From positions 1 through 64,000 of the forward strand of contig NZ_AUDS01000015.1 of assembly GCF_000425585.1 (NCBI RefSeq): a stretch of DNA of 64,000 nt. The letters run 5' to 3'. This document shows positions 1 through 64,000 of this stretch, one piece after another (position 1 is the first letter of the stretch; every line of letters begins with the position of its first letter). Both the position numbers and the translations under genes were made by a program. The stretch comes from Terrimonas ferruginea DSM 30193. Its GTDB lineage: Bacteria > Bacteroidota > Bacteroidia > Chitinophagales > Chitinophagaceae. The notes beneath the pieces were generated by a model. The model did not search any database, had not been told where the DNA came from, and saw only the letters and a program-made list of their open reading frames with translations.

Positions 1-299
1 ACGAAGACCACTGAACCCGGCGTGAACCGCTTATCCAGCGCCTGCCGGCTCATACAAACAGCCTCCTGCTGCCATAGCTTCAGGCTGTGTTGCTGCAGGC
101 TTGCCGCTCCATACTCATACTGATCAAACAACAACATCCGCACAAAACTCTCCACGCCCAATTTGCGTTTACGTTGGATCAATCCTGTTTGAAGTGCCAA
201 CGCATTTAACTGCTGCGGTGAAAAAATGGCGCTTAACTTACCGGCTATCTCATTGATCGCTTTCAGACTCAGTTCCCTTGAAACAAACCGTTTCTTCCT
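1..299 (-). pseudogene. IS4-like transposase, N-terminal part, runs off the window edge
   Basis: An open frame reads inward from 299 to the window edge (about 99 codons). It includes a segment reading LLFDQYEYGAASLQQHSLKL followed by a helix ending SRQALDKRF, which looks like the N-terminal helical domain of IS4-family transposases. I see no ATG near the 5' end: the frame is closed by TAG at 300-302 and the first in-frame ATG lies well inside the domain, so the true start is either an unusual codon or lost. The catalytic DDE region would lie outside the window. It may be a degraded or intact insertion sequence next to the rearranged tRNA region. The family call is from memory of IS4 proteins. 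Confidence 0.5.
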
Positions 300-393
300 C
301 TAACACTAAGTTGACGGCTATGGTGTATACACGAACCACGGGCTATTTGAGGACGTGACTTCGGGCTGCGTAAACTATAGATAAAACAACAAA

Positions 394-412
394 CCCCCGC
401 ATTGCTGCGAGG
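394..412 (-). terminator. Rho-independent terminator copy downstream of the broken tRNA-Leu
   Basis: Read on the minus strand this is a GC-rich hairpin (CCTCGCA / GCAA loop / TGCGGGG) followed by a T-rich stretch. A nearly identical copy lies at 888-906 behind the intact tRNA-Leu. The duplication therefore covers the tRNA 3' part plus its terminator. Confidence 0.7.
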
Positions 413-429
413 AAAGGTTTCAAAGCTTG

Positions 430-537
430 TGCCCCATCCCGAAGGTTCGGGACGAAGGTTCGGGACGGGGTAGAACTGGCACTTGCATTGCTGCAAACAG
501 GATTTTAACCCCGAAGCCTCGGGGCTGCGTGTTTACC
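430..537 (-). pseudogene. Broken tRNA-Leu(UAA) copy interrupted by short palindromes
   Basis: On the minus strand this matches the intact tRNA-Leu at 924-1009 from about the D-loop (GGTAAACACGCAG) to the discriminator base, but the first 17 or so bases are missing. A 16-bp palindrome (509-524, CCCCGAAGCCTCGGGG on plus) replaces three bases of the anticodon arm. A second palindrome (437-452) plus a partial third one (453-465) replace three or four bases at the T-arm/acceptor junction. The molecule cannot fold as a tRNA. Its 5' end is fused to the end of the GIY-YIG gene: the stop codon TAA of that gene is formed by the tRNA-derived GGTAAAC. Confidence 0.8.
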
Positions 538-832
538 TTTTATGGCTCTCTAGTTTTTCCAACACAGACGAAATTATTTCCGGTTGATTCTTCAACCTGC
601 GGACAAAGTTGGCTGATTTCATTTTCTTAATGAACGCCTCCAAATCGTAAGCCTGCTTACTTGAACTACATGGTATGTCCATGAACAAAGTCCATGGAAC
701 TCCTTTTGTGCTGAAAGCTGTTTTATACTTGCCAGTGTTATGTTCCAGTAATCTTTTGTCAACATTATCGGTTGTGCCGATATAAAACTTCCCAAGTTTT
801 TCGGAAAAGAGGATATACACAGAAAAGTCCAT
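533..832 (-). CDS. Small GIY-YIG nuclease (URI/UvrC-type single domain)
   Basis: A protein of about 99 residues starting MDFSVYILFSEKLGKFYIGT. The GIY-YIG signature appears as VYI...FYIGTTDNVDKRLLEHN, with the conserved arginine, and AFIKKMKSANF matches the basic C-terminal helix of this family, which is a single catalytic domain without a recognition module. Members cut DNA in homing endonucleases and UvrC; small stand-alone ones are frequent in Bacteroidota and often sit near RNA genes. I start at 832 because the family begins with this segment; an upstream in-frame ATG at 886 would add 18 residues that overlap the terminator duplication. The gene lies between an intact tRNA-Leu and its broken copy, and its stop codon falls in the copy. 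Whether it is active or had a role in the duplication is unknown. Confidence 0.85.
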   Translation of the reverse strand: MDFSVYILFSEKLGKFYIGTTDNVDKRLLEHNTGKYKTAFSTKGVPWTLFMDIPCSSSKQAYDLEAFIKKMKSANFVRRLKNQPEIISSVLEKLESHKR

Positions 833-887
833 TGTTTGATTTTTAGACCTTCTGGAAGGAAGAAGTGTGAGTAGATAATAAAACAAA

Positions 888-906
888 CCCCCGCATTGCT
901 GCGAGG
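888..906 (-). terminator. Terminator of tRNA-Leu(UAA)
   Basis: On the minus strand a hairpin with stem CCTCGCA/TGCGGGG and a GCAA loop, followed by TTTGTTTT, lies 18 bases beyond the tRNA 3' end. It is the counterpart of the copy at 394-412. Confidence 0.75.
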
Positions 907-923
907 GAAGGTTTTAAAGCTTG

Positions 924-1009
924 TGCCCCAGGCCGGGGTCGAACCGGCACTTGCATTGCTGCAAACAGGATTTTAAGTCCTGCGTGTCTACCAATTTCAC
1001 CACCAGGGC
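924..1009 (-). tRNA. tRNA-Leu(UAA)
   Basis: The minus strand folds as a complete class II tRNA: acceptor GCCCTGG/CTGGGGC, D-arm containing TGGTGAAATTGGTA, anticodon stem CAGGA/TCCTG with loop CTTAAAA (anticodon TAA), a long variable arm, and T-arm GCCGG-TTCGACC-CCGGC. Discriminator A is at 924 and CCA is not encoded. It reads UUA codons. Immediately 5' of it are two tandem partial duplicates (1010-1239), and 3' lies a third broken copy (430-537). Confidence 0.97.
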
Positions 1010-1239
1010 AGTGGTAATGTTATGAAAAGAACTTCCCTGTTTAGTCGTTGGTTGCAGGATTTTAATCCTGACATTTCGGGCCTGCGTCCCCGAAGCTTCG
1101 GGGTACCAATTTCACCACCAGGGCAGTGGTAATGTTATGAAAAGAACTTCCCTGTTTAGTCGTTGGTTGCAGGATTTTAATCCCGACATTTCGGGACTGC
1201 GTCCCCGAAGCTTCGGGGTACCAATTTCACCACCAGGGC
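1010..1239 (-). repeat. Two tandem 115-bp half-copies of tRNA-Leu(UAA) plus leader
   Basis: Two units of 115 bp (1010-1124 and 1125-1239) each contain, on the minus strand, the first 21 bases of the tRNA (GCCCTGGTGGTGAAATTGG...), a palindrome in place of three bases (1088-1103 and 1203-1218, both CCCCGAAGCTTCGGGG), the ACGCAG segment, a second palindrome (1066-1081 degenerate; 1181-1196 TCCCGACATTTCGGGA), then TTAAAATCCTG and a shared leader that also precedes the intact gene. Variable arm, T-arm and 3' acceptor are missing, so neither unit can make a tRNA. Confidence 0.85.
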
Positions 1240-1263
1240 TACAGACTGATGAATTACTACCAG

Positions 1264-1290
1264 TCAAAAAAAATCCCGCCGAAGCGGGAT
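1264..1290 (-). terminator. Terminator of tRNA-Gly
   Basis: On the minus strand a perfect 7-bp hairpin, ATCCCGC-TTCG-GCGGGAT, is followed by a run of seven T. It lies 5 bases after the tRNA-Gly 3' end. Confidence 0.85.
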
Positions 1291-1295
1291 CTTAG

Positions 1296-1368
<73 letters not shown>

Positions 1369-1482
1369 ATAACTAACTGCCAATCATCAACTAATCAACT
1401 ATTGGCGGCCAAAGAACTAAGGGGTTGCAAAAATAGGAGTTTGTTACTTTCTAAAAAACTTTTTACGAAGTTTTTTTATTTT

Positions 1483-1701
1483 TTACTTGTACTTCGGCGT
1501 GTACAAAGTGCTCTCCTGAATAGTCACATTCTGCTTGTGGTAACGCTTCGTATACAGTTGATAACAACCGCCAAACGAAAACGCAACAATGCATGCCACG
1601 CTCAAATAAAATATAAAAGCAGAAGAAGATACCCAGTTATGAGCAAAGTCACGATCCTGGATTTTCTCTAATTCATGTTGATATTCTTCCGTATGAGCCA
1701 T
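1483..1701 (-). CDS. Small single-pass membrane protein of unknown function
   Basis: Seventy-two residues. The N-terminal third is charged (HTEEYQHELEKIQDRD), followed by one hydrophobic helix at about residues 26-48 (SSAFIFYLSVACIVAFSFGG) and a basic tail. There is no signal-peptidase site, so a single membrane anchor is likely. A -7-like TATTTTTG on the minus strand (1719-1726) sits just upstream of the ATG. The gene lies 42 bases behind the glycosyltransferase on the same strand and could be cotranscribed. I do not recognise a family. Confidence 0.6.
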   Translation of the reverse strand: MAHTEEYQHELEKIQDRDFAHNWVSSSAFIFYLSVACIVAFSFGGCYQLYTKRYHKQNVTIQESTLYTPKYK

Positions 1702-1743
1702 ACCCTAAATTTATGGTGCAAAAATAAGAGGTTCAACGAATAA

Positions 1744-2772
1744 TCACGCCTCTTTTTTAACAATTTCTGCAAAGATTTTTTTCTTTTTCACAAAATGCAG
1801 CCACACCAGGTTGCCTTTGAACCGTCCTTCCACCGGCCGGCCACGCTCTTTGGGAAACACACTCAGGTGCCTTTTGAACAAACGCCATTTCACATACGAC
1901 ATATGCGCCCGCACAATTGCCACAAAATAACCGCCATCTCCGGTCAGCAGTCCTTTCCATGCCGACACCGCATCCAGCATATACCTGAACGGCATTACCC
2001 ACAGCTTTTCCTGCCAGGACAGATTTTTCGACAGCATGATCCGGTTGTTCCGGAAGTTGAGGTAGGTTTTTCTTGAATTACCCCGCGGCAACGTACCTCC
2101 GCCCACATGGTATACCACAGATGCCGGACATGCAAATACGCGGTGACCCGCCAATTGTACCCGCCAGCAGAGATCGATTTCTTCCTGGTGCGCAAAGAAA
2201 TATTCATCAAAACCGCCTGCGCTATGAAACACCGCCGAACGGATAAACAAGGCCGCTCCGCTGGCCCAGAACACCGGGACCGTTTTATCATATTGTCCCC
2301 GGTCTACTTCACATATATCGAAGATGCGCCCGCGGGCAAACGGATAACCATAGCGGTCCAGCCAGCCGCCTGCCGCACCGGCGTATTCAAATAATTCCGG
2401 GTGATGATAGGCCCGCAGCTTGGGCTGACAGGCGCCAATCTGTTGATCGCTTTCCAGCAGTTGCACCATCGGTTCGATCCAGCCCGGTGTTACTTCCACA
2501 TCCGAATTCAATAATATATAGTAAGGAGCGTCTACCTGTTTCAACGCACGGTTGTAACCGCCGGCAAAGCCATAATTCCGCCCGAGTTCGATGATGCGTA
2601 TAGCAGGATAGCGTTCGCGGAGAAACGCGATTGAATCATCGGTAGAGCCATTATCTGCCACAATCACCCGCTGATTGCCATAGCTCGCAGCCATCACCGA
2701 AGGCAGAAACTGCTCCAGGTGACGACGGCCATTCCAGTTAAGGATTACTACAGCTACGAGAGGTGGTTGCAT
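1744..2772 (-). CDS. Family 2 glycosyltransferase (rhamnosyltransferase-like)
   Basis: A 342-residue GT-A enzyme. The N-terminus VAVVILNWNGRRHLEQFLPS begins the nucleotide-sugar-binding fold, VADNGSTDDSIAFL follows, and LLNSDVEVTPGWIEPM contains the DxD-like metal-binding motif (NSD). ALFIRSAVFHSAGGFDEYFFAHQEEIDLCWR matches the acceptor region of the WcaE/RfbF-like branch, with the ED-type catalytic pair in EEIDLCWR. The C-terminal part is helical and basic and may contact the membrane. Family members transfer rhamnose or other sugars to cell-surface polysaccharide; the donor and acceptor are not predictable here. It is divergent from the kinase at 2912. Confidence 0.9.
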   Translation of the reverse strand: MQPPLVAVVILNWNGRRHLEQFLPSVMAASYGNQRVIVADNGSTDDSIAFLRERYPAIRIIELGRNYGFAGGYNRALKQVDAPYYILLNSDVEVTPGWIEPMVQLLESDQQIGACQPKLRAYHHPELFEYAGAAGGWLDRYGYPFARGRIFDICEVDRGQYDKTVPVFWASGAALFIRSAVFHSAGGFDEYFFAHQEEIDLCWRVQLAGHRVFACPASVVYHVGGGTLPRGNSRKTYLNFRNNRIMLSKNLSWQEKLWVMPFRYMLDAVSAWKGLLTGDGGYFVAIVRAHMSYVKWRLFKRHLSVFPKERGRPVEGRFKGNLVWLHFVKKKKIFAEIVKKEA

Positions 2773-2796
2773 AAGGGAGCCAAAGATATAGATGCT

Positions 2797-2895
2797 AATT
2801 TGATAATTTGAAAATTTGATGATTTGAAAATGAGTTGTGGCTCATCGATTGGGTCGATATTACCTAATTTTCAAATTATCAAATCCTCAAATTAG
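2797..2895. repeat. AT-rich octamer repeats in inverted arrangement
   Basis: Units of 8 bp (AATTTGAT, AATTTGAA, GATTTGAA) run from about 2797 to 2829, and the reverse complement of a similar series occupies about 2862-2895. They lie between the divergently transcribed glycosyltransferase and kinase genes, and the two arms could form a large hairpin. The unit resembles the 7- or 8-bp arrays found elsewhere in the window, but here no stop codon is involved. Confidence 0.7.
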
Positions 2896-2911
2896 CTCCT
2901 ATCTTCGAACC

Positions 2912-4093
2912 ATGTTTCAGCAATTCCTCAACCTGCGCACCGGGCTTGCACTGATCGCGATCTGCATCGTGACGGGAACCATTTTTTATTCGCAGTACCT
3001 CTCGCGGAAGATCGCCGCGGAAGAGCGGACCAAAGTCGAGCAGTGGGTAGAGGCGAGTAAATCGTTGCTGAATCCGGCGAGTACCGATGTGCGGCTGGCA
3101 TTCAAGATCATTTCCGATAACCACGATATTCCGATCATCGAGACCGACGAGAAGGACAGCATTACCAACTATGTCAATCTCGATTCAGCGGCCGTTGAGA
3201 ATGATCCGCTTTTTCTTAAAAAAGAATTACAGCAACTCAAGTCCATCAACTCACCGATCCTTTATATAGATCCGGTTGATTCTTCAAAAGTCAATCGCTA
3301 TTATTTCGGACATACACCGCTGCTGGGACAGGTCACTTATTATCCGATTGTGCAGCTCGTGATCGTTGCTCTGTTCATTTTACTGACCATTTTGTCGTTG
3401 CGCAGCAGTTACCGCTCAGTGCAGAACCAGGTATGGGCGGGGATGGCGAAAGAAACCGCACACCAACTGGGTACGCCTGTTTCATCGCTGGAAGGCTGGG
3501 TGGAAATGATGAAAGATCAACCCGAAAATGCCCGCATCGTACAGGAACTGGAAAAAGATGTGAACCGCCTGCGCTTGGTGAGCGACCGTTTTGGTAAAAT
3601 CGGCAGCACACCGCAGCTCGAGCGCATGGATCTCATCCGCCAGGTAAATAACATGGTGGACTATATCCGCAAAAGAGCGCCCGGAAAAGTGAGTTTTAGT
3701 ATCGAAACGCATGGGCTGACTGAATTGCCGGTCCGCATATCAGGGCCCTTATTCGACTGGGTGATTGAAAATCTGCTGAAGAATGCGCTGGATGCGATGG
3801 ATGGTAAAGGATCGATTGACGTGGACATCCGCGAAGAAAAGGAAACGGTAATCATAGATGTGACAGATTCGGGCAAAGGCATTACGCGGAAGAATATTGC
3901 GAAAGTGTTCAAGCCCGGATTTACCACGAAGAAAAGAGGGTGGGGGCTTGGATTGAGTTTGTGCAAACGCATCATCGAGCAATACCACAAAGGACAACTG
4001 TTCATCAAACATTCGGAATTGGGCAAAGGCACTACGTTCCGTATCATATTGAATAAAGGAGTGGACCCGAAACCCGCAGAAAAAAAAGATTGA
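2912..4093 (+). CDS. Sensor histidine kinase, two-helix membrane type
   Basis: About 393 residues. A first hydrophobic helix (about 9-28, TGLALIAICIVTGTIFYS) and a second one (about 148-167, VQLVIVALFILLTILSL) bracket a periplasmic domain of roughly 120 residues. The HisKA box reads MAKETAHQLGTPVSSLEGW, with the phospho-acceptor His in AHQLGTP. The ATPase domain has the N-box ENLLKNALDAMDG, the G1 box DSGKGI and the G2 box GWGLGLSLCKRII, so it looks active. No HAMP or PAS domain is evident. No response regulator is adjacent, so it is an orphan. I chose the start at 2912 because the preceding in-frame codons are the octamer repeat region. Confidence 0.9.
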   Translation: MFQQFLNLRTGLALIAICIVTGTIFYSQYLSRKIAAEERTKVEQWVEASKSLLNPASTDVRLAFKIISDNHDIPIIETDEKDSITNYVNLDSAAVENDPLFLKKELQQLKSINSPILYIDPVDSSKVNRYYFGHTPLLGQVTYYPIVQLVIVALFILLTILSLRSSYRSVQNQVWAGMAKETAHQLGTPVSSLEGWVEMMKDQPENARIVQELEKDVNRLRLVSDRFGKIGSTPQLERMDLIRQVNNMVDYIRKRAPGKVSFSIETHGLTELPVRISGPLFDWVIENLLKNALDAMDGKGSIDVDIREEKETVIIDVTDSGKGITRKNIAKVFKPGFTTKKRGWGLGLSLCKRIIEQYHKGQLFIKHSELGKGTTFRIILNKGVDPKPAEKKD

Positions 4094-4126
4094 TTTGCTG
4101 AAATTAAAGCGGAAAACGTATATTTG
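4094..4126 (+). promoter_or_regulatory. Bacteroidota-type promoter of tRNA-Leu(GAG)
   Basis: TTTG at 4094-4097, a 21-base spacer, and TATATTTG at 4119-4126 match the -33 TTTG / -7 TAnnTTTG consensus. The -33 element directly abuts the stop codon of the kinase gene, and the tRNA starts 12 bases after the -7 box. Confidence 0.85.
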
Positions 4127-4137
4127 CATCCCCTTAA

Positions 4138-4221
4138 GCCCAGGTGGCGAAATTGGTAGACGCACTACCTTGAGGTGGTAGCGCTGGAAACGGCGTGCTG
4201 GTTCGAATCCAGTCTTGGGCA
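4138..4221 (+). tRNA. tRNA-Leu(GAG)
   Basis: Acceptor GCCCAGG/CTTGGGC, D-arm GGCGAAATTGGTAGACGC, anticodon stem CTACC/GGTAG with loop TTGAGGT (anticodon GAG), a variable arm, and T-arm CTGG-TTCGAAT-CCAG. Discriminator A is at 4221 and CCA is not encoded. It reads CUU/CUC codons. Confidence 0.96.
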
Positions 4222-4223
4222 CA

Positions 4224-4253
4224 AAAAGCTTCTCTGAAACGAGAGGCTTTTTT
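4224..4253 (+). terminator. Terminator of tRNA-Leu(GAG)
   Basis: A hairpin AAAAGCTTCTC-TGAAAC-GAGAGGCTTTT with one G-U pair, ending in a T run, directly follows the tRNA. Confidence 0.85.
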
Positions 4254-4346
4254 GTTTTGGGAAAATGCTGGCGCTGCTCCATCAATTTCTCATCCTGATA
4301 TCCCGGAGAGCAAAAAAAAGAAATCGAAGTTTGTATCTGGTCCTGT

Positions 4347-5390
4347 TTAATCAGCTTTCATCACCCTGATCATATATGGATCGTCAACAACATATTTTAT
4401 TTCGAGTGTTGAACCTGCTGTGTAAAGGGTACCTCTATTATCCAGCATTCTGTAAAACGTATCACCGTTTACGGTGTATTGCAATAGTGCATCGTTATGC
4501 ACGTTGTTCCTTCTGTGCCGGGTGATTGTTTTGTATTCCCTGACCTCTTTTACGGTAGCAAGGGTAGTGGCGGAGGGCGCGGTTTCGATTATTTTGTCCA
4601 CTCTCTCTTCTCCCTTAATGGAAATAAAAATATGACCAGCGATAAGCAGTAATACAGGGATAATGATCAGCAATATCCATGCTGCGTTTCCCCGCTGCTT
4701 ACCCCCTTGAAAGGATTTCATTTTGTTACCAATATAACCTGTACTGAACAGTAAATAGTTAAGCAACAGGGCCGCACTTGTCGTGCCTATTATCGCAACA
4801 GCACCCAGAAAGGCATCATTTCTATAACCATAGTAGTAAGAGGTATAGTATCCGGTGGCCGCATACAGCAATCCTGCCAGCCATAGAAAAATTTTATACC
4901 GGTACAGTGTCAGGCTGATAAAGAGAAATAAACTAATACTTCCAGTAATCATCAACACATCAAGTAACGTAAAACCGTTATTGAAGTACCCGTCCCGGCT
5001 AATGGAATAAGCACCCCATATCGCGGCGGGTCCAAGTATAGCCGAAATAAGGATGGCTACATTCCTGATCTTGCTGTTTTGTTTTTGCCGGTTAATTTTT
5101 TTCTCTTTGCCCTTCTCCGTCGGAACGATTACGATCCCGCCCATATAGGCTTCTTTGGCGTAACATTCATATCCTTTTATATAGCAGATATGTTCCTCTC
5201 CGTTCGTTTTGGTTGATTCGTTGTAAGAAATAAACCCGCCGGACATAGCCTCGTTATAGAAGGATAACTTTTCGCCCTTTTCATTCACAGCCATTTTCAT
5301 ACACGCTTCACATAACCTTTCCGGGTAACGGGGGCTATAGGGCATTTCTTTGCCGCAAACAAAACACTGGCTGCTGGTTGGGGTATTCAT
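4347..5390 (-). CDS. Zinc-ribbon multi-pass membrane protein with DUF3592-like C-terminus
   Basis: A 347-residue protein. The N-terminus has a CxxC...CxxC zinc ribbon (CFVCGKEM...LCEACMKM, about residues 9-33) and a further cytosolic segment containing several cysteines. Five or six hydrophobic helices follow between about 110 and 260. The last 80 residues (ATVKEVREYKT...LLQYTVNGDTFYRM...YVVDDPYMIRV) resemble DUF3592, a beta-rich domain of unknown role. It has no obvious operon partner. I cannot assign a function. Confidence 0.7.
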   Translation of the reverse strand: MNTPTSSQCFVCGKEMPYSPRYPERLCEACMKMAVNEKGEKLSFYNEAMSGGFISYNESTKTNGEEHICYIKGYECYAKEAYMGGIVIVPTEKGKEKKINRQKQNSKIRNVAILISAILGPAAIWGAYSISRDGYFNNGFTLLDVLMITGSISLFLFISLTLYRYKIFLWLAGLLYAATGYYTSYYYGYRNDAFLGAVAIIGTTSAALLLNYLLFSTGYIGNKMKSFQGGKQRGNAAWILLIIIPVLLLIAGHIFISIKGEERVDKIIETAPSATTLATVKEVREYKTITRHRRNNVHNDALLQYTVNGDTFYRMLDNRGTLYTAGSTLEIKYVVDDPYMIRVMKAD

Positions 5391-5457
5391 GGAGCGATAA
5401 ATTTCCTGCTATAGAACTATCAACTTTCTTTCCAGAAGTAATAAAGTCGCCGAAAAA

Positions 5458-6393
5458 TCATGCACGATTGGCGGCTTCCATTTTTGCCTCCGTTTCCGCC
5501 TGCTTCAGTTTATTAGCCTTGTCAACGGCGGAAGGACTTCCGAAGAGCTGGAAAAGTTTTTGCCGGAAGCCTTTCGCTTTTTTTACATCATTGATGATGT
5601 CGCCATATTCATGAAAGTTGAGGTAGAGCGGGTTCACCGTGCTGTTGATTTTTTTCGTAATCCCGTAGTTTGGCTTTTCATCCTCTATCTGGTAGGTTTT
5701 GAAAAGTTTGTCCCAGATAATGAACATCACCCCGAAATTTTTGTCCAGGTACCGCTCGTTGGAACCATGATGCACCCGGTGGTTGGAAGGCGTTACAATC
5801 AGTTTTTCAATGATGGAGGGAAACTTGCCAATGTGTTCGGTGTGTTGCCAGAATTGAAATAATACGCCTATCTGGTTAACCAGGAAAAATACAACCGGAT
5901 GAAAACCGGCTAAGGCAACAGGCAGGAAAAAGAAGATTTTGAAATGCTGAACCCAGCTCAATCTGAACGATACGGTCAGGTTATAGTTTTCAGCCGTGTG
6001 ATGAACGATATGCGTAGCCCAGAAAAAACGATTAAAATGAGAAATCCTGTGCGCCCAGTAACTACAGAAATCATAGATTAACAAACAAGGGATGATCGTC
6101 CACCAGTTCAGCGTCATTCGCCAGGGCACGAGGTTGTACATAAAAACGGCTGCATAGATCAACCCCATCTTCGCCACTACATTAATGGCCACATTACCTA
6201 AGCCCACCAATAACGATCCAAAACTTTCTTTGCCACTATAGTTCTTTTTATTACTACGCCATGAATACCATATCTCGACTAATGTCAGCACAAACATCAC
6301 AGGTATGGCATAAACAATGATATCTCCTGATTGCTTTTCCAGGTTGATCAAATGTGAATAAGGAATAGGATCCGCTCCAAAAATATTGTCCAT
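5458..6393 (-). CDS. Sterol desaturase / fatty acid hydroxylase family membrane enzyme
   Basis: A 311-residue membrane protein with about four hydrophobic segments and the histidine clusters that bind a di-iron centre: HRISH (about 114-118), HIVHHTAE (about 128-135) and HRVHHGSNERYLDKNFG (about 206-222). This is the order and spacing typical of the family. Members hydroxylate or desaturate lipids, or cleave ether lipids as in alkylglycerol monooxygenases; the substrate cannot be read from the sequence. The C-terminus is basic and lysine-rich. It lies on the minus strand between two genes of unknown function. Confidence 0.9.
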   Translation of the reverse strand: MDNIFGADPIPYSHLINLEKQSGDIIVYAIPVMFVLTLVEIWYSWRSNKKNYSGKESFGSLLVGLGNVAINVVAKMGLIYAAVFMYNLVPWRMTLNWWTIIPCLLIYDFCSYWAHRISHFNRFFWATHIVHHTAENYNLTVSFRLSWVQHFKIFFFLPVALAGFHPVVFFLVNQIGVLFQFWQHTEHIGKFPSIIEKLIVTPSNHRVHHGSNERYLDKNFGVMFIIWDKLFKTYQIEDEKPNYGITKKINSTVNPLYLNFHEYGDIINDVKKAKGFRQKLFQLFGSPSAVDKANKLKQAETEAKMEAANRA

Positions 6394-6473
6394 TACAAGG
6401 CTTTAAATAAGTAAATAAGATGGCGTCACTAACAGCGTGGCGAAACAGTTCATAGGTAAAAACCGGGGACCGG

Positions 6474-6854
6474 TTAAACGCATAAAGCCTGAGGAGGTTG
6501 GACAATAACTTCGGCTACCGGCATCAGTAACCGGGTTTTGAGCAGGGTGTTGGGCTTTTGGGAAGCGACGGAGTTAAAAAAATCGTTCAGTGAATACCGG
6601 CAGTCAAATGCTTCTGTCCGTACAATTTGTAATACACGTTCCGCATCATCTGATTCATCTGCAGGACTGGGATCAGGAATTCCCAGGCAGTTTTCAATCA
6701 AGTAGTCATCGTAGGAACTCATTTCGTTGGTGAACTCCGCCTGTCTGGAGGATTGCTGAATAACCGGGAATACCATAAACAGGGAAGACTGTGTGACTAA
6801 CATTAAATAAAAGATCGCCTTAGTTGCTATGGTAAATATTCCTCTCAGTGCCAA
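6474..6854 (-). CDS. Hypothetical protein with a hydrophobic N-terminus
   Basis: One hundred and twenty-six residues. The N-terminal 30 are hydrophobic after a short basic start (MALRGIFTIATKAIFYLMLV), consistent with a signal peptide or anchor. The rest is acidic, with PSPADESDDAE in the middle. I recognise no family, and no motif points to a function. It is supported only by an uninterrupted frame, a plausible start and its place between same-strand and divergent genes, so it could also be non-coding. Confidence 0.45.
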   Translation of the reverse strand: MALRGIFTIATKAIFYLMLVTQSSLFMVFPVIQQSSRQAEFTNEMSSYDDYLIENCLGIPDPSPADESDDAERVLQIVRTEAFDCRYSLNDFFNSVASQKPNTLLKTRLLMPVAEVIVQPPQALCV

Positions 6855-6935
6855 CCGGTTTAACCAAAGATAACGGGAACCATCTTATTCTGCAAACCGG
6901 CGGGTTGCTGCTGGCATAATTTAACGCAGTATTTT

Positions 6936-6967
6936 TTTGCGAAACCAAACAGTTGCACTTATATTTG
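6936..6967 (+). promoter_or_regulatory. Promoter of the DoxX-ArsR-SRPBCC operon
   Basis: TTTG at 6936-6939, a 20-base spacer and TATATTTG at 6960-6967 match the Bacteroidota consensus exactly. The start codon of the DoxX gene follows 34 bases later. The short motif CGAACGGTTTACC between them partly repeats ACCGGTTTAACC at about 6854 and might be bound by the ArsR-type regulator, but this is weak. Confidence 0.85.
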
Positions 6968-7001
6968 CAACCGAACGGTTTACCATTAAAACAAAACTAC
7001 T

Positions 7002-7382
7002 ATGCAAAAGAAAATTCTTTTTGTCCTGTGCCTGCTCACAGGCCTGATGTTTATCAACGCAGGCCTTGACAAGTTCTTTCATTACATGCCGGTGCCTAAA
7101 GACATGCCCGAGAAGATGGTCAGGGCGGGAATGGCTTTTATGGAGATAAGCTGGCTGATGCCACTCGTGGGAGCGGCGGAATTGATTGGCGGCATACTGC
7201 TTATTTTTCCCAGAACAAGAGCACTCGGCGTGCTGGTGATCATTCCTGTGTTAAGCGGCATCCTGCTGACGAATATTTATTTCGCGCCTTCCGGGCTGCC
7301 AATTGTATTTGCCATCATCGCTGTTATTACCTGGGCTATCATTGATAACCGCCACAAATACCTGCCCTTAATCAGTAAATAA
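7002..7382 (+). CDS. DoxX family membrane protein
   Basis: A 126-residue protein with four hydrophobic helices (about 5-22, 50-68, 74-92, 97-114), the size and topology of the DoxX/DoxD family. The start LCLLTGLMFINAGLDKFFHYMP contains the typical G-x-D-K-F motif. Bacterial members are linked to redox and oxidative stress, and in many Bacteroidota they accompany a regulator and a lipid-binding protein as here. It is the first gene of a three-gene operon with a consensus promoter. Confidence 0.85.
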   Translation: MQKKILFVLCLLTGLMFINAGLDKFFHYMPVPKDMPEKMVRAGMAFMEISWLMPLVGAAELIGGILLIFPRTRALGVLVIIPVLSGILLTNIYFAPSGLPIVFAIIAVITWAIIDNRHKYLPLISK

Positions 7383-7391
7383 ATCATTTTC

Positions 7392-7709
7392 GTGCGAAGG
7401 GATATTTTTCAAGCTATTGCAGACCCCACCAGGAGAGGAATCATCACCCTGATTGCCGTGCAGGCCATGACACCCAATGCCATTGCCGAACATTTCGACA
7501 TGACACGTCAGGCTATTTCCAAACACCTGAGAATTTTAACCGAATGCGACCTGGTGAAACAGGAACAGCAGGGCCGTGAAATTTATTATCAATTGGAGAT
7601 TGATAAAATGAAAGAGGTGGACAAATGGATGGAGCAATTCAGAAAGATCTGGGAGACGCGCTTTCAGCAACTTGATCAACTCTTATCAACTATTAAAAAG
7701 AAAAAATAA
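7392..7709 (+). CDS. ArsR-family winged-helix transcriptional regulator
   Basis: One hundred and five residues with a GTG start. [19 protein letters not shown] is the family's N-terminal helix, and [20 protein letters not shown] is the recognition helix-turn-helix. There are no metal-binding cysteines, so it belongs to the non-metal (SdpR-like) branch that typically pairs with an SRPBCC protein. The gap to DoxX is 9 bases, and its stop codon shares one base with the next ATG. It probably represses its own operon. Confidence 0.9.
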
Positions 7710-8218
7710 TGAACAGTCATTTGCAGTTTGATTTCATTACCGACAAAGAAAAGAAGACGCTGACCGTAAGGCGTGAATTCGCGGCAGGCCGCCGTCTCGT
7801 ATGGGATTGTTATACCAAAAGCGAGCTATTGAATCAATGGTTTGCTCCCGCACCTTTGACCACCAAAACCAAATCAATGGATTTTCGCGATGGCGGCCAC
7901 TGGCATTATGCCATGGTAGAACCCAACGGAACCGAATATTGGGGTTATACAGAGTATGTGAAGATCAGTCCTGTCGATTTTTATACGGCATTGGACGCTT
8001 TCAGCAATGAAGCAGGAGAGATCAACAACGATCTTCCCCGTGCGGAATGGCTGGTGACTTTCACCGATAAAGAAGAAAATACATTGGTGGAAACAGTAGT
8101 GACCTATAAATCACTGGCCGACCTCGAAACAACCATCCAAATGGGTATGGAAGAAGGAATGATGTCAACGCTTGAAAGGCTGGATCAGTTGTTGGTCAAC
8201 CTGAATGCACGTAAATAA
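7709..8218 (+). CDS. SRPBCC / AHSA1-like lipid-binding protein
   Basis: A 169-residue protein of the START-like fold. VRREFAAGRRLVWDCYTKSELLNQWFAP is the characteristic N-terminal strand and helix, MDFRDGGHWHYAMVEPNG and YVKISPVDFYTALDAF follow, and EEGMMSTLERLDQLL is the closing helix. The fold binds hydrophobic ligands; no catalytic residues are evident. Its ATG overlaps the regulator's stop codon, so translation is coupled. Confidence 0.88.
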   Translation: MNSHLQFDFITDKEKKTLTVRREFAAGRRLVWDCYTKSELLNQWFAPAPLTTKTKSMDFRDGGHWHYAMVEPNGTEYWGYTEYVKISPVDFYTALDAFSNEAGEINNDLPRAEWLVTFTDKEENTLVETVVTYKSLADLETTIQMGMEEGMMSTLERLDQLLVNLNARK

Positions 8219-8240
8219 TCTGAATAGATTTCAAATGAAT

Positions 8241-8270
8241 AAGCCGGAAATCTACATTCCGGCTTTTCTT
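8241..8270 (+). terminator. Terminator of the DoxX-ArsR-SRPBCC operon
   Basis: An AAGCCGGAA stem with its complement TTCCGGCTT around a short loop, followed by TTCTTT, lies 22 bases after the SRPBCC stop codon. Confidence 0.85.
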
Positions 8271-8317
8271 TATCGCTATAAATGGCATCGTTTAGCATCC
8301 CGCTACTTTAACGAGAC

Positions 8318-8346
8318 AAAAATCCCCGGCACGAGGCCAGGGATTT
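8318..8346 (-). terminator. Terminator after the beta-barrel gene
   Basis: On the minus strand AAATCCCTGGC-CTCG-TGCCGGGGATTTTT forms a hairpin with a T run downstream of the gene ending at 8379. Confidence 0.8.
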
Positions 8347-8378
8347 GTTGCATAATAAACACTATATCTAAACCAGCC

Positions 8379-8969
8379 TTAACGAAAATAATAACCTACC
8401 GAGAATCCGATCGTCTTCGAATAGATACTTTCCACATAACCGTCTTTCTGCAGATCGTTCAGCACCGGCGAGAAGTGAGCATTCACAGCAATGCCGTTCG
8501 GAAAAATGTATCCCATCGTCACATTGGCCGTTATGCCCGCCCGTCGAAGAATGATTTCGGATTCATTTGGTTCATACAGACTATAAATTGATGATTCATC
8601 TTCGTATTTATAGCGGGCTTTCGCGCTTACGCCATACACCAGGCCTGCGCCTGCACCAGCCGTAAATCCATCTTTGGAATATACCAGGCAAACGGGTACT
8701 TCCAGGAATTTGAGATCAAAACGGCCGTAAGACACCCGCGTATTGCGTTGTACCAGCAACATTTTTGGTTGAAGAGCCAGTTGCTTTCCAACAGGGATGA
8801 GTGCTGTAAAGCCACCCTGCCAGCCTGTACTGTTATTTTCTATGCCATCATCGCCTTTGAGGTTTAGATAACCGGTATTGATTCCCGCTTCCACGCCATA
8901 CCGGATTTTCTGTGCGTGAAGAACTGTTGCAAAAAATATGGCTATGATTATTGTCAGGTATTTTTTCAT
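8379..8969 (-). CDS. Outer membrane beta-barrel protein (PorT/OmpW-like size)
   Basis: A 196-residue protein with signal peptide MKKYLTIIIAIFFATVLHAQ, alternating hydrophobic strands and a C-terminal aromatic residue in IGFSVGYYFR, as in small outer-membrane barrels. GVEAGINTGYLNL and the following GWQGGFTALIPVGKQLALQPKMLLVQR pattern is common in Bacteroidota porin-family proteins. It is the second of two adjacent barrels that are probably diverged duplicates. The role is unknown; a structural or small-molecule pore is possible. Confidence 0.8.
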   Translation of the reverse strand: MKKYLTIIIAIFFATVLHAQKIRYGVEAGINTGYLNLKGDDGIENNSTGWQGGFTALIPVGKQLALQPKMLLVQRNTRVSYGRFDLKFLEVPVCLVYSKDGFTAGAGAGLVYGVSAKARYKYEDESSIYSLYEPNESEIILRRAGITANVTMGYIFPNGIAVNAHFSPVLNDLQKDGYVESIYSKTIGFSVGYYFR

Positions 8970-8985
8970 TGTCTTTTATTGAGTA

Positions 8986-9576
8986 TTAGAAAATATAGTT
9001 GAGTGAAATACCGTAAGAGTCGAGCCTGGTTTTGAATGCAGGATCGTCTGTGTGGTTGCTGGTATTCAATAAACTCTTGTTGTAAAAACTACCGAGTTGA
9101 AATTTTTCCGACAGATCGAAACCCATCGTCACCTGCGCTTGCACATCCAGTCTTTTCATTGGCAATGCGCTGCCGTCCTCATACAAATCTCTCGATTCAT
9201 TCCAGTCGTCTCCTCCTTCAAACCTGCCGTGAAGACCGTAGGAGAGTACGGGCCCTGCGCCAATAAAGAATCGCTGCCGGCGATACACCGCCACGGCCGG
9301 CAACTGCATGGCATAAATATTAATAACATAAGGCCCCAGATCGCCGCCTTGCGTCGAGAACAGCAATCCCGACTGAATAGCAAACGTTCCGGATAAGCTA
9401 AATTCAATCGTTGGCCCGGCCAGCCATCCCGGTTTAGTACCGGAGAATTTATCATACACGGTTTCGTAACCCGTAAACGTATTCATTTGCACCGCGGCCT
9501 TAAAGCCCGGTTTTACATTTTGGGATGCAGCCTGCCATCCCGCTGCCATTAGCAGTACGGTCAATAGTCGTTTCAT
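8986..9576 (-). CDS. Outer membrane beta-barrel protein, paralogue of its neighbour
   Basis: A 196-residue protein with a signal peptide ending about AASQ and a final strand DSYGISLNYIF with a terminal phenylalanine. The central part, PTIEFSLSGTFAIQSGLLFSTQGG, has the same strand layout as the gene that follows 16 bases downstream, and both are 196 residues, which suggests tandem duplication with strong divergence. It lies 25 bases behind the flavin monooxygenase, so the three genes may form one transcription unit. Confidence 0.8.
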   Translation of the reverse strand: MKRLLTVLLMAAGWQAASQNVKPGFKAAVQMNTFTGYETVYDKFSGTKPGWLAGPTIEFSLSGTFAIQSGLLFSTQGGDLGPYVINIYAMQLPAVAVYRRQRFFIGAGPVLSYGLHGRFEGGDDWNESRDLYEDGSALPMKRLDVQAQVTMGFDLSEKFQLGSFYNKSLLNTSNHTDDPAFKTRLDSYGISLNYIF

Positions 9577-9601
9577 ATGTGTTGTTTGTGATTTTGAAAT
9601 T

Positions 9602-11119
9602 TCAGAATAGTTCTGCCGTGTGTTCTTCAGGTGTTACCGGCCGGATGAATTTCGGTTGCCAGATATAACCAGACACCGGCTTGAGAAGCCGCCGGTAGTC
9701 GGCAGGGTTGATCGGCTTGAAATATTCATGTGGCGAACGCGTGAGTTTCGTTCGCAGACCCATGTCTTTCATCAGCATGTCGAGATGCAGGTAGTTGAAC
9801 GGCGCAATACAGGTGCCGCTGAATTCAGCAGATACGGGTCTTGATTGTTTTCTCCAGACATGCATATAGTTTATTTCGTCCTGCATTGCTTCTTTTGTCA
9901 CCGGCCGTAATTGACCTTCCGCATAACAGGCCAGCCAATGCGCCGCCACTTCTGAGGTAAGCGTGGTAAACAAACTGGAATTGTAACCAATGAAACCCAT
10001 CGCCGGCACATCCGGGTGAACGATGTTGCGATAAAGATGATAAGCATGCTGCTGAATAACTTTTTCACGCCATTTAGTTTCGAGGAAGGGCAATTCCTGA
10101 GTGAAGCCGGTGCCACACACCAATAAATCGGCTTCGATGGCATCACCATTATTCAATACTATCTTGCTGGCCTCCAGGCGGGCGATCTCTGCACGCCTGG
10201 CTTCGATCGTTCCTTTACGTACTTTCTCATAAAACCCTACCGGTGCCACACCGAGACTGCAACTGATCTGGTCTTCGATGCGGTGGGCCGGCACCATATC
10301 GCAGGCTTTGAGTGAGAACTGCATTTTAAGTAAAGCTTCCAGTCCCCGCCATTGCGCCCATACCAGCGGGCGTCCAAGCGTATGCAGCAGGCGCTGACCT
10401 GCCGATTTGCGCGGCGAATCAAAGAATGCTTCCGATAAGCGCGAGAACAACAGGTAGCGCATATTGATCTTGTTACCGAAATAACGCGGCACTTTCCATT
10501 GAGCTTTCCGGTAGATCAGTGTACAGCCGGCCGCCTCATCTGCCGCAAGCGTGGCAATATCTGTCGCCGATTTGGCAAAGCCCAGCACGGCCACTTTTTT
10601 TCCTTTCAGTAAAGAAGAATCCCTGATCTGGCTGGAGTGAAGAATCTGCCCACCCCCGCGGATGAATTCCTCCTGACCGCTGAACTCCGGTATATAAGGT
10701 TTGTGAAAGGTGCCGGCACATACAGCGGCAAAGTCAAATTTCTGCTGTTCCCCTGTATCGGTTTTCAGATCGGTATAACTGACATGCCAACACTTATGCC
10801 GGTAACTGAGGTTGTTGACAATAGTATGGAACCGTATACAGGACAGTACCTGGAAGTGTGCTGCATAATCCCGGAGATAAAGCTGTACCTGCGCACCCGA
10901 TGGCCACATCGGATAGTCAGCAGGCATCGGGAAATCGGAAAAAGCATATTCATCCCTTGTCGTTTGCGTGGCCACACCATGGTATAACCGGCTGGCTTCC
11001 CATACACCGCCAAGGTCACCGGCTTTTTCAAACACAGTTACTTTATAACCTTTCTGCAAAAACACTTTGGCTGTTACCAGTCCGCTGAGCCCTGCACCAA
11101 TAATTGCAATATGTTTCAT
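9602..11119 (-). CDS. Flavin-containing monooxygenase (FAD/NADPH, class B)
   Basis: A 505-residue enzyme. IAIIGAGLSGLVTAKVF near the start is the FAD-binding Rossmann motif (GxGxSG), and a second nucleotide-binding motif follows at about 175 (KVAVLGFAKSATDIATL). The substitution of the usual GxGxSA by GFAKSA is common in plant-type FMOs. LLVCGTGFTQELPFL near 340 is the ATG-like C-terminal FMO motif. Members oxygenate soft nucleophiles or ketones; the substrate is not known. A 255-bp spacer separates it from the divergent kinase gene. Confidence 0.88.
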   Translation of the reverse strand: MKHIAIIGAGLSGLVTAKVFLQKGYKVTVFEKAGDLGGVWEASRLYHGVATQTTRDEYAFSDFPMPADYPMWPSGAQVQLYLRDYAAHFQVLSCIRFHTIVNNLSYRHKCWHVSYTDLKTDTGEQQKFDFAAVCAGTFHKPYIPEFSGQEEFIRGGGQILHSSQIRDSSLLKGKKVAVLGFAKSATDIATLAADEAAGCTLIYRKAQWKVPRYFGNKINMRYLLFSRLSEAFFDSPRKSAGQRLLHTLGRPLVWAQWRGLEALLKMQFSLKACDMVPAHRIEDQISCSLGVAPVGFYEKVRKGTIEARRAEIARLEASKIVLNNGDAIEADLLVCGTGFTQELPFLETKWREKVIQQHAYHLYRNIVHPDVPAMGFIGYNSSLFTTLTSEVAAHWLACYAEGQLRPVTKEAMQDEINYMHVWRKQSRPVSAEFSGTCIAPFNYLHLDMLMKDMGLRTKLTRSPHEYFKPINPADYRRLLKPVSGYIWQPKFIRPVTPEEHTAELF

Positions 11120-11374
11120 GGTTAATGTTTTTTGATGCTGCTAAAGTACCGGGCCGGAGCGCCGGAGATGCTGGTAGTTTAACGAAACAGTCATTTGAAT
11201 TAATCGTTACTCCTTTTTTACCGGCAGCAAAAAAGTGCCGTGATAGCCCTTAAAAGCCAATAGGTTGTGCCATGATTGCATCCGTTAATCCAAACCCCTT
11301 TTTCATTAAGTCGGAAGCCGCTTTCATGTTTTTTTACGCATATTTGTTTTATCGGATCACCTAAAACAGCCGCC

Positions 11375-13135
11375 ATGCGTTGGATATTGATCGCCACCTT
11401 CCTTATCAGCAGTGTGCTTGCGGATGCGCAGATATGCACCGGTGACTCTTGGCAAACAGTGCGCACCAGGGGCTATGGCACCGTTACAGCTCTTTGGGAC
11501 GAAATAGAACCATTCATTTATACAGGTAAAGACAATCGCCTGCTGGGTGTTGAGTTTGAAATAATGGAAAGCTTCCAGGCCTACATAAAAAAACACTACA
11601 ACGCAGACCTGCGTGTGGAGTGGAAAAAAGCCGGGTCTTTCGACAGCATTTATTACAAGGTGAAAAACGGCCGGGGTTGCGGCCTCTTTGGCTGGTCTTA
11701 TTATTCTATTACACCGGAACGGATGAAAGAGGTAGATTTCAGCCTGCCCTATATGCCTGACGTAAACGTGCTGGTTACGAATAACCGGGAACCCATGTAT
11801 GCCACCGCCCAGGAATTTACGGCACGCCTGCGGGAAATGACGGCCTACACGCAGCCCAATACCACGATGGCGGAAGACGTAACGCTGTTGAAGAACAATT
11901 TTCACAAAGAGCTGCCCGTAGTGAATGTGGCCATCGACTATGATGTATTAAAAGAAATCGAAGCAAATGAAAGGAGCTTTGGTTACGTGCCGCTCTCCAT
12001 TTACATCGTGGCACTTCAGAAAGGAATCAAGGTAAAAAGGCAAATGGTGCTGGCCACCAACCGGCAGGGCTTTGCAGCAGTAATGCCGAAAGGTTCGGAT
12101 TGGAAGCCGTTGATCGATGAATATTTTTCCTCACCTGATTTCAGACAGAAGGCAGGTAATACGGTTGCCAAATACCTGGGTTCACGTGTAAAAGACCTCG
12201 TGTTTGATACCATGCACGCCGGGCATGATGGGGAAGAGGAAGGCAAACTTGACCTCGTATCTCTTGAAAAGGAAATCGTGACACGCCGCCTGATGGATAC
12301 GGCTGTTGAAGCCCAGCAGCACCGGTCCTACAGGAATATTATGCTGATCATACTGGTGTCGGTTGCCTTGCTGGCCGCTGTTCTGTACAGCCGGTTCCGC
12401 ACCAAACAAAAACTCAACCGCCAGCTCAGGACACACAATGAGGAGATCATCCGGCAGCGTGACCAGATCAATGAAATGAATAAGATGCTGCAGCTTAAAA
12501 TATTGCAGTCACGGCTGAATCCGCATTTCCTTTTCAACTCACTTAATTCCATTCAGTATTTTGTAATGGGAGATGATAAGAGCGCCACACTCACCTACAT
12601 GAACCGTTTTTCTTCCTTCCTGCGTAAGATCATCGAGTACGGCGACAGCCTGAGCGTGGATGCGGAAAAGGAAGCCGGACTACTGGAAGAATATTTGTGG
12701 CTGGAACAATACCGTTTCAAGGATCGTTTCCGGTATGCCATCCGGCTCGACAAAAACTCGAGGGATTCTGCGGTGTTGCCCCTGATCAGTCTGTCCCTGG
12801 TCGAAGATGCTTTGTATAAAGGAATGCTCAACCTGCCCGAAGGCGAAACGGGACAACTGGATATAAGTTTTGAACGCAGCAACGGCACACTGAAAGTATC
12901 CGTAACCGATAACGGATTGCCCCGGTCGTCGGCAAAAGCACTGGATCAGCGTAAAGGCCTGGTCAATGGTACCGGCAATATTCTTGAAAGACGGTTGCAA
13001 TTATTCAACAAACAATCAAAGAAGAAAATTTACCAGCGATTGCGGGAACTCAGCGATCCGCAGGCCACCATTGCAGAACTGGAAATACCACAGCCATTAT
13101 TTGAAAGCGATCAAACCATTACCAATAATACGTGA
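11375..13135 (+). CDS. LytS-type histidine kinase with periplasmic solute-binding domain
   Basis: A 586-residue protein. A signal peptide (MRWILIATFLISSVLADAQ) leads into a periplasmic domain of about 280 residues that resembles family 3 extracellular solute-binding proteins (PFIYTGKDNRLLGVEFEIME, CGLFGWSYYSITPERMKEVDFSLPYM). One transmembrane helix (about 325-345) and a coiled coil follow, then a His_kinase domain: QSRLNPHFLFNSLNSIQY with phospho-acceptor H384. The N-box is LVEDALYKG; Asp478 stands where the family has Asn (VENAIKHG), and the G box is degenerate (GLVNGTGNILERRLQLF), so ATP binding may be weak or altered. The LytTR regulator follows after 3 bases. I reject a start at 11276 because the added residues have no signal-like character. 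Confidence 0.88.
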   Translation: MRWILIATFLISSVLADAQICTGDSWQTVRTRGYGTVTALWDEIEPFIYTGKDNRLLGVEFEIMESFQAYIKKHYNADLRVEWKKAGSFDSIYYKVKNGRGCGLFGWSYYSITPERMKEVDFSLPYMPDVNVLVTNNREPMYATAQEFTARLREMTAYTQPNTTMAEDVTLLKNNFHKELPVVNVAIDYDVLKEIEANERSFGYVPLSIYIVALQKGIKVKRQMVLATNRQGFAAVMPKGSDWKPLIDEYFSSPDFRQKAGNTVAKYLGSRVKDLVFDTMHAGHDGEEEGKLDLVSLEKEIVTRRLMDTAVEAQQHRSYRNIMLIILVSVALLAAVLYSRFRTKQKLNRQLRTHNEEIIRQRDQINEMNKMLQLKILQSRLNPHFLFNSLNSIQYFVMGDDKSATLTYMNRFSSFLRKIIEYGDSLSVDAEKEAGLLEEYLWLEQYRFKDRFRYAIRLDKNSRDSAVLPLISLSLVEDALYKGMLNLPEGETGQLDISFERSNGTLKVSVTDNGLPRSSAKALDQRKGLVNGTGNILERRLQLFNKQSKKKIYQRLRELSDPQATIAELEIPQPLFESDQTITNNT

Positions 13136-13138
13136 ACG

Positions 13139-13900
13139 ATGAAATACAAAGCTGTTATTGTGGAAGATGAACAGTTGAACAGACATTTTCTATCCAAACT
13201 GATCACCGAATTCTGCCCGGACCTCGAGCTGGCGGGAAGTGCGTCGGGCGCGGATGATGCGGTTGCGATGATACAATCGCTTAAGCCGGAAATTGTTTTT
13301 ATGGATATCGAGTTGCAGACCGCTACCGGCTTTGAAGTATTGGAACGGGTGCGGCCGCAGTTTTCTTTCCAGGTAATTTTTACCACGGCCTTCGATCACT
13401 ACGCCATAAAAGCTATCCGCTGCAGCGCGGTGGATTATATTTTAAAACCTATCGGTACGGAGGAATTACAACAAGCCGTTGCCCGCGCGATTGAGGCAAT
13501 ACAAACAAAAGAGCAGCATGCCAATCTTGAGTTACTGCTGCGCAATATCAGGCGGCCGCAAGGAGAGGATTTCTCCATCAGTCTTTCCACTTCAGAAGGC
13601 ATGGAATTCGTACCACTCAATAAGATCATCCGGCTCGAAGCTAAAGGTCCCTATACCACTTTTTTTATGAAAGACGGTTTGCAACTGATGGTGAGCAAAA
13701 ATCTCAAAGAATATGAAATGATGTTGACGGAACATGGCTTTTTCCGCCTTCATAATTCTTATATCATCAACCTGAAAGAGGTGAAAAAAATGATCCGTAC
13801 GGATGGCGGATATGCGGTCATGAGTGACGATGCGATGATCGCTATTTCTCCGAAGAAAAAAGAAGAGTTTATGACGCTGATCGGTCAGCGGTTAGTCTGA
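13139..13900 (+). CDS. LytTR-family response regulator
   Basis: A 253-residue protein. The receiver domain (AVIVEDEQLNRHF..., FMDIELQTATGFEVL with the phospho-Asp, VIFTTAFDHYAIKAI, and the invariant Lys in YILKPI) is followed by a LytTR DNA-binding domain (about 145-250: IRLEAKGPYTTFFMKDG, SKNLKEYEMML, FFRLHNSYIINL). It is 3 bases behind its cognate kinase. Its last 16 bases overlap, in convergent direction, the end of the hybrid kinase gene. LytTR regulators bind pairs of direct repeats; I did not find a convincing pair nearby. Confidence 0.93.
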   Translation: MKYKAVIVEDEQLNRHFLSKLITEFCPDLELAGSASGADDAVAMIQSLKPEIVFMDIELQTATGFEVLERVRPQFSFQVIFTTAFDHYAIKAIRCSAVDYILKPIGTEELQQAVARAIEAIQTKEQHANLELLLRNIRRPQGEDFSISLSTSEGMEFVPLNKIIRLEAKGPYTTFFMKDGLQLMVSKNLKEYEMMLTEHGFFRLHNSYIINLKEVKKMIRTDGGYAVMSDDAMIAISPKKKEEFMTLIGQRLV

Positions 13901-16203
13901 TTCAATTCGCTGATCGCCTGCAAACAGGTGCTGTTTATTTTCCGAAAAAGAGATTGCAGTTGGTTTGCCGGTGCCTGTTGCCTGGCCTGACGCTCGAGGC
14001 TGATTAATTCTTCACCGATCCATCTTTCCAGGCCGAAAAGAGAAATGGCGTTGCGTAGAGAATGTGCGGATTGATAGATCTCTTCGTACAAGGTATGATC
14101 AATCGCTTTTTTCAAACGGGTCAGCTCTTCCGGCGTCTGGCTGCAAAATTCAAGGGTCAGTTGCGCAATGAAAGCTGTGTTATCGCGGGTCTGGCTTCTC
14201 AGAAAAGAGAGATCGGCCAGTGTTTCCGTTGCCGCATCTGCTTTTTGCCACCGCGCAATTTTTTCCAGTAATATTTTTTCGTTGAAAGGTTTGGGAATAT
14301 AATCGTTCATGCCCGCACCAATACATTTTTCTTTCTCGCCCGCAAATGCATGCGCTGTCATGGCAATGATCGGCGTACGCAGACCCATTTCGCGAATGCA
14401 GCGGGCAGTTTCGTAGCCATCCATCACCGGCATTTGTATATCCATCAGTATCACATCGAATGAGTATTTACGGAGCAGATCCAGTGCCTGCATTCCGCTT
14501 TCGGCCTGTAATGGCTCCAGTCCATTTTGCTGAAGGAGGACCGAAGCCAGTTTCCGGTTCATGGAATTGTCGTCGGCAACCAAGATTCTGCCCGGGCTGG
14601 TGGCGGCATGCTCCGTTTGTGTATGGACCGTTGGTTTTTCCGGCGACGCATTGGTTTTTTGATACGGCAGGGAAAATGAGAATTCGGTTTTCCCGGGTCT
14701 GCTTTGCACAGTAATGCTGCCGCCCAGCAGTTCCACCAATTGACGGGTGATAGAGAGACCAAGACCGGTGCCGCCATATTCACGCGTGATCTGTGTGTCG
14801 GCCTGCATAAAGCGTTCGAAGATGTGTTCAAGTTTTTCAGCAGGAATGCCGATGCCTGTATCTGTTACGTTGAATTGCAGTACAACATCATCGTGACTTT
14901 CTTTCAGCAGCAGACAGGTGACCGCTATCTGCCCGTCGTTGGTAAACTTCACGGCGTTACCGATCAGGTTGGTCAATATCTGCGTGAGGCGTACCGGGTC
15001 ACCCACAACGGTAAAACTGATGGCCGGATCGACATGATAATCGAATGCCAGGCCTTTGACGGTCGCAGACGAAGAGAGCATCGTGTAAACCGAATGCAGG
15101 AGTTCGCCAACATCGAATACCGTTTTTTCCAATGGAAATTTTCCCGAATCAATTCTCGAAAGATCGAGCACATTGTTGATGATCGATAAAAGATTTTTTC
15201 CCGATAGTCCGATTGCGTCGAGGTAGTCCTTTTGTGTGGCATCCAGGGATGTTTTGCGCAACAGGTCGGTAAAGCCGATGATGGCAGAGAGCGGGGTGCG
15301 CAGCTCATGGCTGATATTAGCAATGAAATCGGACTTGGCTTTTGCTGATTCCTCCGCCAGTATACGCGAACGTTCGCGTTCTTCCTCCAACTGTTTGCGC
15401 TCGAAAAAGGTTGGGATGGAAACGGTTTCTGTTTTATTTATTTCATTGTCGCCTTTGTCAAGATAGCGTGCAAGATGCTCCTGGATACGGTCGGGCGGGG
15501 CCATGATGAACTGGCAGCATTCATCGCCTTTCGCAATACATTTTATTTCCACGGCGGTCAACGCCATGCCGAAGCTTTCTTCACACCAGCCGGAGGAGTA
15601 GCCGGCATTCATGATGCATACGGGTTCGTCGGCACGCTTGCCATCCCTCACCCATGAATCGGCTTCAAAGGAGTAAGGATGGCGATAGTGCAGGTAAAAA
15701 TCATTGTCGGGCGTGGGTGAACTTTCCGGCAGGATGTCGACAAATGCCCATCCGGAAAATGCAAAATGGACGGGACCTGCGGACATGCGTTTGACCGGGT
15801 CTGATAAATGCATGCTTGCATGAAAATTCCGCGCGTCTTCGATGCCAATGACATGTGCGTAATCGAAGAGAAAATTCCTGCCGATGGCAAAAGCACCCGC
15901 GGTTCCTTTATCTGCGTAAAGATGCTGAATGGTTTCCATGAACCCTTTGGAAAAAGCGGCCGCACGTACCAGCACATACCGTTGATCGTTGATCTCTATT
16001 GTGCCTTTGGCAGGATCCATCTTCAGGTGACGGAAATAGTCGGCTACCGTTTGTTGTGCCTGGTCGAATAGCGGGGCCAGGTCCGCGGGAACCTTTGCTG
16101 CACGCTCGGTTGCAAGGGGAAGTTGCCGCAGGCGTGCGTTTTCTTTCTCCAATGCCATCAGTCTTTCCCGGAGCGCTATAATCTCAGCTTGCGTCATTAT
16201 CAC
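13885..16203 (-). CDS. Hybrid histidine kinase with XylR-N/V4R sensor, receiver and HPt domains
   Basis: A 772-residue cytoplasmic protein without membrane helices. Residues about 40-250 form an XylR_N-type region and a V4R (4-vinyl reductase-like) domain, recognised by GYSSGWCEESFGMALTAVEI followed by KCIAKGDECCQFIMAP with four cysteines in a short stretch. V4R domains bind small hydrophobic ligands or metal. HisKA follows with H299 (FIANISHELRTPLS), then HATPase_c (NLIGNAVKFTNDG, DTGIGIP, GGTGLGLSI), a receiver with D588 (VILMDIQMPVMDG), and an HPt domain with H714 (SAHSLRNAI). All three phospho-sites are present, so it is a full intramolecular phosphorelay. The next upstream gene, a NarL-type regulator on the same strand, is separated by a terminator. 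Confidence 0.9.
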   Translation of the reverse strand: MIMTQAEIIALRERLMALEKENARLRQLPLATERAAKVPADLAPLFDQAQQTVADYFRHLKMDPAKGTIEINDQRYVLVRAAAFSKGFMETIQHLYADKGTAGAFAIGRNFLFDYAHVIGIEDARNFHASMHLSDPVKRMSAGPVHFAFSGWAFVDILPESSPTPDNDFYLHYRHPYSFEADSWVRDGKRADEPVCIMNAGYSSGWCEESFGMALTAVEIKCIAKGDECCQFIMAPPDRIQEHLARYLDKGDNEINKTETVSIPTFFERKQLEEERERSRILAEESAKAKSDFIANISHELRTPLSAIIGFTDLLRKTSLDATQKDYLDAIGLSGKNLLSIINNVLDLSRIDSGKFPLEKTVFDVGELLHSVYTMLSSSATVKGLAFDYHVDPAISFTVVGDPVRLTQILTNLIGNAVKFTNDGQIAVTCLLLKESHDDVVLQFNVTDTGIGIPAEKLEHIFERFMQADTQITREYGGTGLGLSITRQLVELLGGSITVQSRPGKTEFSFSLPYQKTNASPEKPTVHTQTEHAATSPGRILVADDNSMNRKLASVLLQQNGLEPLQAESGMQALDLLRKYSFDVILMDIQMPVMDGYETARCIREMGLRTPIIAMTAHAFAGEKEKCIGAGMNDYIPKPFNEKILLEKIARWQKADAATETLADLSFLRSQTRDNTAFIAQLTLEFCSQTPEELTRLKKAIDHTLYEEIYQSAHSLRNAISLFGLERWIGEELISLERQARQQAPANQLQSLFRKINSTCLQAISELNQTNR

Positions 16204-16306
16204 AGAATAAGTTAATCAAAACGGGGCGGCGCAACTTAAAGATAATAATAAAAATGCAGCGCGTGAGCTCCCGCTGCAGCAGGGAAAGGAATGTGTTACA
16301 AAGAAA

Positions 16307-16326
16307 ATCCCCCGGCGACGGGGGAT
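16307..16326 (-). terminator. Terminator of the NarL-type regulator
   Basis: On the minus strand ATCCCCCGTCGCCGGGGGAT followed by TTTTC forms a strong hairpin. It lies between the regulator and the hybrid kinase gene and so uncouples their transcription. Confidence 0.8.
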
Positions 16327-16350
16327 CATCAGACTATTCAAAAAAAGATC

Positions 16351-16998
16351 TCAGGATTTCTTCATCTTCTGCGGATCCATCAGTCTTACCTTCTCCGCCA
16401 GCTCGATCACATTCGTCACATTCAGCTTCTCAAAAATTTTTGCCTTATAAGTACTGATCGTTGAATCATGAATATTCAACGTCGACTTAATCTCTGCGGG
16501 TGACGCACCCTTCACCAACAATTGCATTACTTCCACCTCCCGGTTGGAAAGCGACGAAAGCCCTTCCTGTTTTTTTGAAGGATCGAGCAATTGTTCCACC
16601 AACTGCTCCTGCACAATTTTACTGATGTATTTTTCTCCGTTTAATACTTTGCTGATGGCTGCTTTTATTTCATCGGGCGGCGCCGTTTTTTTGAGATAAC
16701 CCTGTGCACCCGATTTCAGGTAACGGATGGCATACAACTGCTCATCATATGCAGAGAAGATTAAAATCGGAAGATTGGGCTGACGAAGTTTAACGGCTTC
16801 CACCATCTGAAGATTGTCGCCACCCGGAATATGAATATCCAGCAGCAGCAGATCAAGCGATTCTTTGGCAAGGATTTCCACGACTTCGTCGAATGTTTCG
16901 GCTTCGCGGATGACCGCTTCAGGATACTGTTCCCTGATCAGCATAGCAGTACCCATACGAACCACGCTGTGGTCTTCGGCAATAAGGATTGTCGGCAT
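16351..16998 (-). CDS. NarL/FixJ-type response regulator
   Basis: A 215-residue protein with a receiver domain (ILIAEDHSVVRMGTAMLI; phospho-Asp in LLLLDIHIPGGDNLQMVEAV; Lys in GYLKKTAPPDEIKAAI) and a C-terminal LuxR-type helix-turn-helix (LSNREVEVMQLLVKGASPAE, then DSTISTYKAKIFEKLNV). It could serve the hybrid kinase downstream, whose HPt domain needs an external receiver. It has its own terminator, and the intergenic distance to the kinase is 147 bases. Confidence 0.93.
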   Translation of the reverse strand: MPTILIAEDHSVVRMGTAMLIREQYPEAVIREAETFDEVVEILAKESLDLLLLDIHIPGGDNLQMVEAVKLRQPNLPILIFSAYDEQLYAIRYLKSGAQGYLKKTAPPDEIKAAISKVLNGEKYISKIVQEQLVEQLLDPSKKQEGLSSLSNREVEVMQLLVKGASPAEIKSTLNIHDSTISTYKAKIFEKLNVTNVIELAEKVRLMDPQKMKKS

Positions 16999-17172
16999 CT
17001 TGGATTAAAGATGTTTCCGCACGCTACGCGACCATGCCTTAGCCAGAGGGCAGGCATCAGGTTCTGGACACGGCAGTGGGGGGTTGGTTTAGTAAATGTA
17101 ACTGGTAAAAAACTAATTCAGCACAGTGCTCACCTGGTAAAAATACTAAACTCAATTGTATATTCGCTATTC

Positions 17173-18090
17173 ATGCGTGCTTTTGTCCTCGTTTTTCTTT
17201 TACTTATGCCTTTCTCCGGCTTCTCCCGCATCGATTCCCTGCCGCAAAAACACGCAGGAATGAGATACGTACCCGGCGGCACCTTTGTTATGGGAGCCAC
17301 CGACGACGAAGCAGGAGCCGATGATTATCCTCCACACCAGGTTACCCTTTCCGGTTTCTGGATAGACACAACCGAAGTAACCAACCAGTCTTTCGCCGCT
17401 TTTGTCAACGCCACTGGTTACATCACCACCGCGGAACGTCAACCCACCAACCCGGACGAACAACCTGGTGCCATGGTCTTTCAACCCGACCGTGGTTGGC
17501 AATGGATAACAGGTGCCAACTGGCAACATCCATCCGGCCCCGGCAGCGACCTCTCAGGAAAAGATTTTCATCCCGTTGTGCATATAAGCTGGGAAGATGC
17601 CAACGCCTATTGCACCTGGGCCGGTAAGCGCCTGCCAACAGAAGCCGAATGGGAATACGCCGCCCGCGGCGGAATCCGCGATGCGGTTTATCCCTGGGGA
17701 AGCCGGTCTCCTGATACCGGCCCTGCAAAAGCCAATATATGGGAGGGCGATTTTCCTTCGCGTAATACAAAGGCCGACGGATATATTTTTACTGCACCTG
17801 TTGCACAGTATCCGCCCAACGGCTATGGTCTGTACGACATGGCCGGTAATGTATGGGAGTGGTGCAGTGATTGGTACGATGCCAGGTATTATGACCAACT
17901 GCAGGACAGTATAGCCGTCAATCCGCAGGGGCCTGCGACGCCAGCCAAAGACAAAGTAATCCGCGGCGGCAGCTTTCTTTGCCACCATACTTACTGCTCC
18001 GGCTATCGTGTTAGCAGAAGAATGTACACACCTCCCGATAATGCTATTATGCATACCGGTTTTCGTTGCGTGAAAGATGTAAAACCCTAA
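17173..18090 (+). CDS. Formylglycine-generating-enzyme-family protein with both active-site cysteines
   Basis: About 305 residues with a secretion signal (MRAFVLVFLLLMPFSGFSRI). The SUMF1/FGE domain starts MRYVPGGTFVMGATDDEAGADDY and contains FWIDTTEVTNQSFAAFV, HISWEDANAYCTWAGKRLPT and AEWEYAARGG. Near the C-terminus IRGGSFLCHHTYCSGYRVS has cysteines 270 and 275, the spacing of the redox/copper pair in true formylglycine-generating enzymes (human GGSYMCHRSYCYRYR), so it may convert a cysteine to formylglycine in sulfatases. No sulfatase gene lies in this window. It opens the 17-24 kb sugar cluster. I start at 17173; the frame is open further upstream, but that part lacks a signal peptide. Confidence 0.88.
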   Translation: MRAFVLVFLLLMPFSGFSRIDSLPQKHAGMRYVPGGTFVMGATDDEAGADDYPPHQVTLSGFWIDTTEVTNQSFAAFVNATGYITTAERQPTNPDEQPGAMVFQPDRGWQWITGANWQHPSGPGSDLSGKDFHPVVHISWEDANAYCTWAGKRLPTEAEWEYAARGGIRDAVYPWGSRSPDTGPAKANIWEGDFPSRNTKADGYIFTAPVAQYPPNGYGLYDMAGNVWEWCSDWYDARYYDQLQDSIAVNPQGPATPAKDKVIRGGSFLCHHTYCSGYRVSRRMYTPPDNAIMHTGFRCVKDVKP

Positions 18091-18183
18091 AGCACACTAT
18101 TTCAGACAATCGTTTGCATACCATTCTCACGCAAGGATTGATTATTTTCATTTCTCCATTACCTGGTTTACAAAACTGCTGTT

Positions 18184-19539
18184 ATGAACAGACGCGAATT
18201 TGTCCGGAATACCGGATTAACGGCCGCCTCTATCGGCCTTGCTTCTCTTACGAATCTTTATGGCAACAATGCCGCTCCTTTACTGCGAGTGGGATTGATC
18301 GGCACGGGTCTCCGCGGTCAGAATCATCTCGACCTTTTATTGCGCCGCAAGGACGTGGAACTCGTTGCTATCTGCGATATCGAACCACGCATGCTCGACG
18401 ACGCGAAAGCACGCATCAGCAAGAGCGGTCGCAAGCAACCCACGGTTTATACCGGCGACGAGAACGCCTGGAAGAAAATGCTCGATAAAAATAAACTCGA
18501 TGCAGTGATCATCAGCACACCATGGGAATGGCACAAACCCATGATCATCGGAGCACTCGATGCCGGTATTGCGTATGTAGGCACCGAAGTGGTCCTCGGC
18601 ATTACCCTGGAAGATCATTGGGATGTAGTACGTGCCGCGGAGAGAACCGGCGGACAGGTAATGATGCTGGAAAATGTTTGTTATCGCCGCGATGTGATGG
18701 CCATACTCAACATGGTACGGCAGGGGCTGTTTGGTGAATTGATGCATTTGCAGGCAGGCTACCAGCACGATCTGCGCGAGGTGAAATTCAACGATGGCAA
18801 ACAACCTTACGGCGGCGGCGTGGAGTTTGGTGAAAAAGGCTGGTCCGAAGCCCGCTGGCGTACGGATCATTCCGTGCATCGCAATGGTGATCTGTATCCC
18901 ACACACGGCATCGGCCCCGTTGCGCATTATATCGGCATCAATCGCGGTAACCGTTTTCTTACACTGAATTCTTTTTCCACCAAGAGCCGCGGCCTGCACA
19001 ATTATATTGTGAAAAAGGGTGGTGCGGCACATCCGAATGCTTCCGTAAATTTCCGCCTCGGCGATATCGTCACTACCCACATCAATTGCGCCAATGGCGA
19101 AACGATATTACTGCAACACGATACCAATCTGCCAAGGCCTTACTCTTTAGGTTTTCGGGTGCAGGGCACAGAAGGAATCTGGATGGATGTGAACAAAGGG
19201 ATTTATATTGAAGGGAAATCTGCCAAACCACATCAATGGGATCCGCAGAAAGAGTGGCTCGATAAATACGACCACCCTTTATGGGCAAGGTATGCGGGCG
19301 ATACAGAAGGCGCCGGTCACGGAGGGATGGATTTTTTTGTGATCCACGCTTTTGTAGAAGCAGCCAAAAGAAAATTACCCGTACCAATGGATGTATACGA
19401 CGCGGCAGCCTGGAGCGCCATCACACCACTGAGTGAAACGTCGGTCGAACTCGGTAATCAGACCGTGGAGTTCCCCGATTTCACCGGCGGACAATGGATG
19501 CATCGCAAACCGGTTTTTGCACTCAACGACGATTTTTAA
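18184..19539 (+). CDS. GH109-like alpha-N-acetylgalactosaminidase (Gfo/Idh/MocA fold)
   Basis: A 451-residue protein with a twin-arginine signal (MNRREFVRNTGLTAASIGLA). The NAD-binding motif is VGLIGTGLRGQNHLDLL, followed by the Gfo/Idh/MocA C-terminal domain. The segment VMMLENVCYRRDVMAILNMV and the phrase YQHDLREVKFND are typical of the GH109 family, which uses tightly bound NAD to remove terminal alpha-GalNAc; this recognition rests on memory of Bacteroides GH109 sequences. The following kinase is 4 bases away, which fits capture of free HexNAc. An alternative is another Gfo/Idh/MocA oxidoreductase. Confidence 0.8.
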   Translation: MNRREFVRNTGLTAASIGLASLTNLYGNNAAPLLRVGLIGTGLRGQNHLDLLLRRKDVELVAICDIEPRMLDDAKARISKSGRKQPTVYTGDENAWKKMLDKNKLDAVIISTPWEWHKPMIIGALDAGIAYVGTEVVLGITLEDHWDVVRAAERTGGQVMMLENVCYRRDVMAILNMVRQGLFGELMHLQAGYQHDLREVKFNDGKQPYGGGVEFGEKGWSEARWRTDHSVHRNGDLYPTHGIGPVAHYIGINRGNRFLTLNSFSTKSRGLHNYIVKKGGAAHPNASVNFRLGDIVTTHINCANGETILLQHDTNLPRPYSLGFRVQGTEGIWMDVNKGIYIEGKSAKPHQWDPQKEWLDKYDHPLWARYAGDTEGAGHGGMDFFVIHAFVEAAKRKLPVPMDVYDAAAWSAITPLSETSVELGNQTVEFPDFTGGQWMHRKPVFALNDDF

Positions 19540-19543
19540 TGTT

Positions 19544-20581
19544 ATGAACGATAAGGCGATCATTTTACAAGCGTTTGGTATCGGTTCTCCTGTTCTTACC
19601 ACCGCGTCATTAAGCAATGGATTAATTCACGGTACATGGCTGATAACAACGGCTGAGAACAAGTATGTTTTGCAACAACTCAATACCTCCATCTTTACCA
19701 ATCCGCAAGCCGTTGCAGAAAATATCCGCAGCATCAGCGATCATCTTTCTTCCAAAAAGATTACACAACCTTTTCTTCAACCGGTTGCTGCGCCCGATAA
19801 CGGCGATCTGCTGCAATTAAACGGACAGGTATACCGGCTTTTCCATTTTATCCACGGAGGACATAGTCTCAACTCAATCGATACACCGGAGCAGGCATAT
19901 GAAGCGGCGCGTCAGTTCGGTCTTTTTACGCGGCAGCTTCATGATATGAATGTCGATCAGCTTCATATAACGCTGCCGCTGTTTCATGACCTGGGTCATC
20001 GCTGCGAGGTTTTCCGTAATGCTTTACGGGAGGGTGATTCCGCCCGTCTTGCAAAAGCATCTTCTTTGATAGCCGCGTTGCAGCAACACAGCGATATCGA
20101 GCAACAGTATCACGCATTCGTTGCCAATCCTGCTTGCCTCCTGCGCGTAACACACCACGATACCAAGATCAGCAATGTTTTACTGGATGAGCAGGGTAAA
20201 GGACTTGCCGTGATCGACCTGGATACGGTGATGCCCGGTTATTTTATCAGCGATCTCGGCGATATGTTCCGCACCTATCTTTCTCCCGCAGGAGAGGAGG
20301 AGCGTGACCTCGATAAACTGGCAGTCCGTCCCGACGTTTACAAGGGAATCGTGCAGGGATATTTAGCTGAAATGGGCAACCTGCTCACCCCAACCGAACA
20401 TGGGTATATTTACTTCGCCGGCCGCTTCATGCTGTATATGCAAGCCATCCGTTTTCTCACCGATTACCTGTTGAATGATCGTTATTACGGTGAAAAATAT
20501 CCGCATCATAATTATCATCGCGCAGCCAACCAATTGCGGTTGCTGGAGCTGTATACGGAGCGGGAGAGTGAGTTACAATAG
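19544..20581 (+). CDS. N-acetylhexosamine 1-kinase-like phosphotransferase (APH fold)
   Basis: About 345 residues of the aminoglycoside-phosphotransferase fold. The N-lobe contains YVLQQLNTSIFTNPQAVAEN, and the Brenner motif VTHHDTKISNVLLDEQGKG has catalytic D206. VIDLDTVMPGYFISDLGDM is the metal-binding segment shared with NahK/Hpk (N-acetylhexosamine 1-kinase). It is likely to phosphorylate a HexNAc freed by the preceding GH109-like enzyme; this is inference from fold and neighbourhood. A longer in-frame start at 19433 would overlap the previous gene by about 100 bases, so I use 19544. Its stop TAG is the first element of a heptamer repeat array. Confidence 0.82.
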   Translation: MNDKAIILQAFGIGSPVLTTASLSNGLIHGTWLITTAENKYVLQQLNTSIFTNPQAVAENIRSISDHLSSKKITQPFLQPVAAPDNGDLLQLNGQVYRLFHFIHGGHSLNSIDTPEQAYEAARQFGLFTRQLHDMNVDQLHITLPLFHDLGHRCEVFRNALREGDSARLAKASSLIAALQQHSDIEQQYHAFVANPACLLRVTHHDTKISNVLLDEQGKGLAVIDLDTVMPGYFISDLGDMFRTYLSPAGEEERDLDKLAVRPDVYKGIVQGYLAEMGNLLTPTEHGYIYFAGRFMLYMQAIRFLTDYLLNDRYYGEKYPHHNYHRAANQLRLLELYTERESELQ

Positions 20582-20626
20582 TGAATGGTGAATAGTGAAT
20601 GGTGAATGGTGAATAGTGAATGGCGA
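20578..20626. repeat. Heptamer repeats (ATAGTGA/ATGGTGA) starting on the kinase stop codon
   Basis: Seven 7-bp units, ATAGTGA or ATGGTGA (last unit ATGGCGA), begin with the base before the TAG stop at 20579-20581. Every unit carries a stop codon or near-stop, and 7 bp shifts the frame each time. The same two-unit alphabet occurs behind the gene ending at 37981. Confidence 0.85.
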
Positions 20627-20813
20627 AGCGCATGAATCATCTCTGCGCCTTAATCTCTCTTTGCGTGAAAAGCAGCGCCCTCTCACGCAAAGACGCATAA
20701 GGAGCAAAACCTTACACCCTAAGCCTTCTACCTTAGGCCTTCCCCACGCCTCAAGACGGCGGTTTCAACCGAAGACATTATATTTACGCGGATTGATCCT
20801 AAAATTTCCTGCC
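20627..20813. other. Intergenic spacer with degenerate palindromic sequence
   Basis: No gene is apparent. It holds an inverted pair, CTTTGCGTGAAAAG and CTCACGCAAAG, which could form a hairpin, and loosely repeated CTTAC/CCTTA pieces. Similar text (TTTGCGTGAAAAGCAGC) recurs at about 47405 and 38055, so it belongs to a dispersed intergenic repeat. The -7-like TATATTTA at about 20779 may serve the GH43 gene. Confidence 0.6.
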
Positions 20814-22424
20814 TTGAAAGCAATTGTCTTCTTTTTCCTGTTGTGTTGCTGCGCTTTTACATCTTACGCGCAAACAACACTGTCTAAAACCTGGGTCTCC
20901 GATCAGGGTAACGGACAATATAAAAATCCCGTGCTGCACGCAGATTATTCTGATCCCGATGCTGTGCGTGTGGGCGACTATTACTATATGACCGCTTCCA
21001 GTTTCAATTGTACGCCCGGATTGCCCGTTTTGAAATCGGCCGATCTCGTAAACTGGCAATTGATCGGTTATGCATTGCCAAGACAAATACCAGTGGAGCA
21101 TTTCAATGAAGTGCGTAACGGAGAAGGCGTGTGGGCGCCCGCTATCCGTTATCATAAAGGCTTGTTTTATATTTATTATCCCGATCCTGATTTTGGTATT
21201 TACGTGGTCACGGCAAAACATGCCGAAGGTCCCTGGTCTGCGCCGGAATTGGTATTGCCGGGAAAGGGTATTATCGATCCTTGTCCGTTGTGGGACGATG
21301 ACGGCAAAGCCTATCTCATTTATGGTTGGGCTGCAAGCCGCGCACAGGTGAATAGTCTTTTGACAGTAAGTCCTTTAACGGCCGATGGGAAAAAAGTAAC
21401 CGGCGACGGCCGTCATGTATTTGATGGCCACGATGCGCATCCGACATTGGAAGGCCCAAAGTTTTATAAACGCAATGGTTATTATTACATCTTTGCGCCG
21501 GCTGGCGGCGTGGCTACGGGCTGGCAACTTGTTTTACGATCAAAAAATATTTACGGCCCTTATGAAGAAAAGATCGTGATGGACCAGGGCCGTTCTCCCG
21601 TGAACGGACCTCACCAGGGTGCCTGGGTTGAAACGCCATCAGGGCAGTCATGGTTCCTGCATTTCCAGGACAAAGGTGTGTATGGGCGCGTGGTACACCT
21701 GCAGCCGATGAGCTGGAAAAACAATTGGCCCGTGATCGGTGCAGATGCCGACGGCGATGGGAAAGGTGAACCGGTACTCCTGTACAAAAAGCCTGTTTCC
21801 AAAATCAATACAACATATACACCTCCCGAATCGGATGAGTTCAATACAGCGCAGTTGGGTTTGCAGTGGCAATGGAATGCCAATCCGCAAATCACCTGGT
21901 GGGCGCAATTGCCTCCTTCCGGCTATCTGCGTTTGTTCGCTTTGCGTCGTCCTGCCGGGAGTATTAATATGTGGCAGGTGCCGAATTTATTGTTGCAAAA
22001 GTTTCCTGCTCCGGCTTTCACCGTCACCACCAAATTACGTCTGGTAGCCGATAGCAACGGCAAACAGGCAGGTCTGCTCGTGATGGGACTTGATTATGGT
22101 TATATCAGCATTCGGCGCAGTGGAAACGGTTACCTGCTTTCACAAATGCTGTGTAAGGATGCGGAGAAAGGACAGGCGGAGATAAAACAAGCCGAACATC
22201 TCATCAACGGTGGATGGGTCTGGCTACGCGTACAGGTAAAAGAGGGTGGTGATTGTTTATTCAGTTACAGCGAGGACGGCACGACCTTTGCGCCATTGGG
22301 CAATGTTTTCAAAGCCAGAGAAGGTAAATGGATCGGTGCGCGTGTTGGTATTTTTTGTAATGGACCGGCTGAAGCACGCAACGGTGGTTATGCCGATTTC
22401 GACTGGTTCCATGTTGAACCTTAA
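20814..22424 (+). CDS. GH43 glycoside hydrolase (beta-xylosidase/arabinofuranosidase type)
   Basis: About 536 residues with a TTG start, chosen because it gives a clean signal peptide (MKAIVFFFLLCCCAFTSYAQ). An earlier in-frame ATG at 20616 would add 66 residues encoded by repeat sequence. The five-bladed propeller shows YKNPVLHADYSDPDAVRVGD (catalytic base Asp), VWAPAIRYHKGLFYIYYP, IIDPCPLWDDDGKAYLIYGW (pKa-modulating Asp) and EGPKFYKRNGYYYIFAP (likely acid Glu). The C-terminal 200 residues form a beta-sandwich as in GH43 xylosidases (residue 330 onwards). Substrate probably contains arabinose or xylose side chains. It precedes the DUF4861 gene by 12 bases. Confidence 0.85.
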   Translation: MKAIVFFFLLCCCAFTSYAQTTLSKTWVSDQGNGQYKNPVLHADYSDPDAVRVGDYYYMTASSFNCTPGLPVLKSADLVNWQLIGYALPRQIPVEHFNEVRNGEGVWAPAIRYHKGLFYIYYPDPDFGIYVVTAKHAEGPWSAPELVLPGKGIIDPCPLWDDDGKAYLIYGWAASRAQVNSLLTVSPLTADGKKVTGDGRHVFDGHDAHPTLEGPKFYKRNGYYYIFAPAGGVATGWQLVLRSKNIYGPYEEKIVMDQGRSPVNGPHQGAWVETPSGQSWFLHFQDKGVYGRVVHLQPMSWKNNWPVIGADADGDGKGEPVLLYKKPVSKINTTYTPPESDEFNTAQLGLQWQWNANPQITWWAQLPPSGYLRLFALRRPAGSINMWQVPNLLLQKFPAPAFTVTTKLRLVADSNGKQAGLLVMGLDYGYISIRRSGNGYLLSQMLCKDAEKGQAEIKQAEHLINGGWVWLRVQVKEGGDCLFSYSEDGTTFAPLGNVFKAREGKWIGARVGIFCNGPAEARNGGYADFDWFHVEP

Positions 22425-22436
22425 ATAGTAATTTGT

Positions 22437-23714
22437 ATGAAGAATCTTATTCGTTATAGCACAGGAATTATCGCATTGGCCATAACTGCTTGTTCCGCAC
22501 CGCGGCAATCATTACAATTGACCAATGCAACTGATCAGGACAAGAAAGACGAACTCATTGTTTTGACACGCGCACAGGTGCAGCGTTTCACCGGAAAATT
22601 ATCACCGGAGAAATACATCATCATTACCCGTCCCGGACAGGCCGGCCCTCCGGTATTGGTGCAACACGACGACCTCGACCACGACGGTGTGTGGGATGAA
22701 ATCGCTTTTATGTTATCGCCCGCTGCCGGGGAGAAAAATGAATGGAAACTTCAGCCTTCCGATGCGCCCGCAACGATCAAAGCCGTTGTACGTGCACACG
22801 TACGCCAAAAGAGAAAATTAAGTGATGGTACATTCGGTCCCGATCTGCAAACGGATAGCATTCCCGCCGGCCAGCAGCCGACTGATTTCACCAAAGAAAA
22901 ATTACCGCCGTTTCTCACAGAAGGTCCCGCCTGGGAAAACGATAAGGTTGGCTTCCGTTTTTATTTTGATGGACGCAATTGCAAAGACATTTGGGGAAAG
23001 ACCACACCCCGTATGGTACTCGATGAAGTAGGAACCAACCCTGCCAATAGCTATCATCATTTGTCGGATTGGGGTATGGATATTTTGAAAGTAGGCAAAT
23101 CGCTCGGCGCCGGTGCGCTGGCGGTGCATTTATCAAATGTAAACGGCCGCGATACCTTGTTGCGTCTTGGTGGTTTATCGATGGGACCGGTTAAGTACGA
23201 AAAGGTAGCCGATGGTCCGTTACGGGCAATTTTCAGGATGCATTATCCGGCCTGGCAGGTGCCCGGCCGTACCGGTACTATGTCGTTGACGGAAGAAATT
23301 CATATCTGGGCCGGACAATATTTTTATGAGAGCAGGGTTACGCTCAACGGTGCGCGTGAAGGTGATGAACTGGTGACGGGTATAGTGAATCTTTACGATC
23401 TTCCTGCGAAAAGAGTGGACACACCCGATGTCTCCGTGCTTTATACTTTTGGCAGGCAATCGGAAAACAACGACAAACTGGGCCTCGCCATTTTAGTCGG
23501 AAAAGGTACCGCCGCAGATTTTGGTGTTACACCCAATGCAGGTAGTGACGTGTTGAATACTTACACGGTGAAATTTCCCGGCAACAAAGCCGTATTCCGC
23601 TTTTATGCTGCCTGGGAAAAATCGGATGCCCGTTTCGGCAATGAACAATCCTTTACCGATTTTCTAAAAACGGAGGCGTTTAATTTCAGCCGCCCCGTTT
23701 CCATTAACCGCTGA
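22437..23714 (+). CDS. DUF4861 lipoprotein
   Basis: A 425-residue protein with a lipoprotein signal (IIALAITACSAPRQ; lipid-anchored Cys at 19). QHDDLDHDGVWDEIAFML is a calcium-like acidic loop typical of the family, and TEEIHIWAGQYFYESRV matches the later beta-rich part. DUF4861 proteins are often found in pectin-related loci of Bacteroidota; the activity is not established. It ends 2 bases before the convergent DUF4249 gene. Confidence 0.75.
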   Translation: MKNLIRYSTGIIALAITACSAPRQSLQLTNATDQDKKDELIVLTRAQVQRFTGKLSPEKYIIITRPGQAGPPVLVQHDDLDHDGVWDEIAFMLSPAAGEKNEWKLQPSDAPATIKAVVRAHVRQKRKLSDGTFGPDLQTDSIPAGQQPTDFTKEKLPPFLTEGPAWENDKVGFRFYFDGRNCKDIWGKTTPRMVLDEVGTNPANSYHHLSDWGMDILKVGKSLGAGALAVHLSNVNGRDTLLRLGGLSMGPVKYEKVADGPLRAIFRMHYPAWQVPGRTGTMSLTEEIHIWAGQYFYESRVTLNGAREGDELVTGIVNLYDLPAKRVDTPDVSVLYTFGRQSENNDKLGLAILVGKGTAADFGVTPNAGSDVLNTYTVKFPGNKAVFRFYAAWEKSDARFGNEQSFTDFLKTEAFNFSRPVSINR

Positions 23715-23716
23715 TC

Positions 23717-24547
23717 CTAAGGAACGATCATAGTTTTGCTGTGGAAGGTGTGCGCGCTGAAATATCCGAGTGCGCCGCCTTGCATATTGGACACAGGATT
23801 CGCAGGCGTTGCCTGCTGGTTACCGCCTGTTGCACTGCGGATCAGGCTGAACCAGTATTTATATATAGCAGGATCGATGCAAAGAAAGTCGATCCTTACC
23901 TGGTCGCCGCTTTTCAGTTTATCCTCATCATCATCGTCGTCGTCAAAGTCGAACAGCTTTGAGTTGATCCTTCTGCCATCGCTGTAATCATCGTTGCGGA
24001 TCTGGATCGCCGTTTTTCTTTCGCCATTTATATATTGTATATAACGATAGCTGTTGCCCAGTCCCACGGGATCGGGATGATCCACATTGACCACTTTCAT
24101 ATTTTCCCCGAAGAAAAATTCATCGGTTGCGTAGATCGTATCCATCAGCACTTTTTGCGGCATGGTGGACACGGCGGTGAACACTTCGCCGGTAGGTGCG
24201 GTAACCCGCAAAGTATAACTGCGGCCCGAAACACCCGTCAATGCAGGGGCTTCGTATACACCGGGCGATGTTGGCGCCAGTGTGGTGGTGCCGCCACCAT
24301 TTTCAGTAATGGTCACGGTGGCACCGGAGATACCGGGAAAGGTGTTGTCTTCGTCGAAGTCTTTGGTTTGCGTCAGCAATACTTTGGCCTGGCCCGGAAT
24401 ATCGCTCAGCACGGCTTCTACCACATATTTCTTTTCCGCACTGTTGAGGTTGAGGTCGATCACTTTTTCGCAGGAACTGAACAGGCTCAGCATCAGTAAG
24501 CTTCCTATTCCCGTGAGCAACTTTGTTGTATATGATTGAATACGCAT
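23717..24547 (-). CDS. DUF4249 lipoprotein partner of the TonB receptor
   Basis: About 276 residues. The lipoprotein signal LLTGIGSLLMLSLFSSCEKV gives a lipobox Cys, followed by VVEAVLSDIPGQAKVLLTQT and the carboxypeptidase-regulatory-like beta domain (SGATVTITENGGGTTTLAPT). A run of nine acidic residues (FDDDDDDEDKL) is unusual. DUF4249 genes usually follow a TonB-dependent receptor, as here, 4 bases behind it. They may act in peptide or nutrient binding, but this is not settled. I start at 24547 because the longer frame lacks a signal. Confidence 0.85.
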   Translation of the reverse strand: MRIQSYTTKLLTGIGSLLMLSLFSSCEKVIDLNLNSAEKKYVVEAVLSDIPGQAKVLLTQTKDFDEDNTFPGISGATVTITENGGGTTTLAPTSPGVYEAPALTGVSGRSYTLRVTAPTGEVFTAVSTMPQKVLMDTIYATDEFFFGENMKVVNVDHPDPVGLGNSYRYIQYINGERKTAIQIRNDDYSDGRRINSKLFDFDDDDDDEDKLKSGDQVRIDFLCIDPAIYKYWFSLIRSATGGNQQATPANPVSNMQGGALGYFSAHTFHSKTMIVP

Positions 24548-24551
24548 GTTA

Positions 24552-26870
24552 TCAGAATTTAAAGTTGTAGGAAATGGAAGGAATGAATTTGAACAAAGCG
24601 TAGCGAACGGCTTCTGTTTTGTTCGGATCGTTTTCCGCATCACGGAAGTCGATGATGTAAGCATTTTCCCTTCCGTAGGCATTGTATAAACTGAAACTCA
24701 GTTCAGAGGTTCTTTTCTTTGTTTGTTTCAGCGTCCAGTTGGCACCGATATCGAGGCGGTGATAGTCGGGCATGCGGTAGCCGTTGCGATCAGTATAATA
24801 GAAAACAGTCTGGTCGTTTACGCGGTATTTACCGGCGGGGAAAGTGACGGCGTCACCCGTATAGAACACCCAGGTGGCCGATACGGTCCATTTGCGGCTG
24901 AGCTGGTATGTACCTACGATGGCTACATCATGTGTGCGGTCCTGGCGGGCGTTGTACCATCGGTCGTTGTTGATACCGTTGATCTTTTTTTCCGTTTTGG
25001 ATAAGGTATAGCTGAGCCAGCCGGTGAGTCTGCCTGTTTTTTTGCGCAGCAACCATTCAATACCGTAAGCGCGGCCTTTTCCATACAATAATTGTGATTC
25101 GATCGCATCGTTGTTGGCGAATACGTCTGCTCCGTCACGGTAGTCAATCTGGTTCTGCATGGATTTGTAATAGGCTTCCACGCTCAACTCATAATTATTG
25201 TTGAACAGATCGCGGTAGAAACCCAGCGATACCTGGTCGGCGATTTCGGGTTTGATGATATTGGTGCTCGCGATCCATTTATCCGTAGGGTTGGAGGAGG
25301 TAGAGTTGGAGATCAGGTGCAGGCTTTGCGTATTGCGCACATACGAGGCTTTCAATGAGGTGCGCGGGTTGAACACATAGCTGGCAGCGAGGCGCGGCTC
25401 GAGGTAGAAATAGGTTTTTACAAATTCTCCCTTTGAGTAGCTCATAGTGTCGAGCACTCTGCCTTCGTCATCTATATTATAGAAATCACCTTCTCCCAGG
25501 ATACTGAAGGAGGAAAGACGCATGCCGTAAGTCAGGTTGATCTTGTCGGATGCTTTCCAGGTATTGGTCAGGTAAAGCGCATTTTCCCATGAATAACGTT
25601 TTTGCAACGCGGAAGAGTTGACGCTTGACGTAGCAGATGCTTTTACTTCACCGGGAAGGATGTTATGGTAAATGCTGTTCAGTCCAAACCGCCAGTTATT
25701 ACGGCTGTTGGTATACCATTGGTACTCATGTTTGATGTTCCAGTCGCGGATGCGTGACAGGATGTCGAAGTCGTCGCCGCCGCTGCGGATGCCGATGTTA
25801 TACTGGTAGTTGCTGTAAATAAGCGAAGTGTTGGAAAACAGTTTTGCATTGTAAATGTGATTCCAGCGCAGCGTGCCCGTAGAGTTACCCCAGTCGATGC
25901 CAAATGTTTCACCGATGCCCAGCACATCTTTACCAAAATAACCAGACAGGTAAAGCCGGTCTTTATCGCCCAGCTGGTAGTTCAGTTTGGCGTTCAGGTC
26001 GTAGAAGTAAAGTGTGTTGCGGTTAATGGACGAATCGTTTGACAGCTTCAGGAATACATCCGCGTAGGTGCGGCGGCCTGTTACCAGGAAAGATGATTTG
26101 CCTTTCTGGATCGGTCCTTCCACGTTGAGTTTGGCCGAGATGAGTCCGAGTCCTCCGCTCACGTTATAGTCCTGGTTGTTACCGTCATTCATTTTAATAT
26201 CCAATACGGATGAAAGGCGGCCACCGTATTGAGCGGGCATCCCGCCTTTGTAAACGGTCATGTCTTTGATCGCATCGGAGTTAAAGGTGGAAAAAAAGCC
26301 CAGCAGGTGGGAGGCGTTGTATACCGGCGCTTCATCCAGCAGGATGAGGTTCTGGTCTACGGCGCCACCACGTACATAAAAACCGCTGTTGCCTTCGCCG
26401 GCAGATTTGATGCCGGGCAGCAACTGGATGGTTTTGAGAATGTCTTTTTCACCAAATAAGACCGGAATGTTTTTGATGTCTTTGGTCGACAATTTCTCCA
26501 CGCCCATCTGCGGGTTGGTGATACTACGACCCCTTGTCTGCGCAGATACGGTTACGCCTTCGAGACTTTTAATTTCGTCTTCGAGTGCGATGTTGAGTCG
26601 CGTGTCTTTTTCCAGGGTAATGGTTTCGGTATAGGTTTGCATACCGACCGCAGATACTTCGATCGTATGGCTGCCTTTGTCCAGCGTAAGCGAGAAGAAG
26701 CCGTATTCATTACTGGTTACGCCCTGGTTGCCGGCCTTTATGGAAGCGCCGATCAATGTTTCACCTTTCGCTTTGGAGGTGATGGTACCGCTGATGGTAA
26801 ATTTTTCCTGGGAAAAAACGACCAGTGTGCTGCACAGCAGGAGCAGCGTGGTTATGGTTCTTTTTATCAT
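24552..26870 (-). CDS. TonB-dependent outer membrane receptor
   Basis: A 772-residue protein with signal peptide MIKRTITTLLLLCSTLVVFS, a carboxypeptidase-regulatory-like domain (about 25-105, FTISGTITSKAKGETLIGAS), a plug domain (about 115-235, GEKDILKTIQLLPGIKSAGE, GAVDQNLILLDEAPVYNASH) and a barrel ending in FKFIPSISYNFKF. It has the classic LLDEAPVYNAS sequence of the group that pairs with DUF4249. No SusD follows, so it belongs to the non-starch-type receptor group. The substrate is unknown. A 21-bp perfect palindrome lies 24 bases upstream. Confidence 0.92.
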   Translation of the reverse strand: MIKRTITTLLLLCSTLVVFSQEKFTISGTITSKAKGETLIGASIKAGNQGVTSNEYGFFSLTLDKGSHTIEVSAVGMQTYTETITLEKDTRLNIALEDEIKSLEGVTVSAQTRGRSITNPQMGVEKLSTKDIKNIPVLFGEKDILKTIQLLPGIKSAGEGNSGFYVRGGAVDQNLILLDEAPVYNASHLLGFFSTFNSDAIKDMTVYKGGMPAQYGGRLSSVLDIKMNDGNNQDYNVSGGLGLISAKLNVEGPIQKGKSSFLVTGRRTYADVFLKLSNDSSINRNTLYFYDLNAKLNYQLGDKDRLYLSGYFGKDVLGIGETFGIDWGNSTGTLRWNHIYNAKLFSNTSLIYSNYQYNIGIRSGGDDFDILSRIRDWNIKHEYQWYTNSRNNWRFGLNSIYHNILPGEVKASATSSVNSSALQKRYSWENALYLTNTWKASDKINLTYGMRLSSFSILGEGDFYNIDDEGRVLDTMSYSKGEFVKTYFYLEPRLAASYVFNPRTSLKASYVRNTQSLHLISNSTSSNPTDKWIASTNIIKPEIADQVSLGFYRDLFNNNYELSVEAYYKSMQNQIDYRDGADVFANNDAIESQLLYGKGRAYGIEWLLRKKTGRLTGWLSYTLSKTEKKINGINNDRWYNARQDRTHDVAIVGTYQLSRKWTVSATWVFYTGDAVTFPAGKYRVNDQTVFYYTDRNGYRMPDYHRLDIGANWTLKQTKKRTSELSFSLYNAYGRENAYIIDFRDAENDPNKTEAVRYALFKFIPSISYNFKF

Positions 26871-26893
26871 AAGTCAATGCATGTCCAATTCAC

Positions 26894-26914
26894 GATAACA
26901 GCAAAGCTGTTATC
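26894..26914. promoter_or_regulatory. Perfect 9-bp inverted repeat upstream of the TonB receptor gene
   Basis: GATAACAGC-AAA-GCTGTTATC is a perfect palindrome with 9-bp arms and a 3-base centre, located 24 bases upstream of the receptor ATG. It is not followed by a T run on the minus strand, so it is more likely an operator or a leader hairpin than a terminator. Confidence 0.55.
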
Positions 26915-26945
26915 AAAAAGCCTTTTCTGAAGCAATCGTAAAAAA

Positions 26946-27791
26946 CTATTTCGCCGGAGAGTAGGCGTAGTCGATGCGGCCCGTCTGTTTTTTATTTTTA
27001 TCAAACAATACTTCTTTGGTACGCAGACCTGCAGTATTATAAGCATAGCGCCAGATCATGTAATCACGCGTTCTGTTGGAAGTGACTACCATCTTTTGCG
27101 CTAATCTTCCTGCTGCATCGTATTCAAAGAGCGTCTCCGGTAAAAGCATTTTTTCATACTTGTCATACCTGACAATGTCTGAAAGCATTCCGTTGTCTGT
27201 ATAATAATAATAAATAGGGTCGCCAAACTTTTTTCCCCTCCTGTAAAGCTGTTCGTCCGCAACTTTGCCCTTTTCGTCCCTGCCAAACCGGAATTCGGTT
27301 GTATCAGCGCTGTTTTTTATTCTCCACATTTTTTCGGGCAATCCGTCTGCACCATACTCCCACAGGTGTGTTTCGGTGTCATCAAACTCCTGCGACTTGT
27401 CACTGGTGGTTGTTTTAACAGATAGTGGGTAGTTATTGTTGGCCTGGTAAGTGTAAAGCGTTTGGGTATAACCGGTATTGGTGGAATCCGTTACAGAGAG
27501 GAGACGTTGTTGTGCATCAAAACGATAATAGACGGTATTCTTGTCGAACTTGTTGCGGGTGGTCACTTTCATCAACCGGCCATTGTCGCCAATTTCCTGC
27601 CATTCGTTGAAGTCGGTGTTTTTAGCGCCACGTTCGTCAAAGCCGGTGGCCGTTATTGAACCAATCTGCTGGCTCACAAGCAGGCTCATACGGGCATTGG
27701 TTTCAACCGTACCGATCACATCATTGTAGTAAAACTGCGCTTTGAGCGAATACAGGGATAAGGATAGTAAAATGCTGAAAAGATATTTCAT
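26946..27791 (-). CDS. Secreted YD-repeat-like protein
   Basis: About 281 residues with signal peptide MKYLFSILLSLSLYSLKAQ. Repeated short strands of the RHS/YD type follow: YYRFDAQQRLLSVTDSTN, LWEYGADGLPEKMWRIKN, EYDAAGRLAQKMVVTSNRT. It is only a few repeats long, far shorter than a toxin cage, and no toxin tip is visible, so I see no sign of a polymorphic toxin. It is the gene upstream of the TonB receptor on the same strand, 75 bases away. The function is unknown. Confidence 0.75.
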   Translation of the reverse strand: MKYLFSILLSLSLYSLKAQFYYNDVIGTVETNARMSLLVSQQIGSITATGFDERGAKNTDFNEWQEIGDNGRLMKVTTRNKFDKNTVYYRFDAQQRLLSVTDSTNTGYTQTLYTYQANNNYPLSVKTTTSDKSQEFDDTETHLWEYGADGLPEKMWRIKNSADTTEFRFGRDEKGKVADEQLYRRGKKFGDPIYYYYTDNGMLSDIVRYDKYEKMLLPETLFEYDAAGRLAQKMVVTSNRTRDYMIWRYAYNTAGLRTKEVLFDKNKKQTGRIDYAYSPAK

Positions 27792-27858
27792 CCGGTTAGG
27801 TTCTTTTGTCAAAATTAGCCAAATTAGCCAGTAAACGTAAAAGGGGGGCGTCTCCGTG

Positions 27859-27866
27859 TATATTTG
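27859..27866 (+). promoter_or_regulatory. Candidate -7 element of the DUF3667 gene
   Basis: TATATTTG matches the TAnnTTTG consensus 26 bases before the ATG at 27893. I did not find a TTTG at the expected -33 distance, so this is a partial promoter match. Confidence 0.5.
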
Positions 27867-27892
27867 CAATATTTATTTAAGAAAACTTTAGT

Positions 27893-28978
27893 ATGTCGCA
27901 CAGTCCTCTCCGGAAAGAACGGAACTGTCTGAATTGTGGAGCCTATGTTCAGGGACGCTTTTGCCAGGAATGCGGGCAGGAAAACGTAGAACCACGCGAA
28001 AGCTTTTGGGCCGTATCCTCACATTTTGTGGCGGATATCTTTCACTTTGAAGGTAAATTCTTTAAAACGGTTGGATTACTGATCCGTAAACCTGGTTTTC
28101 TGACTGCCGAATACATGCGCGGACGGAGAACGCGGTACCTGCATCCGGTGCGGATGTACCTGCTTACCTCTGCAGTTTTTTTCCTGATCTATTTTACTTT
28201 TTTTGCAGGTCACGGCTCGATGATCAATATCGGTTCGGGAAAACTGAAAACCATGGACCGGCTCGAACTCGCGGAAGGTTACAGACAGGTACTTGAAACC
28301 GATACAACCCGTACCGATCTGAAAGAACGGATTGCACTGCTGGAAGACACTTCACGCGTAATAAGTCCCGAAGAATTTCAAAATGCGATCATCAAACTCA
28401 GAAACGAAGGGATGTCGTTTGGTTTAAGAAAGTATAAAAGTGTGGCGGCCTATGATTCTATTCAGGCATCGCTGCCCCGCGCAAAACGTGATGGATGGCT
28501 GGAACGTGTGTTCAACCGGAAATTCGTTTCCCTGAATGAAAAATACGGCGACGATCCCGAAGTGCTTACCGAAAAATTAAATTCGGAAGTCTTGCACCGC
28601 GTGCCCTATATGCTGTTTGTGTCTTTGCCGTTGTTCATGTTGATCCTGAAACTGGTCTACATCAGGCGAAAACAATTTACGGCGGTCGATCATGGCATAT
28701 TCACCCTGCATTTGTATATATTTTGTTTTGTGTTGTTGTTTTTCACCGAGCTGGTCAGCTCCCTGCAAAGCGTCACGGGCTGGGGTTTCCTTGGATATAT
28801 AACAGTGGGTTTGTACCTGTCTGTTATCGTATACTTGTTGAAAGCGATGCGTAATTTTTATGCGCAATCCTGGGGCAAAACAATCAGCAAATTCATGCTG
28901 GTGTTTTTATCGGCGGCGGTGATGGCGGTATTGTTGCTGGCTGTTTTTCTTTCTTATTCTACATTGACTGTTAAATAA
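27893..28978 (+). CDS. DUF3667 membrane protein with N-terminal zinc ribbon
   Basis: A 361-residue protein. Residues 11-27 (NCLNCGAYVQGRFCQECGQE) form a CxxC...CxxC zinc ribbon. HFVADIFHFEGKFFKTVGLL and LTAEYMRGRRTRYLHPVRMY are the DUF3667 core. Four or five transmembrane helices follow, with a large hydrophilic loop (about 110-230) between the first pair and the rest. It resembles small cell-surface regulators common in Bacteroidota, but the biochemical role is unknown. It is followed by mazG after 11 bases. Confidence 0.85.
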   Translation: MSHSPLRKERNCLNCGAYVQGRFCQECGQENVEPRESFWAVSSHFVADIFHFEGKFFKTVGLLIRKPGFLTAEYMRGRRTRYLHPVRMYLLTSAVFFLIYFTFFAGHGSMINIGSGKLKTMDRLELAEGYRQVLETDTTRTDLKERIALLEDTSRVISPEEFQNAIIKLRNEGMSFGLRKYKSVAAYDSIQASLPRAKRDGWLERVFNRKFVSLNEKYGDDPEVLTEKLNSEVLHRVPYMLFVSLPLFMLILKLVYIRRKQFTAVDHGIFTLHLYIFCFVLLFFTELVSSLQSVTGWGFLGYITVGLYLSVIVYLLKAMRNFYAQSWGKTISKFMLVFLSAAVMAVLLLAVFLSYSTLTVK

Positions 28979-28989
28979 AACTTACCGAT

Positions 28990-29781
28990 ATGAGCGCTTC
29001 ACTCAGTGATTCATTTCTGCGGCTGATCCGTATCATGGATGAGCTCCGCGAACAATGCCCTTGGGACCGCAAACAAACCATTCAGTCGCTCCGGCAGATG
29101 ACCATCGAAGAAACATTCGAACTGGCCGATGCGATCACGGAATCGGATTGGAAAGGTATCCGCGAAGAGCTCGGCGACCTGATGCTGCACATTGTGTTCT
29201 ATGCCAAAATCGGTCGTGAGCAGGAAAAGTTCACCATGGAAGAAGTGCTCAATGGTATTTGTGAAAAGCTGATATCGCGTCATCCACATATCTATGGCAA
29301 TGAAAAAGGCGAGAAGATCCAGGTGGCGGACGCCGACGAAGTAAAAAAGAACTGGGAAAAGCTCAAGCTGAAAGAAGGCAAGAAGTCGGTGCTGGAAGGC
29401 GTTCCGCGTTCATTGCCGGCTACGGTAAAAGCGATGCGCCTGCAGGAAAAAGCCCGTCAGGTGGGATTTGAATGGGAGAACAAAGACCAGGTATGGGAAA
29501 AGGTGGAAGAAGAAATGGCCGAGCTGCGCGAAGTAGCCGGCGGTCCGGACCATGCCCGAACCGAGGAAGAGTTCGGCGACCTGATCTTTTCATTGATCAA
29601 TTATGCACGATTTTTGCAGGTAGATGCGGAAAATGCATTGGAACGAACCAATAAAAAGTTTATCCACCGGTTTACTGAGATGGAAAAAATAGCCTTGGGC
29701 AACGGGAAAGACCTCCGTCAGCTATCCCTGGAAGAGATGGATGCCATCTGGACCACCGTAAAACAACAAAAGCAAGAGTGA
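28990..29781 (+). CDS. mazG: Nucleoside triphosphate pyrophosphohydrolase MazG
   Basis: A 263-residue protein with two MazG domains. LREQCPWDRKQTIQSLRQM and EETFELADAI...WKGIREELGDLMLHIVFYAKI carry the first set of acidic metal-binding residues (ExxE and ELGDLLL-type). KVEEEMAELREVAG and EEEFGDLIFSLINYARFL carry the second, catalytic set. It hydrolyses NTPs and dNTPs to monophosphates and pyrophosphate, as in the E. coli dimeric enzyme. Its TGA stop overlaps the GTG of the following kinase (GTGA), so the two genes are translationally coupled. Confidence 0.95.
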   Translation: MSASLSDSFLRLIRIMDELREQCPWDRKQTIQSLRQMTIEETFELADAITESDWKGIREELGDLMLHIVFYAKIGREQEKFTMEEVLNGICEKLISRHPHIYGNEKGEKIQVADADEVKKNWEKLKLKEGKKSVLEGVPRSLPATVKAMRLQEKARQVGFEWENKDQVWEKVEEEMAELREVAGGPDHARTEEEFGDLIFSLINYARFLQVDAENALERTNKKFIHRFTEMEKIALGNGKDLRQLSLEEMDAIWTTVKQQKQE

Positions 29782-32700
29782 AATACCGGCTGCTTCATAC
29801 CTTTTACAGGGAGGGATTACTGCTGCTCGCCGCCGTGCTGCTATTTACCCTGTCCTTTGTTTTCAATAAAATTTACAGCAACAGAACGGCTGTAGCCGTG
29901 CAGGTACGCACGGCTGAAACATTCCTGCACAATTATGCCAACGACTTTGATCGCGTAGTGAATGATTCGGCATTGGTAAACCGGCTTTCCAACCGGCGCG
30001 AAACCAAACGCGAACTCGACGTATTGGTGGGCAAAGGATATGGCTTTTTCCTTTACCGCCAGGCCGAAGGGGTAGCGAATCTTCGTTTCTGGAACGAGCA
30101 ACTCATTCTTCCCCCCGCTGAAATCCGTGAAAAAAAAGACGGCGAATATTTCCGCAAACTTTCCAACGGCTATTATTATATCGTCCGGAAAACCATTCCG
30201 CATCAACCCGGGCTGGTAGCGTACGCCATGGTGCTGGTACGTTCCTCTTTCTTTATCACCACCGAATATCTTCCTCAACATTTCACCTTCAGCGAAACGG
30301 CGGACAAACGCGTGGCCATCAGTTCGCAGGCAACGGATTTTGTCGTGAAGGACCGCAAAGGCGGTACATTGTTCTACCTGGATAAGCGAATGGCCAATAA
30401 CATTCCGTATAACGACAATGTAACCATCGCACTGCGTTTCGGCGGCATGTTCTTCCTCTTGTTTTTTGTTTTCAGGATGGCGGAATGGTTTGCCTGGCGA
30501 AGACGCAAACGAATAGCTATCGGCGTACTCACGATATCCCTGTTGTTTATACGATTGCTGTTTTACCAATGGCCTGCACTCTTCAACCTCCGCCAGTTTG
30601 AATTGTTTGATCCCGCGATCTATGGTTCCAATATGATCCAGCGGTCGTTGGGTGACCTGCTGATCAATGCAGTGATGTTGTGTTGGGTGATGATCTATAG
30701 CTGGTCCAAACTGCATACGGTTCGTTTCTCCACGGAGGGCTGGCCGGTATGGCGTAAATGGGCGGTAGGACTCGTAGCCCTGAGCCTGCTGATTTATTCC
30801 ACCTTTGTAATCGCTTCGGTGATCCGCAGCATTGTGGCGGATTCGAAAATATCGTTTGACGTAACCGACTTTTACAGCCTGAGTTCTTATACGGTAGTCG
30901 GGTTCATTATCCTGGCCTGCCTTTCGCTTTCGTATTATTATTTCACGCAGTTATTGTTCCGTGTGCTGGTGGTGGTGTTCAAGGGGCGGCAGTTCCTCAT
31001 CTATATAGCCATTGCCTTTACAGGACTGGTATACCTGACCATCCGTTCCGGTCACCGCGAGGTATTGTTCTATTTGCCGGTGCTGCTCTGGCTGATAGGT
31101 TATACCTGGCTGGTAAGCCGCCAGGGACTGGTAGTGTACCGCATCCGTTTCAATATTGCGGGTATCGTACTCTGGATATTCATTTTCTCCGTATCGATTG
31201 CCGCTATTATGCTCAAGGAAAATGAACTGGCCGAATGGCAGCGCCGTAAATTCTATGCAGAAAAAATGGCCGTGCGTACCGATCCTTCCAGCGAACGGTT
31301 GATGAGCATTGCCATTACTTACCTGGACAATGACTTCCTGGAAGAAAACTTTCACCGGTTTACCGACAGTGCGGAAAATGATTATCTGCGTGACAGTATC
31401 ATTACCAGCAACTACTCGGGTTATCTGGATAAATACGATACACGTCTTTATGCCTATGATGCCGAAGGTTATCCCCTCGGCAATGCCGATAACACCAGTT
31501 ATGAAGCGATGAACACCATCGTAACGGTGCAGTCAAGGCCCACCGATGTACCCGATCTTTTTTATTACGAAACGGGCTTTGATAAATTCGCTTACATCAC
31601 CGAGCGAAAAATAACGGATAGCGTGGGACGGCTGATGGGTTACTTCTTTATCGTATCCAATCCCAAGAAATACAGCAACGACGGGCTTTTCCCGGAAATG
31701 TTCCGGCAGTTCCGGCAGACAAGTGCGGAAACATCACCGATCTATTTTTATGCGGTATACGGCAATAAACAATTATTGTCATCGTCGAGCAACTATCCCT
31801 TTGCCACGTCACTGGTGCAGGACCAGGTACCGAGTGAAGAAGTGGAAAGCCGTAACAACGGCGAGTACAATGAGCTGTGGTACCGCGTGAGCAATGACAA
31901 AGTAGTGGTGATGGTGCGGAAGAAAGATACATTTATCGAATCCATTACGCTGTTCTCTTACATATTCTGCAGCTTCCTTTTCCTGGTGGCGATTGTGCAG
32001 ATATTGTCTTTCATCTTTAAAACAGGGTATCAGTTAAAAGATGCGCGGCGTATTTTCCAGACGAGCATACGCGTGCAGGTACACAATACATTCATTTTTG
32101 TCAGCGTCTTTTCCTTCATCATCATCGGGGTGGCAACCATCTCGTTTTTCATCCGCCGCTACGAGCGCAACAACAGCGACAAACTCAGCCGGACGATGAA
32201 TATCATGGTCAATGAAATGCAGAAGAAGGCTTACTCCGGTGTTCATTTCCGTAATTCATTCTTCGGGCTGGATTCAACGGGTGTAACGGGATTACAGCGG
32301 CTGGTTGAAGAAGTATCCGATATTCACGGGGTGGACGTGAACGTATTTGACCTGGACGGCAACCTGGTGGTGTCTTCGCAGCGTGATGTATATACGAAAG
32401 GAGTACTGAGTACGAAAATAGATCCGCTGGCCTACTATCACCTGAGCCGCTTGCGGCAGAAACAACATGTGCAGAAAGAACGGGTGTCGAACCTCTCTTA
32501 CATGAGCATCTATGCACCGGTGCGCGATGATGATGGAAAAGTATATGCGTACCTGGGCATCCCGTATTTTACGTCGCAATTGGAACTGAACCAGGAGATA
32601 TCCAACTTCCTGGTCACGATCATCAACCTCAACGCGTTCATCTTCCTGATCGCGGGATTGATCGCTTTGTTCATTACCAACAGGATCACCCGGTCGTTCT

Positions 32701-33530
32701 CGCTGATCAGCGAGAAAATGCGTGAGGTAAACCTCAGTACTGAAAATGAAATGATCCAGTGGAACCGTGATGACGAAATCGGTGAACTGGTAACGGAATA
32801 CAACAAGATGGTGTCGAAACTGGAGCAGAGTGCAACAATGCTGGCTAAAACTGAACGCGAAGGTGCGTGGAGGGAAATGGCGCGGCAGGTAGCACACGAG
32901 ATCAAAAACCCGCTCACACCGATGAAGCTGAGTCTGCAGTACCTGCAGAAAGCCATTGACGGCGATCACCCGGATGTGCGCAAGCTTACGGGCAATGTAG
33001 CGAACACATTGGTGGAACAAATCGATCACCTGGCGAAGATTGCGGCGGACTTCTCGCAGTTTGCCAATATCGGCAATACAAAAGTTGAACTGTTCGATCT
33101 GCATGAGATCATCGGCTCTTTAAAAGACCTGTATAGCTCCAATTCGGCTGTATCCTTTACCTGGCACAAGTTGCAGGGGCCGGTGCGCATTGGGGCAGAC
33201 AAAACGCAGATGAACCGCTTGTTCACCAACTTATTGGTCAATGCAATGGACGCGGCCAAAGAGCGGCCGATTTGTGAAATAACGATCGAAGAGAAACGCA
33301 GCAACGGTATGGTACTGATCAGTATCAGCGACAATGGCGAAGGCATTCCGGAAGAAATGCATTCCAATATTTTTGTTCCCAACTTCACTACCAAAACATC
33401 CGGCACGGGCCTGGGTCTCGCCATGTCAAAAGGCATTGTAGAGCAGGCGCACGGCAATATCTGGTTTGAAACAAAAGTGGGTGTGGGGACTACTTTCTTT
33501 GTGGAATTACCGGAGGAAGGAAATGTGTAA
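29778..33530 (+). CDS. Giant NtrY-like membrane histidine kinase (1250 residues)
   Basis: Start is GTG, inside the stop of mazG. One transmembrane helix at about 13-30 precedes a periplasmic region of about 180 residues. A block of about eight helices follows at 215-480 (for example VTIALRFGGMFFLLFFVFRM, IAFTGLVYLTIRSG), then a second extracytoplasmic sensor region (about 490-735), a helix, another extracytoplasmic loop, HAMP (about 950-1010), and HisKA with H1040 in ARQVAHEIKNPLTPMKLSL, followed by the ATPase (NLLVNAMDAAKE, DNGEGIP, GTGLGLAMSKGIVEQ). The HEIKNPLTP sequence is that of NtrY-like kinases. It is far longer than typical NtrY because of the extra membrane block. No regulator is adjacent. 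Confidence 0.88.
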   Translation: MKYRLLHTFYREGLLLLAAVLLFTLSFVFNKIYSNRTAVAVQVRTAETFLHNYANDFDRVVNDSALVNRLSNRRETKRELDVLVGKGYGFFLYRQAEGVANLRFWNEQLILPPAEIREKKDGEYFRKLSNGYYYIVRKTIPHQPGLVAYAMVLVRSSFFITTEYLPQHFTFSETADKRVAISSQATDFVVKDRKGGTLFYLDKRMANNIPYNDNVTIALRFGGMFFLLFFVFRMAEWFAWRRRKRIAIGVLTISLLFIRLLFYQWPALFNLRQFELFDPAIYGSNMIQRSLGDLLINAVMLCWVMIYSWSKLHTVRFSTEGWPVWRKWAVGLVALSLLIYSTFVIASVIRSIVADSKISFDVTDFYSLSSYTVVGFIILACLSLSYYYFTQLLFRVLVVVFKGRQFLIYIAIAFTGLVYLTIRSGHREVLFYLPVLLWLIGYTWLVSRQGLVVYRIRFNIAGIVLWIFIFSVSIAAIMLKENELAEWQRRKFYAEKMAVRTDPSSERLMSIAITYLDNDFLEENFHRFTDSAENDYLRDSIITSNYSGYLDKYDTRLYAYDAEGYPLGNADNTSYEAMNTIVTVQSRPTDVPDLFYYETGFDKFAYITERKITDSVGRLMGYFFIVSNPKKYSNDGLFPEMFRQFRQTSAETSPIYFYAVYGNKQLLSSSSNYPFATSLVQDQVPSEEVESRNNGEYNELWYRVSNDKVVVMVRKKDTFIESITLFSYIFCSFLFLVAIVQILSFIFKTGYQLKDARRIFQTSIRVQVHNTFIFVSVFSFIIIGVATISFFIRRYERNNSDKLSRTMNIMVNEMQKKAYSGVHFRNSFFGLDSTGVTGLQRLVEEVSDIHGVDVNVFDLDGNLVVSSQRDVYTKGVLSTKIDPLAYYHLSRLRQKQHVQKERVSNLSYMSIYAPVRDDDGKVYAYLGIPYFTSQLELNQEISNFLVTIINLNAFIFLIAGLIALFITNRITRSFSLISEKMREVNLSTENEMIQWNRDDEIGELVTEYNKMVSKLEQSATMLAKTEREGAWREMARQVAHEIKNPLTPMKLSLQYLQKAIDGDHPDVRKLTGNVANTLVEQIDHLAKIAADFSQFANIGNTKVELFDLHEIIGSLKDLYSSNSAVSFTWHKLQGPVRIGADKTQMNRLFTNLLVNAMDAAKERPICEITIEEKRSNGMVLISISDNGEGIPEEMHSNIFVPNFTTKTSGTGLGLAMSKGIVEQAHGNIWFETKVGVGTTFFVELPEEGNV

Positions 33531-33601
33531 ATGTGAAAATATGTAAATGTGTAAATGAATACACGCATTTTCGTATTTACACATTCCGCCACAGGCGGAT
33601 C
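33524..33601. repeat. Octamer repeats around the convergent kinase and polX stops
   Basis: TGTGTAAA, TGTGAAAA, TATGTAAA, TGTGTAAA are four consecutive 8-bp units, and the kinase stop TAA is in the first unit. Toward polX the complementary strand has GTGAAAATGTGATCC, where the stop TGA of polX is part of the same motif. The pair is separated by a 15-bp palindrome, TCCGCCACAGGCGGA (33585-33599). Confidence 0.75.
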
Positions 33602-35276
33602 ACATTTTCACATTCCTCAAATACTCCTCCAGCTCTTTTCTTGTAAAACTGCTCAGGTTGTTTGCGGCTGTCAGTCCGCCTTTCTGTGCGGCGAGCACGC
33701 CGTAGCGTATATCGTCGAAACCTTTGATGAAGTGCGCATCGGGGTTGATCGAGAGCAGCACACCTTTTTCTATCGCATAGGGAATCCATTGCCAGTCGAT
33801 ATCGAGACGGCGGGGATGTGCATTCAATTCAATTACTACTTTATGTTCGGCACAGGCATCGATGATCGCGCGGTGATCCAGCGGATAACCGTTGCGACTG
33901 AGCAACAGGCGGCCCGTCATGTGACCGAGAATGGTGGTGGCGGGATGACTGATCGCCTTCAGCAGGCGGCTCATGGCCTTTTCCTGCGACATCTGCAGAT
34001 TGCTGTGCACGGAAGCGATTACCAGATCAAACGTGTTTAATACTTCGTCGGAATAATCCAGGCTGCCATCGTTGAGGATATCACACTCTATACTTTTGAA
34101 AATGCGAAACGGTGCCAGTTGTTCGTTGAGCTGGTCGATGTAGCGGTGCTGTTCGCGGATCCGTTCTTCCGTTAAGCCATTTGCGTAAGCAGCAGAGCGG
34201 GAGTGATCGGAAATGACAAGGTATTCCATACCGCGGCGGATCAAATCTTTCGCCATGTCTTCAATCGTGTCGGTGCCATCACTCCAATTGCTGTGATTGT
34301 GAATGATGCCTTTGATATCGGAAGGCTGGATAAGTACGGGCAGATTGTCTTGTTGCGCACGCGCGATGATATACGGTGCTTCACGCAGGCAGGCAGGAAT
34401 AGTTGCAATGCCGGCTTCCGTAAAAACGGAGTCATCGGTAGCCGCAGGATCAGCATAATTAAACGAGAGCGAAGGATAGTCAATCAGGAATTGTTCCGTG
34501 AAAGCCGGCGCGCCGGTAGTCATAAACTGACGGCGTACAAGATCTCCTTTACCTGTGTACAAACGCAAACGGAGGCCATTGCGAAGCTGGTAAAGTAAAC
34601 TGCCGGGATTGTCTTCGAGCAATTCAGGCGGATAAGCTGTTTCGAATTTGGGTTTAACGTTCTCGTTGGTTTCGTCTACCACAAACTCGAGTTCTTCGAT
34701 GGTCAATGACTGACGGCGGTAAGCGCCCGTGGGGCGCACGTTGGTCGCACCGAAAAGATTTTCCAGGTAGCCTTTCACCTGCGGATAAATTTCATCGAGC
34801 TGCGCGTAAAGGAAATGACCTTGCGAGGCGAGATAAAAATCTATGGCGGCTAAAACATTTGCTTGTGTTTTGGCGCCGAAACCTTTGTAAAGAGTAAGGC
34901 GGTTTTCGTTGCAGGCGTATTGCAGTTCACCGATGGATTGAATGCCCATCTCTTTCCAGATGGTATGAATCTTTTTCGGACCGAGACCTTTGATCTGCAT
35001 GAGCTCGATTACGCCGGCGGGGGTAGCCGCGATCAATTCATCGAGTACCTGCAGGCGACCGGTGTCAAGTAGTTCAATGATCTTGCGGGCAACGCTGTCG
35101 CCGATGCCTTTCATACCGGCAAACTGGCTTCTGTCGGTAACAGCGAGTGGGGCGGGAATTTTTTCAATGTAGAAGGCGGCGATGGAATAAGTCTTCGACT
35201 TGAAAGAATTCTCTCCGTGGATATCCAGGAGGCGGGAGAGCAGGCTGAACTGATCGGCAATAGCGGCGTTATCCAT
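33600..35276 (-). CDS. polX: DNA polymerase X / 3'-5' exonuclease (PolX)
   Basis: A 558-residue protein. The N-terminal 8-kDa-type and fingers region includes the HhH-type motifs GMKGIGDSVARKIIEL and QIKGLGPKKIHTIWKEMG. The palm follows with VRPTGAYRRQSLTIEELEFV, where the usual Pol beta GSxRR becomes GAYRRQS. The palm catalytic Asp cluster is not obvious: the segment ELEFVVDETNEN suggests one acidic site with possible loss of another, so polymerase activity is uncertain. The C-terminal PHP domain (HNHSNWSDGTDTIEDMAKDL, SDHSRSA, NAHPRRLD, SINPDAHF) has its metal ligands. The role is base-excision repair. Confidence 0.92.
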   Translation of the reverse strand: MDNAAIADQFSLLSRLLDIHGENSFKSKTYSIAAFYIEKIPAPLAVTDRSQFAGMKGIGDSVARKIIELLDTGRLQVLDELIAATPAGVIELMQIKGLGPKKIHTIWKEMGIQSIGELQYACNENRLTLYKGFGAKTQANVLAAIDFYLASQGHFLYAQLDEIYPQVKGYLENLFGATNVRPTGAYRRQSLTIEELEFVVDETNENVKPKFETAYPPELLEDNPGSLLYQLRNGLRLRLYTGKGDLVRRQFMTTGAPAFTEQFLIDYPSLSFNYADPAATDDSVFTEAGIATIPACLREAPYIIARAQQDNLPVLIQPSDIKGIIHNHSNWSDGTDTIEDMAKDLIRRGMEYLVISDHSRSAAYANGLTEERIREQHRYIDQLNEQLAPFRIFKSIECDILNDGSLDYSDEVLNTFDLVIASVHSNLQMSQEKAMSRLLKAISHPATTILGHMTGRLLLSRNGYPLDHRAIIDACAEHKVVIELNAHPRRLDIDWQWIPYAIEKGVLLSINPDAHFIKGFDDIRYGVLAAQKGGLTAANNLSSFTRKELEEYLRNVKM

Positions 35277-35320
35277 GACTGCAAGATAATAATAAGGGAA
35301 AAGAGGAGTGGGAGGGGAAT

Positions 35321-35345
35321 AAAAAAAGTCTCCTTTCGGAGACTC
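35321..35345 (-). terminator. Terminator of the H1-like gene
   Basis: On the minus strand AGTCTCC-GAAA-GGAGACT followed by seven T is a strong hairpin 25 bases after the stop codon. Confidence 0.88.
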
Positions 35346-35370
35346 TATAAACTTGAAAAGAAATAAAAAA

Positions 35371-35556
35371 TTATTTCTTTTTAGCTGCTTTCTTAGGAGC
35401 TGCTTTCTTAGCTGCTTTTTTAGGAGCCGCTTTTTTAGCTGCTTTCTTTGGAGCTGCTTTTTTAGCTGCTTTCTTTGGAGCCGCTTTTTTAGCTGCTTTC
35501 TTTGGGGCTGCTTTCTTAGCTGCTTTTTTTGGAGCAGCTTTTTTCTTAGTTGCCAT
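35371..35556 (-). CDS. Histone H1-like lysine/alanine-rich DNA-binding protein
   Basis: Sixty-one residues: MATKKK followed by exactly six copies of the nine-residue unit AAPKKAAKK and a terminal K. This is the C-terminal-tail composition of bacterial H1-like proteins (Hc1 / HctA, AlgP-like) that bind DNA and neutralise charge. The DNA is a 27-bp tandem repeat with only few base changes, so copy number could change by slippage. It has a terminator at 35321-35345 and an AT-rich upstream region. It is likely a nucleoid-associated protein. Confidence 0.85.
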   Translation of the reverse strand: MATKKKAAPKKAAKKAAPKKAAKKAAPKKAAKKAAPKKAAKKAAPKKAAKKAAPKKAAKKK

Positions 35557-35660
35557 TTTTTGTGAATTTAATGTTTAGTAGAATGGGTTATCGTTAGTAA
35601 AAATAATAATTATTTTATACTACCCAAATTTTTTTCCACAAAAAATGGGAACTGGAAAGC

Positions 35661-35927
35661 TTAAGCTTCTGCTTGTGCAGCAAGAACAGAAACAAAAGTT
35701 CTGTCTTTTGCACCTTTGCGGAACTCAACAACACCGTCGCTGAGAGCAAACAGAGTAAAGTCTTTACCAACACCTACGTTCTTACCGGGATGGTAAACAG
35801 TACCACGCTGACGTACGATGATGTTACCGGAAATGGCAGGTTGACCACCGAAAATTTTTACACCCAGGCGTTTGCTGCGGGAGTCGCGGCCGTTCTTAAC
35901 ACTACCTTCACCTTTCTTATGTGCCAT
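35661..35927 (-). CDS. rpmA: 50S ribosomal protein L27
   Basis: An 88-residue protein starting [20 protein letters not shown], with [20 protein letters not shown] in the middle, which is diagnostic of L27. It lies next to L21, the universal rplU-rpmA order (rplU first on this minus strand). There is no extra N-terminal cleavable extension of the Firmicutes type. Confidence 0.98.
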
Positions 35928-35997
35928 GATTTACGTTGTTTAGAATGTTATATTTTTTATCCGCCCGTTTTTATACAGGCAACGATTGTCCGGATGA

Positions 35998-36297
35998 TCA
36001 GGCTATTGCTGTTACCTTGATTTTGGTATAAGCAGTACGGTGACCTTTCTTTTTGTGAAAGCCTTTTCTTCTTTTCTGTTTGTAGGCGATCACAGTTTCA
36101 CCTTTCACATGATCCAGGATCTCGGCGGTTACCTTCGCATTCGCTTCAGTACCTACTGTAAGTTTGCCACCGGCGTCAACCAGCAACACTTCCAGATCGA
36201 GTTTGTCTCCGGCATTGCCTTCAAGGCGCGGAACGAATAAGGTCTGGTCTTTTTCTACTTTGAATTGCTGACCGGCAACTTTTATTACTGCTAACAT
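35998..36297 (-). CDS. rplU: 50S ribosomal protein L21
   Basis: A 99-residue protein starting MLAVIKVAGQQFKVEKDQTL and ending with the conserved KRRKGFHKKKGHRTAYTKIK. It precedes rpmA on the minus strand with a 70-base gap. A -7-like TACCTTTG (minus strand) is at 36317-36324, 20 bases upstream of the start codon. Confidence 0.98.
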   Translation of the reverse strand: MLAVIKVAGQQFKVEKDQTLFVPRLEGNAGDKLDLEVLLVDAGGKLTVGTEANAKVTAEILDHVKGETVIAYKQKRRKGFHKKKGHRTAYTKIKVTAIA

Positions 36298-36487
36298 AGT
36301 CTGAAAATTAGGACGGCAAAGGTAAGGAGAAAATTTTAACCCGCCAATAAAAACAAAGTTTGATCCGGCAAATTTAAGTCTTTTGGTCCTTCATCCTGTA
36401 TCTTTGTTAGCTTTGACAGGCCGGGCAAACACCCCTCACCACCGTGCCGGGTGACCTGGTATTGACCCGCGGCAGAAAAATAAAGTA

Positions 36488-37981
36488 ATGAAAATCAAAT
36501 CGTTTTTAGCAAAACCCTTTGCTTCCTATGTATATAAAGGTATCCGCAAGGGAATGCATACAGCCGTCGCCGACCAGGAAAATATTTTAAAAATGCTGAT
36601 CAAAACCGGCCGGAATACCGAGTACGGAAAACAGCATGGACTGGGACAGGTGGGCAGCTACGACGAATTCCGGCAGGCAGTACCGGTACTGGATTACGAA
36701 CAAATGCGTCCTTTTATTGATATGATCAAAGAAGGCAAACACAATGTTCTCTGGAAAGGCCGCCCCATTTACTTCGCCAAAACATCCGGCACCACCAGCG
36801 GTACCAAATACATCCCCATTACCAAAGACTCAATTTCCAACCATATCAACTCCGCCCGCAACGCATTGTTGTGTTATATGGCAGAAACGGGTAATTCTCT
36901 TTTTGCCAACGGTAAAATGATCTTCCTGTCCGGCTCCCCCGTGCTCGAAAGAGTAAGCGACATCCCCACAGGACGACTCAGCGGCATCGTGAACCATCAC
37001 ATACCACGCTACCTGCGCACCAACCAGTTGCCGTCTTACGAAACCAATTGCATCGAAGATTGGGAAACCAAACTCAACCGCATCGTAGACGAAACCATCA
37101 ACAAAGACATGACACTCATCAGTGGCATTCCGCCATGGATGCAGATGTATTTCGACGAACTGAATAAACGCACCGGCAAAAAAATAAAAGACATCTTCCC
37201 GCATTTCTCCGTAATGGTGTACGGCGGCGTAAACTTCGATCCCTACAAAGCCAAACTGTTTGACAGCATCGGCAAAAAAGTAGATGGTATCGAAACCTTT
37301 CCCGCATCGGAAGGGTTCTTTGCCTTCCAGGATTCGCAGGAGCAGGAAGGACTTTTGCTGAATACGGACAGTGGTATTTTCTTCGAATTTGTTCCCGCTG
37401 CTGAAATACACCAGGAAAATCCCACCCGCCTTTCCCTCCGCGATGTAAAAGTGGGAGAGAACTACGCGCTGATCATCAACAGCAACGCAGGTTTATGGGG
37501 ATACAATATCGGAGATACAGTGAAGTTTGTTTCCGTGGATCCGTACCGCCTTGTGGTAACGGGACGTACCAAACATTTCATTTCTGCGTTTGGAGAACAT
37601 GTGATTGGTGAAGAAGTGGAATACAGTTTGCTGAAAGCAGCCGAGGAAGAGAACATCCATATCCGTGAGTTCACGGTGGCGCCTTTTGTAAGCGAGGATG
37701 CCGGTCGTTCTTACCACGAATGGTTTATCGAATTTGAAAATAAACCCGATAACCTGGAAGCATTCGCCCGCAAACTGGACGACAACCTCCGGAAGAAGAA
37801 TGTTTATTACGATGACCTGATCACCGGCAATATTCTCAAACCACTCAAACTGACGCCCGTCCGCCGCAATGGGTTCATTGATTATATGAAATCAATCGGT
37901 AAACTCGGCGGCCAGAACAAAGTGCCCCGCCTGAGCAACGACCGGAAGATAGCGGATTTGCTGGCAGGGTTTGAGGAATAG
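36488..37981 (+). CDS. GH3 auxin-responsive-promoter-family acyl-adenylate enzyme
   Basis: A 497-residue protein of the firefly-luciferase/GH3 superfamily. PIYFAKTSGTTSGTKYIPIT is the phosphate-binding motif, FSVMVYGGVNFDPYKAKLFD and ETFPASEGFFAFQDSQ follow, and LVVTGRTKHFISAFGEHV is the ATP-binding segment. Bacterial members are common in Bacteroidota; they probably conjugate an acyl substrate to an amino acid or amine, but the substrate is unknown. It is not to be confused with glycoside hydrolase GH3. Upstream, TATCTTTG at 36399-36406 is a candidate -7. Its TAG stop starts a heptamer array. Confidence 0.9.
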   Translation: MKIKSFLAKPFASYVYKGIRKGMHTAVADQENILKMLIKTGRNTEYGKQHGLGQVGSYDEFRQAVPVLDYEQMRPFIDMIKEGKHNVLWKGRPIYFAKTSGTTSGTKYIPITKDSISNHINSARNALLCYMAETGNSLFANGKMIFLSGSPVLERVSDIPTGRLSGIVNHHIPRYLRTNQLPSYETNCIEDWETKLNRIVDETINKDMTLISGIPPWMQMYFDELNKRTGKKIKDIFPHFSVMVYGGVNFDPYKAKLFDSIGKKVDGIETFPASEGFFAFQDSQEQEGLLLNTDSGIFFEFVPAAEIHQENPTRLSLRDVKVGENYALIINSNAGLWGYNIGDTVKFVSVDPYRLVVTGRTKHFISAFGEHVIGEEVEYSLLKAAEEENIHIREFTVAPFVSEDAGRSYHEWFIEFENKPDNLEAFARKLDDNLRKKNVYYDDLITGNILKPLKLTPVRRNGFIDYMKSIGKLGGQNKVPRLSNDRKIADLLAGFEE

Positions 37982-38019
37982 TGAATGGTGAATAGTGAAT
38001 AGTGAATGGTGAATGGTGA
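37978..38019. repeat. Heptamer repeats (ATAGTGA/ATGGTGA) starting on the GH3-family stop codon
   Basis: Six 7-bp units ATAGTGA or ATGGTGA begin one base before the TAG at 37979-37981. The unit alphabet is the same as at 20578-20626 behind an unrelated gene. Confidence 0.85.
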
Positions 38020-38155
38020 ATAAATAGCCAGGGTTGCTTTGGCTTGCTTTGCTCCTTGTGCTGCTTTGCGTGAAAAAGACGGAGCAACGACTAATTGATC
38101 GCCTCTTACCTTTTTGAATTTTGATTTTTGAATTTTGACTTGAACTTACAACTCG
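38020..38155. other. Spacer before dxr with dispersed repeats
   Basis: No gene is seen. It contains TTTGCGTGAAAAAG-type text shared with 20670 and 47405, and just before dxr a run of 7-bp units TTTTGAA/TTTTGAT/TTTTGAC at about 38114-38142. Confidence 0.6.
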
Positions 38156-39325
38156 ATGAACGAGACGCTCCATATCAAAAGAATAGCCATCTACGGCTCT
38201 ACAGGTTCCATCGGAACGCAGACCCTCGATGTGATCAAAGCGCACCCCGATAAATTTTCGGCAGAAGTGCTGACGGCACAAAACAATGCCGAACTGCTGA
38301 TCGAACAGGCGCTGCAATTCAACCCCAACATCGTTGTGATCGGCGATGAGAAAAAATACAACGAAGTAAAACAGGCGCTGGCTGCTACGGATGTAAAAGT
38401 CTTTGCCGGTGAAAAAGCACTGGAAGAAGTAGCCTGCATGGATTGTTATGACCTGATGCTCGCAGCTATCGTCGGATATGCCGGTCTTCGCCCAACATTG
38501 AAAGCGATCGAACATGGCAAAGCCATCGGGTTGGCAAACAAAGAAACATTAGTAGTAGCCGGTGATATTGTCATGCAGAAAGCCGTGGAGTACCGCGTGC
38601 CCATCATTCCTGTCGACTCCGAACACTCGGCTATTTTTCAATGCCTCGTCGGGGAAACGCGCAACCGCATTGAGAAGATCATTCTTACCGCTTCCGGCGG
38701 CCCATTTCTCGGACGCAAACCCAACTACCTGGTAAATGTGAAGCGCGAACACGCGCTGCAACATCCCAACTGGAGCATGGGCGCAAAGATCACGATCGAC
38801 TCGGCCACGTTAATGAACAAGGGACTGGAGATGATCGAAGCTAAATGGTTGTTCAATCTCGAGCCTGATCAGATACAGGTGCTGGTGCATCCGCAAAGCA
38901 TCATTCACAGCATGGTGCAGTTCGAAGACGGTAGCATCAAAGCCCAGATGGGCCTGCCCGATATGAAACTGCCGATTCAATATGCTTTATCATTTCCTCA
39001 ACGTATACCCAGCGATTTTCCGCGCTTTGATTTCAAAAAGATCAACACGCTCACATTTGAAGAAGCCGATCTGAAAACATTCCGCAACCTGGCATTGGCC
39101 ATGGAAGCATTGGAGAAAGGCGGTAACCTGCCCTGTATCATGAATGCCGCCAACGAGATCGCCGTGTTTGCCTTCCTGCGCAACCGGCTCGGTTTCCTCG
39201 AAATGACCGATGTGATCGAAAAAGTGATGAACCGCGTACCTTTTATCGAAAAACCAACTTTGCAGGAATATTTTGAAAGCGACGGCGAAGCCCGGACCAT
39301 GGCGGCGGATATCGTTCAGCTTTGA
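38156..39325 (+). CDS. dxr: 1-deoxy-D-xylulose-5-phosphate reductoisomerase
   Basis: A 389-residue protein. RIAIYGSTGSIGTQTLDVIK is the NADPH-binding motif, GLANKETLVVAGDIVM and IIPVDSEHSAIFQCLVGE hold metal-binding Asp/Glu residues, and GGPFLGRKP and MGAKITIDSATLMNKGLEMI complete the active site. It catalyses the second step of the MEP isoprenoid pathway. It stands alone here; rseP follows after 141 bases, a common order with dxr-rseP in bacteria. Confidence 0.97.
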   Translation: MNETLHIKRIAIYGSTGSIGTQTLDVIKAHPDKFSAEVLTAQNNAELLIEQALQFNPNIVVIGDEKKYNEVKQALAATDVKVFAGEKALEEVACMDCYDLMLAAIVGYAGLRPTLKAIEHGKAIGLANKETLVVAGDIVMQKAVEYRVPIIPVDSEHSAIFQCLVGETRNRIEKIILTASGGPFLGRKPNYLVNVKREHALQHPNWSMGAKITIDSATLMNKGLEMIEAKWLFNLEPDQIQVLVHPQSIIHSMVQFEDGSIKAQMGLPDMKLPIQYALSFPQRIPSDFPRFDFKKINTLTFEEADLKTFRNLALAMEALEKGGNLPCIMNAANEIAVFAFLRNRLGFLEMTDVIEKVMNRVPFIEKPTLQEYFESDGEARTMAADIVQL

Positions 39326-39466
39326 ACCGAAATCTTGCAGAATTGTTAAGAATCAGCCCTTATAAACGGGGAATTTGCCATTCAACGCAAAACTTTAGCC
39401 CGGGATGCAGAGTATCTGAGAATTACCGGATATTTGCCCCGTTATAAAAAACTATATCACTCACAC

Positions 39467-40819
39467 ATGACCTTATTAGCCTTTAACTGGTCTGCCTTTG
39501 CGGCCAACCTCGGACAGTTTATCCTGGCGTTTTCCATACTCATTGTTCTGCACGAGCTCGGACATTTCCTTACAGCGAAATGGTTTGGATGCCGGGTGGA
39601 AAAATTCTACCTGTTCTTCAATCCCTGGTTCTCACTTTGGAAAAAGAAGATCGGTGACACGGAGTACGGGCTCGGCTGGATCCCCCTGGGCGGGTATGTA
39701 AAAATCTCGGGCATGATCGACGAGAGCATGGACAAAGAGCAGATGAAACTGCCACCGGAGCCTTACGAGTTTCGGGCGAAGCCAGCCTGGCAGCGCCTGA
39801 TCATCATGCTGGCAGGTGTAATCATCAACTTTATCCTGGCGCTGGTATTATTTGCCATGATCTTGTTTGTATGGGGCGAGGAACGCGTACCGAATAAAAA
39901 CCTGAAATACGGCCTGGTAGCGGATTCGCTGGCCGTGTCTGCCGGATTGCGCACAGGTGACCTGATCACTTCTGTGAACGGTAAGCCGGTTGAATATTAT
40001 AACACGCTCTCAAAAGATATTTACTTCAGCCAGGACCCGGTGCTCGGTGTGCTTCGCAATGGCAAAGACACTACCATCAAACTGCCTGACGGCTTCCTGA
40101 GCAAGCTGAACAAAAACCAGATGAGAGGTTTTGTAACCGCGCGCTACATGCCGAAAGTAGGGAATGATGAAAAGGCAAAATACATCAGCGGAAAAGTACA
40201 AGCCGACGATCAGTTGATCGCGGTAAACGATACTGCTGTTACGTATAACGATGAAGCGAATAAAATACTGAACAAGCTGCAGAGTGGTCCCGTAAACCTG
40301 ACCTTCCTGCGCAATGGCCGCGATACGGTCAATGCCAGCTTCACATTTGATGCGAAAGAAGGAACCGGACTTCCCCTGTTTAAACGTTTCTACGATATTC
40401 TCGGCTATGAGAAGATTGAATATGGCTTCTTTGAATCCATCCCTGCCGGGATTAACATGGGCATCGAGCGTTTGGGTGAATACATTGAAGGAATCCGTTT
40501 ATTGTTTGTATCCAAGCAACACAAGGTGAATGAGAACCTGGGCAGTGTGATCAGCATCGGCAAAACATTTGGCGGTGAGTGGGACTGGCAGCGTTTCTGG
40601 ACCATGACGGCGTTGTTCTCGATCATCCTTGCGTTTATGAATATTTTACCAATCCCCGCTCTGGACGGTGGTCACGCGTTATTTACGTTAGTGGAAATGA
40701 TCACCGGCCGTAAGCCCAGTGATAAGTTCATGGAATATGCGCAGTTGGTTGGCATGGTGTTGTTGCTGGGACTGATGGCCTATGCGATAGGACTGGATAT
40801 ATTCAGATTATTCAGATAA
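39467..40819 (+). CDS. rseP: Site-2 metalloprotease RseP
   Basis: About 450 residues. H29ELGH33 in ILIVLHELGHFLTAKWFG binds zinc; NILPIPALDGGHALFTLVEM near the end is the second metal-binding motif (LDG). Two PDZ domains lie between (KYGLVADSLAVSAGLRTGDL and ISGKVQADDQLIAVND). Four transmembrane helices are visible. It cleaves anti-sigma factors or related membrane proteins within the membrane. I start at 39467 rather than 39434, which would add 11 residues with no membrane-directed character. dxr lies just upstream. Confidence 0.95.
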   Translation: MTLLAFNWSAFAANLGQFILAFSILIVLHELGHFLTAKWFGCRVEKFYLFFNPWFSLWKKKIGDTEYGLGWIPLGGYVKISGMIDESMDKEQMKLPPEPYEFRAKPAWQRLIIMLAGVIINFILALVLFAMILFVWGEERVPNKNLKYGLVADSLAVSAGLRTGDLITSVNGKPVEYYNTLSKDIYFSQDPVLGVLRNGKDTTIKLPDGFLSKLNKNQMRGFVTARYMPKVGNDEKAKYISGKVQADDQLIAVNDTAVTYNDEANKILNKLQSGPVNLTFLRNGRDTVNASFTFDAKEGTGLPLFKRFYDILGYEKIEYGFFESIPAGINMGIERLGEYIEGIRLLFVSKQHKVNENLGSVISIGKTFGGEWDWQRFWTMTALFSIILAFMNILPIPALDGGHALFTLVEMITGRKPSDKFMEYAQLVGMVLLLGLMAYAIGLDIFRLFR

Positions 40820-40821
40820 AT

Positions 40822-40918
40822 CTGAAATGTGTAAATATGCCCTGCCTCTGGCAGGGGCCATGTGTAAATGTGTATTTTAATTTTCACATTTTCACATCTG
40901 CACATTTTCACATTTAAT
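40822..40918. repeat. Octamer-like repeats with a central palindrome after rseP
   Basis: TGTGTAAA-type units (AATGTGTAAATATG) and their complement (TTTTCACATTTTCACA) flank a palindrome CCCTGCC-TCT-GGCAGGG at 40840-40856. The layout, repeat arm plus short palindrome plus opposite repeat arm, is the same as at 33524-33601. Confidence 0.75.
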
Positions 40919-40949
40919 GTTAACTTCGCATCTCTGACATCTACCAAAA

Positions 40950-41321
40950 GGGGGTGTTTGGCTTTGACAGCGTAGGTCTTTGAAAGTGTAAGCATGTCGT
41001 GCGTTGGATAATTAGCACGTAAATCTGAATATTCAAACTTCAAATGGCAATACTCAGTATGCCATGGCTGCCTAATCAGTGATTAGATAGTCATTAGGGC
41101 CGCCGGGCCGGTTGGTCTGTTACCATGCCCCGCCGCCGACTTAAAAACAAAACAGGCTGCGATAACCGGAAGCTGTAAAGGTTATCTAAGACCCATAGCT
41201 AAGTGATCAGTTGGTTTGTTCATTTCCTGCTGATCGCCGACAATTAATAGATGAAATAAGCATGTAGAAAGCTTTTGGGGAATACGTTTGGACACCGGTT
41301 CGAACCCGGTCACCTCCACCA
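40950..41321 (+). ncRNA. ssrA: tmRNA (ssrA)
   Basis: A 372-base RNA with tRNA-like ends: GGGGGTG at 40950-40956 pairs with CACCTCC at 41311-41317, followed by discriminator A and encoded CCA, and T-arm ACCGG-TTCGAAC-CCGGT precedes it. The tag reading frame at 41046-41075 encodes GNTQYAMAA followed by TAA, so with the alanine carried by tmRNA the tag is AGNTQYAMAA. The first part resembles Bacteroidota tags (GETNYALAA, GEESYAMAA). It rescues ribosomes stalled on broken mRNAs. Confidence 0.97.
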
Positions 41322-41323
41322 GA

Positions 41324-41366
41324 GAGGACAAAAATGCGTTAGCGTCTTTTGTCCTCTTTTTTTTTT
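41324..41366 (+). terminator. Terminator of tmRNA
   Basis: GAGGACAAAA / TTTTGTCCTC form a hairpin directly after the CCA end, followed by a run of ten or more T. Confidence 0.9.
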
Positions 41367-41420
41367 GCGCTTAAAGCTGTGCTTTTAATGCCTTTTGATC
41401 GTGCTCAATTCATGCGGGCA

Positions 41421-42134
41421 TCAAGTTGTCTTAACAGCGCTCATGCACATGAATGCAGGAAATGTATTCAGCTCCTTGTAATGCCTGGGATCCAGTTTTT
41501 CAAATTCCTCCACCGGTCTTGGCTCGATAAGTTCACTGATATAGAATCCATTCGAAGTAAAAGGCGTGATACATTCCTGCAGCGACCGCCTGAAGCTGTT
41601 CATTTCGATTTTTTTTCCAAACCCGCTCCACGTGGCCTTAACATGCTCCACGGAAAAATATTCTTTCGACATGAAATAGGTATACTCAAAAAAAGGATGC
41701 TCGATCGAAATGACGACCATGCCACCGGGCTTTAATACCCGGTGGAATTCCCTGATGGTATTGGTCCAGTCCTCAACATAATGCATCGCCAGCGCGCAGA
41801 GTACTACATCACAGGAACCGGTTTGTATCATCTCCATTGGTTGGGCCAGGTCGTGAACGAAAAACTGCCCGTTGCTTCCATTTCTTTCCTTTGCAAGCTG
41901 CACCATCCGGGGACTGAGATCGAAACCGATCACTTGGGCACCCTTCTCCATCAGGATCTCGGCATACTTGCCGGGGCCGCAGGCCGCATCAAGAACAATC
42001 TTTCCTGCCACCTCCGGCAGCAACTTCAAAGTGTTGGGGCGATCATAATACGCATTGTGCGGTTTATGGTCGATCAGTTCGTTATATTTCTCCGCCATCG
42101 CCTCGTACGCGGCCAGGATATCTTCTTTAATCAT
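41421..42134 (-). CDS. Class I SAM-dependent methyltransferase
   Basis: A 237-residue protein. IVLDAACGPGKYAEIL is the SAM-binding motif I, FDLSPRMVQLAKERN is motif II, and SCDVVLCALAMHYVED is motif III. It is a UbiE/Coq5-like small-molecule or lipid methyltransferase by overall layout, but the substrate cannot be predicted. It is downstream of the AraC gene at 42371 on the same strand with a gap of 236 bases. Confidence 0.88.
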   Translation of the reverse strand: MIKEDILAAYEAMAEKYNELIDHKPHNAYYDRPNTLKLLPEVAGKIVLDAACGPGKYAEILMEKGAQVIGFDLSPRMVQLAKERNGSNGQFFVHDLAQPMEMIQTGSCDVVLCALAMHYVEDWTNTIREFHRVLKPGGMVVISIEHPFFEYTYFMSKEYFSVEHVKATWSGFGKKIEMNSFRRSLQECITPFTSNGFYISELIEPRPVEEFEKLDPRHYKELNTFPAFMCMSAVKTT

Positions 42135-42370
42135 ACTGCCGGCTAAGTTACGAAATCGCTTATCGTGGTCGCCGGAAATGGCTTTTGAAAGCGATCTCTC
42201 CCTTAGAGTATTCTATGAATATTATGAATGTGGAAGGTTGACCGGTTTTTACAGTATAGTAAAAGGTGAAAGCATACTGCTTGCCACTTATGCCTGCAGG
42301 TAGGAGGCATTGTCGTTGTTGGCGACCTAAGAAATGCGCATAGCATTTCTGATTTTGTCTTTTCTGTATT

Positions 42371-43291
42371 TTAGTTAAACGAGTCCCGGAACTCCAACGG
42401 AGATTGATTTGTTTTGTTTTTGAAAAGTTTGCTGAAACTTTGCGAATGTTCAAACCCCAGCTCATAGGCGATTTCAGCCACGCTTAGTTTGGTAGCGGTA
42501 AGCCTTTCTTTCGCTTTGCCGATCAGTTTTTCATGGATGTATTGCTGGGCATTCAATCCGATAAGTGAGCGGAGCATGTCGCTTAGATAACCGGGTGACA
42601 GGTTCAGTTGTTGCGACAGGAATTGCACCGTAGGTAATCCCTGCTGCAGGGAGCGCAGGTTGTTGAAGTAATCATCTAAGATCGTTTCCGTTTTTTGCAG
42701 TATATCATCGTTCACCACTTTCCGCGTAATAAATTGGCGTTTATAAAAACGGTTGACATAACTCAGCAGCAATTCTATCTGGGCAATCATCACCTCCTGG
42801 CTAAATTCATCCACGCGGCTGTTGAGTTCCTGTTCCATATTTTCGTAAATCGAAAGAATGGTTTTTCTCTCGGAGTCGGATAAATGCAGTGCTTCATTGG
42901 CTGAATACGCAAAGTAACCGTATTGCCTGATCTTCGTTGCCAGCGGATGCCCTAATAAAAAATCAGGATGAATGAGTAAAATATAACAGTAAGTCTTGCT
43001 GTTATAATCTGTGCTGCCCACCAGTTGATTAGGGGCAAGGAACAGCATGCTCCCTTCATTATAATCATAATAATCCCGTCCGTATTTTAGTCTGCCGGCA
43101 TTATGCGTAATGAACGTGATCTTGTAAAAACTGAGCACATCATAAATAGGAGCCATGCCCGTATTGAACGGATTTTTCTCATTAAAATGGATCAGACTGA
43201 TCAACGGATGTTGCGGTTTGGGCAAACCAAAAGCCTCGTGGCTTTCCGATATCGAGATAAACCGGACCAGTTTTTCGTTCTTGTTTTTCAT
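42371..43291 (-). CDS. AraC-family regulator, likely linked to the SDR gene
   Basis: A 306-residue protein. The C-terminal DNA-binding domain has two helix-turn-helix motifs (TVQFLSQQLNLSPGYLSDML, SVAEIAYELGFEHSQSFSKL) and the conserved end NQSPLEFRD. The N-terminal 170 residues form a cupin-like sensor domain (FYKITFITHNAGRLKYGRDY). It lies 60 bases behind the dehydrogenase gene on the minus strand, so it may regulate it. Confidence 0.9.
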   Translation of the reverse strand: MKNKNEKLVRFISISESHEAFGLPKPQHPLISLIHFNEKNPFNTGMAPIYDVLSFYKITFITHNAGRLKYGRDYYDYNEGSMLFLAPNQLVGSTDYNSKTYCYILLIHPDFLLGHPLATKIRQYGYFAYSANEALHLSDSERKTILSIYENMEQELNSRVDEFSQEVMIAQIELLLSYVNRFYKRQFITRKVVNDDILQKTETILDDYFNNLRSLQQGLPTVQFLSQQLNLSPGYLSDMLRSLIGLNAQQYIHEKLIGKAKERLTATKLSVAEIAYELGFEHSQSFSKLFKNKTNQSPLEFRDSFN

Positions 43292-43351
43292 ATACTAAAT
43301 ATACTTAAACCTGTGGCTGGAAACAGCCACAGGTTTGTAATGGAGTCGATG

Positions 43352-44125
43352 TTACCAGGGTACGATATTGCCGGCACCTGCATAATGACGCGGCCCTGTA
43401 AAACTACCTGTCGGAATATCTTCTGCTAATGCTACCCTGATGGGTTCAAGAGAACCTTCTTCTACTGTATCGGTTCCCTGGAAATTGTTCAATGCCGTAG
43501 CGGTAAAACCGGGACTTACGAGATGAACTTTGATGTTTTCGCTTTCCAGTTCATTGGCCAGGGAAAGAAACACGCCATTGAGGGCAGTTTTGGATGCGCC
43601 GTAAACGGCATCGAAAGCTGAGCGGTAAGGATTTTCCGGGCTGGCATTCAATGTCAGGGATCCCAATGCGCTGGATACGGTTACGATCCGGGCGCCTGCA
43701 GCCTTACGCAATAAGGGTAAAAAAGCCTGTGTTACGGCCAGGGTGCCAAACACATTCGTTTCCCATACTGTTTTCATCTCTGTTAAGGAAGCGATACTTG
43801 CGCGCTGAGCTGCGAGTACGGCCTCCATCGTGCGCCCGGGTTGTCCGGCATGAGAAATGGCGGCGTTGTTGACCAGCAGCGTGAGATGACCGGATTCGTT
43901 TTCTATTCTGGTTACCGCTGCGCGGATGGATTGGGGATCGGTAATGTCTAATTGAATGGCTTTCGACTTTCCGCCAATTTCAGCAACGGCCGCCGTTCCT
44001 TTTTCCAGCTTTCTGGCACCCACGTAAACCGTATATTCGTTTCCGGCCAGCGCCCTGGCGATCTGGAAACCAACACCGGTATTGGCTCCTGTAACCAGTG
44101 CTACTTTGTTTGCATTTGTCTGCAT
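43352..44125 (-). CDS. Short-chain dehydrogenase/reductase
   Basis: A 257-residue SDR. ALVTGANTGVGFQIARAL is the TGxxxGxG cofactor motif, LTLLVNNAAISHA is the NNAG-like motif, and VTVSSALG and YGASKTALNG hold the catalytic Ser and the YxxxK pair. Likely NADPH-dependent. A regulator of the AraC family lies downstream. The substrate is unknown. Confidence 0.9.
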   Translation of the reverse strand: MQTNANKVALVTGANTGVGFQIARALAGNEYTVYVGARKLEKGTAAVAEIGGKSKAIQLDITDPQSIRAAVTRIENESGHLTLLVNNAAISHAGQPGRTMEAVLAAQRASIASLTEMKTVWETNVFGTLAVTQAFLPLLRKAAGARIVTVSSALGSLTLNASPENPYRSAFDAVYGASKTALNGVFLSLANELESENIKVHLVSPGFTATALNNFQGTDTVEEGSLEPIRVALAEDIPTGSFTGPRHYAGAGNIVPW

Positions 44126-44298
44126 AATTTTTTATTTAGAATTTATACGGCAAAATTCCGGAACAACAGGATGATCTTTGTAGCCGAATCACGGAATGTT
44201 GTAGCCAGAATGAGGAAACCGGTGATGTACGATTCACCATTTTTGTCTTGCCGGCAACTAATCCTGCTTTCATCTCGTCAACTGCCAAACCAACCGAC

Positions 44299-45453
44299 AT
44301 GCGACTATTACTGACAATCGTTTGCTCTTTTCTCCTGCTCCCCGTTTTTTCGCAAAAGGCAACCAGTATCAAACAGCTAAATGGCAAGACCGTTTCATCA
44401 ACCATTATCCAAAAAAGAGTGCAGCAGATTGTCGACAGTGCAAAGCTGGCGGGACTTCAGGTCGCTATCGTCAATGACAATAAAATAATATGGACGGAAA
44501 GTTTCGGATTCAAGGACCTCGAAAATCAACAGAAGCTTAACGACAGTACGGTTATGTACGCAGCTTCGCTCACCAAACCGGTCAGCGGTTATATTTTTAT
44601 GCGCCTGGCGGAGAAAGGGATATTCAGCCTTGACAAACCTGTACGCGATTACCTGAAAAAGCCGATAGCAGAATACCCGAAATGGAAAGACCTGGCAGAT
44701 GATACGGCCGCTTTCAATCGCATTACTCCCCGGATGCTGTTAAGCCATAGTGCCGGCCTGCCTGTATTGCGCCAGTTGTATGGGGACAAGACCAACCTGA
44801 TCGCAAAACCCGGCGAAAAATTCTATTACTCTAACGAAGGCATTAACCTGCTTGGTTTCATGATCGAAGAGCATACCGGCAGAAAGCTGGAGGATATTGC
44901 ACGTGAAGAAGTATTTGCGCCACTACAGATGCCTCGCACAAGTATGATATGGGAGCATTCATTTGAAGACAATTTTTCCTTTGCTTATTTCAAAGACGGC
45001 AAGAAATACGGTTCTGAAAGACGCGAAAGCAGCCGCGCTGCGGGATCGATGACCACAACGGCACAAGATTATGCCCGTTTTATGATCAACCTGATGAAAG
45101 AGCAGGGCCTTAAAAAATCTTCTTATCAGCAACTATTATCACCTCAAATTTTTGTCAAAAGCAAACGAGGCTTCGGTCCCTTGCGCGATAGCCTGACCAA
45201 TGAAAACGATGCCATCAAACTGGCCTGGGGTCTGGGTATCGGATTATTCCAATCGCCTTACGGGAAAGGATTTTTCCATACCGGCCATGGAGAGGCCAAT
45301 CAGAATTATGCTGTAGCCTTCCCTGAAAAAGGGATCGCCTTGATCATGCTGAGTAACAGCGAAAATTTCGAAACTGTTTCTGCGGAACTGCTGAAAGCAT
45401 GTATAGGCGATACGTATTCACCGTTGAAGTGGCTGGGACATGGAGGGCAATAA
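44299..45453 (+). CDS. Serine hydrolase, beta-lactamase / class C PBP family
   Basis: About 384 residues with a signal peptide (MRLLLTIVCSFLLLPVFSQ). The active-site motif SLTK has nucleophile S90 and K93, YSNEG is the YxN element, and FHTGHGEAN is the HTG-like third motif. Such proteins are D-amino acid peptidases, esterases or beta-lactamases. The start at 44299 gives the signal peptide; an earlier ATG at 44248 does not. The stop TAA is the first unit of a heptamer array. Confidence 0.88.
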   Translation: MRLLLTIVCSFLLLPVFSQKATSIKQLNGKTVSSTIIQKRVQQIVDSAKLAGLQVAIVNDNKIIWTESFGFKDLENQQKLNDSTVMYAASLTKPVSGYIFMRLAEKGIFSLDKPVRDYLKKPIAEYPKWKDLADDTAAFNRITPRMLLSHSAGLPVLRQLYGDKTNLIAKPGEKFYYSNEGINLLGFMIEEHTGRKLEDIAREEVFAPLQMPRTSMIWEHSFEDNFSFAYFKDGKKYGSERRESSRAAGSMTTTAQDYARFMINLMKEQGLKKSSYQQLLSPQIFVKSKRGFGPLRDSLTNENDAIKLAWGLGIGLFQSPYGKGFFHTGHGEANQNYAVAFPEKGIALIMLSNSENFETVSAELLKACIGDTYSPLKWLGHGGQ

Positions 45454-45498
45454 GTAATAAGTAGTAAGTAATAAGTAGTAAGTAATAAGTAGTAAGTA
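45450..45498. repeat. Heptamer repeats (ATAAGTA/GTAAGTA) starting on the hydrolase stop codon
   Basis: Seven 7-bp units ATAAGTA or GTAAGTA begin one base before the TAA stop at 45451-45453. The base composition differs from the array of the convergent gene. Confidence 0.88.
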
Positions 45499-45530
45499 TA
45501 ACAGCCTTGGTTCATGTATACGCGAACCAG

Positions 45531-45546
45531 TCCCGCAACTGCGGGA
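45531..45546. repeat. 16-bp palindrome TCCCGCAACTGCGGGA
   Basis: A 16-bp palindrome lying between two heptamer arrays in the convergent spacer. It belongs to the same size class as the palindromes in the tRNA region and at 47345. Confidence 0.6.
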
Positions 45547-45550
45547 TGTT

Positions 45551-45627
45551 TAATTCACCATTCACGATTGACGATTGACGATTCACGATTGACGATTGAC
45601 GATTCACGATTGACGATTGACGATTCA
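45551..45627. repeat. Heptamer repeats (TGAATCG/TCAATCG) starting on the AraC stop codon
   Basis: Eleven 7-bp units read on the minus strand: the TGA stop at 45627-45625 is the first base triplet of unit 1, then TCAATCG and TGAATCG units alternate down to 45551. It is a different unit from that of the convergent hydrolase gene. Confidence 0.88.
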
Positions 45628-46500
45628 CGATTGCTTCCGCATCACGCTCGGCGTCATTCCCATGTATTTCCTGAACACGGTTGCAAAATACTGCGCATTC
45701 TGAAAACCTGTTTCAAATGCGATCGCTGCAATCGGCATCGCTGTTTTTCTCAGCAACTGCCGGGCATGTTCGATCTTGAACTTCATGATATAATCCAGCG
45801 GTGTTACCCCGGCTTCTTCTTTGAACCAGGCTTTGAAACGTGAAAGCGATAATCCTGTATGATCCGCGAGTTGCTGCAAGGTGATCCACTCATCCGGATG
45901 CTGACGTATGTAGCTGTCCACCTGCGACAGCCGTGCAGAGCGTTTACGCGTAGGGCGGCTGGCCGCACTTTTGATCACGGATTGTAATACGGTTGCCAAT
46001 GCCAGTTGCAATTCGATATGGTTAAAGGCTGAACGGTCCTGATCAAATAGCGTGAATACTTCATCGAGCAACGTTTTCAATCGTGGTGGCGCTTTGAAGT
46101 GTCGCGGAAGCTGTTTCAGTTGCTGCGCCCACGCCTGTGCCGATTTGTTTTCAAATTGCAGGAAACGATTTCCTTTCTCAGGCACACGCAGGATGATCCA
46201 ATACAGTTCACCTTTGCCTTCCGGGTAGGTGCCCGTTCCATGCCATTCACCGGGATGCGTTACAAAGCATTCGCCACCTTTTACTTTGTGTAGTCGTCCA
46301 CCCACTTCATATACTTGTTCGCCTTTGCTGCAATAAACGATCTCCAGCATATCCTTGTGCTGGTGTGCTGCCAGCGCTTCACGTGTACGGCGGTATTGAT
46401 ATTTTCCTGCCACCAATACGTCCTTCCATCCGCGGCGGCGGAAATCCAATATGCGGCGTTCGCCGGTTGAAGTGATATCGAGTGGGGTGATTTTCGGCAT
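45625..46500 (-). CDS. AraC-family regulator with cupin sensor, possibly of the second sugar locus
   Basis: About 291 residues. The N-terminus is a cupin-like domain (HQHKDMLEIVYCSKGEQVYE, CFVTHPGEWHGTG), and the C-terminus has two helix-turn-helix motifs (TLQQLADHTGLSLSRFKAWF, PIAAIAFETGFQNAQYFATV) and ends FRKYMGMTPSVMRKQS. It is divergent from the phytanoyl-CoA-dioxygenase-like gene (84 bases), so it probably regulates that gene. I start at 46500 because the longer frame is unlike the family. Confidence 0.9.
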   Translation of the reverse strand: MPKITPLDITSTGERRILDFRRRGWKDVLVAGKYQYRRTREALAAHQHKDMLEIVYCSKGEQVYEVGGRLHKVKGGECFVTHPGEWHGTGTYPEGKGELYWIILRVPEKGNRFLQFENKSAQAWAQQLKQLPRHFKAPPRLKTLLDEVFTLFDQDRSAFNHIELQLALATVLQSVIKSAASRPTRKRSARLSQVDSYIRQHPDEWITLQQLADHTGLSLSRFKAWFKEEAGVTPLDYIMKFKIEHARQLLRKTAMPIAAIAFETGFQNAQYFATVFRKYMGMTPSVMRKQS

Positions 46501-46583
46501 GTATAAAATAGTACTGTGGTATAAACCGGAAAGTTTTTCTAAATGTACAATCTTAGTTTTGAAAACAACACAACTCAATCCAT

Positions 46584-47330
46584 ATGATCGAATTGAATCC
46601 GGCGCAGGTAAAGCTTTTTGAGGAACAGGGTTTCCTGGTGATTGAAAACATGCTCACCGCCGAGGAGGTCACTTACTATCGTGATGTATACGAACGTTTC
46701 CTGAACAACGAAGTGGATGCGGGTAAGTTCCGTTCCGACCTGGGTGGTTTTGTGGACGATGGTACGGCCCCCGTGCGTGAACGCATTACCCAGATCATGT
46801 TGCCCAGCAGGATATTGCCGGAAATAGCCGATCAGCCCATGCATCATAAAGCGTTGAAGTTGTCGCAGCAATTATTGGGGGATGACATGGCCCTGGATTT
46901 TGATATGCTGATCGATAAGGCGCCATTTACCAATACGCCTACACCATGGCACCAGGATTGTTCGTACTGGATCGCGATGCCCGATAAAAGAGCGGCCAGT
47001 TGCTGGGTGGCTCTGGATGATTGTGATGCGGATAACGGATGTATGTGGTACGTACCCGGTTCCCACCTGTTACCTGTACGCGAACACAGACCGGCCGGTA
47101 AAGGAGGTGGCGCGCTCGAATGCGACGCCAGCGAATCGGAAGGAGTAGCGGTTCCCCTGAAGGCGGGTTCCTGTGTGTGGCATCACGGCGGCACCCTGCA
47201 TTACAGCCGCGGCAACAGTACCGATCGCCGCCGCCGCGCATTCATCACCAATTTCCGCCCGGCATCAATGGTGGCTTATGAAAGAGAAAAAGGATTTGAT
47301 CATACCGGTGAGAGAGAGGTGAGGAGTTGA
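46584..47330 (+). CDS. Phytanoyl-CoA dioxygenase (PhyH)-family oxygenase
   Basis: A 248-residue Fe(II)/2-oxoglutarate enzyme. PTPWHQDCSYWIAMPDKR has the HxD pair (H123, D125), and the distal ligands are in WHHGGTLHYSRGNSTDRRRR with the arginine that binds 2-oxoglutarate. These enzymes hydroxylate a variety of small molecules; the substrate is unknown. It is divergent from an AraC regulator and lies upstream of the LacI gene on the same strand. Confidence 0.88.
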   Translation: MIELNPAQVKLFEEQGFLVIENMLTAEEVTYYRDVYERFLNNEVDAGKFRSDLGGFVDDGTAPVRERITQIMLPSRILPEIADQPMHHKALKLSQQLLGDDMALDFDMLIDKAPFTNTPTPWHQDCSYWIAMPDKRAASCWVALDDCDADNGCMWYVPGSHLLPVREHRPAGKGGGALECDASESEGVAVPLKAGSCVWHHGGTLHYSRGNSTDRRRRAFITNFRPASMVAYEREKGFDHTGEREVRS

Positions 47331-47344
47331 TTGGAAGATTTACT

Positions 47345-47360
47345 TCCCGAAGCATCGGGA
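47345..47360. repeat. 16-bp palindrome TCCCGAAGCATCGGGA
   Basis: A 16-bp inverted repeat TCCCGA-AGCA-TCGGGA located 14 bases after the stop of the PhyH-like gene. It is the same family as those at 437-452, 1088-1103, 1181-1196 and 1203-1218. Confidence 0.65.
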
Positions 47361-47523
47361 TATAAAAAAAAGAGTGAATGATCTTGGCGACTTAATTTCT
47401 TTGCAGCTTTGCGTGAAAAGCAGCAGTATGCACGCAAAGGCGTATAGGGAGCAAAGGCGCGGAAATCTATTTATAACTTATGCCCCTAAACCTTACGCCT
47501 TTCGCCTTATGCCTAAATAACAG
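47361..47523. other. Spacer with dispersed repeats before the LacI gene
   Basis: No gene is seen. It carries TTTGCGTGAAAAGCAGC and its inverted partner GCACGCAAAGG, which could form a hairpin, and repeats of CTTACGCC/CTTATGCC related to the array that follows the LacI stop codon. Confidence 0.6.
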
Positions 47524-47531
47524 TAGATTTG
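47501..47531 (+). promoter_or_regulatory. Candidate promoter of the LacI-family gene
   Basis: TTCG at 47501-47504 (one mismatch to TTTG), a 19-base spacer and TAGATTTG at 47524-47531 match the -33/-7 pattern, 22 bases before the ATG at 47554. Confidence 0.5.
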
Positions 47532-47553
47532 TTCTTCTTAGACTGTGAATCTT

Positions 47554-48630
47554 ATGAAGAAGAATAATAACGACAAGGCATCCGGAGGAGTGAAGGAAAT
47601 AGCCCGTCTTGCCAATGTTTCAATAGCCACGGTTGACCGGGTGATACACAACCGCGAAGGTGTTTCCCAGAAGACCAAGAACAAAATTCAGGAGATCATC
47701 CGCAAGCTCAACTACCAGCCGAATGTACTGGCACGAAGGCTGGCACTTGCTTCCCGCGGTACTTTGCGGCTGGCGGTGCTGCTGCCTACAGCTTCCAGCG
47801 AAACGGAATTCTGGCAGGCACCGCTCGAAGGAATCAACCAGGCGGAAACAGAGATCAAACAATACGGCATAGAGATCGAACGATATTTTTTTGATCAGAA
47901 CGATCAACGCTCTTTCGCAACGCAGGTGAAAAAGATCATTAAATCTGCACCGGACGGTATTTTGTTTACGCCCATCTTTCCCGATGAATCTGTCAACCTC
48001 ATCGAGAAAACACGTAAGGCCGGAACACCATACGTATTGATCAATTCCGATATTCCCGGATACGATTGCCTCTGCTATATCGGTGCAGAGATTTTCCAGA
48101 GTGGCTATCTCGCAGCACAGCTGATCAACTATGGCATACGCCGCAAACAAAAAGTACTGATTGCCAAAATCGCCCGGGAGATTGATAATAACTATGCCAT
48201 CCTGCGCAAAGAAGACGGCTTCCGGGCTTATTTTCAGAATAATAGTCTCCAAAACCAACTGGTGACATTCGATACCACGGAAACGGATTATGCCGCCGTA
48301 TCGCGCAAACTCGATCGTTTGCTGAAGAAGGAACAGGACATTGCTGCCATTTATGTTACCAACTCACGCGTATCACTGGTAGCACGCTACCTGGAACAGG
48401 CGGGGCTGAAAGATATTGTACTGATCGGATATGACTTTACCACGGACAACGTCGAACACCTGGATAAAGGCACGATCGACTTCCTGATCTGCGAAAAGCC
48501 GCAGGAGCAGGGATATAAAGGGATCATGACTTTATTCCAGCATCTTGTATACTCAAATCCGATTGAGAAAAATTACCTGATGCCGATAGATATTATTACA
48601 AGGGAGAATCATCGGTTTTACAGGAATTAA
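47554..48630 (+). CDS. LacI-family transcriptional regulator of the sugar locus
   Basis: About 358 residues. VKEIARLANVSIATVDRVIH and NREGVSQKTKNKIQEIIRKL are the helix-turn-helix and the hinge of the LacI/GalR family, followed by a periplasmic-binding-protein fold (LRLAVLLPTASSETEFWQAP, IDFLICEKPQEQGYKGIMTL). It ends ENHRFYRN. I start at 47554 because an earlier GTG at 47545 adds only three residues. It lies immediately upstream of the carbohydrate genes and is the likely regulator of the operators at 50672-50691, 57743-57762 and 59935-59954; this link is inferred. Its TAA stop begins a heptamer array. Confidence 0.92.
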   Translation: MKKNNNDKASGGVKEIARLANVSIATVDRVIHNREGVSQKTKNKIQEIIRKLNYQPNVLARRLALASRGTLRLAVLLPTASSETEFWQAPLEGINQAETEIKQYGIEIERYFFDQNDQRSFATQVKKIIKSAPDGILFTPIFPDESVNLIEKTRKAGTPYVLINSDIPGYDCLCYIGAEIFQSGYLAAQLINYGIRRKQKVLIAKIAREIDNNYAILRKEDGFRAYFQNNSLQNQLVTFDTTETDYAAVSRKLDRLLKKEQDIAAIYVTNSRVSLVARYLEQAGLKDIVLIGYDFTTDNVEHLDKGTIDFLICEKPQEQGYKGIMTLFQHLVYSNPIEKNYLMPIDIITRENHRFYRN

Positions 48631-48677
48631 GGCATAAGGTAAAAGGCATAAGGCGTAAGGTAGTAAGGTGTAAGGCC
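48628..48677. repeat. Heptamer repeats (TAAGGCA/TAAGGTA) starting on the LacI stop codon
   Basis: Seven units TAAGGCA, TAAGGTA, AAAGGCA, TAAGGCG, TAAGGTAG, TAAGGTG, TAAGGCC begin with the stop codon at 48628-48630. One unit is 8 bp. Confidence 0.8.
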
Positions 48678-48698
48678 CGACAGGCTGCGGCTTTTTAT

Positions 48699-48789
48699 TG
48701 ACGATTGACGATTCACGATTCACGATTGACGATTCACGATTGACGATTCACGATTGACGATTCACCATTCACGATTCACCATTCACGCT
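48699..48789. repeat. Second heptamer array (ATTGACG/ATTCACG/ATTCACC) in the LacI-48804 spacer
   Basis: About thirteen 7-bp units resembling TGAATCG/TCAATCG on the minus strand, like the array at 45551-45627. No minus-strand gene ends here, so this copy has no associated stop codon. Confidence 0.8.
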
Positions 48790-48803
48790 TTTGAATTTGC
48801 CTT

Positions 48804-50657
48804 ATGAAGCAACTACTTCTTTCTTTATTTCTTTCAACAACCCTTCAGGCTCAAACGATTCATCCCTCCGCTGAATACGCCAACACACTTGAGCGGTTAT
48901 CCGCGAAATTGGTTCAGTTGCAACAACGCAACAGCCGGCAACCCGAATACGGCGGCATCTGGTGCGAGCACTGCCAGGTCTGGCACACACGCGCAGCAGA
49001 AGCTGTATTTCCTTTGACGGTATCCTATTTCATTACCAAAGACAAACACTATCTCCAATCGGCAAAGCTGGCCGCGGCCTGGTTATTCCGTCAGCAACAA
49101 AAAGATGGAAGCTGGAAAGAAACGCCCGAAGAATGGACAGGTACCACCACGGATCAATTGCTGATGCTGCTGCTTTCTTACGAAAAATTACAAACAGGGT
49201 TTTCATCGCAGGAAAAACAAGCATGGCAACAATCCATGCGTGCAGCGGCCGCATTCCTGCACCGCGTGATGCGCCCGGAGTTTGCCTCGATAAATTATGT
49301 CGCCACCACTACCGCCACATTGGCGAAAGCCGGATTGGTACTGAACGACACAAGCTTTACCAATCGCGCAAAAGAACTGGCACGCCGCACCATTGCCAAA
49401 ATGGATGAAGACGGATTTTTATATGGAGAAGGAGGGAAAAGCTATGGAAATAAAATGGGCATCGATCTCGGGTACAACATGGAAATGTCGTTGTGGGGGC
49501 TTGGCCTGTATGCCAAACTGACCAACGACACATTTGTATACAATCGGGTGCAAACGTCGCTGCAGCAACATTTATATTTTATTTATCCCAACGGTGCCCT
49601 CGATGCTTCCTGGGGTATCCGGTCCAATAAATGGACAGGTTATGGCAGTGCTACTTCCGATGGATGCCAGGCCTTGTTTAGCCTGATGGCTAAAGAAGAT
49701 CCGCGTTATGCAACAGCGGCCATGCGCAACCTGGAATTTCTCCGCAGGCATTTTACCAAAGATGGATTGCTGGGCTTCGGATTGCAATACGATGAGTTGT
49801 TTAATAAACCGCCGTGTATTTATCCAACTTTTGCTAAAGCAAAAAATTTAGCCATGGCCTATGAATGGGACAATGCGCCGGCCCGCAACGCCGCAGCACT
49901 GCCTGCTGACAGCACAGGCTGGATGAAATATTTTCCGTCACTCGATGTGGTGCAGGTGCGGACACGTACCATGATGGCGACAATCACGGCTTACCGCTAT
50001 AAAGATCCCGCGGGCACGAAAGGCAAGTATATGTATCGCCCCGCAGGCGGCGCTATCAGCCATCTCTGGCTGGAAGGAAATGATTTTCTGCAGGCTTCCA
50101 GTCCTACCGTATACACGCGCCCCGAGCCCATGAGCTTTCCCGAAGCGCCGGGTGTTGTGTCGCTTACACCACGCATTGAATACACAGACAGCCTCGGTTA
50201 TTTTACCAACCTGTACGAGTACGATGCAAGACTCACCGCCAAACAGGTCAACAAGACATTTTATGTTTCCGCTTTCGGCGAATTAAAAGATAAAAATTTT
50301 CTCACCGGTGGAATAGGGTATGGGCTTCATTATACATTCTCGGACAAAGCGCTCGAGAAAAAAGTGGAGATCACCTGGCATGATGCACGCCGTACGGTTC
50401 GTATCGTTGAACCATTTATTACCGGTGGCCGGCTGAAAGTGATACAACAGGATGCAAAAACAGTGATACTGGATTATGGAAATAAAAAACTGCGGTTGCA
50501 GATTACCGAAGGAAATGCCACATTGGTTTCGGGAGAACATGCAGCGAATTATTGGACACCATATCCGTCCTTACGGGCATGGCCGGTAGAGCTGATCATA
50601 TCACCGGACATAGATGCCTATAACGCTTTAGTACGCTATGTTATAGCCGAAATGTGA
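48804..50657 (+). CDS. Secreted all-helical protein with C-terminal beta domain (possible polysaccharide lyase or hydrolase)
   Basis: A 617-residue protein. The signal peptide MKQLLLSLFLSTTLQAQ is followed by about 370 residues of paired helices of alpha/alpha-toroid type (AAWLFRQQQKDGSWKETPEE, SINYVATTTATLAKAGLVLN, GYGSATSDGCQALFSLMAKE). The C-terminal 230 residues look beta-rich (ITAYRYKDPAGTKGKYMYRP, HYTFSDKALEKKVEITWHDA). An early cluster WCEHCQVWH with two Cys and one His is notable. The layout of toroid followed by beta-sandwich is that of several polysaccharide lyase families, but I recognise no family and no catalytic residue can be assigned. Confidence 0.75.
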   Translation: MKQLLLSLFLSTTLQAQTIHPSAEYANTLERLSAKLVQLQQRNSRQPEYGGIWCEHCQVWHTRAAEAVFPLTVSYFITKDKHYLQSAKLAAAWLFRQQQKDGSWKETPEEWTGTTTDQLLMLLLSYEKLQTGFSSQEKQAWQQSMRAAAAFLHRVMRPEFASINYVATTTATLAKAGLVLNDTSFTNRAKELARRTIAKMDEDGFLYGEGGKSYGNKMGIDLGYNMEMSLWGLGLYAKLTNDTFVYNRVQTSLQQHLYFIYPNGALDASWGIRSNKWTGYGSATSDGCQALFSLMAKEDPRYATAAMRNLEFLRRHFTKDGLLGFGLQYDELFNKPPCIYPTFAKAKNLAMAYEWDNAPARNAAALPADSTGWMKYFPSLDVVQVRTRTMMATITAYRYKDPAGTKGKYMYRPAGGAISHLWLEGNDFLQASSPTVYTRPEPMSFPEAPGVVSLTPRIEYTDSLGYFTNLYEYDARLTAKQVNKTFYVSAFGELKDKNFLTGGIGYGLHYTFSDKALEKKVEITWHDARRTVRIVEPFITGGRLKVIQQDAKTVILDYGNKKLRLQITEGNATLVSGEHAANYWTPYPSLRAWPVELIISPDIDAYNALVRYVIAEM

Positions 50658-50671
50658 TTTTTTTTGTTAAA

Positions 50672-50691
50672 AAACGTGTACGTACCCGGAA
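50672..50691. promoter_or_regulatory. Candidate LacI operator upstream of the isomerase-GH28 unit
   Basis: AAACGTGTACGTACCCGGAA aligns to the perfect site at 57743-57762 with 14 of 20 identical bases and the complete right half CCGGAA. The flanks AATTG and TCTAT are also shared with that site. It lies 39 bases upstream of the isomerase ATG. Confidence 0.6.
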
Positions 50692-50729
50692 ATTGTCTAT
50701 TTTCATGTCTTCCTGTTAAATTGTCTGCC

Positions 50730-51659
50730 ATGCCTGTACGTTTTTCTTCTTCCATTACCTGCGCGTATCTCTATCCGATCACGCGTTACGGCTATCCTCC
50801 CGATGTAAGCAAAACCAATGCACATCTGGAAGAAATGGCCGGCATGGGTTTCAACTCCCTGGAGTTGGAAGGCATCGGTGGTGACAATATCCTTTATCAG
50901 CACAAACACCGCAAACAACTTGCTGATAAGGTAAAAGAACTGGGGTGTACCATTCCCGTTTATTGCGTGGTGTTACCTGCGCTGGCTTCTGCCGATCCTG
51001 AAAGACAAAAAGAGGCCTTGGCTTTTTTTGAGATGGGATGCGAAACCGCCAGGTCATTGGGCGCTACCGCCGTACTGGATAACGGCCCGTTGCTGCCGCT
51101 GGAGTTTCCGGCCGAAGCGCCGGTTAAAAGACATTACGACGATAAATACCTTGCGTCACTCGGCCTGCCAGCCGGTTTTTCCTGGGATGAGTACGAACTG
51201 CGTTTGACCCGCACGTATCAACAGGCCTGCTCTATTGCAGAACATTACGGACTCGATTATCACCTGCATCCCTGTGAAGGAAGCATGATTACCAATACAG
51301 ATTCTTTCCTGCATTTCGCCGACAAGGTAAACGCAGACAACCTGCTTTTCAACCTCGATACCGCCAACCAGTTTTTCTTTCGCGATAACCTCGTCATCAG
51401 TCTGCTGCGTTTGCGCAACCGCATCGGTTATGTGCATCTATCGGACAATCGCGGCACGCGCGTTGAACACCTCGTGCCGGGCGAAGGATCGATTCATTGG
51501 GATAGTTTTTTCTCTACCCTGAAAGCGATCGGTTTTAATGGACACTATGGAATTGATGTTGGCGGTGCCGAAACACCGATTACAGATATTAAAGCGGCTT
51601 ACCTCCGTTCAGCACAGTGGCTGGAGGAACAACTGACCGCGTATTCTTTAATGAATTAA
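50730..51659 (+). CDS. Sugar phosphate isomerase/epimerase (TIM barrel)
   Basis: About 309 residues of the AP-endonuclease-2-like family. EMAGMGFNSLELEGIGG, DYHLHPCEGSMITNTDSFLH, LLFNLDTANQFFF and GYVHLSDNRGTRVEHLVPGE hold the Glu, His and Asp metal ligands. There is no signal peptide, so it is cytoplasmic. It probably isomerises or epimerises a product of the adjacent hydrolases; the sugar is unknown. I start at 50730, because the longer frame contains the operator. GH28 follows after 10 bases. Confidence 0.85.
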   Translation: MPVRFSSSITCAYLYPITRYGYPPDVSKTNAHLEEMAGMGFNSLELEGIGGDNILYQHKHRKQLADKVKELGCTIPVYCVVLPALASADPERQKEALAFFEMGCETARSLGATAVLDNGPLLPLEFPAEAPVKRHYDDKYLASLGLPAGFSWDEYELRLTRTYQQACSIAEHYGLDYHLHPCEGSMITNTDSFLHFADKVNADNLLFNLDTANQFFFRDNLVISLLRLRNRIGYVHLSDNRGTRVEHLVPGEGSIHWDSFFSTLKAIGFNGHYGIDVGGAETPITDIKAAYLRSAQWLEEQLTAYSLMN

Positions 51660-51669
51660 TCAACCAGTC

Positions 51670-53229
51670 ATGCGATTGAATTGCCTGTCTTTGTTACGAC
51701 GAACTTTTTTTGTACTAGGTTTCTTTGTGCCTTATTTGCTGAATGCGCAACCGCTTTACGATGTCACGCGTTTCGGTGCCGTCGGTGACGGTACAACCGA
51801 TAACACCGCCGCTATTCAGCGTGCGATCGACAGCAGCGCTAAAACCGGCGGTAAAGTTTTTTTTCCGACCGGCACCTTTCTGAGCGCAACACTTTATCTC
51901 AAAAGCAACGCAACCTTGCATTTGTCTGCTGGAGCCGTTTTGCTGGGCCAGGCTGATGCATCAAAATATCCTTACCAGGATCCGGGTATTCCCTTTTACG
52001 GCGACCAATGGGCAAAGCAGGCGCTGATCTTTTGTAAAGGACAGGAAAATGTTACCATCGAAGGAAAAGGTACGATAGACGGACAAGGCGCCCGCTTTGT
52101 TGTTAACACCATTAAAAAACCGGATCGTTATAAAAACCGTCCATATCTCTTATGGTTCGCCGGTAGTAAAAACATCACCGTAAGAGATGTGAGCCTGCGC
52201 AATTCTGCCTTCTGGATGCAGCATTATCTCGGTTGCGAATTTGTATTGATCGACGGTATTCATATCTGGAATCATTCCAATAAGAACAATGATATGATCG
52301 ATATCGATGGCAGCAGGAATGTAACTATCACCAATGTAACCGGTGATTCAGATGATGACGGCATTACCATAAAAAGTACGTCTCCGCGTATTTCAGAAAA
52401 TATTACCATTACCAATTGCATCGTCAGCAGCCATTGCAACGGTATTAAGTTTGGTACGGAATCTACGGGCGGTTTCCGCAATGTAACCGTCAGCAATTGC
52501 GTGATCCGTCCTTCGGCACAACGCCAGACCATCTACGGTAAACCGGATGGTATAAGCGGACTTGCACTGGAAGTAGTGGATGGCGGCATCATGGAAAATA
52601 TCACCATCAGCAACCTCATCATCGAAGGACCGCAGGTGCCGATCTTTATCCGCCTCGGAAACCGCGCACGTAAGTTCAGCGATACGGCTGCTGCTCCGTC
52701 AATCGGCCGCATCCGTCATATCCGTATTTCAGATATCATCGCCCGGGGTGCCGACACGATCGGGTGTTCGATCTCCGGATTGGAGAAAGTGCCTGTAGAA
52801 GATATCACCCTGAGCAATATCACCATCGAAACTTCCGGCAGCGATATCGCCGCTAAACCATTCTCTGCCGTTGTACCCGAACGTGAAGAAGATTATCCGG
52901 AAGCGACCATTTTCGGTAAATTACCTTCGTATGGCCTGTATGTCCGTTATGCAAAAGATATACAATTACACAACATCGTTTTGCGTCACAAAGGAACAGA
53001 ACAACGCCCCGGCATCATGCTCGATCGCGTGCAGCGTTTTCAATTGACAGGGCTGGACATCCAGAACTCATCCACTGCACCGGCTGCGGTTGCCATTGCC
53101 AGATCTGCGGAAGGAACCATCACGAACGCAGGCAGGATTGAAGGGTTGACCAACCGGCTGCGTGCCGTACGTTTTGTCGTGCGTGACAACAATACCACCA
53201 ACGTAATGGTCGATAATAAACGTCTCTGA
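51670..53229 (+). CDS. GH28 polygalacturonase-like hydrolase
   Basis: A 519-residue secreted protein. LPYLLNAQ-like signal peptide, then YDVTRFGAVGDGTTDNTAAI starts the right-handed beta-helix. The catalytic Asp cluster is at D208 (NNDMIDID) and D228-D230 (SDDDGITIKS), with H255 in SSHCNGIKFGTES where GH28 usually has GHG. It cleaves galacturonic acid linkages in pectin or rhamnogalacturonan, probably as an exo-enzyme. GH105 follows after 11 bases. Confidence 0.93.
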   Translation: MRLNCLSLLRRTFFVLGFFVPYLLNAQPLYDVTRFGAVGDGTTDNTAAIQRAIDSSAKTGGKVFFPTGTFLSATLYLKSNATLHLSAGAVLLGQADASKYPYQDPGIPFYGDQWAKQALIFCKGQENVTIEGKGTIDGQGARFVVNTIKKPDRYKNRPYLLWFAGSKNITVRDVSLRNSAFWMQHYLGCEFVLIDGIHIWNHSNKNNDMIDIDGSRNVTITNVTGDSDDDGITIKSTSPRISENITITNCIVSSHCNGIKFGTESTGGFRNVTVSNCVIRPSAQRQTIYGKPDGISGLALEVVDGGIMENITISNLIIEGPQVPIFIRLGNRARKFSDTAAAPSIGRIRHIRISDIIARGADTIGCSISGLEKVPVEDITLSNITIETSGSDIAAKPFSAVVPEREEDYPEATIFGKLPSYGLYVRYAKDIQLHNIVLRHKGTEQRPGIMLDRVQRFQLTGLDIQNSSTAPAAVAIARSAEGTITNAGRIEGLTNRLRAVRFVVRDNNTTNVMVDNKRL

Positions 53230-53240
53230 AAATAAGCCGT

Positions 53241-54899
53241 ATGAAACTTAACAGGTATATCGCTTGCATGATACTGCTGTTGTGCGGCACTTATGCCGGT
53301 GCGCAGTCTGCCCTTCAAGTGGTGCAGCGCGTGGCTGACAAAGTGATCCGTGACACGCGGTTCAGTTTTAGCCGCGTGCCCCGTCCCGACGTACTCGGTA
53401 TGCAGGTTGTTGATTTCAGGTCACTGGCATTGACACCGGGACAGCAGGCGGTGGCGGAAACTGTATTCATTACTGATAAAGATGGAAGTTTCATGCTGGG
53501 CATCAGCAGCGGCATGCCGTTTAGCCTTTACCATGATGGGGCATTGGTTTATGAACAAAGTGACGGTATTGCCTTCAAACCTTATGAATATGCCTACAAC
53601 CGGTTTCAATTCGATACGGTTATTCATGTGCGGTTGAAAGCCGGTAGCAATAAGTTTAGTTTGAATGCAAAAAGAACGGGTGTTGCACCGGTCCTGTTTT
53701 TCCGTTGGATTACGGAGGCAGGTGATATTGATAATAATGTTCGTGCAACAACGCAACCCGCCGGTTGGTTGATGGCCGGGCCTGTTGATAATCTGGTAGC
53801 GTACCCGCCCTCTGGCAAAAATGCCTGGCAACTCGCACCGCAGTTTTACCTTGCCGGGCTGGATACCGACAGCAACGCGGCGTATCGCCGCGATCCGTAT
53901 TCCGACTGGCATTATTCACACGGCGCATTGGTGTGGAGTATTCAGCGCCTGGGAGAATTTTTGAAAGACAGCAGTTACACCGGATACGGAAACCGGTACA
54001 CCGATAATGTGCTGAACAACCTCGATTATTTCCGCTGGCAATATGATTCATTATTTGCCTACCGTGGTAGCTATCATCGCATCTTCCGCAGTTCCATGCT
54101 CGACGACGCAGGCGCACCGGCTTTACCTCTTTTTGCAAACGGCGCGGATCAGCGGAATCGCGCCTTACTCGATAAGCTGAATGCTTTTATCATGAACCGG
54201 CAACCGCGTTTGGCCGATGGTATATTCTGCCGTCCCGAACCGGTTGCGTACACGGTGTGGGCGGATGATCTGTTTATGAGCGTGCCGTTCCTGCTGGGCA
54301 TGCAAAAGCTCACCAATGACGATACCTATCGCAATGAAGCCATCCGGCAAGTCCTGGGCTTTGCGCGTTACATCAGGGATCCGCAAACCGGCTTGTATTA
54401 CCATGGATGGTTTCAGGCCACCGGTAAACCTTCAGGCGTCTTCTGGGGCAGGGCCAACGGCTGGGTGGCCTGGGCAATGGCGGAACTGCTCGATAACCTG
54501 TCGCCCAAACACCCGCAATACAAGGCGGTACTCAAACTTTATACAGCACACATGCAATCGCTGCTCCGCTACCAGGACACAGACGGGAGTTGGCATCAGG
54601 TACTCAACAAAAAAGAATCTTATAAAGAAACATCCTGCACGGCATTGTTTGCCCTTGCCATGGCGAGAGGCGTGCGGAAAGGATGGTTACCTGCCTCTTT
54701 TGCCGTACCCGCAAAAAAAGCATGGAGTTATGTTGCTTCGCAAATAAATGAACAAGGGGTGGTTAAAGGTATTTGCCAGGGGACGGAGATTGGTGAAGAT
54801 GTTTCCTTTTATGAAAAAAGAAAAACGATCGATAACGATCCGCGCGGTCTGGGCGCGGTGATCACCGCCGGACTGGAGATAGCAAGATTGGAAAAATGA
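53241..54899 (+). CDS. GH105/GH88-type unsaturated uronyl hydrolase with an N-terminal beta domain
   Basis: A 552-residue secreted protein (signal MKLNRYIACMILLLCGTYAG). The first 190 residues form a beta-rich extra domain. The catalytic (alpha/alpha)6 toroid follows: DDLFMSVPFLLGMQKLTND, GVFWGRANGWVAWAMAELLD and HQVLNKKESYKETSCTALFA are diagnostic of GH105. The Asp pair in WADDLFM corresponds to the catalytic region. It removes unsaturated uronic acid ends left by a polysaccharide lyase; no known lyase family is obvious in the window. The stop overlaps the next start (ATGA). Confidence 0.9.
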   Translation: MKLNRYIACMILLLCGTYAGAQSALQVVQRVADKVIRDTRFSFSRVPRPDVLGMQVVDFRSLALTPGQQAVAETVFITDKDGSFMLGISSGMPFSLYHDGALVYEQSDGIAFKPYEYAYNRFQFDTVIHVRLKAGSNKFSLNAKRTGVAPVLFFRWITEAGDIDNNVRATTQPAGWLMAGPVDNLVAYPPSGKNAWQLAPQFYLAGLDTDSNAAYRRDPYSDWHYSHGALVWSIQRLGEFLKDSSYTGYGNRYTDNVLNNLDYFRWQYDSLFAYRGSYHRIFRSSMLDDAGAPALPLFANGADQRNRALLDKLNAFIMNRQPRLADGIFCRPEPVAYTVWADDLFMSVPFLLGMQKLTNDDTYRNEAIRQVLGFARYIRDPQTGLYYHGWFQATGKPSGVFWGRANGWVAWAMAELLDNLSPKHPQYKAVLKLYTAHMQSLLRYQDTDGSWHQVLNKKESYKETSCTALFALAMARGVRKGWLPASFAVPAKKAWSYVASQINEQGVVKGICQGTEIGEDVSFYEKRKTIDNDPRGLGAVITAGLEIARLEK

Positions 54900-57706
54900 A
54901 AGGACTTATCATCATATTAAACGTAATGCTGCTGAGTTGCATCTCCTGCTCACAGCAAAAGAATAACATCAATTATTCTTTTGACATGGGCGCTCCGGGT
55001 ACGGTACCGGCAGAACGTTACCAGCGTGTCGATCCTTCGCAACAATATACGGCAGCGCGTGGCTGGGGATGGTTGACGGCAACCGCCGGTTATTCCGACA
55101 GCACCAATAAAAAATTATCCTCGCCTCTTTACAGCAACGGCGTTTACGGCGCCGACAGCCTGGTCTTTCGTGCAGATGTAACCAACGGTGATTACTGGTT
55201 AACCGTGATCGCAGGTTCCGGCCGGCTTATCGATACCTCAACGATGACGATAGCCGTAAATGAAGAAAGATGGCCGGATACGATACAGTTGCCCTGGGAG
55301 CGCCTGGCCTTCAGAACAGTTGCTCATAAAGTAAAGGTGCGCGATGGAAAAGTAATTGTAGCAGTAAATGGCAAACGGGCGTCTGTCTGCGCGATCGAAT
55401 TGAAACCCGTTATGCGCTGGCCTGCCATGAAATTTACCACGCCACTCGAAACGGATACGCTCGATGTGCAGCAACAGGTCGCCAACTGGGAAAAGGCCGG
55501 GGACACCACTTCTACAGTTCAATATAACCTGTTGCAGGATTGCCGCCGTTATCTGCTTGCCTGTAGCTATGTGAGTGGCGGTGGTTGGTCGTGGGCATCG
55601 AAGAAAACCGGCATGAGTGCCATACACCGTTGTTTCGCCGCAGCCGATCTGTTGGCTGCGATCACGGCAGATGAGAACCATCCCTTACATGACCGTGCAA
55701 CTTACCTGCTCGCGCGTGTGTATTACTGGCTCGATCTCGAATCGGGTTACGATGATCTGGAGAAGCTTGCGAAAAAATATTTCAATGAACTCCAGGAAAA
55801 ATATCCGGATCACACAGTGCTGAAAATGTACCGTGGTGAAAAGATCGCCAACAGCAATGTGGCTTTGGACAAAAGCGATGCCCCCTCATGGGCGGTAGCG
55901 CAACGCGAAGCCATGACCCGTATGCTGAAATTGATCGAATGGTGGGTAACACAAAGGCAGACGCCTAATGGTGAACTCGGTGGAAAGTATGGGGATGATG
56001 TGGAGATACTGCGCTGGTGGTTACCAGCCGTACTCGGAGCCGACGACAGCCTCGCACGACTGGGCTATACGCGGTTGGCCGATGGTGTCTGGAACAGCGA
56101 TGCCATGGATCGCGGCTTTGCACGGCGTATCGATGATGTGGAACATGCGGCAGAACTTTTTCGCGATACACATCCCGGTATGTTTATGGTGCAGTACGGC
56201 GATCCCGAATATGTGGAACGTTGTCTGATCAGTATGCAGCATTTCCAGAATGTATGGACATCCGTTAATGAAACAGGGCACCGTCATTTCAAATCGTATT
56301 ATTTATCTGCCAGCAAAGTATTGGACAGCCTTCCTTTCGATGTGGATGTGGCGCTGAATGCCAGAGCCGTACTTCCGGGTCTCTGGGCAACCTGGTATAG
56401 CCAGCATCCGAGGATGCTGCAATTATTTGGAGAATGGTGCAAGGCATGGATCGAAGATGCTGCCCGGGCGGGTAATGGAAAACCAGCAGGAGTACTGCCT
56501 TCTGCCATCCGTTATCGTGATGACCGCATCGGCGGCTACAGCGATAAATGGTATGAGCCGGGGCTTAGCTATGATTACTATCAATGGGACCACCTTTCGC
56601 ACGTCAACGAACTGTTGTATCATATGCTGGGTATGTATTCATTGACGGGCGATAAACAATACCTGCAACCAACGGCCTTACTAGCCAAGTGGATGAATGA
56701 GCCGGTGCCTGCCACAGCCGGTGAGCCAGGCTCCGAACAATGGGTACGTTACCAGTTGAACAGGGGAGGGCATGAGGATAATCCCGTATTGCACCCGATG
56801 TCGAAATTATTTTCGATGGCTTTGCAATTGACGGGCGATACGCTTTACACCAAACTTGTTAACCGGTATGGTCAGGCGTTCAATAAATATACAACCGATG
56901 GTGATGTGACCTGGTTGGAAAAAGGACTGAACGATGTACTGGAATCACTGCGCTATAATTTCCCTTTGCAAACAAGCGAAGCCTTGTTTACGGATCGTAT
57001 TTACGTGAAAGGCAGTAATGTACTGATGGGGATGTATACAGGCCACTTCGGTGCGGGATATGAATTTCCCGGCATGGCGGTGAGCTGGAAGAATACGGGA
57101 ACGAATGTGTCTGTATTTGTGCGGGATGCAACGGATACCAGTTTGCATATCTCCCTGTACAACTTCGATGCGGCCAAAGACGTGGTAATGCAAACCTGGC
57201 GGCTGAAACCCGGGCGGTATACCGTAAGCATAAGCACAGAAGATAAAACAGGTAACATCTCAGATACGAAAGAACAGGAACTGATCGTTAATGAGCAAAT
57301 GGAAGCGACACGTCTTTCGTTGCAGGCCCGGCGCGGTTATCGCGTTACGGTTAAGCCGGTTGAATTTTTCAATAGCCATGTTTCCAGAAATCTTGCCGAT
57401 ATAGCCATTGCGCCGCGTGATGTGAGCTTTACAGATAAGGCGGTATATTATCGTATACATAATATCGGCAGTAAAGAAGCGCGTAATGTAAAGGTGATCC
57501 TGCTTGCCGATGGGAAAGAAATCGGGCAGCAACAAATAGCCGTACTGGCTGCACCTTTGGACCTGGTGCCACGTATTCATGAAGGGAATTTTCCGTTTGA
57601 ACTGATCCGCGGCCACCACAGGCTGACCATAAAAATTGAGACGACGGATAACGAAATTACGAAGTTGAATAACGAGACATCCGTGATGGTAAATGTGCTG
57701 CTTTGA
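54896..57706 (+). CDS. 936-residue lipoprotein, malectin/esterase-type N-domain plus helical catalytic-like domain
   Basis: A lipoprotein signal (LNVMLLSCISCSQQ) anchors the protein. Residues about 25-170 form a galactose-binding-like domain (INYSFDMGAPGTVPAERYQR, YGADSLVFRADVTNGDYWLT) resembling the N-domain of rhamnogalacturonan acetylesterases. Residues about 190-650 are helical, with CSYVSGGGWSWASKKTGMSA, GKYGDDVEILRWWLPAVLGA and YEPGLSYDYYQWDHLSHVNE. Three beta domains follow to the C-terminus, ending with a CARDB-like segment. The rest has no family I know. The start overlaps the GH105 stop by 4 bases. It may be a lyase or hydrolase that produces the GH105 substrate; this is inference. 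Confidence 0.8.
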   Translation: MKGLIIILNVMLLSCISCSQQKNNINYSFDMGAPGTVPAERYQRVDPSQQYTAARGWGWLTATAGYSDSTNKKLSSPLYSNGVYGADSLVFRADVTNGDYWLTVIAGSGRLIDTSTMTIAVNEERWPDTIQLPWERLAFRTVAHKVKVRDGKVIVAVNGKRASVCAIELKPVMRWPAMKFTTPLETDTLDVQQQVANWEKAGDTTSTVQYNLLQDCRRYLLACSYVSGGGWSWASKKTGMSAIHRCFAAADLLAAITADENHPLHDRATYLLARVYYWLDLESGYDDLEKLAKKYFNELQEKYPDHTVLKMYRGEKIANSNVALDKSDAPSWAVAQREAMTRMLKLIEWWVTQRQTPNGELGGKYGDDVEILRWWLPAVLGADDSLARLGYTRLADGVWNSDAMDRGFARRIDDVEHAAELFRDTHPGMFMVQYGDPEYVERCLISMQHFQNVWTSVNETGHRHFKSYYLSASKVLDSLPFDVDVALNARAVLPGLWATWYSQHPRMLQLFGEWCKAWIEDAARAGNGKPAGVLPSAIRYRDDRIGGYSDKWYEPGLSYDYYQWDHLSHVNELLYHMLGMYSLTGDKQYLQPTALLAKWMNEPVPATAGEPGSEQWVRYQLNRGGHEDNPVLHPMSKLFSMALQLTGDTLYTKLVNRYGQAFNKYTTDGDVTWLEKGLNDVLESLRYNFPLQTSEALFTDRIYVKGSNVLMGMYTGHFGAGYEFPGMAVSWKNTGTNVSVFVRDATDTSLHISLYNFDAAKDVVMQTWRLKPGRYTVSISTEDKTGNISDTKEQELIVNEQMEATRLSLQARRGYRVTVKPVEFFNSHVSRNLADIAIAPRDVSFTDKAVYYRIHNIGSKEARNVKVILLADGKEIGQQQIAVLAAPLDLVPRIHEGNFPFELIRGHHRLTIKIETTDNEITKLNNETSVMVNVLL
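54993..55012. promoter_or_regulatory. Operator-like site inside the 936-residue gene
   Basis: CTCCGGGTACGGTACCGGCA matches the site at 57743-57762 at 17 of 20 positions. It lies 97 bases after the start codon and encodes APGTVPA, so the match may come from codons alone. Confidence 0.4.
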
Positions 57707-57742
57707 GAGGGAGATTAAGAAAAAATTATATTTTTTTGAAAT

Positions 57743-57762
57743 TTCCGGGTACGTTACCGGAA
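57743..57762. promoter_or_regulatory. LacI operator upstream of the GH20 unit
   Basis: TTCCGGGTACGTTACCGGAA has inverted-repeat arms AATTTCCGG / CCGGAAATT (57740-57765) around a central ACGT, typical of LacI-family sites. It lies about 140 bases upstream of GH20. An identical 20-mer occurs at 59935-59954. Confidence 0.75.
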
Positions 57763-57899
57763 ATTGCTCTATATTAGTGTTACTAACGATTGAAGAGGGT
57801 AAAGAAGCTGCGTTTTGTGAAGGCTTGCCATAACCTTGAAGCGAACTTTCTTTCCGTCCGATATATATTCTCTTGTAGTTAAAAAGGCCTGGACCCCGA

Positions 57900-60413
57900 A
57901 TGATTATTAGCAGAAATAGCTTGCTGTGTATCTTGCTGTTGTTGGCGGCTGTGTGCCATGCGCGCGAGTTGCCGGTACTGCCCAAGCCACAGTATATTCA
58001 GTCCTCACAGGGCAATGCTTTGTTTTCCCCCAACTTCCGTTTCGTTTTTAAAAACGTATCCACCGATACCACTCAATGGTTAAACCGCCATTGGCAAAGT
58101 GGAAAGAAGACGGGTACGCAGGCAGCCTTTACCGTTGGCCTCCTGGGCAAAGACGCCGCCTTCGATGCGCAGGTAACAGCGGTGATCGATTATGCCAGAC
58201 ACCCGCTGGGTGACGAAGGCTATGTGCTGATCAACAAGGACGGCCGGCGTATGCTTGCCGCCTACACCGGCAAAGGATTGTTTTATGGCATTCAATCCCT
58301 GCGACAGCTTACACGTAGTGGCTGGGACAAAGAAATTGTAATAGCCGACTGGCCGGACTTTGCGCATCGCGCAGTTTATGACGATATCAGTCGCGGCCCT
58401 GTCTCTACCGTTGATTATGTAAAAGAACAGATCCGCCGGATGGCAGAACTCAAGATCAACAATCTTTCTTTTTATATAGAACATGTGGTGCAGCCATTGT
58501 CGCACCCCGACTTTGCACCGGCGCAGGGAAAATTCACCATCGCGCAAATAAAAGAACTGTCTGCTTACGCACGTGACTACAATATGCAACTGGTTGGCAG
58601 TTTTCAGTCGTTCGGTCATTTTGAAAAAATACTGGCCCTGCCGCAATACCGTTCGATGGGAGAGACCTCCACACTCATTTCTCCATTGGATCCGCGCGCA
58701 AAACAGTTCCTCGAAAATGTGATAGGCGAATTATGCGACGCATTCAGTTCTCCTTATTTCAATGTTAACTGCGATGAAACATTTGATCTCACAAAAGGCC
58801 GCTCCAAGCCATATATCGATAGTGTGGGTGCTGCGCGTTTCTATGCCGACCACCTGAAATTTCTCTATGATGTGGTTAAGAAAAAAGGCAAGCAACTGAT
58901 GATGTGGGGCGATATAGCGCTCGAGCACGAAGAAGTATTGGATATGTTACCTAAAGACGTGATCTACCTCACGTGGGAATATGGAGAGAAATCTTCTTAT
59001 GCCAATTGGATCGATCCATTTGTACGCCGTGGTTTGCAATATGTGGTGTGCCCCGGTGTATTGAATTCATACCGGATGTTTCCGGACATGGTAATGGCCC
59101 GCGCCAATATCGATGGTTTTGCTTCCGAGGGAAAAGCAAAAGGAGCAATGGGCGTTTTAACAACCGTATGGGACGATGGGGGCACTTATCTTTTCTCCGG
59201 CGATTGGTATGGCATATATGTCGCGGCAGAAAAAAGCTGGAATGCCGCGCCATTGGAAAAATCCACTTTCAACAAACGCTTTGAAGACATCGCTTATGGC
59301 ATGTCGGATGGACGTTATGTAAAGGCTTTATTTCAGTTAATGGAACTGCGTTCGTTGCCGCTGACCTATAATCTCAACGATCAACTGTGGCAGCAAAAAA
59401 TACTTCCACAGCCCGGTAAACAATTAATACTGAACAATGACTCCGCGCCTGAAGCGCTTGCCATTCTCGATTCGGCAAAACATACGCTGAAGGATGCGAA
59501 ACCCCGTTTGAACGAGACTGATATCCGTACCCTACTTTATTCCATCGATCAGTACCGCATCATGATGCAGACACGCCTGGGCATTGCCCGCATCGTGCAA
59601 TCCTACCAGGCCTTACCGGCCAGCGGCGTGCAGCGTGCTGCTGAATTGAAAAAGAGTATCGCCGTCACCAGCGACCTGCTGACGGAGTACCGCCGTTTAC
59701 GGGCCGGCTTCCGGAAAGCCTGGCTGCAGGAAAACCAACCGCATTGGCTGGATACGGCCTGCCTTCCTTACGATCGCAAAATTGCGGCACTGGAAACACT
59801 GCAGCAATCTTTGCAAGCGTTGGTAAAAAACAACAGCAGCGTTTTGCCCACGGCCTCTTCGCTGACATTGGATATCCGTGTTACGAACCAGTTCTTTTTC
59901 AAAAACTGGATGCTGACCGGTTTTTTTGCCGGTGTTCCGGGTACGTTACCGGAATTTTTGTACGCTGAAAACGAGGAATATAATAAGCCTCCGTCTCCGG
60001 GCGATTTCACCACCTTCAAAGGCAAAAATTACCGCTGGCAGAAATATTCTTCCACCGAAGGAGGTATCACCGACCTCGATGCGTGGTTCAATGCTCCCAA
60101 AGGGGCTGCGGTGTATGCTTATTGCTCTATCACGACCACCAATGCGGAAACGGTCAACGCTTATCTTGGAGCGGCACAACCCGCGGAAGTTTTCTGCAAC
60201 GGTGTGAAAATCCTGCGCACGGAAGGCAAAGCGGATGAGCAGATGATTCGTTTGCCCTTAACCGCCGGCGTCAACCACCTGCTGATAAAACTCAACAAAG
60301 CGGAAGATCGTCCGTGGATGTTTACCTTCCGGCTGGATGACCAGATCAAAGTGACGAACCACAAACACAAATATCAACTGAATGCTAAAATCAAAACATA
60401 TGAAGCGGACTAA
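57900..60413 (+). CDS. GH20 beta-N-acetylhexosaminidase
   Basis: An 837-residue secreted protein. The signal peptide runs MIISRNSLLCILLLLAAVCH. The GH20b domain (about 25-140) precedes the catalytic barrel. YFNVNCDETFDLTKGRSK holds the catalytic pair D292/E293. VYDDISRGPVSTVDYVKEQI and LTWEYGEKSSYANWIDPFV are family features. It removes GlcNAc or GalNAc from glycan ends by substrate-assisted catalysis. The C-terminal 200 residues form an extra beta-sandwich, perhaps for binding. An operator-like 20-mer lies inside at 59935. The stop overlaps the next gene by 14 bases. Confidence 0.93.
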   Translation: MIISRNSLLCILLLLAAVCHARELPVLPKPQYIQSSQGNALFSPNFRFVFKNVSTDTTQWLNRHWQSGKKTGTQAAFTVGLLGKDAAFDAQVTAVIDYARHPLGDEGYVLINKDGRRMLAAYTGKGLFYGIQSLRQLTRSGWDKEIVIADWPDFAHRAVYDDISRGPVSTVDYVKEQIRRMAELKINNLSFYIEHVVQPLSHPDFAPAQGKFTIAQIKELSAYARDYNMQLVGSFQSFGHFEKILALPQYRSMGETSTLISPLDPRAKQFLENVIGELCDAFSSPYFNVNCDETFDLTKGRSKPYIDSVGAARFYADHLKFLYDVVKKKGKQLMMWGDIALEHEEVLDMLPKDVIYLTWEYGEKSSYANWIDPFVRRGLQYVVCPGVLNSYRMFPDMVMARANIDGFASEGKAKGAMGVLTTVWDDGGTYLFSGDWYGIYVAAEKSWNAAPLEKSTFNKRFEDIAYGMSDGRYVKALFQLMELRSLPLTYNLNDQLWQQKILPQPGKQLILNNDSAPEALAILDSAKHTLKDAKPRLNETDIRTLLYSIDQYRIMMQTRLGIARIVQSYQALPASGVQRAAELKKSIAVTSDLLTEYRRLRAGFRKAWLQENQPHWLDTACLPYDRKIAALETLQQSLQALVKNNSSVLPTASSLTLDIRVTNQFFFKNWMLTGFFAGVPGTLPEFLYAENEEYNKPPSPGDFTTFKGKNYRWQKYSSTEGGITDLDAWFNAPKGAAVYAYCSITTTNAETVNAYLGAAQPAEVFCNGVKILRTEGKADEQMIRLPLTAGVNHLLIKLNKAEDRPWMFTFRLDDQIKVTNHKHKYQLNAKIKTYEAD
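59935..59954. promoter_or_regulatory. Internal operator-like 20-mer inside GH20
   Basis: TTCCGGGTACGTTACCGGAA, identical over 20 bases to 57743-57762, is 2192 bp downstream of it, within codons for VPGTLPE. A protein-coding coincidence is possible but unlikely for 20 exact bases. Confidence 0.6.
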
Positions 60414-61650
60414 TTTACTGGCATGCTGGCTGACCGGATTGCTTGTTGCGGCATCGCCTGTTGCTGATGCCCAGGTGAAGAAAGAAGAGGTGACACGCGC
60501 CATTAACGAAACGGCAGTTTACATCAAAGACGTATTACTCGATAGCGAAGGAAAGTCCCGCTGCGATTATAATATGACCGAAGGCAAATGGTATCCTTAC
60601 GAAGTACCCTGGCATACAGGTCAGGCCGTGCTGGCCTTACTGCAGGCATATAAAGCTACCGGCAACCAGGAATATCTCGCTTCTGCCAAAAAAGGAGGCG
60701 ATTATTGGGCAAGCCTCGAAATCAAAGATCATCCGAAACTGAAGGGTATGGTCAATGCCATTCACGGAGATGCACTCGGTGATGATTTCATCGTTTTCGC
60801 CACCGTTTCCGACGGCACACCCGGTATTTATGAGTTGTCCCGCGTTACCGGCGATAAAAAATATGCACGCGTGGCGACCAATGCCGCTTCATGGATGCTG
60901 GCCAACATGTATTATCCGGAGAAAGGTGTTTGTTATGATAACATCGATGCCAAAACCGGTGAAGTATTGAAAGAGTACAGCCCGTTCTGGAAGAAGATGG
61001 ATAAGAAAGATCAGCAATTGATCAATGTATCCCGTCCGAATACCGAAGGGTATCTTTTCAAAGAAGCTTTCGAATTTTCCGGTGAAAAGAAATTCAGGGA
61101 TGCTTATATCAACCTATGCAACAGCCTGATTGAAAAGCAAGGCCCCGAAGGTGTGTGGATGCAGTTCATGCCCAACTTCGCCGACGTTCATTCTTTCCAT
61201 CCGCGTTTTTCGTTGTGGTATGCCGAATCGCTGATCGAGGCATTCAAACTCACCGGCGACCGTAAATACCTCGAGGCCGCGGCAAAGACCGCCCGCACTT
61301 TTGCTAAAGCACAACAAAAAGACGGAACTATTTTTTATGATAATTATACCAATGGCCGCGCCCCGGACAAAGGTTCCGTTACCGGTTCCGCCACATCTCT
61401 TGCGGGTATCGTATGGATCGGTCTTTCAAAAGAAGGGTATAAGGAATTTGACCAGCACATCGAGCGTTCAGCCGAATGGGTGATCAATAACCGCTATGGC
61501 CAGGAACATCCTGACGTGAATCTGCGCGGTGCTGTTATCGAAACACGTATCCGTTTCAAAAAAGGAAAAGTATGGCTGACCAACCGTGATATCGGTACGT
61601 CATTCGCGCTGCGTTTCCTTGTCGACTACAAGAATTTTAAACAACTATAA
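60400..61650 (+). CDS. Secreted all-helical (alpha/alpha-toroid) protein of unknown activity
   Basis: About 416 residues with a signal peptide (NLLACWLTGLLVAASPVADA). The rest is a set of helical hairpins: WHTGQAVLALLQAYKATGNQ, GIYELSRVTGDKKYARVATN and PRFSLWYAESLIEAFKLTGD, as in glycoside hydrolases and uronyl epimerases of the toroid type. I see no diagnostic family motif. It overlaps the GH20 stop by 14 bases and precedes the TonB receptor by 46 bases, so the three genes form one unit. A glycan-processing role is likely. Confidence 0.78.
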   Translation: MKRTNLLACWLTGLLVAASPVADAQVKKEEVTRAINETAVYIKDVLLDSEGKSRCDYNMTEGKWYPYEVPWHTGQAVLALLQAYKATGNQEYLASAKKGGDYWASLEIKDHPKLKGMVNAIHGDALGDDFIVFATVSDGTPGIYELSRVTGDKKYARVATNAASWMLANMYYPEKGVCYDNIDAKTGEVLKEYSPFWKKMDKKDQQLINVSRPNTEGYLFKEAFEFSGEKKFRDAYINLCNSLIEKQGPEGVWMQFMPNFADVHSFHPRFSLWYAESLIEAFKLTGDRKYLEAAAKTARTFAKAQQKDGTIFYDNYTNGRAPDKGSVTGSATSLAGIVWIGLSKEGYKEFDQHIERSAEWVINNRYGQEHPDVNLRGAVIETRIRFKKGKVWLTNRDIGTSFALRFLVDYKNFKQL

Positions 61651-61696
61651 GCCAACCAAAACGTCCACATCTATTTATTATTAAAAACAACTGTGT

Positions 61697-64000
61697 ATGA
61701 AAAAAGCTAGTCTGCGATTGCTGTTACCGCTGCTGCTGGTAGCACTTTCTCTTCCCTTTTTTGCTGCCGCCCAGTCGGGAAACGGTAACATCAAAGGACA
61801 AATCACAGATACCGATGGTACCACACTGCCAGGTGCCTCCGTATCCATTAAGGGTACCACCAGGGGGGTGACGACCGACCTCTCCGGTAATTTCGAATTG
61901 TTGAGCGTGAAAGCGGGCAAGTACACGCTCGTGATCAACTACATGGGCTACAAAGAAAGCCAGTTGGAAGTGGAGGTGAAAGCCGGCCAGACTGTCACCA
62001 ACGATGTAAAACTTGAATCTACGATGGTCAGCCTGAAAGGGGTGACTATGACTTCCGTTCGTGAAGGACAGGGCAAAGCGCTGAACCAGCAACGGAATGC
62101 CGATAATATCAAACAGGTTATTTCTGCCGACCTGATAGGCCGTTATCCGGATCTCAACGTGGCGGAAGCCATGCAGCGTCTCCCGGGCGTGACCATCGGA
62201 CGCAATACCAGCGGTGAAGGTTCTACGGTTCAACTTCGTGGTACGCCAGGCAACTTCACCAACATCAACGTGAACGGTGAACAAATCATGGGTACACAGG
62301 AAGGCGGACAACGTAACGCTGAACTGGACGTTATTCCGGTGAACGTGCTTGCTTCGATGGAAGTGGTGAAAACATTAACACCCGACCTGGATGGTGACGC
62401 CATCGCCGGTGCCATTAACATGAAGTCGCCTACCGCCACTTCGCTGAAAACAAAATTCACGCTCGACGCAGGTTTGGGCTACAACGACCTGCGCGGAAGC
62501 CTCAACGGTATCGGTAACGTTACTGCAGGCAAACGTTTTTTTGCCAATGCACAAAATCCTAACGGACGTCTCGGTGTAATGGTAACAGGCAGCTGGTACC
62601 GTACCAAAAACGGATACGATGACCAGCGTTCTGAAGTATGGCAGGCAAAAGACTTCGGAGATGGCAAAGGCCAGATTTATTTTCCTACGGATGTGCGCCT
62701 GCTCTATGTAGAGAACCTGCGGACACGCCGGGGTGCCTCTGCTACCATTGATTATAATTTCAGCCCCGTTACCAATATCGTGGCCAACGTGATGTACAGC
62801 GATCACTTCAATGAACTGACGCGCTACCGCAAACGTACACGTATGCAAACGGCCAATACCACTTACAACCAGACTACCGGTTTGTATACCACCACCCGTG
62901 GCCGTGGTTACAATGAGATCAAGGCCGCTACGGAAGATAACAGCAACCTCAACTTCAATATTTCCGGTGAAACAAAAATCGGCCGTGTGAAACTGGATGC
63001 GGGTGTTTTCATGAGCAACTCTTCTTTCGAAAATATTTCAGGCACCTACAATTTCATTACCGGTAATATTGCCCTGGAGATTGCTGATATTCACAGCGAC
63101 TTCCTGAAACCGGGAGGAGTGGACTGGAAAAATAACGCATCACTTTATACCTACAATACAGTAGAACGTGACTACTGGAATACCGAAGGTAAAAACGCGG
63201 TTGGGCGCATCAATGCCTCTCTTCCTTATAAAATCGGCAAGAACTCTGCTACTTTCCAGACCGGTTTCAAAGTGAAGCGCATGCACAATAGCCGCTGGCG
63301 CCCGGAGACCGCACTGGTGAGCAACTATTCCGGTGTGGCCGCAGACGGACGTCTGACCAATTTCACCGGCAAACCTGAAGTATCTGCCGACCTGCTCGAC
63401 GGTAACAACAATTTCGGCCTTGGTGCAGATCGCGACAAAACCATCGCTTTCTTCGAGAACAACCAGAACACACGTTTCACGCAGGATATGGCCGGTACGC
63501 GTAAAATGATCGATACGTATTTCTATGACGCGGTTGAAACCGTTACATCAGGATATGTAATGAACCGTATACAGTTCAACCGCTTCATGTTACTCGGTGG
63601 TCTGCGCGTAGAGAAAACAGACGTGGATTACCAGGGTAATATCGTGGCAGAAGATGCCAACGGTGTTTGGTTGTCTACCACACGCACACGCAAACAAACC
63701 GATTACGTTCGTTTCCTGCCCAACATCCAGGGTAAATATGATCTGAACAAAAGTTCCCTGATCCGCGCGGCACTGACTTATGGTTACTCACGTCCCAATT
63801 TTGTGGACCTGGTACCCGGCCGTGTAACGAGCATCCTGAGCCAGACGGTAACAGACGGCAATCCCGAACTGAAGCCGGCTTTCGCAACTAACGTAGACCT
63901 GATGTATGAAAAATACCTGTCTAACCTGGGTATCCTTTCTGCAGGCCTGTTCTACAAAAAAGTGGAGAAGTTCCAGTATGCCAGTGTTACTACGATCGAA
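61697..64000 (+). CDS. TonB-dependent receptor (SusC-like), C-terminus outside the window
   Basis: An open frame of 768 codons runs to the window edge. Signal peptide MKKASLRLLLPLLLVALSLP, then a carboxypeptidase-regulatory-like domain (GNIKGQITDTDGTTLPGASV) and a plug domain with RYPDLNVAEAMQRLPGVTIG, a sequence found in TonB receptors of the TIGR01782 type. The barrel begins with FTLDAGLGYNDLRGSLNGIG. It probably imports an oligosaccharide from the adjacent hydrolases. No SusD gene is within the window; it could lie just beyond. Confidence 0.93.
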   Translation, partial: MKKASLRLLLPLLLVALSLPFFAAAQSGNGNIKGQITDTDGTTLPGASVSIKGTTRGVTTDLSGNFELLSVKAGKYTLVINYMGYKESQLEVEVKAGQTVTNDVKLESTMVSLKGVTMTSVREGQGKALNQQRNADNIKQVISADLIGRYPDLNVAEAMQRLPGVTIGRNTSGEGSTVQLRGTPGNFTNINVNGEQIMGTQEGGQRNAELDVIPVNVLASMEVVKTLTPDLDGDAIAGAINMKSPTATSLKTKFTLDAGLGYNDLRGSLNGIGNVTAGKRFFANAQNPNGRLGVMVTGSWYRTKNGYDDQRSEVWQAKDFGDGKGQIYFPTDVRLLYVENLRTRRGASATIDYNFSPVTNIVANVMYSDHFNELTRYRKRTRMQTANTTYNQTTGLYTTTRGRGYNEIKAATEDNSNLNFNISGETKIGRVKLDAGVFMSNSSFENISGTYNFITGNIALEIADIHSDFLKPGGVDWKNNASLYTYNTVERDYWNTEGKNAVGRINASLPYKIGKNSATFQTGFKVKRMHNSRWRPETALVSNYSGVAADGRLTNFTGKPEVSADLLDGNNNFGLGADRDKTIAFFENNQNTRFTQDMAGTRKMIDTYFYDAVETVTSGYVMNRIQFNRFMLLGGLRVEKTDVDYQGNIVAEDANGVWLSTTRTRKQTDYVRFLPNIQGKYDLNKSSLIRAALTYGYSRPNFVDLVPGRVTSILSQTVTDGNPELKPAFATNVDLMYEKYLSNLGILSAGLFYKKVEKFQYASVTTIE

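Follow-up and report, generated by a model that had tools for sequence, protein, structure and literature searches.

Predicted LacI-family operators in a probable pectin-type locus of Terrimonas ferruginea, with an exact promoter-operator copy inside a GH20 gene

In the lac operon, O2 serves as an auxiliary operator that the lac repressor bridges to O1, and the tetramerisation helix of LacI lies at the C-terminal end, past the core domain. The PurR site in purB acts as a roadblock. According to the accessible part of PMC4052901, O2 lies inside lacZ, E. coli purB holds an internal PurR site, LacI-family sites in coding regions make up <1% of those catalogued, and LacI-family operators are generally even palindromes with a central CG. 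For Bacteroides, the accessible part of PMC3878776 gives predicted LacI regulons (KdgR, UxaR, UxmR, and UxuR) and contains no motif and no internal sites; LacI regulators, in that account for glucuronate, galacturonate, and mannuronate use, are what the present locus has in common with them. The sources searched, several accessible in part, yielded no account of this locus and none of an operator within a gene in Bacteroidota, although one may still be in print.

The window (the whole 64,000-nucleotide stretch of T. ferruginea DNA analyzed here) carries what is probably a pectin-type utilisation locus (Table 1). The gene at 47554, originally called a LacI-family regulator from its letters alone, has the profile matches expected of the LacI/GalR family, namely an HTH (PF00356, 64 bits) and a sugar-binding core (PF13407, 156 bits). 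The isomerase likely begins at ATG 50733. Its mechanical frame extends upstream to a TTG at 50664, but homologues align only from 50733, the query being the protein taken from that start.

Table 1. Features of the locus, in window coordinates.
Feature	Position	Strand	Remarks
LacI-family regulator	47554..48630	+	HTH + Peripla_BP_4 domain; PF00356, PF13407; predicted binder
617-residue protein	48804..50657	+	no family match
T7G tract	50659..50666	+	upstream of operator A
Operator A (putative), AAACGTGTACGTACCCGGAA	50672..50691	+	before isomerase-GH28-GH88-p936; A-type sites in relatives; top-ranked row in genome
TATTTTCA, -7-box-like element (TAnnTT)	50698..50705	+	after operator A
Sugar isomerase/epimerase-like TIM barrel	50733..51659	+	PF01261
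GH28	51670..53229	+	closest NCBIfam is rhamnogalacturonidase BT4146, below that profile's cut-off
GH88 family protein	53241..54899	+	PF07470
936-residue protein (p936)	54896..57706	+	no family over cut-off
17/20 look-alike	54993..55012	+	core ACGG for ACGT; inside p936 gene
T7G tract	57731..57738	+	upstream of operator B
Operator B (putative), TTCCGGGTACGTTACCGGAA	57743..57762	+	before GH20; identical in G084, G160
TATATTAG, -7-box-like element	57770..57777	+	same 8 bases 7-8 nt past B in all 5 B-bearing genomes
GH20 gene	57900..60413	+	PF00728, PF02838
T7G tract in coding sequence	59921..59928	+	6 nt upstream of internal copy
Third copy of operator B sequence	59935..59954	+	GH20 codons 679-685, VPGTLPE
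Alpha/alpha-barrel type protein (p416)	60400..61650	+	weak GH88 and C5-epimerase matches; overlaps GH20 stop
TonB-dependent receptor	61697..64000	+	PF07715, PF13715; continues past window end

As originally noticed, the 20-mer of site B recurs exactly within GH20 (57743-57762 and 59935-59954, spacing 2192 bp). Among dispersed exact repeats in the window it ranks longest once four kinds are set aside: heptamer arrays, local repeats 0.4–1.2 kb apart, a 20-base self-palindrome (32697), and repetitive sequence around 35.4 kb. The upstream copy ends 137 bases ahead of the GH20 ATG at 57900, close to the ~140 bases first given, and the 14/20 variant described before the isomerase-GH28 unit indeed starts at 50672, 61 bases ahead of its ATG. 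Despite agreeing at only 14 of 20 positions, this variant equals the exact copies in strength under palindrome scoring (25.6 vs 25.7). Sites A and B are both even 20-bp palindromes with a central CG that lie upstream of genes, the pattern of LacI-family operators.

Among relatives, an orthologue of the regulator occupies the same locus in eight cases, all with the putative operators; three pairs among these eight loci are near relatives. An A-type site precedes the isomerase/GH28 unit in 8/8 of them. Site B recurs in four, identical in G084 and G160 and with one or two changes in two Chitinophaga records, and is absent before GH20 in G085, G029, G174, and G267. A scan at a score of ≥16 returned exactly two sites per LacI-bearing locus, all outside the nine mapped genes, and none in G077, the one locus in which no LacI gene was found; under leave-one-genus-out models, the same two sites stayed the best of each locus. 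Column-shuffled matrices applied to the same loci reached 95th percentiles of 13.1–14.4 and maxima of 17.8–25.8, so single scores are not decisive, above all those of G085 (16.5 and 15.2). The central CG is invariant in all 16 sites from other genomes. In G085 alone, a changed recognition helix (VSTATVDRV, compared with VSIATVDRV in the window and seven other loci) coincides with a changed operator core, CACGT replacing TACGT. For closer relatives, the comparison covered two genomes of the genus; the second, besides the present one, gave nothing at E 1e-60. The sites, their conservation, and their co-occurrence with the regulator are established at the level of sequence. The proposal of an operator shared by 50672 and 57743 is strongly supported by their persistence across genera and by their occurring together with the LacI gene, and we regard A and B as very probably LacI-family operators.

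The T-tract and the -7-like box around these sites were noticed post hoc, after looking at the sequences. TAnnTT lies 6–8 nt past A and B in 10/10 sites of the five B-bearing genomes and in 0/8 sites of the four loci G085, G029, G174, and G267, and a T-tract adjoins 12 of 18 intergenic operators.

Genome-wide, a model built from the 16 sites of other genomes placed A first and B jointly second with the internal copy; scoring covered only 150 of the 2790 first-look candidates, and the list of matches may therefore be incomplete. At 16.0 bits, the internal copy stands barely over matches in other genes (15.6 and 15.5). Elsewhere the model matched at least 17 distinct places (24 rows); a frame test assigned 15 of them to open frames and two to intergenic DNA. 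That test over-calls genes, since it also places in frames site A (TTG 50664 frame) and the A-type sites that G085 and G267 carry. Separately, the apparent in-frame match L066 is upstream of both neighboring genes once starts are considered, and L063, in codons 21-27 of a mechanical frame, precedes the point at which a SusC-type gene likely begins. Model rows outside the loci include sites before GH127 and GH88 genes. Allowing ≤3 mismatches, the 20-mer has eight places in the genome (reversed control, 0), and we rejected the other places as a regulon: two look like terminator hairpins and three are in genes. The 14-base core at ≤1 mismatch gave 43 forward and 45 reverse matches against 5 and 13 in the control (29 loci kept). 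Within the window, moderate matches at 46219 (AraC-type gene, 18.0) and 47042 (PhyH gene, 15.8) were taken as coding coincidences. PhyH look-alikes similar to the latter score 15.4 in G160 and 8.1 in two Chitinophaga.

The 17/20 variant reported inside the 936-residue gene is present at 54993, but its proposed role as an operator did not survive. Its ACGT core is broken at a T that is invariant in 16/16 sites, it scores 11.5 against 22.3–28.9 for the training sites, and its position is not conserved; it is probably a chance match. Such a match is still somewhat unusual, as only five genome places outside the locus reach at least 17/20. In 100 shuffles of the window, the 20-mer had no match at ≤3 mismatches.

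The copy at 59935 is an operator sequence in the first structural gene of a putatively repressed unit, as is lac O2, and, like the PurR site of purB, it lies in coding sequence downstream of a promoter. No TAnnTT occurs in the 21 nt after it, a weak test because 8/18 intergenic operators also have no box. It differs from lac O2 in repeating the promoter operator exactly, at ~2.0 kb into the gene; from purB it differs in regulator, in gene, and in that the GH20 promoter has its own identical operator. Among ten GH20 homologues, only this one holds the site, so conservation cannot prove function. The VPGTLPE stretch agrees with homologues at 25%, the 17th percentile of GH20; together with absence from the other nine, this means that the copy is not explained by inherited protein constraint. 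Coding constraint had originally been offered for part of the match. Another account is that the VPGTLPE codons merely happen to spell the operator. Codons for P-G-T-x-P do resemble it: coding for the given peptide alone yields a mean match of about 15/20, a match of ≥17 turned up somewhere in 23 of 300 resampled GH20 genes, and unrelated genes carry look-alikes with three mismatches, such as a GatB-like gene with HPGTLPV (L007). An exact match given the peptide, however, has a probability of 2.7e-4 (7/20000 in synonymous resampling), and the peptide was not passed down within the GH20 family. Moreover, across 394 family genomes at ≤1 mismatch, the 20-mer occurs six times, five of them upstream of genes, the window's GH20 copy alone lying deep in a gene. 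We consider such a coincidence very improbable.

Of the proposed intragenic operator, sequence evidence supports a real, lineage-specific site identical to B that inherited protein constraint does not explain; the lacO2-style looping attached to it is not supported by sequence. Bridging of B and the internal copy over 2.2 kb, as by the lac repressor with O1 and O2, would fit an exact second operator copy and the two-site arrangements that recur in G174, G267, and G029 (76, 92, and 171 bp apart). Unlike the lac repressor, the regulator ends before a LacI-type tetramerisation region: its match to the NCBIfam LacI subfamily profile NF007075 stops at position 329 of 358, seven residues before the C-terminus, leaving no residues for such a helix, and the orthologues read have the same kind of end. 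A loop is therefore less supported, and we judge it improbable.

The flanks bear on how the copy arose. Template switching or short-patch conversion may have carried a short piece of promoter B (T-tract and operator) into GH20 as a neutral leftover, one that would bind the repressor with no regulatory effect. Identity is exact and in the same orientation, including two asymmetric half-sites, though the model permits other sequences (1.2 bits/position). Both copies have T7G beside them, and over the 16 nt upstream they resemble each other more closely than 99.4% of random GH20 places do. Within GH20, 5/2473 positions (~0.002) have a T run of ≥6 at 5–9 nt upstream, which amount to one such tract. 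Just before the site the window reads GFF, where all nine homologues read GP[FL], which suggests that a longer patch was remodelled, and no site scoring ≥16 falls inside mapped genes of the eight LacI-bearing relatives' loci. The downstream flanks, however, do not match, no intermediate is known, and identity ends at the operator edge, as selection for binding would also yield. A neutral leftover is a rather unlikely outcome. That a ~34-base promoter patch, operator plus T-tract, was copied into the enzyme gene, replaced a conserved protein motif, and was kept as a roadblock is an idea we offer tentatively; if true, regulatory DNA rewrote protein sequence in one lineage.

Our preferred reading, to which we assign a probability of roughly 0.5, is repression from two promoter operators plus an internal auxiliary or roadblock site. 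The LacI-family protein would repress the pectin-type locus through A, controlling isomerase-GH28-GH88-p936, and B, controlling GH20-p416-TonB receptor. At each operator a T-tract lies upstream and a -7-like box follows, a position in which bound repressor would cover the promoter. The third exact copy of B, ~2 kb inside GH20, with an adjoining T-tract and no -7-like box, belongs to this lineage; the sequence shows it to be neither conserved nor accounted for by inherited protein. It is probably a lineage-specific copy that binds the same repressor as an auxiliary site. It would act mainly as a roadblock that, in uninduced cells, reduces leaky transcription of the end of GH20 and of p416 and the receptor; a roadblock 2 kb into a gene could be open to read-through. 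We infer binding, repression, and roadblock from sequence.

Internal and promoter operators of this type represent gene control that is real, though for the most part of a familiar kind. The locus supplies a well-footprinted LacI regulon, probably for pectin-type utilisation, in Chitinophaga relatives. It also supplies a clean case, confined to a single lineage, of coding sequence that contains a full-strength operator sequence, and the comparison with relatives bears on how intragenic operators arise.

The 20-mer TTCCGGGTACGTTACCGGAA stands twice, in identical form, in the window, as the original prediction had held: once before the GH20 gene (site B) and once inside it (the internal copy). 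Its 14/20 variant (site A) and its 17/20 variant within the gene for the 936-residue protein p936 were likewise confirmed, and 100 shuffles of the window gave no match. Genome-wide, eight places lie within three mismatches, versus none for the reversed control pattern; three belong to this sugar locus and the others are two terminator-like hairpins and three in-gene matches. One of these three in-gene matches is made by the HPGTLPV of a GatB-like gene. At C10:94176 of G000 (L102), an operator-like site flanked by a hairpin, between acetyl-CoA hydrolase/transferase and GntP permease genes, may be a terminator.

Coordinates of features in the window
Feature	Position	Strand	Remark
Direct repeats	388-1240		80, 43, 31 and 25 bases
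7-base-unit arrays	near 20580; near 37980; 45449-45633; 48628-48787		intergenic
Weaker matrix match	46219		score 18.0
LacI-family gene	47554-48630	+	inferred binder
p617	48804-50657
Site A	50672-50691		predicted operator
p936	54896-57706
17/20 look-alike	54993		inside p936
Site B	57743-57762	+	predicted operator
GH20	57900-60413
Internal copy	59935-59954	+	inside GH20

The locus runs PhyH, LacI, p617, TIM-barrel isomerase, GH28, GH88, p936, GH20, p416 and TonB receptor. Because the match of GH28 to its nearest family, the rhamnogalacturonidase BT4146, stays below cut-off, we can only infer a pectin-like substrate. Proteins p617 and p936 are conserved in several relatives and matched no Pfam family over cut-off, NCBIfam family or PDB sequence. 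Elsewhere in the window, the arrays comprise ATTGACG/ATTCACG, AATAAGT and GTGAATG types, with some units common to spaces far apart, and the direct repeats at its start fall inside about 1 kb.

The family samples (294 or 394 genomes) were taken from a larger group. GH20 homologues (E 1e-60) occur in 8 of 294 genomes, the window's included, plus two Chitinophaga records, and LacI homologues (E 1e-80) in 23 of 294. The GH20 locus holds LacI in G084, G160, G085, G029, G174, G267 and the two Chitinophaga, among which the Chitinophaga, G084/G160 and G174/G267 are near-relative pairs; G077 has GH20 and p416, but LacI is missing from its 20 kb, and its whole genome gave no homologue at E 1e-80. LacI and operators co-occur across these loci. 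A matrix built from promoter sites of other genomes, whose training set was 15 of the 16 relatives' sites found, scored exactly two sites at 16 or more in all eight LacI-bearing loci and none in G077; in the window it picked out A, B and the internal copy, besides a single weaker match. With each genus left out in turn, the same two sites stayed best in every relative (15.2 to 27.6), lowest in G085 (16.5 and 15.2, with a further match at 12.7), and the best in G077 was 5.4. Best scores from 200 column-shuffled matrices had medians of 6.8-8.3, 95th percentiles of 13.1-14.4 and maxima of 17.8-25.8.

An A-type site lies upstream of the isomerase/GH28 unit in 8/8 LacI-bearing loci, before GH28 in the two Chitinophaga loci, where no isomerase gene was found. 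Site B precedes GH20 in four (G084 and G160, with identical sequence, and both Chitinophaga). Otherwise the second site adjoins A (G029, G174, G267) or sits between LacI and p617 (G085); L022, L023 and L025, from relatives lacking promoter B, carry two operators upstream of the isomerase unit, spaced 171, 76 and 92 bp. A TAnnTT box, which we liken to the flavobacterial -7 box TAnnTTTG (PMC9723704), follows 10/10 sites by 6-8 nt across the five B-bearing genomes, of which the window's is one, and 0/8 in the four loci without it, and T runs of at least 5, at a gap of 5-9 nt, precede 12/18 intergenic sites. The window's operators are therefore placed where a repressor would cover the promoter, and repression of this kind at A and B, very probable, is the best-supported part of the mechanism.

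A further link between the operators and LacI, next to their co-occurrence, comes from G085. The LacI recognition helix reads VSTATVDRV (Thr for Ile) in G085 alone and VSIATVDRV in the window and seven other loci; the operator core is CACGT instead of TACGT, again in G085 alone (L021 5142, 7239, 7331). This co-change, a single event, is perhaps a natural change of specificity. Strong sites also stand outside the cluster, before a GH127 gene in G267 (L126) and a GH88 gene in G174 (L127); they would fit a pectin regulon that may extend past the cluster in some relatives.

The internal copy is absent from 9/9 GH20 homologues and found in one genome, and a neutral copy is a strong rival to a working site. 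Its seven codons agree with homologues at a mean of 25% (17th percentile of GH20), with a single invariant Pro. Given the peptide VPGTLPE, an exact match has a probability of 2.7e-4; synonymous resampling averaged about 15/20 and was exact in 7 of 20000 draws, and resampled whole GH20 genes reached at least 17 somewhere in 23/300. A model trained on 16 sites from other genomes ranked A first (17.2 bits) among 24 genomic matches listed; second place, at 16.0, is shared by B and the internal copy, and in-gene matches at 15.6 and 15.5 come next. What sets the internal copy apart from chance is its identity and its place, not the score alone. Across 394 family genomes, six occurrences have at most one mismatch. 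Three of them are site B, each in a different genome, and a fourth is the internal copy; the fifth, in G378, stands shortly before what is likely the start of a SusC-type gene (that genome has a 49% LacI homologue elsewhere), and the sixth, in G160, stands between divergent genes. Only the GH20 copy lies deep within a gene. The shared operator proposed inside p936 did not hold up: the site scores 11.5, carries a G at a position that is T in 16/16 operators, and encodes APGTVPA, likewise unconserved. The match is probably chance.

A T7G tract, of which the window has 15, lies 6 nt before the internal copy, 4 nt before B and 5 nt before A, and T runs of at least 6 at 5-9 nt upstream occur at just 5 of 2473 GH20 positions. 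The window has GFF where 9/9 homologues have GP[FL]; the downstream flanks of B and the internal copy are unlike. These observations, all post hoc, suggest that a patch of promoter B was copied into GH20.

Because it is identical to B, the internal site probably binds the repressor (probability about 0.8). Looping over 2.2 kb, as from lacO2, had been proposed for the two identical sites; it is less likely, since the regulator has no residues left over for a tetramerisation helix of the LacI type. A roadblock would fit best among possible effects, because no promoter box follows the site, p416 and the receptor gene lie close downstream, and LacI roadblocks tried in E. coli inhibited by up to 25-fold (PMC4132739).

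Most LacI-family sites are described as even palindromes centred on CG; fewer than 1% fall in coding regions, and lacZ and purB are the examples given (PMC4052901). Like those two, the internal copy would be a further LacI-family site inside a coding region, here in what we infer to be a relative of Chitinophaga, and its lineage-specific origin is unusually clear.
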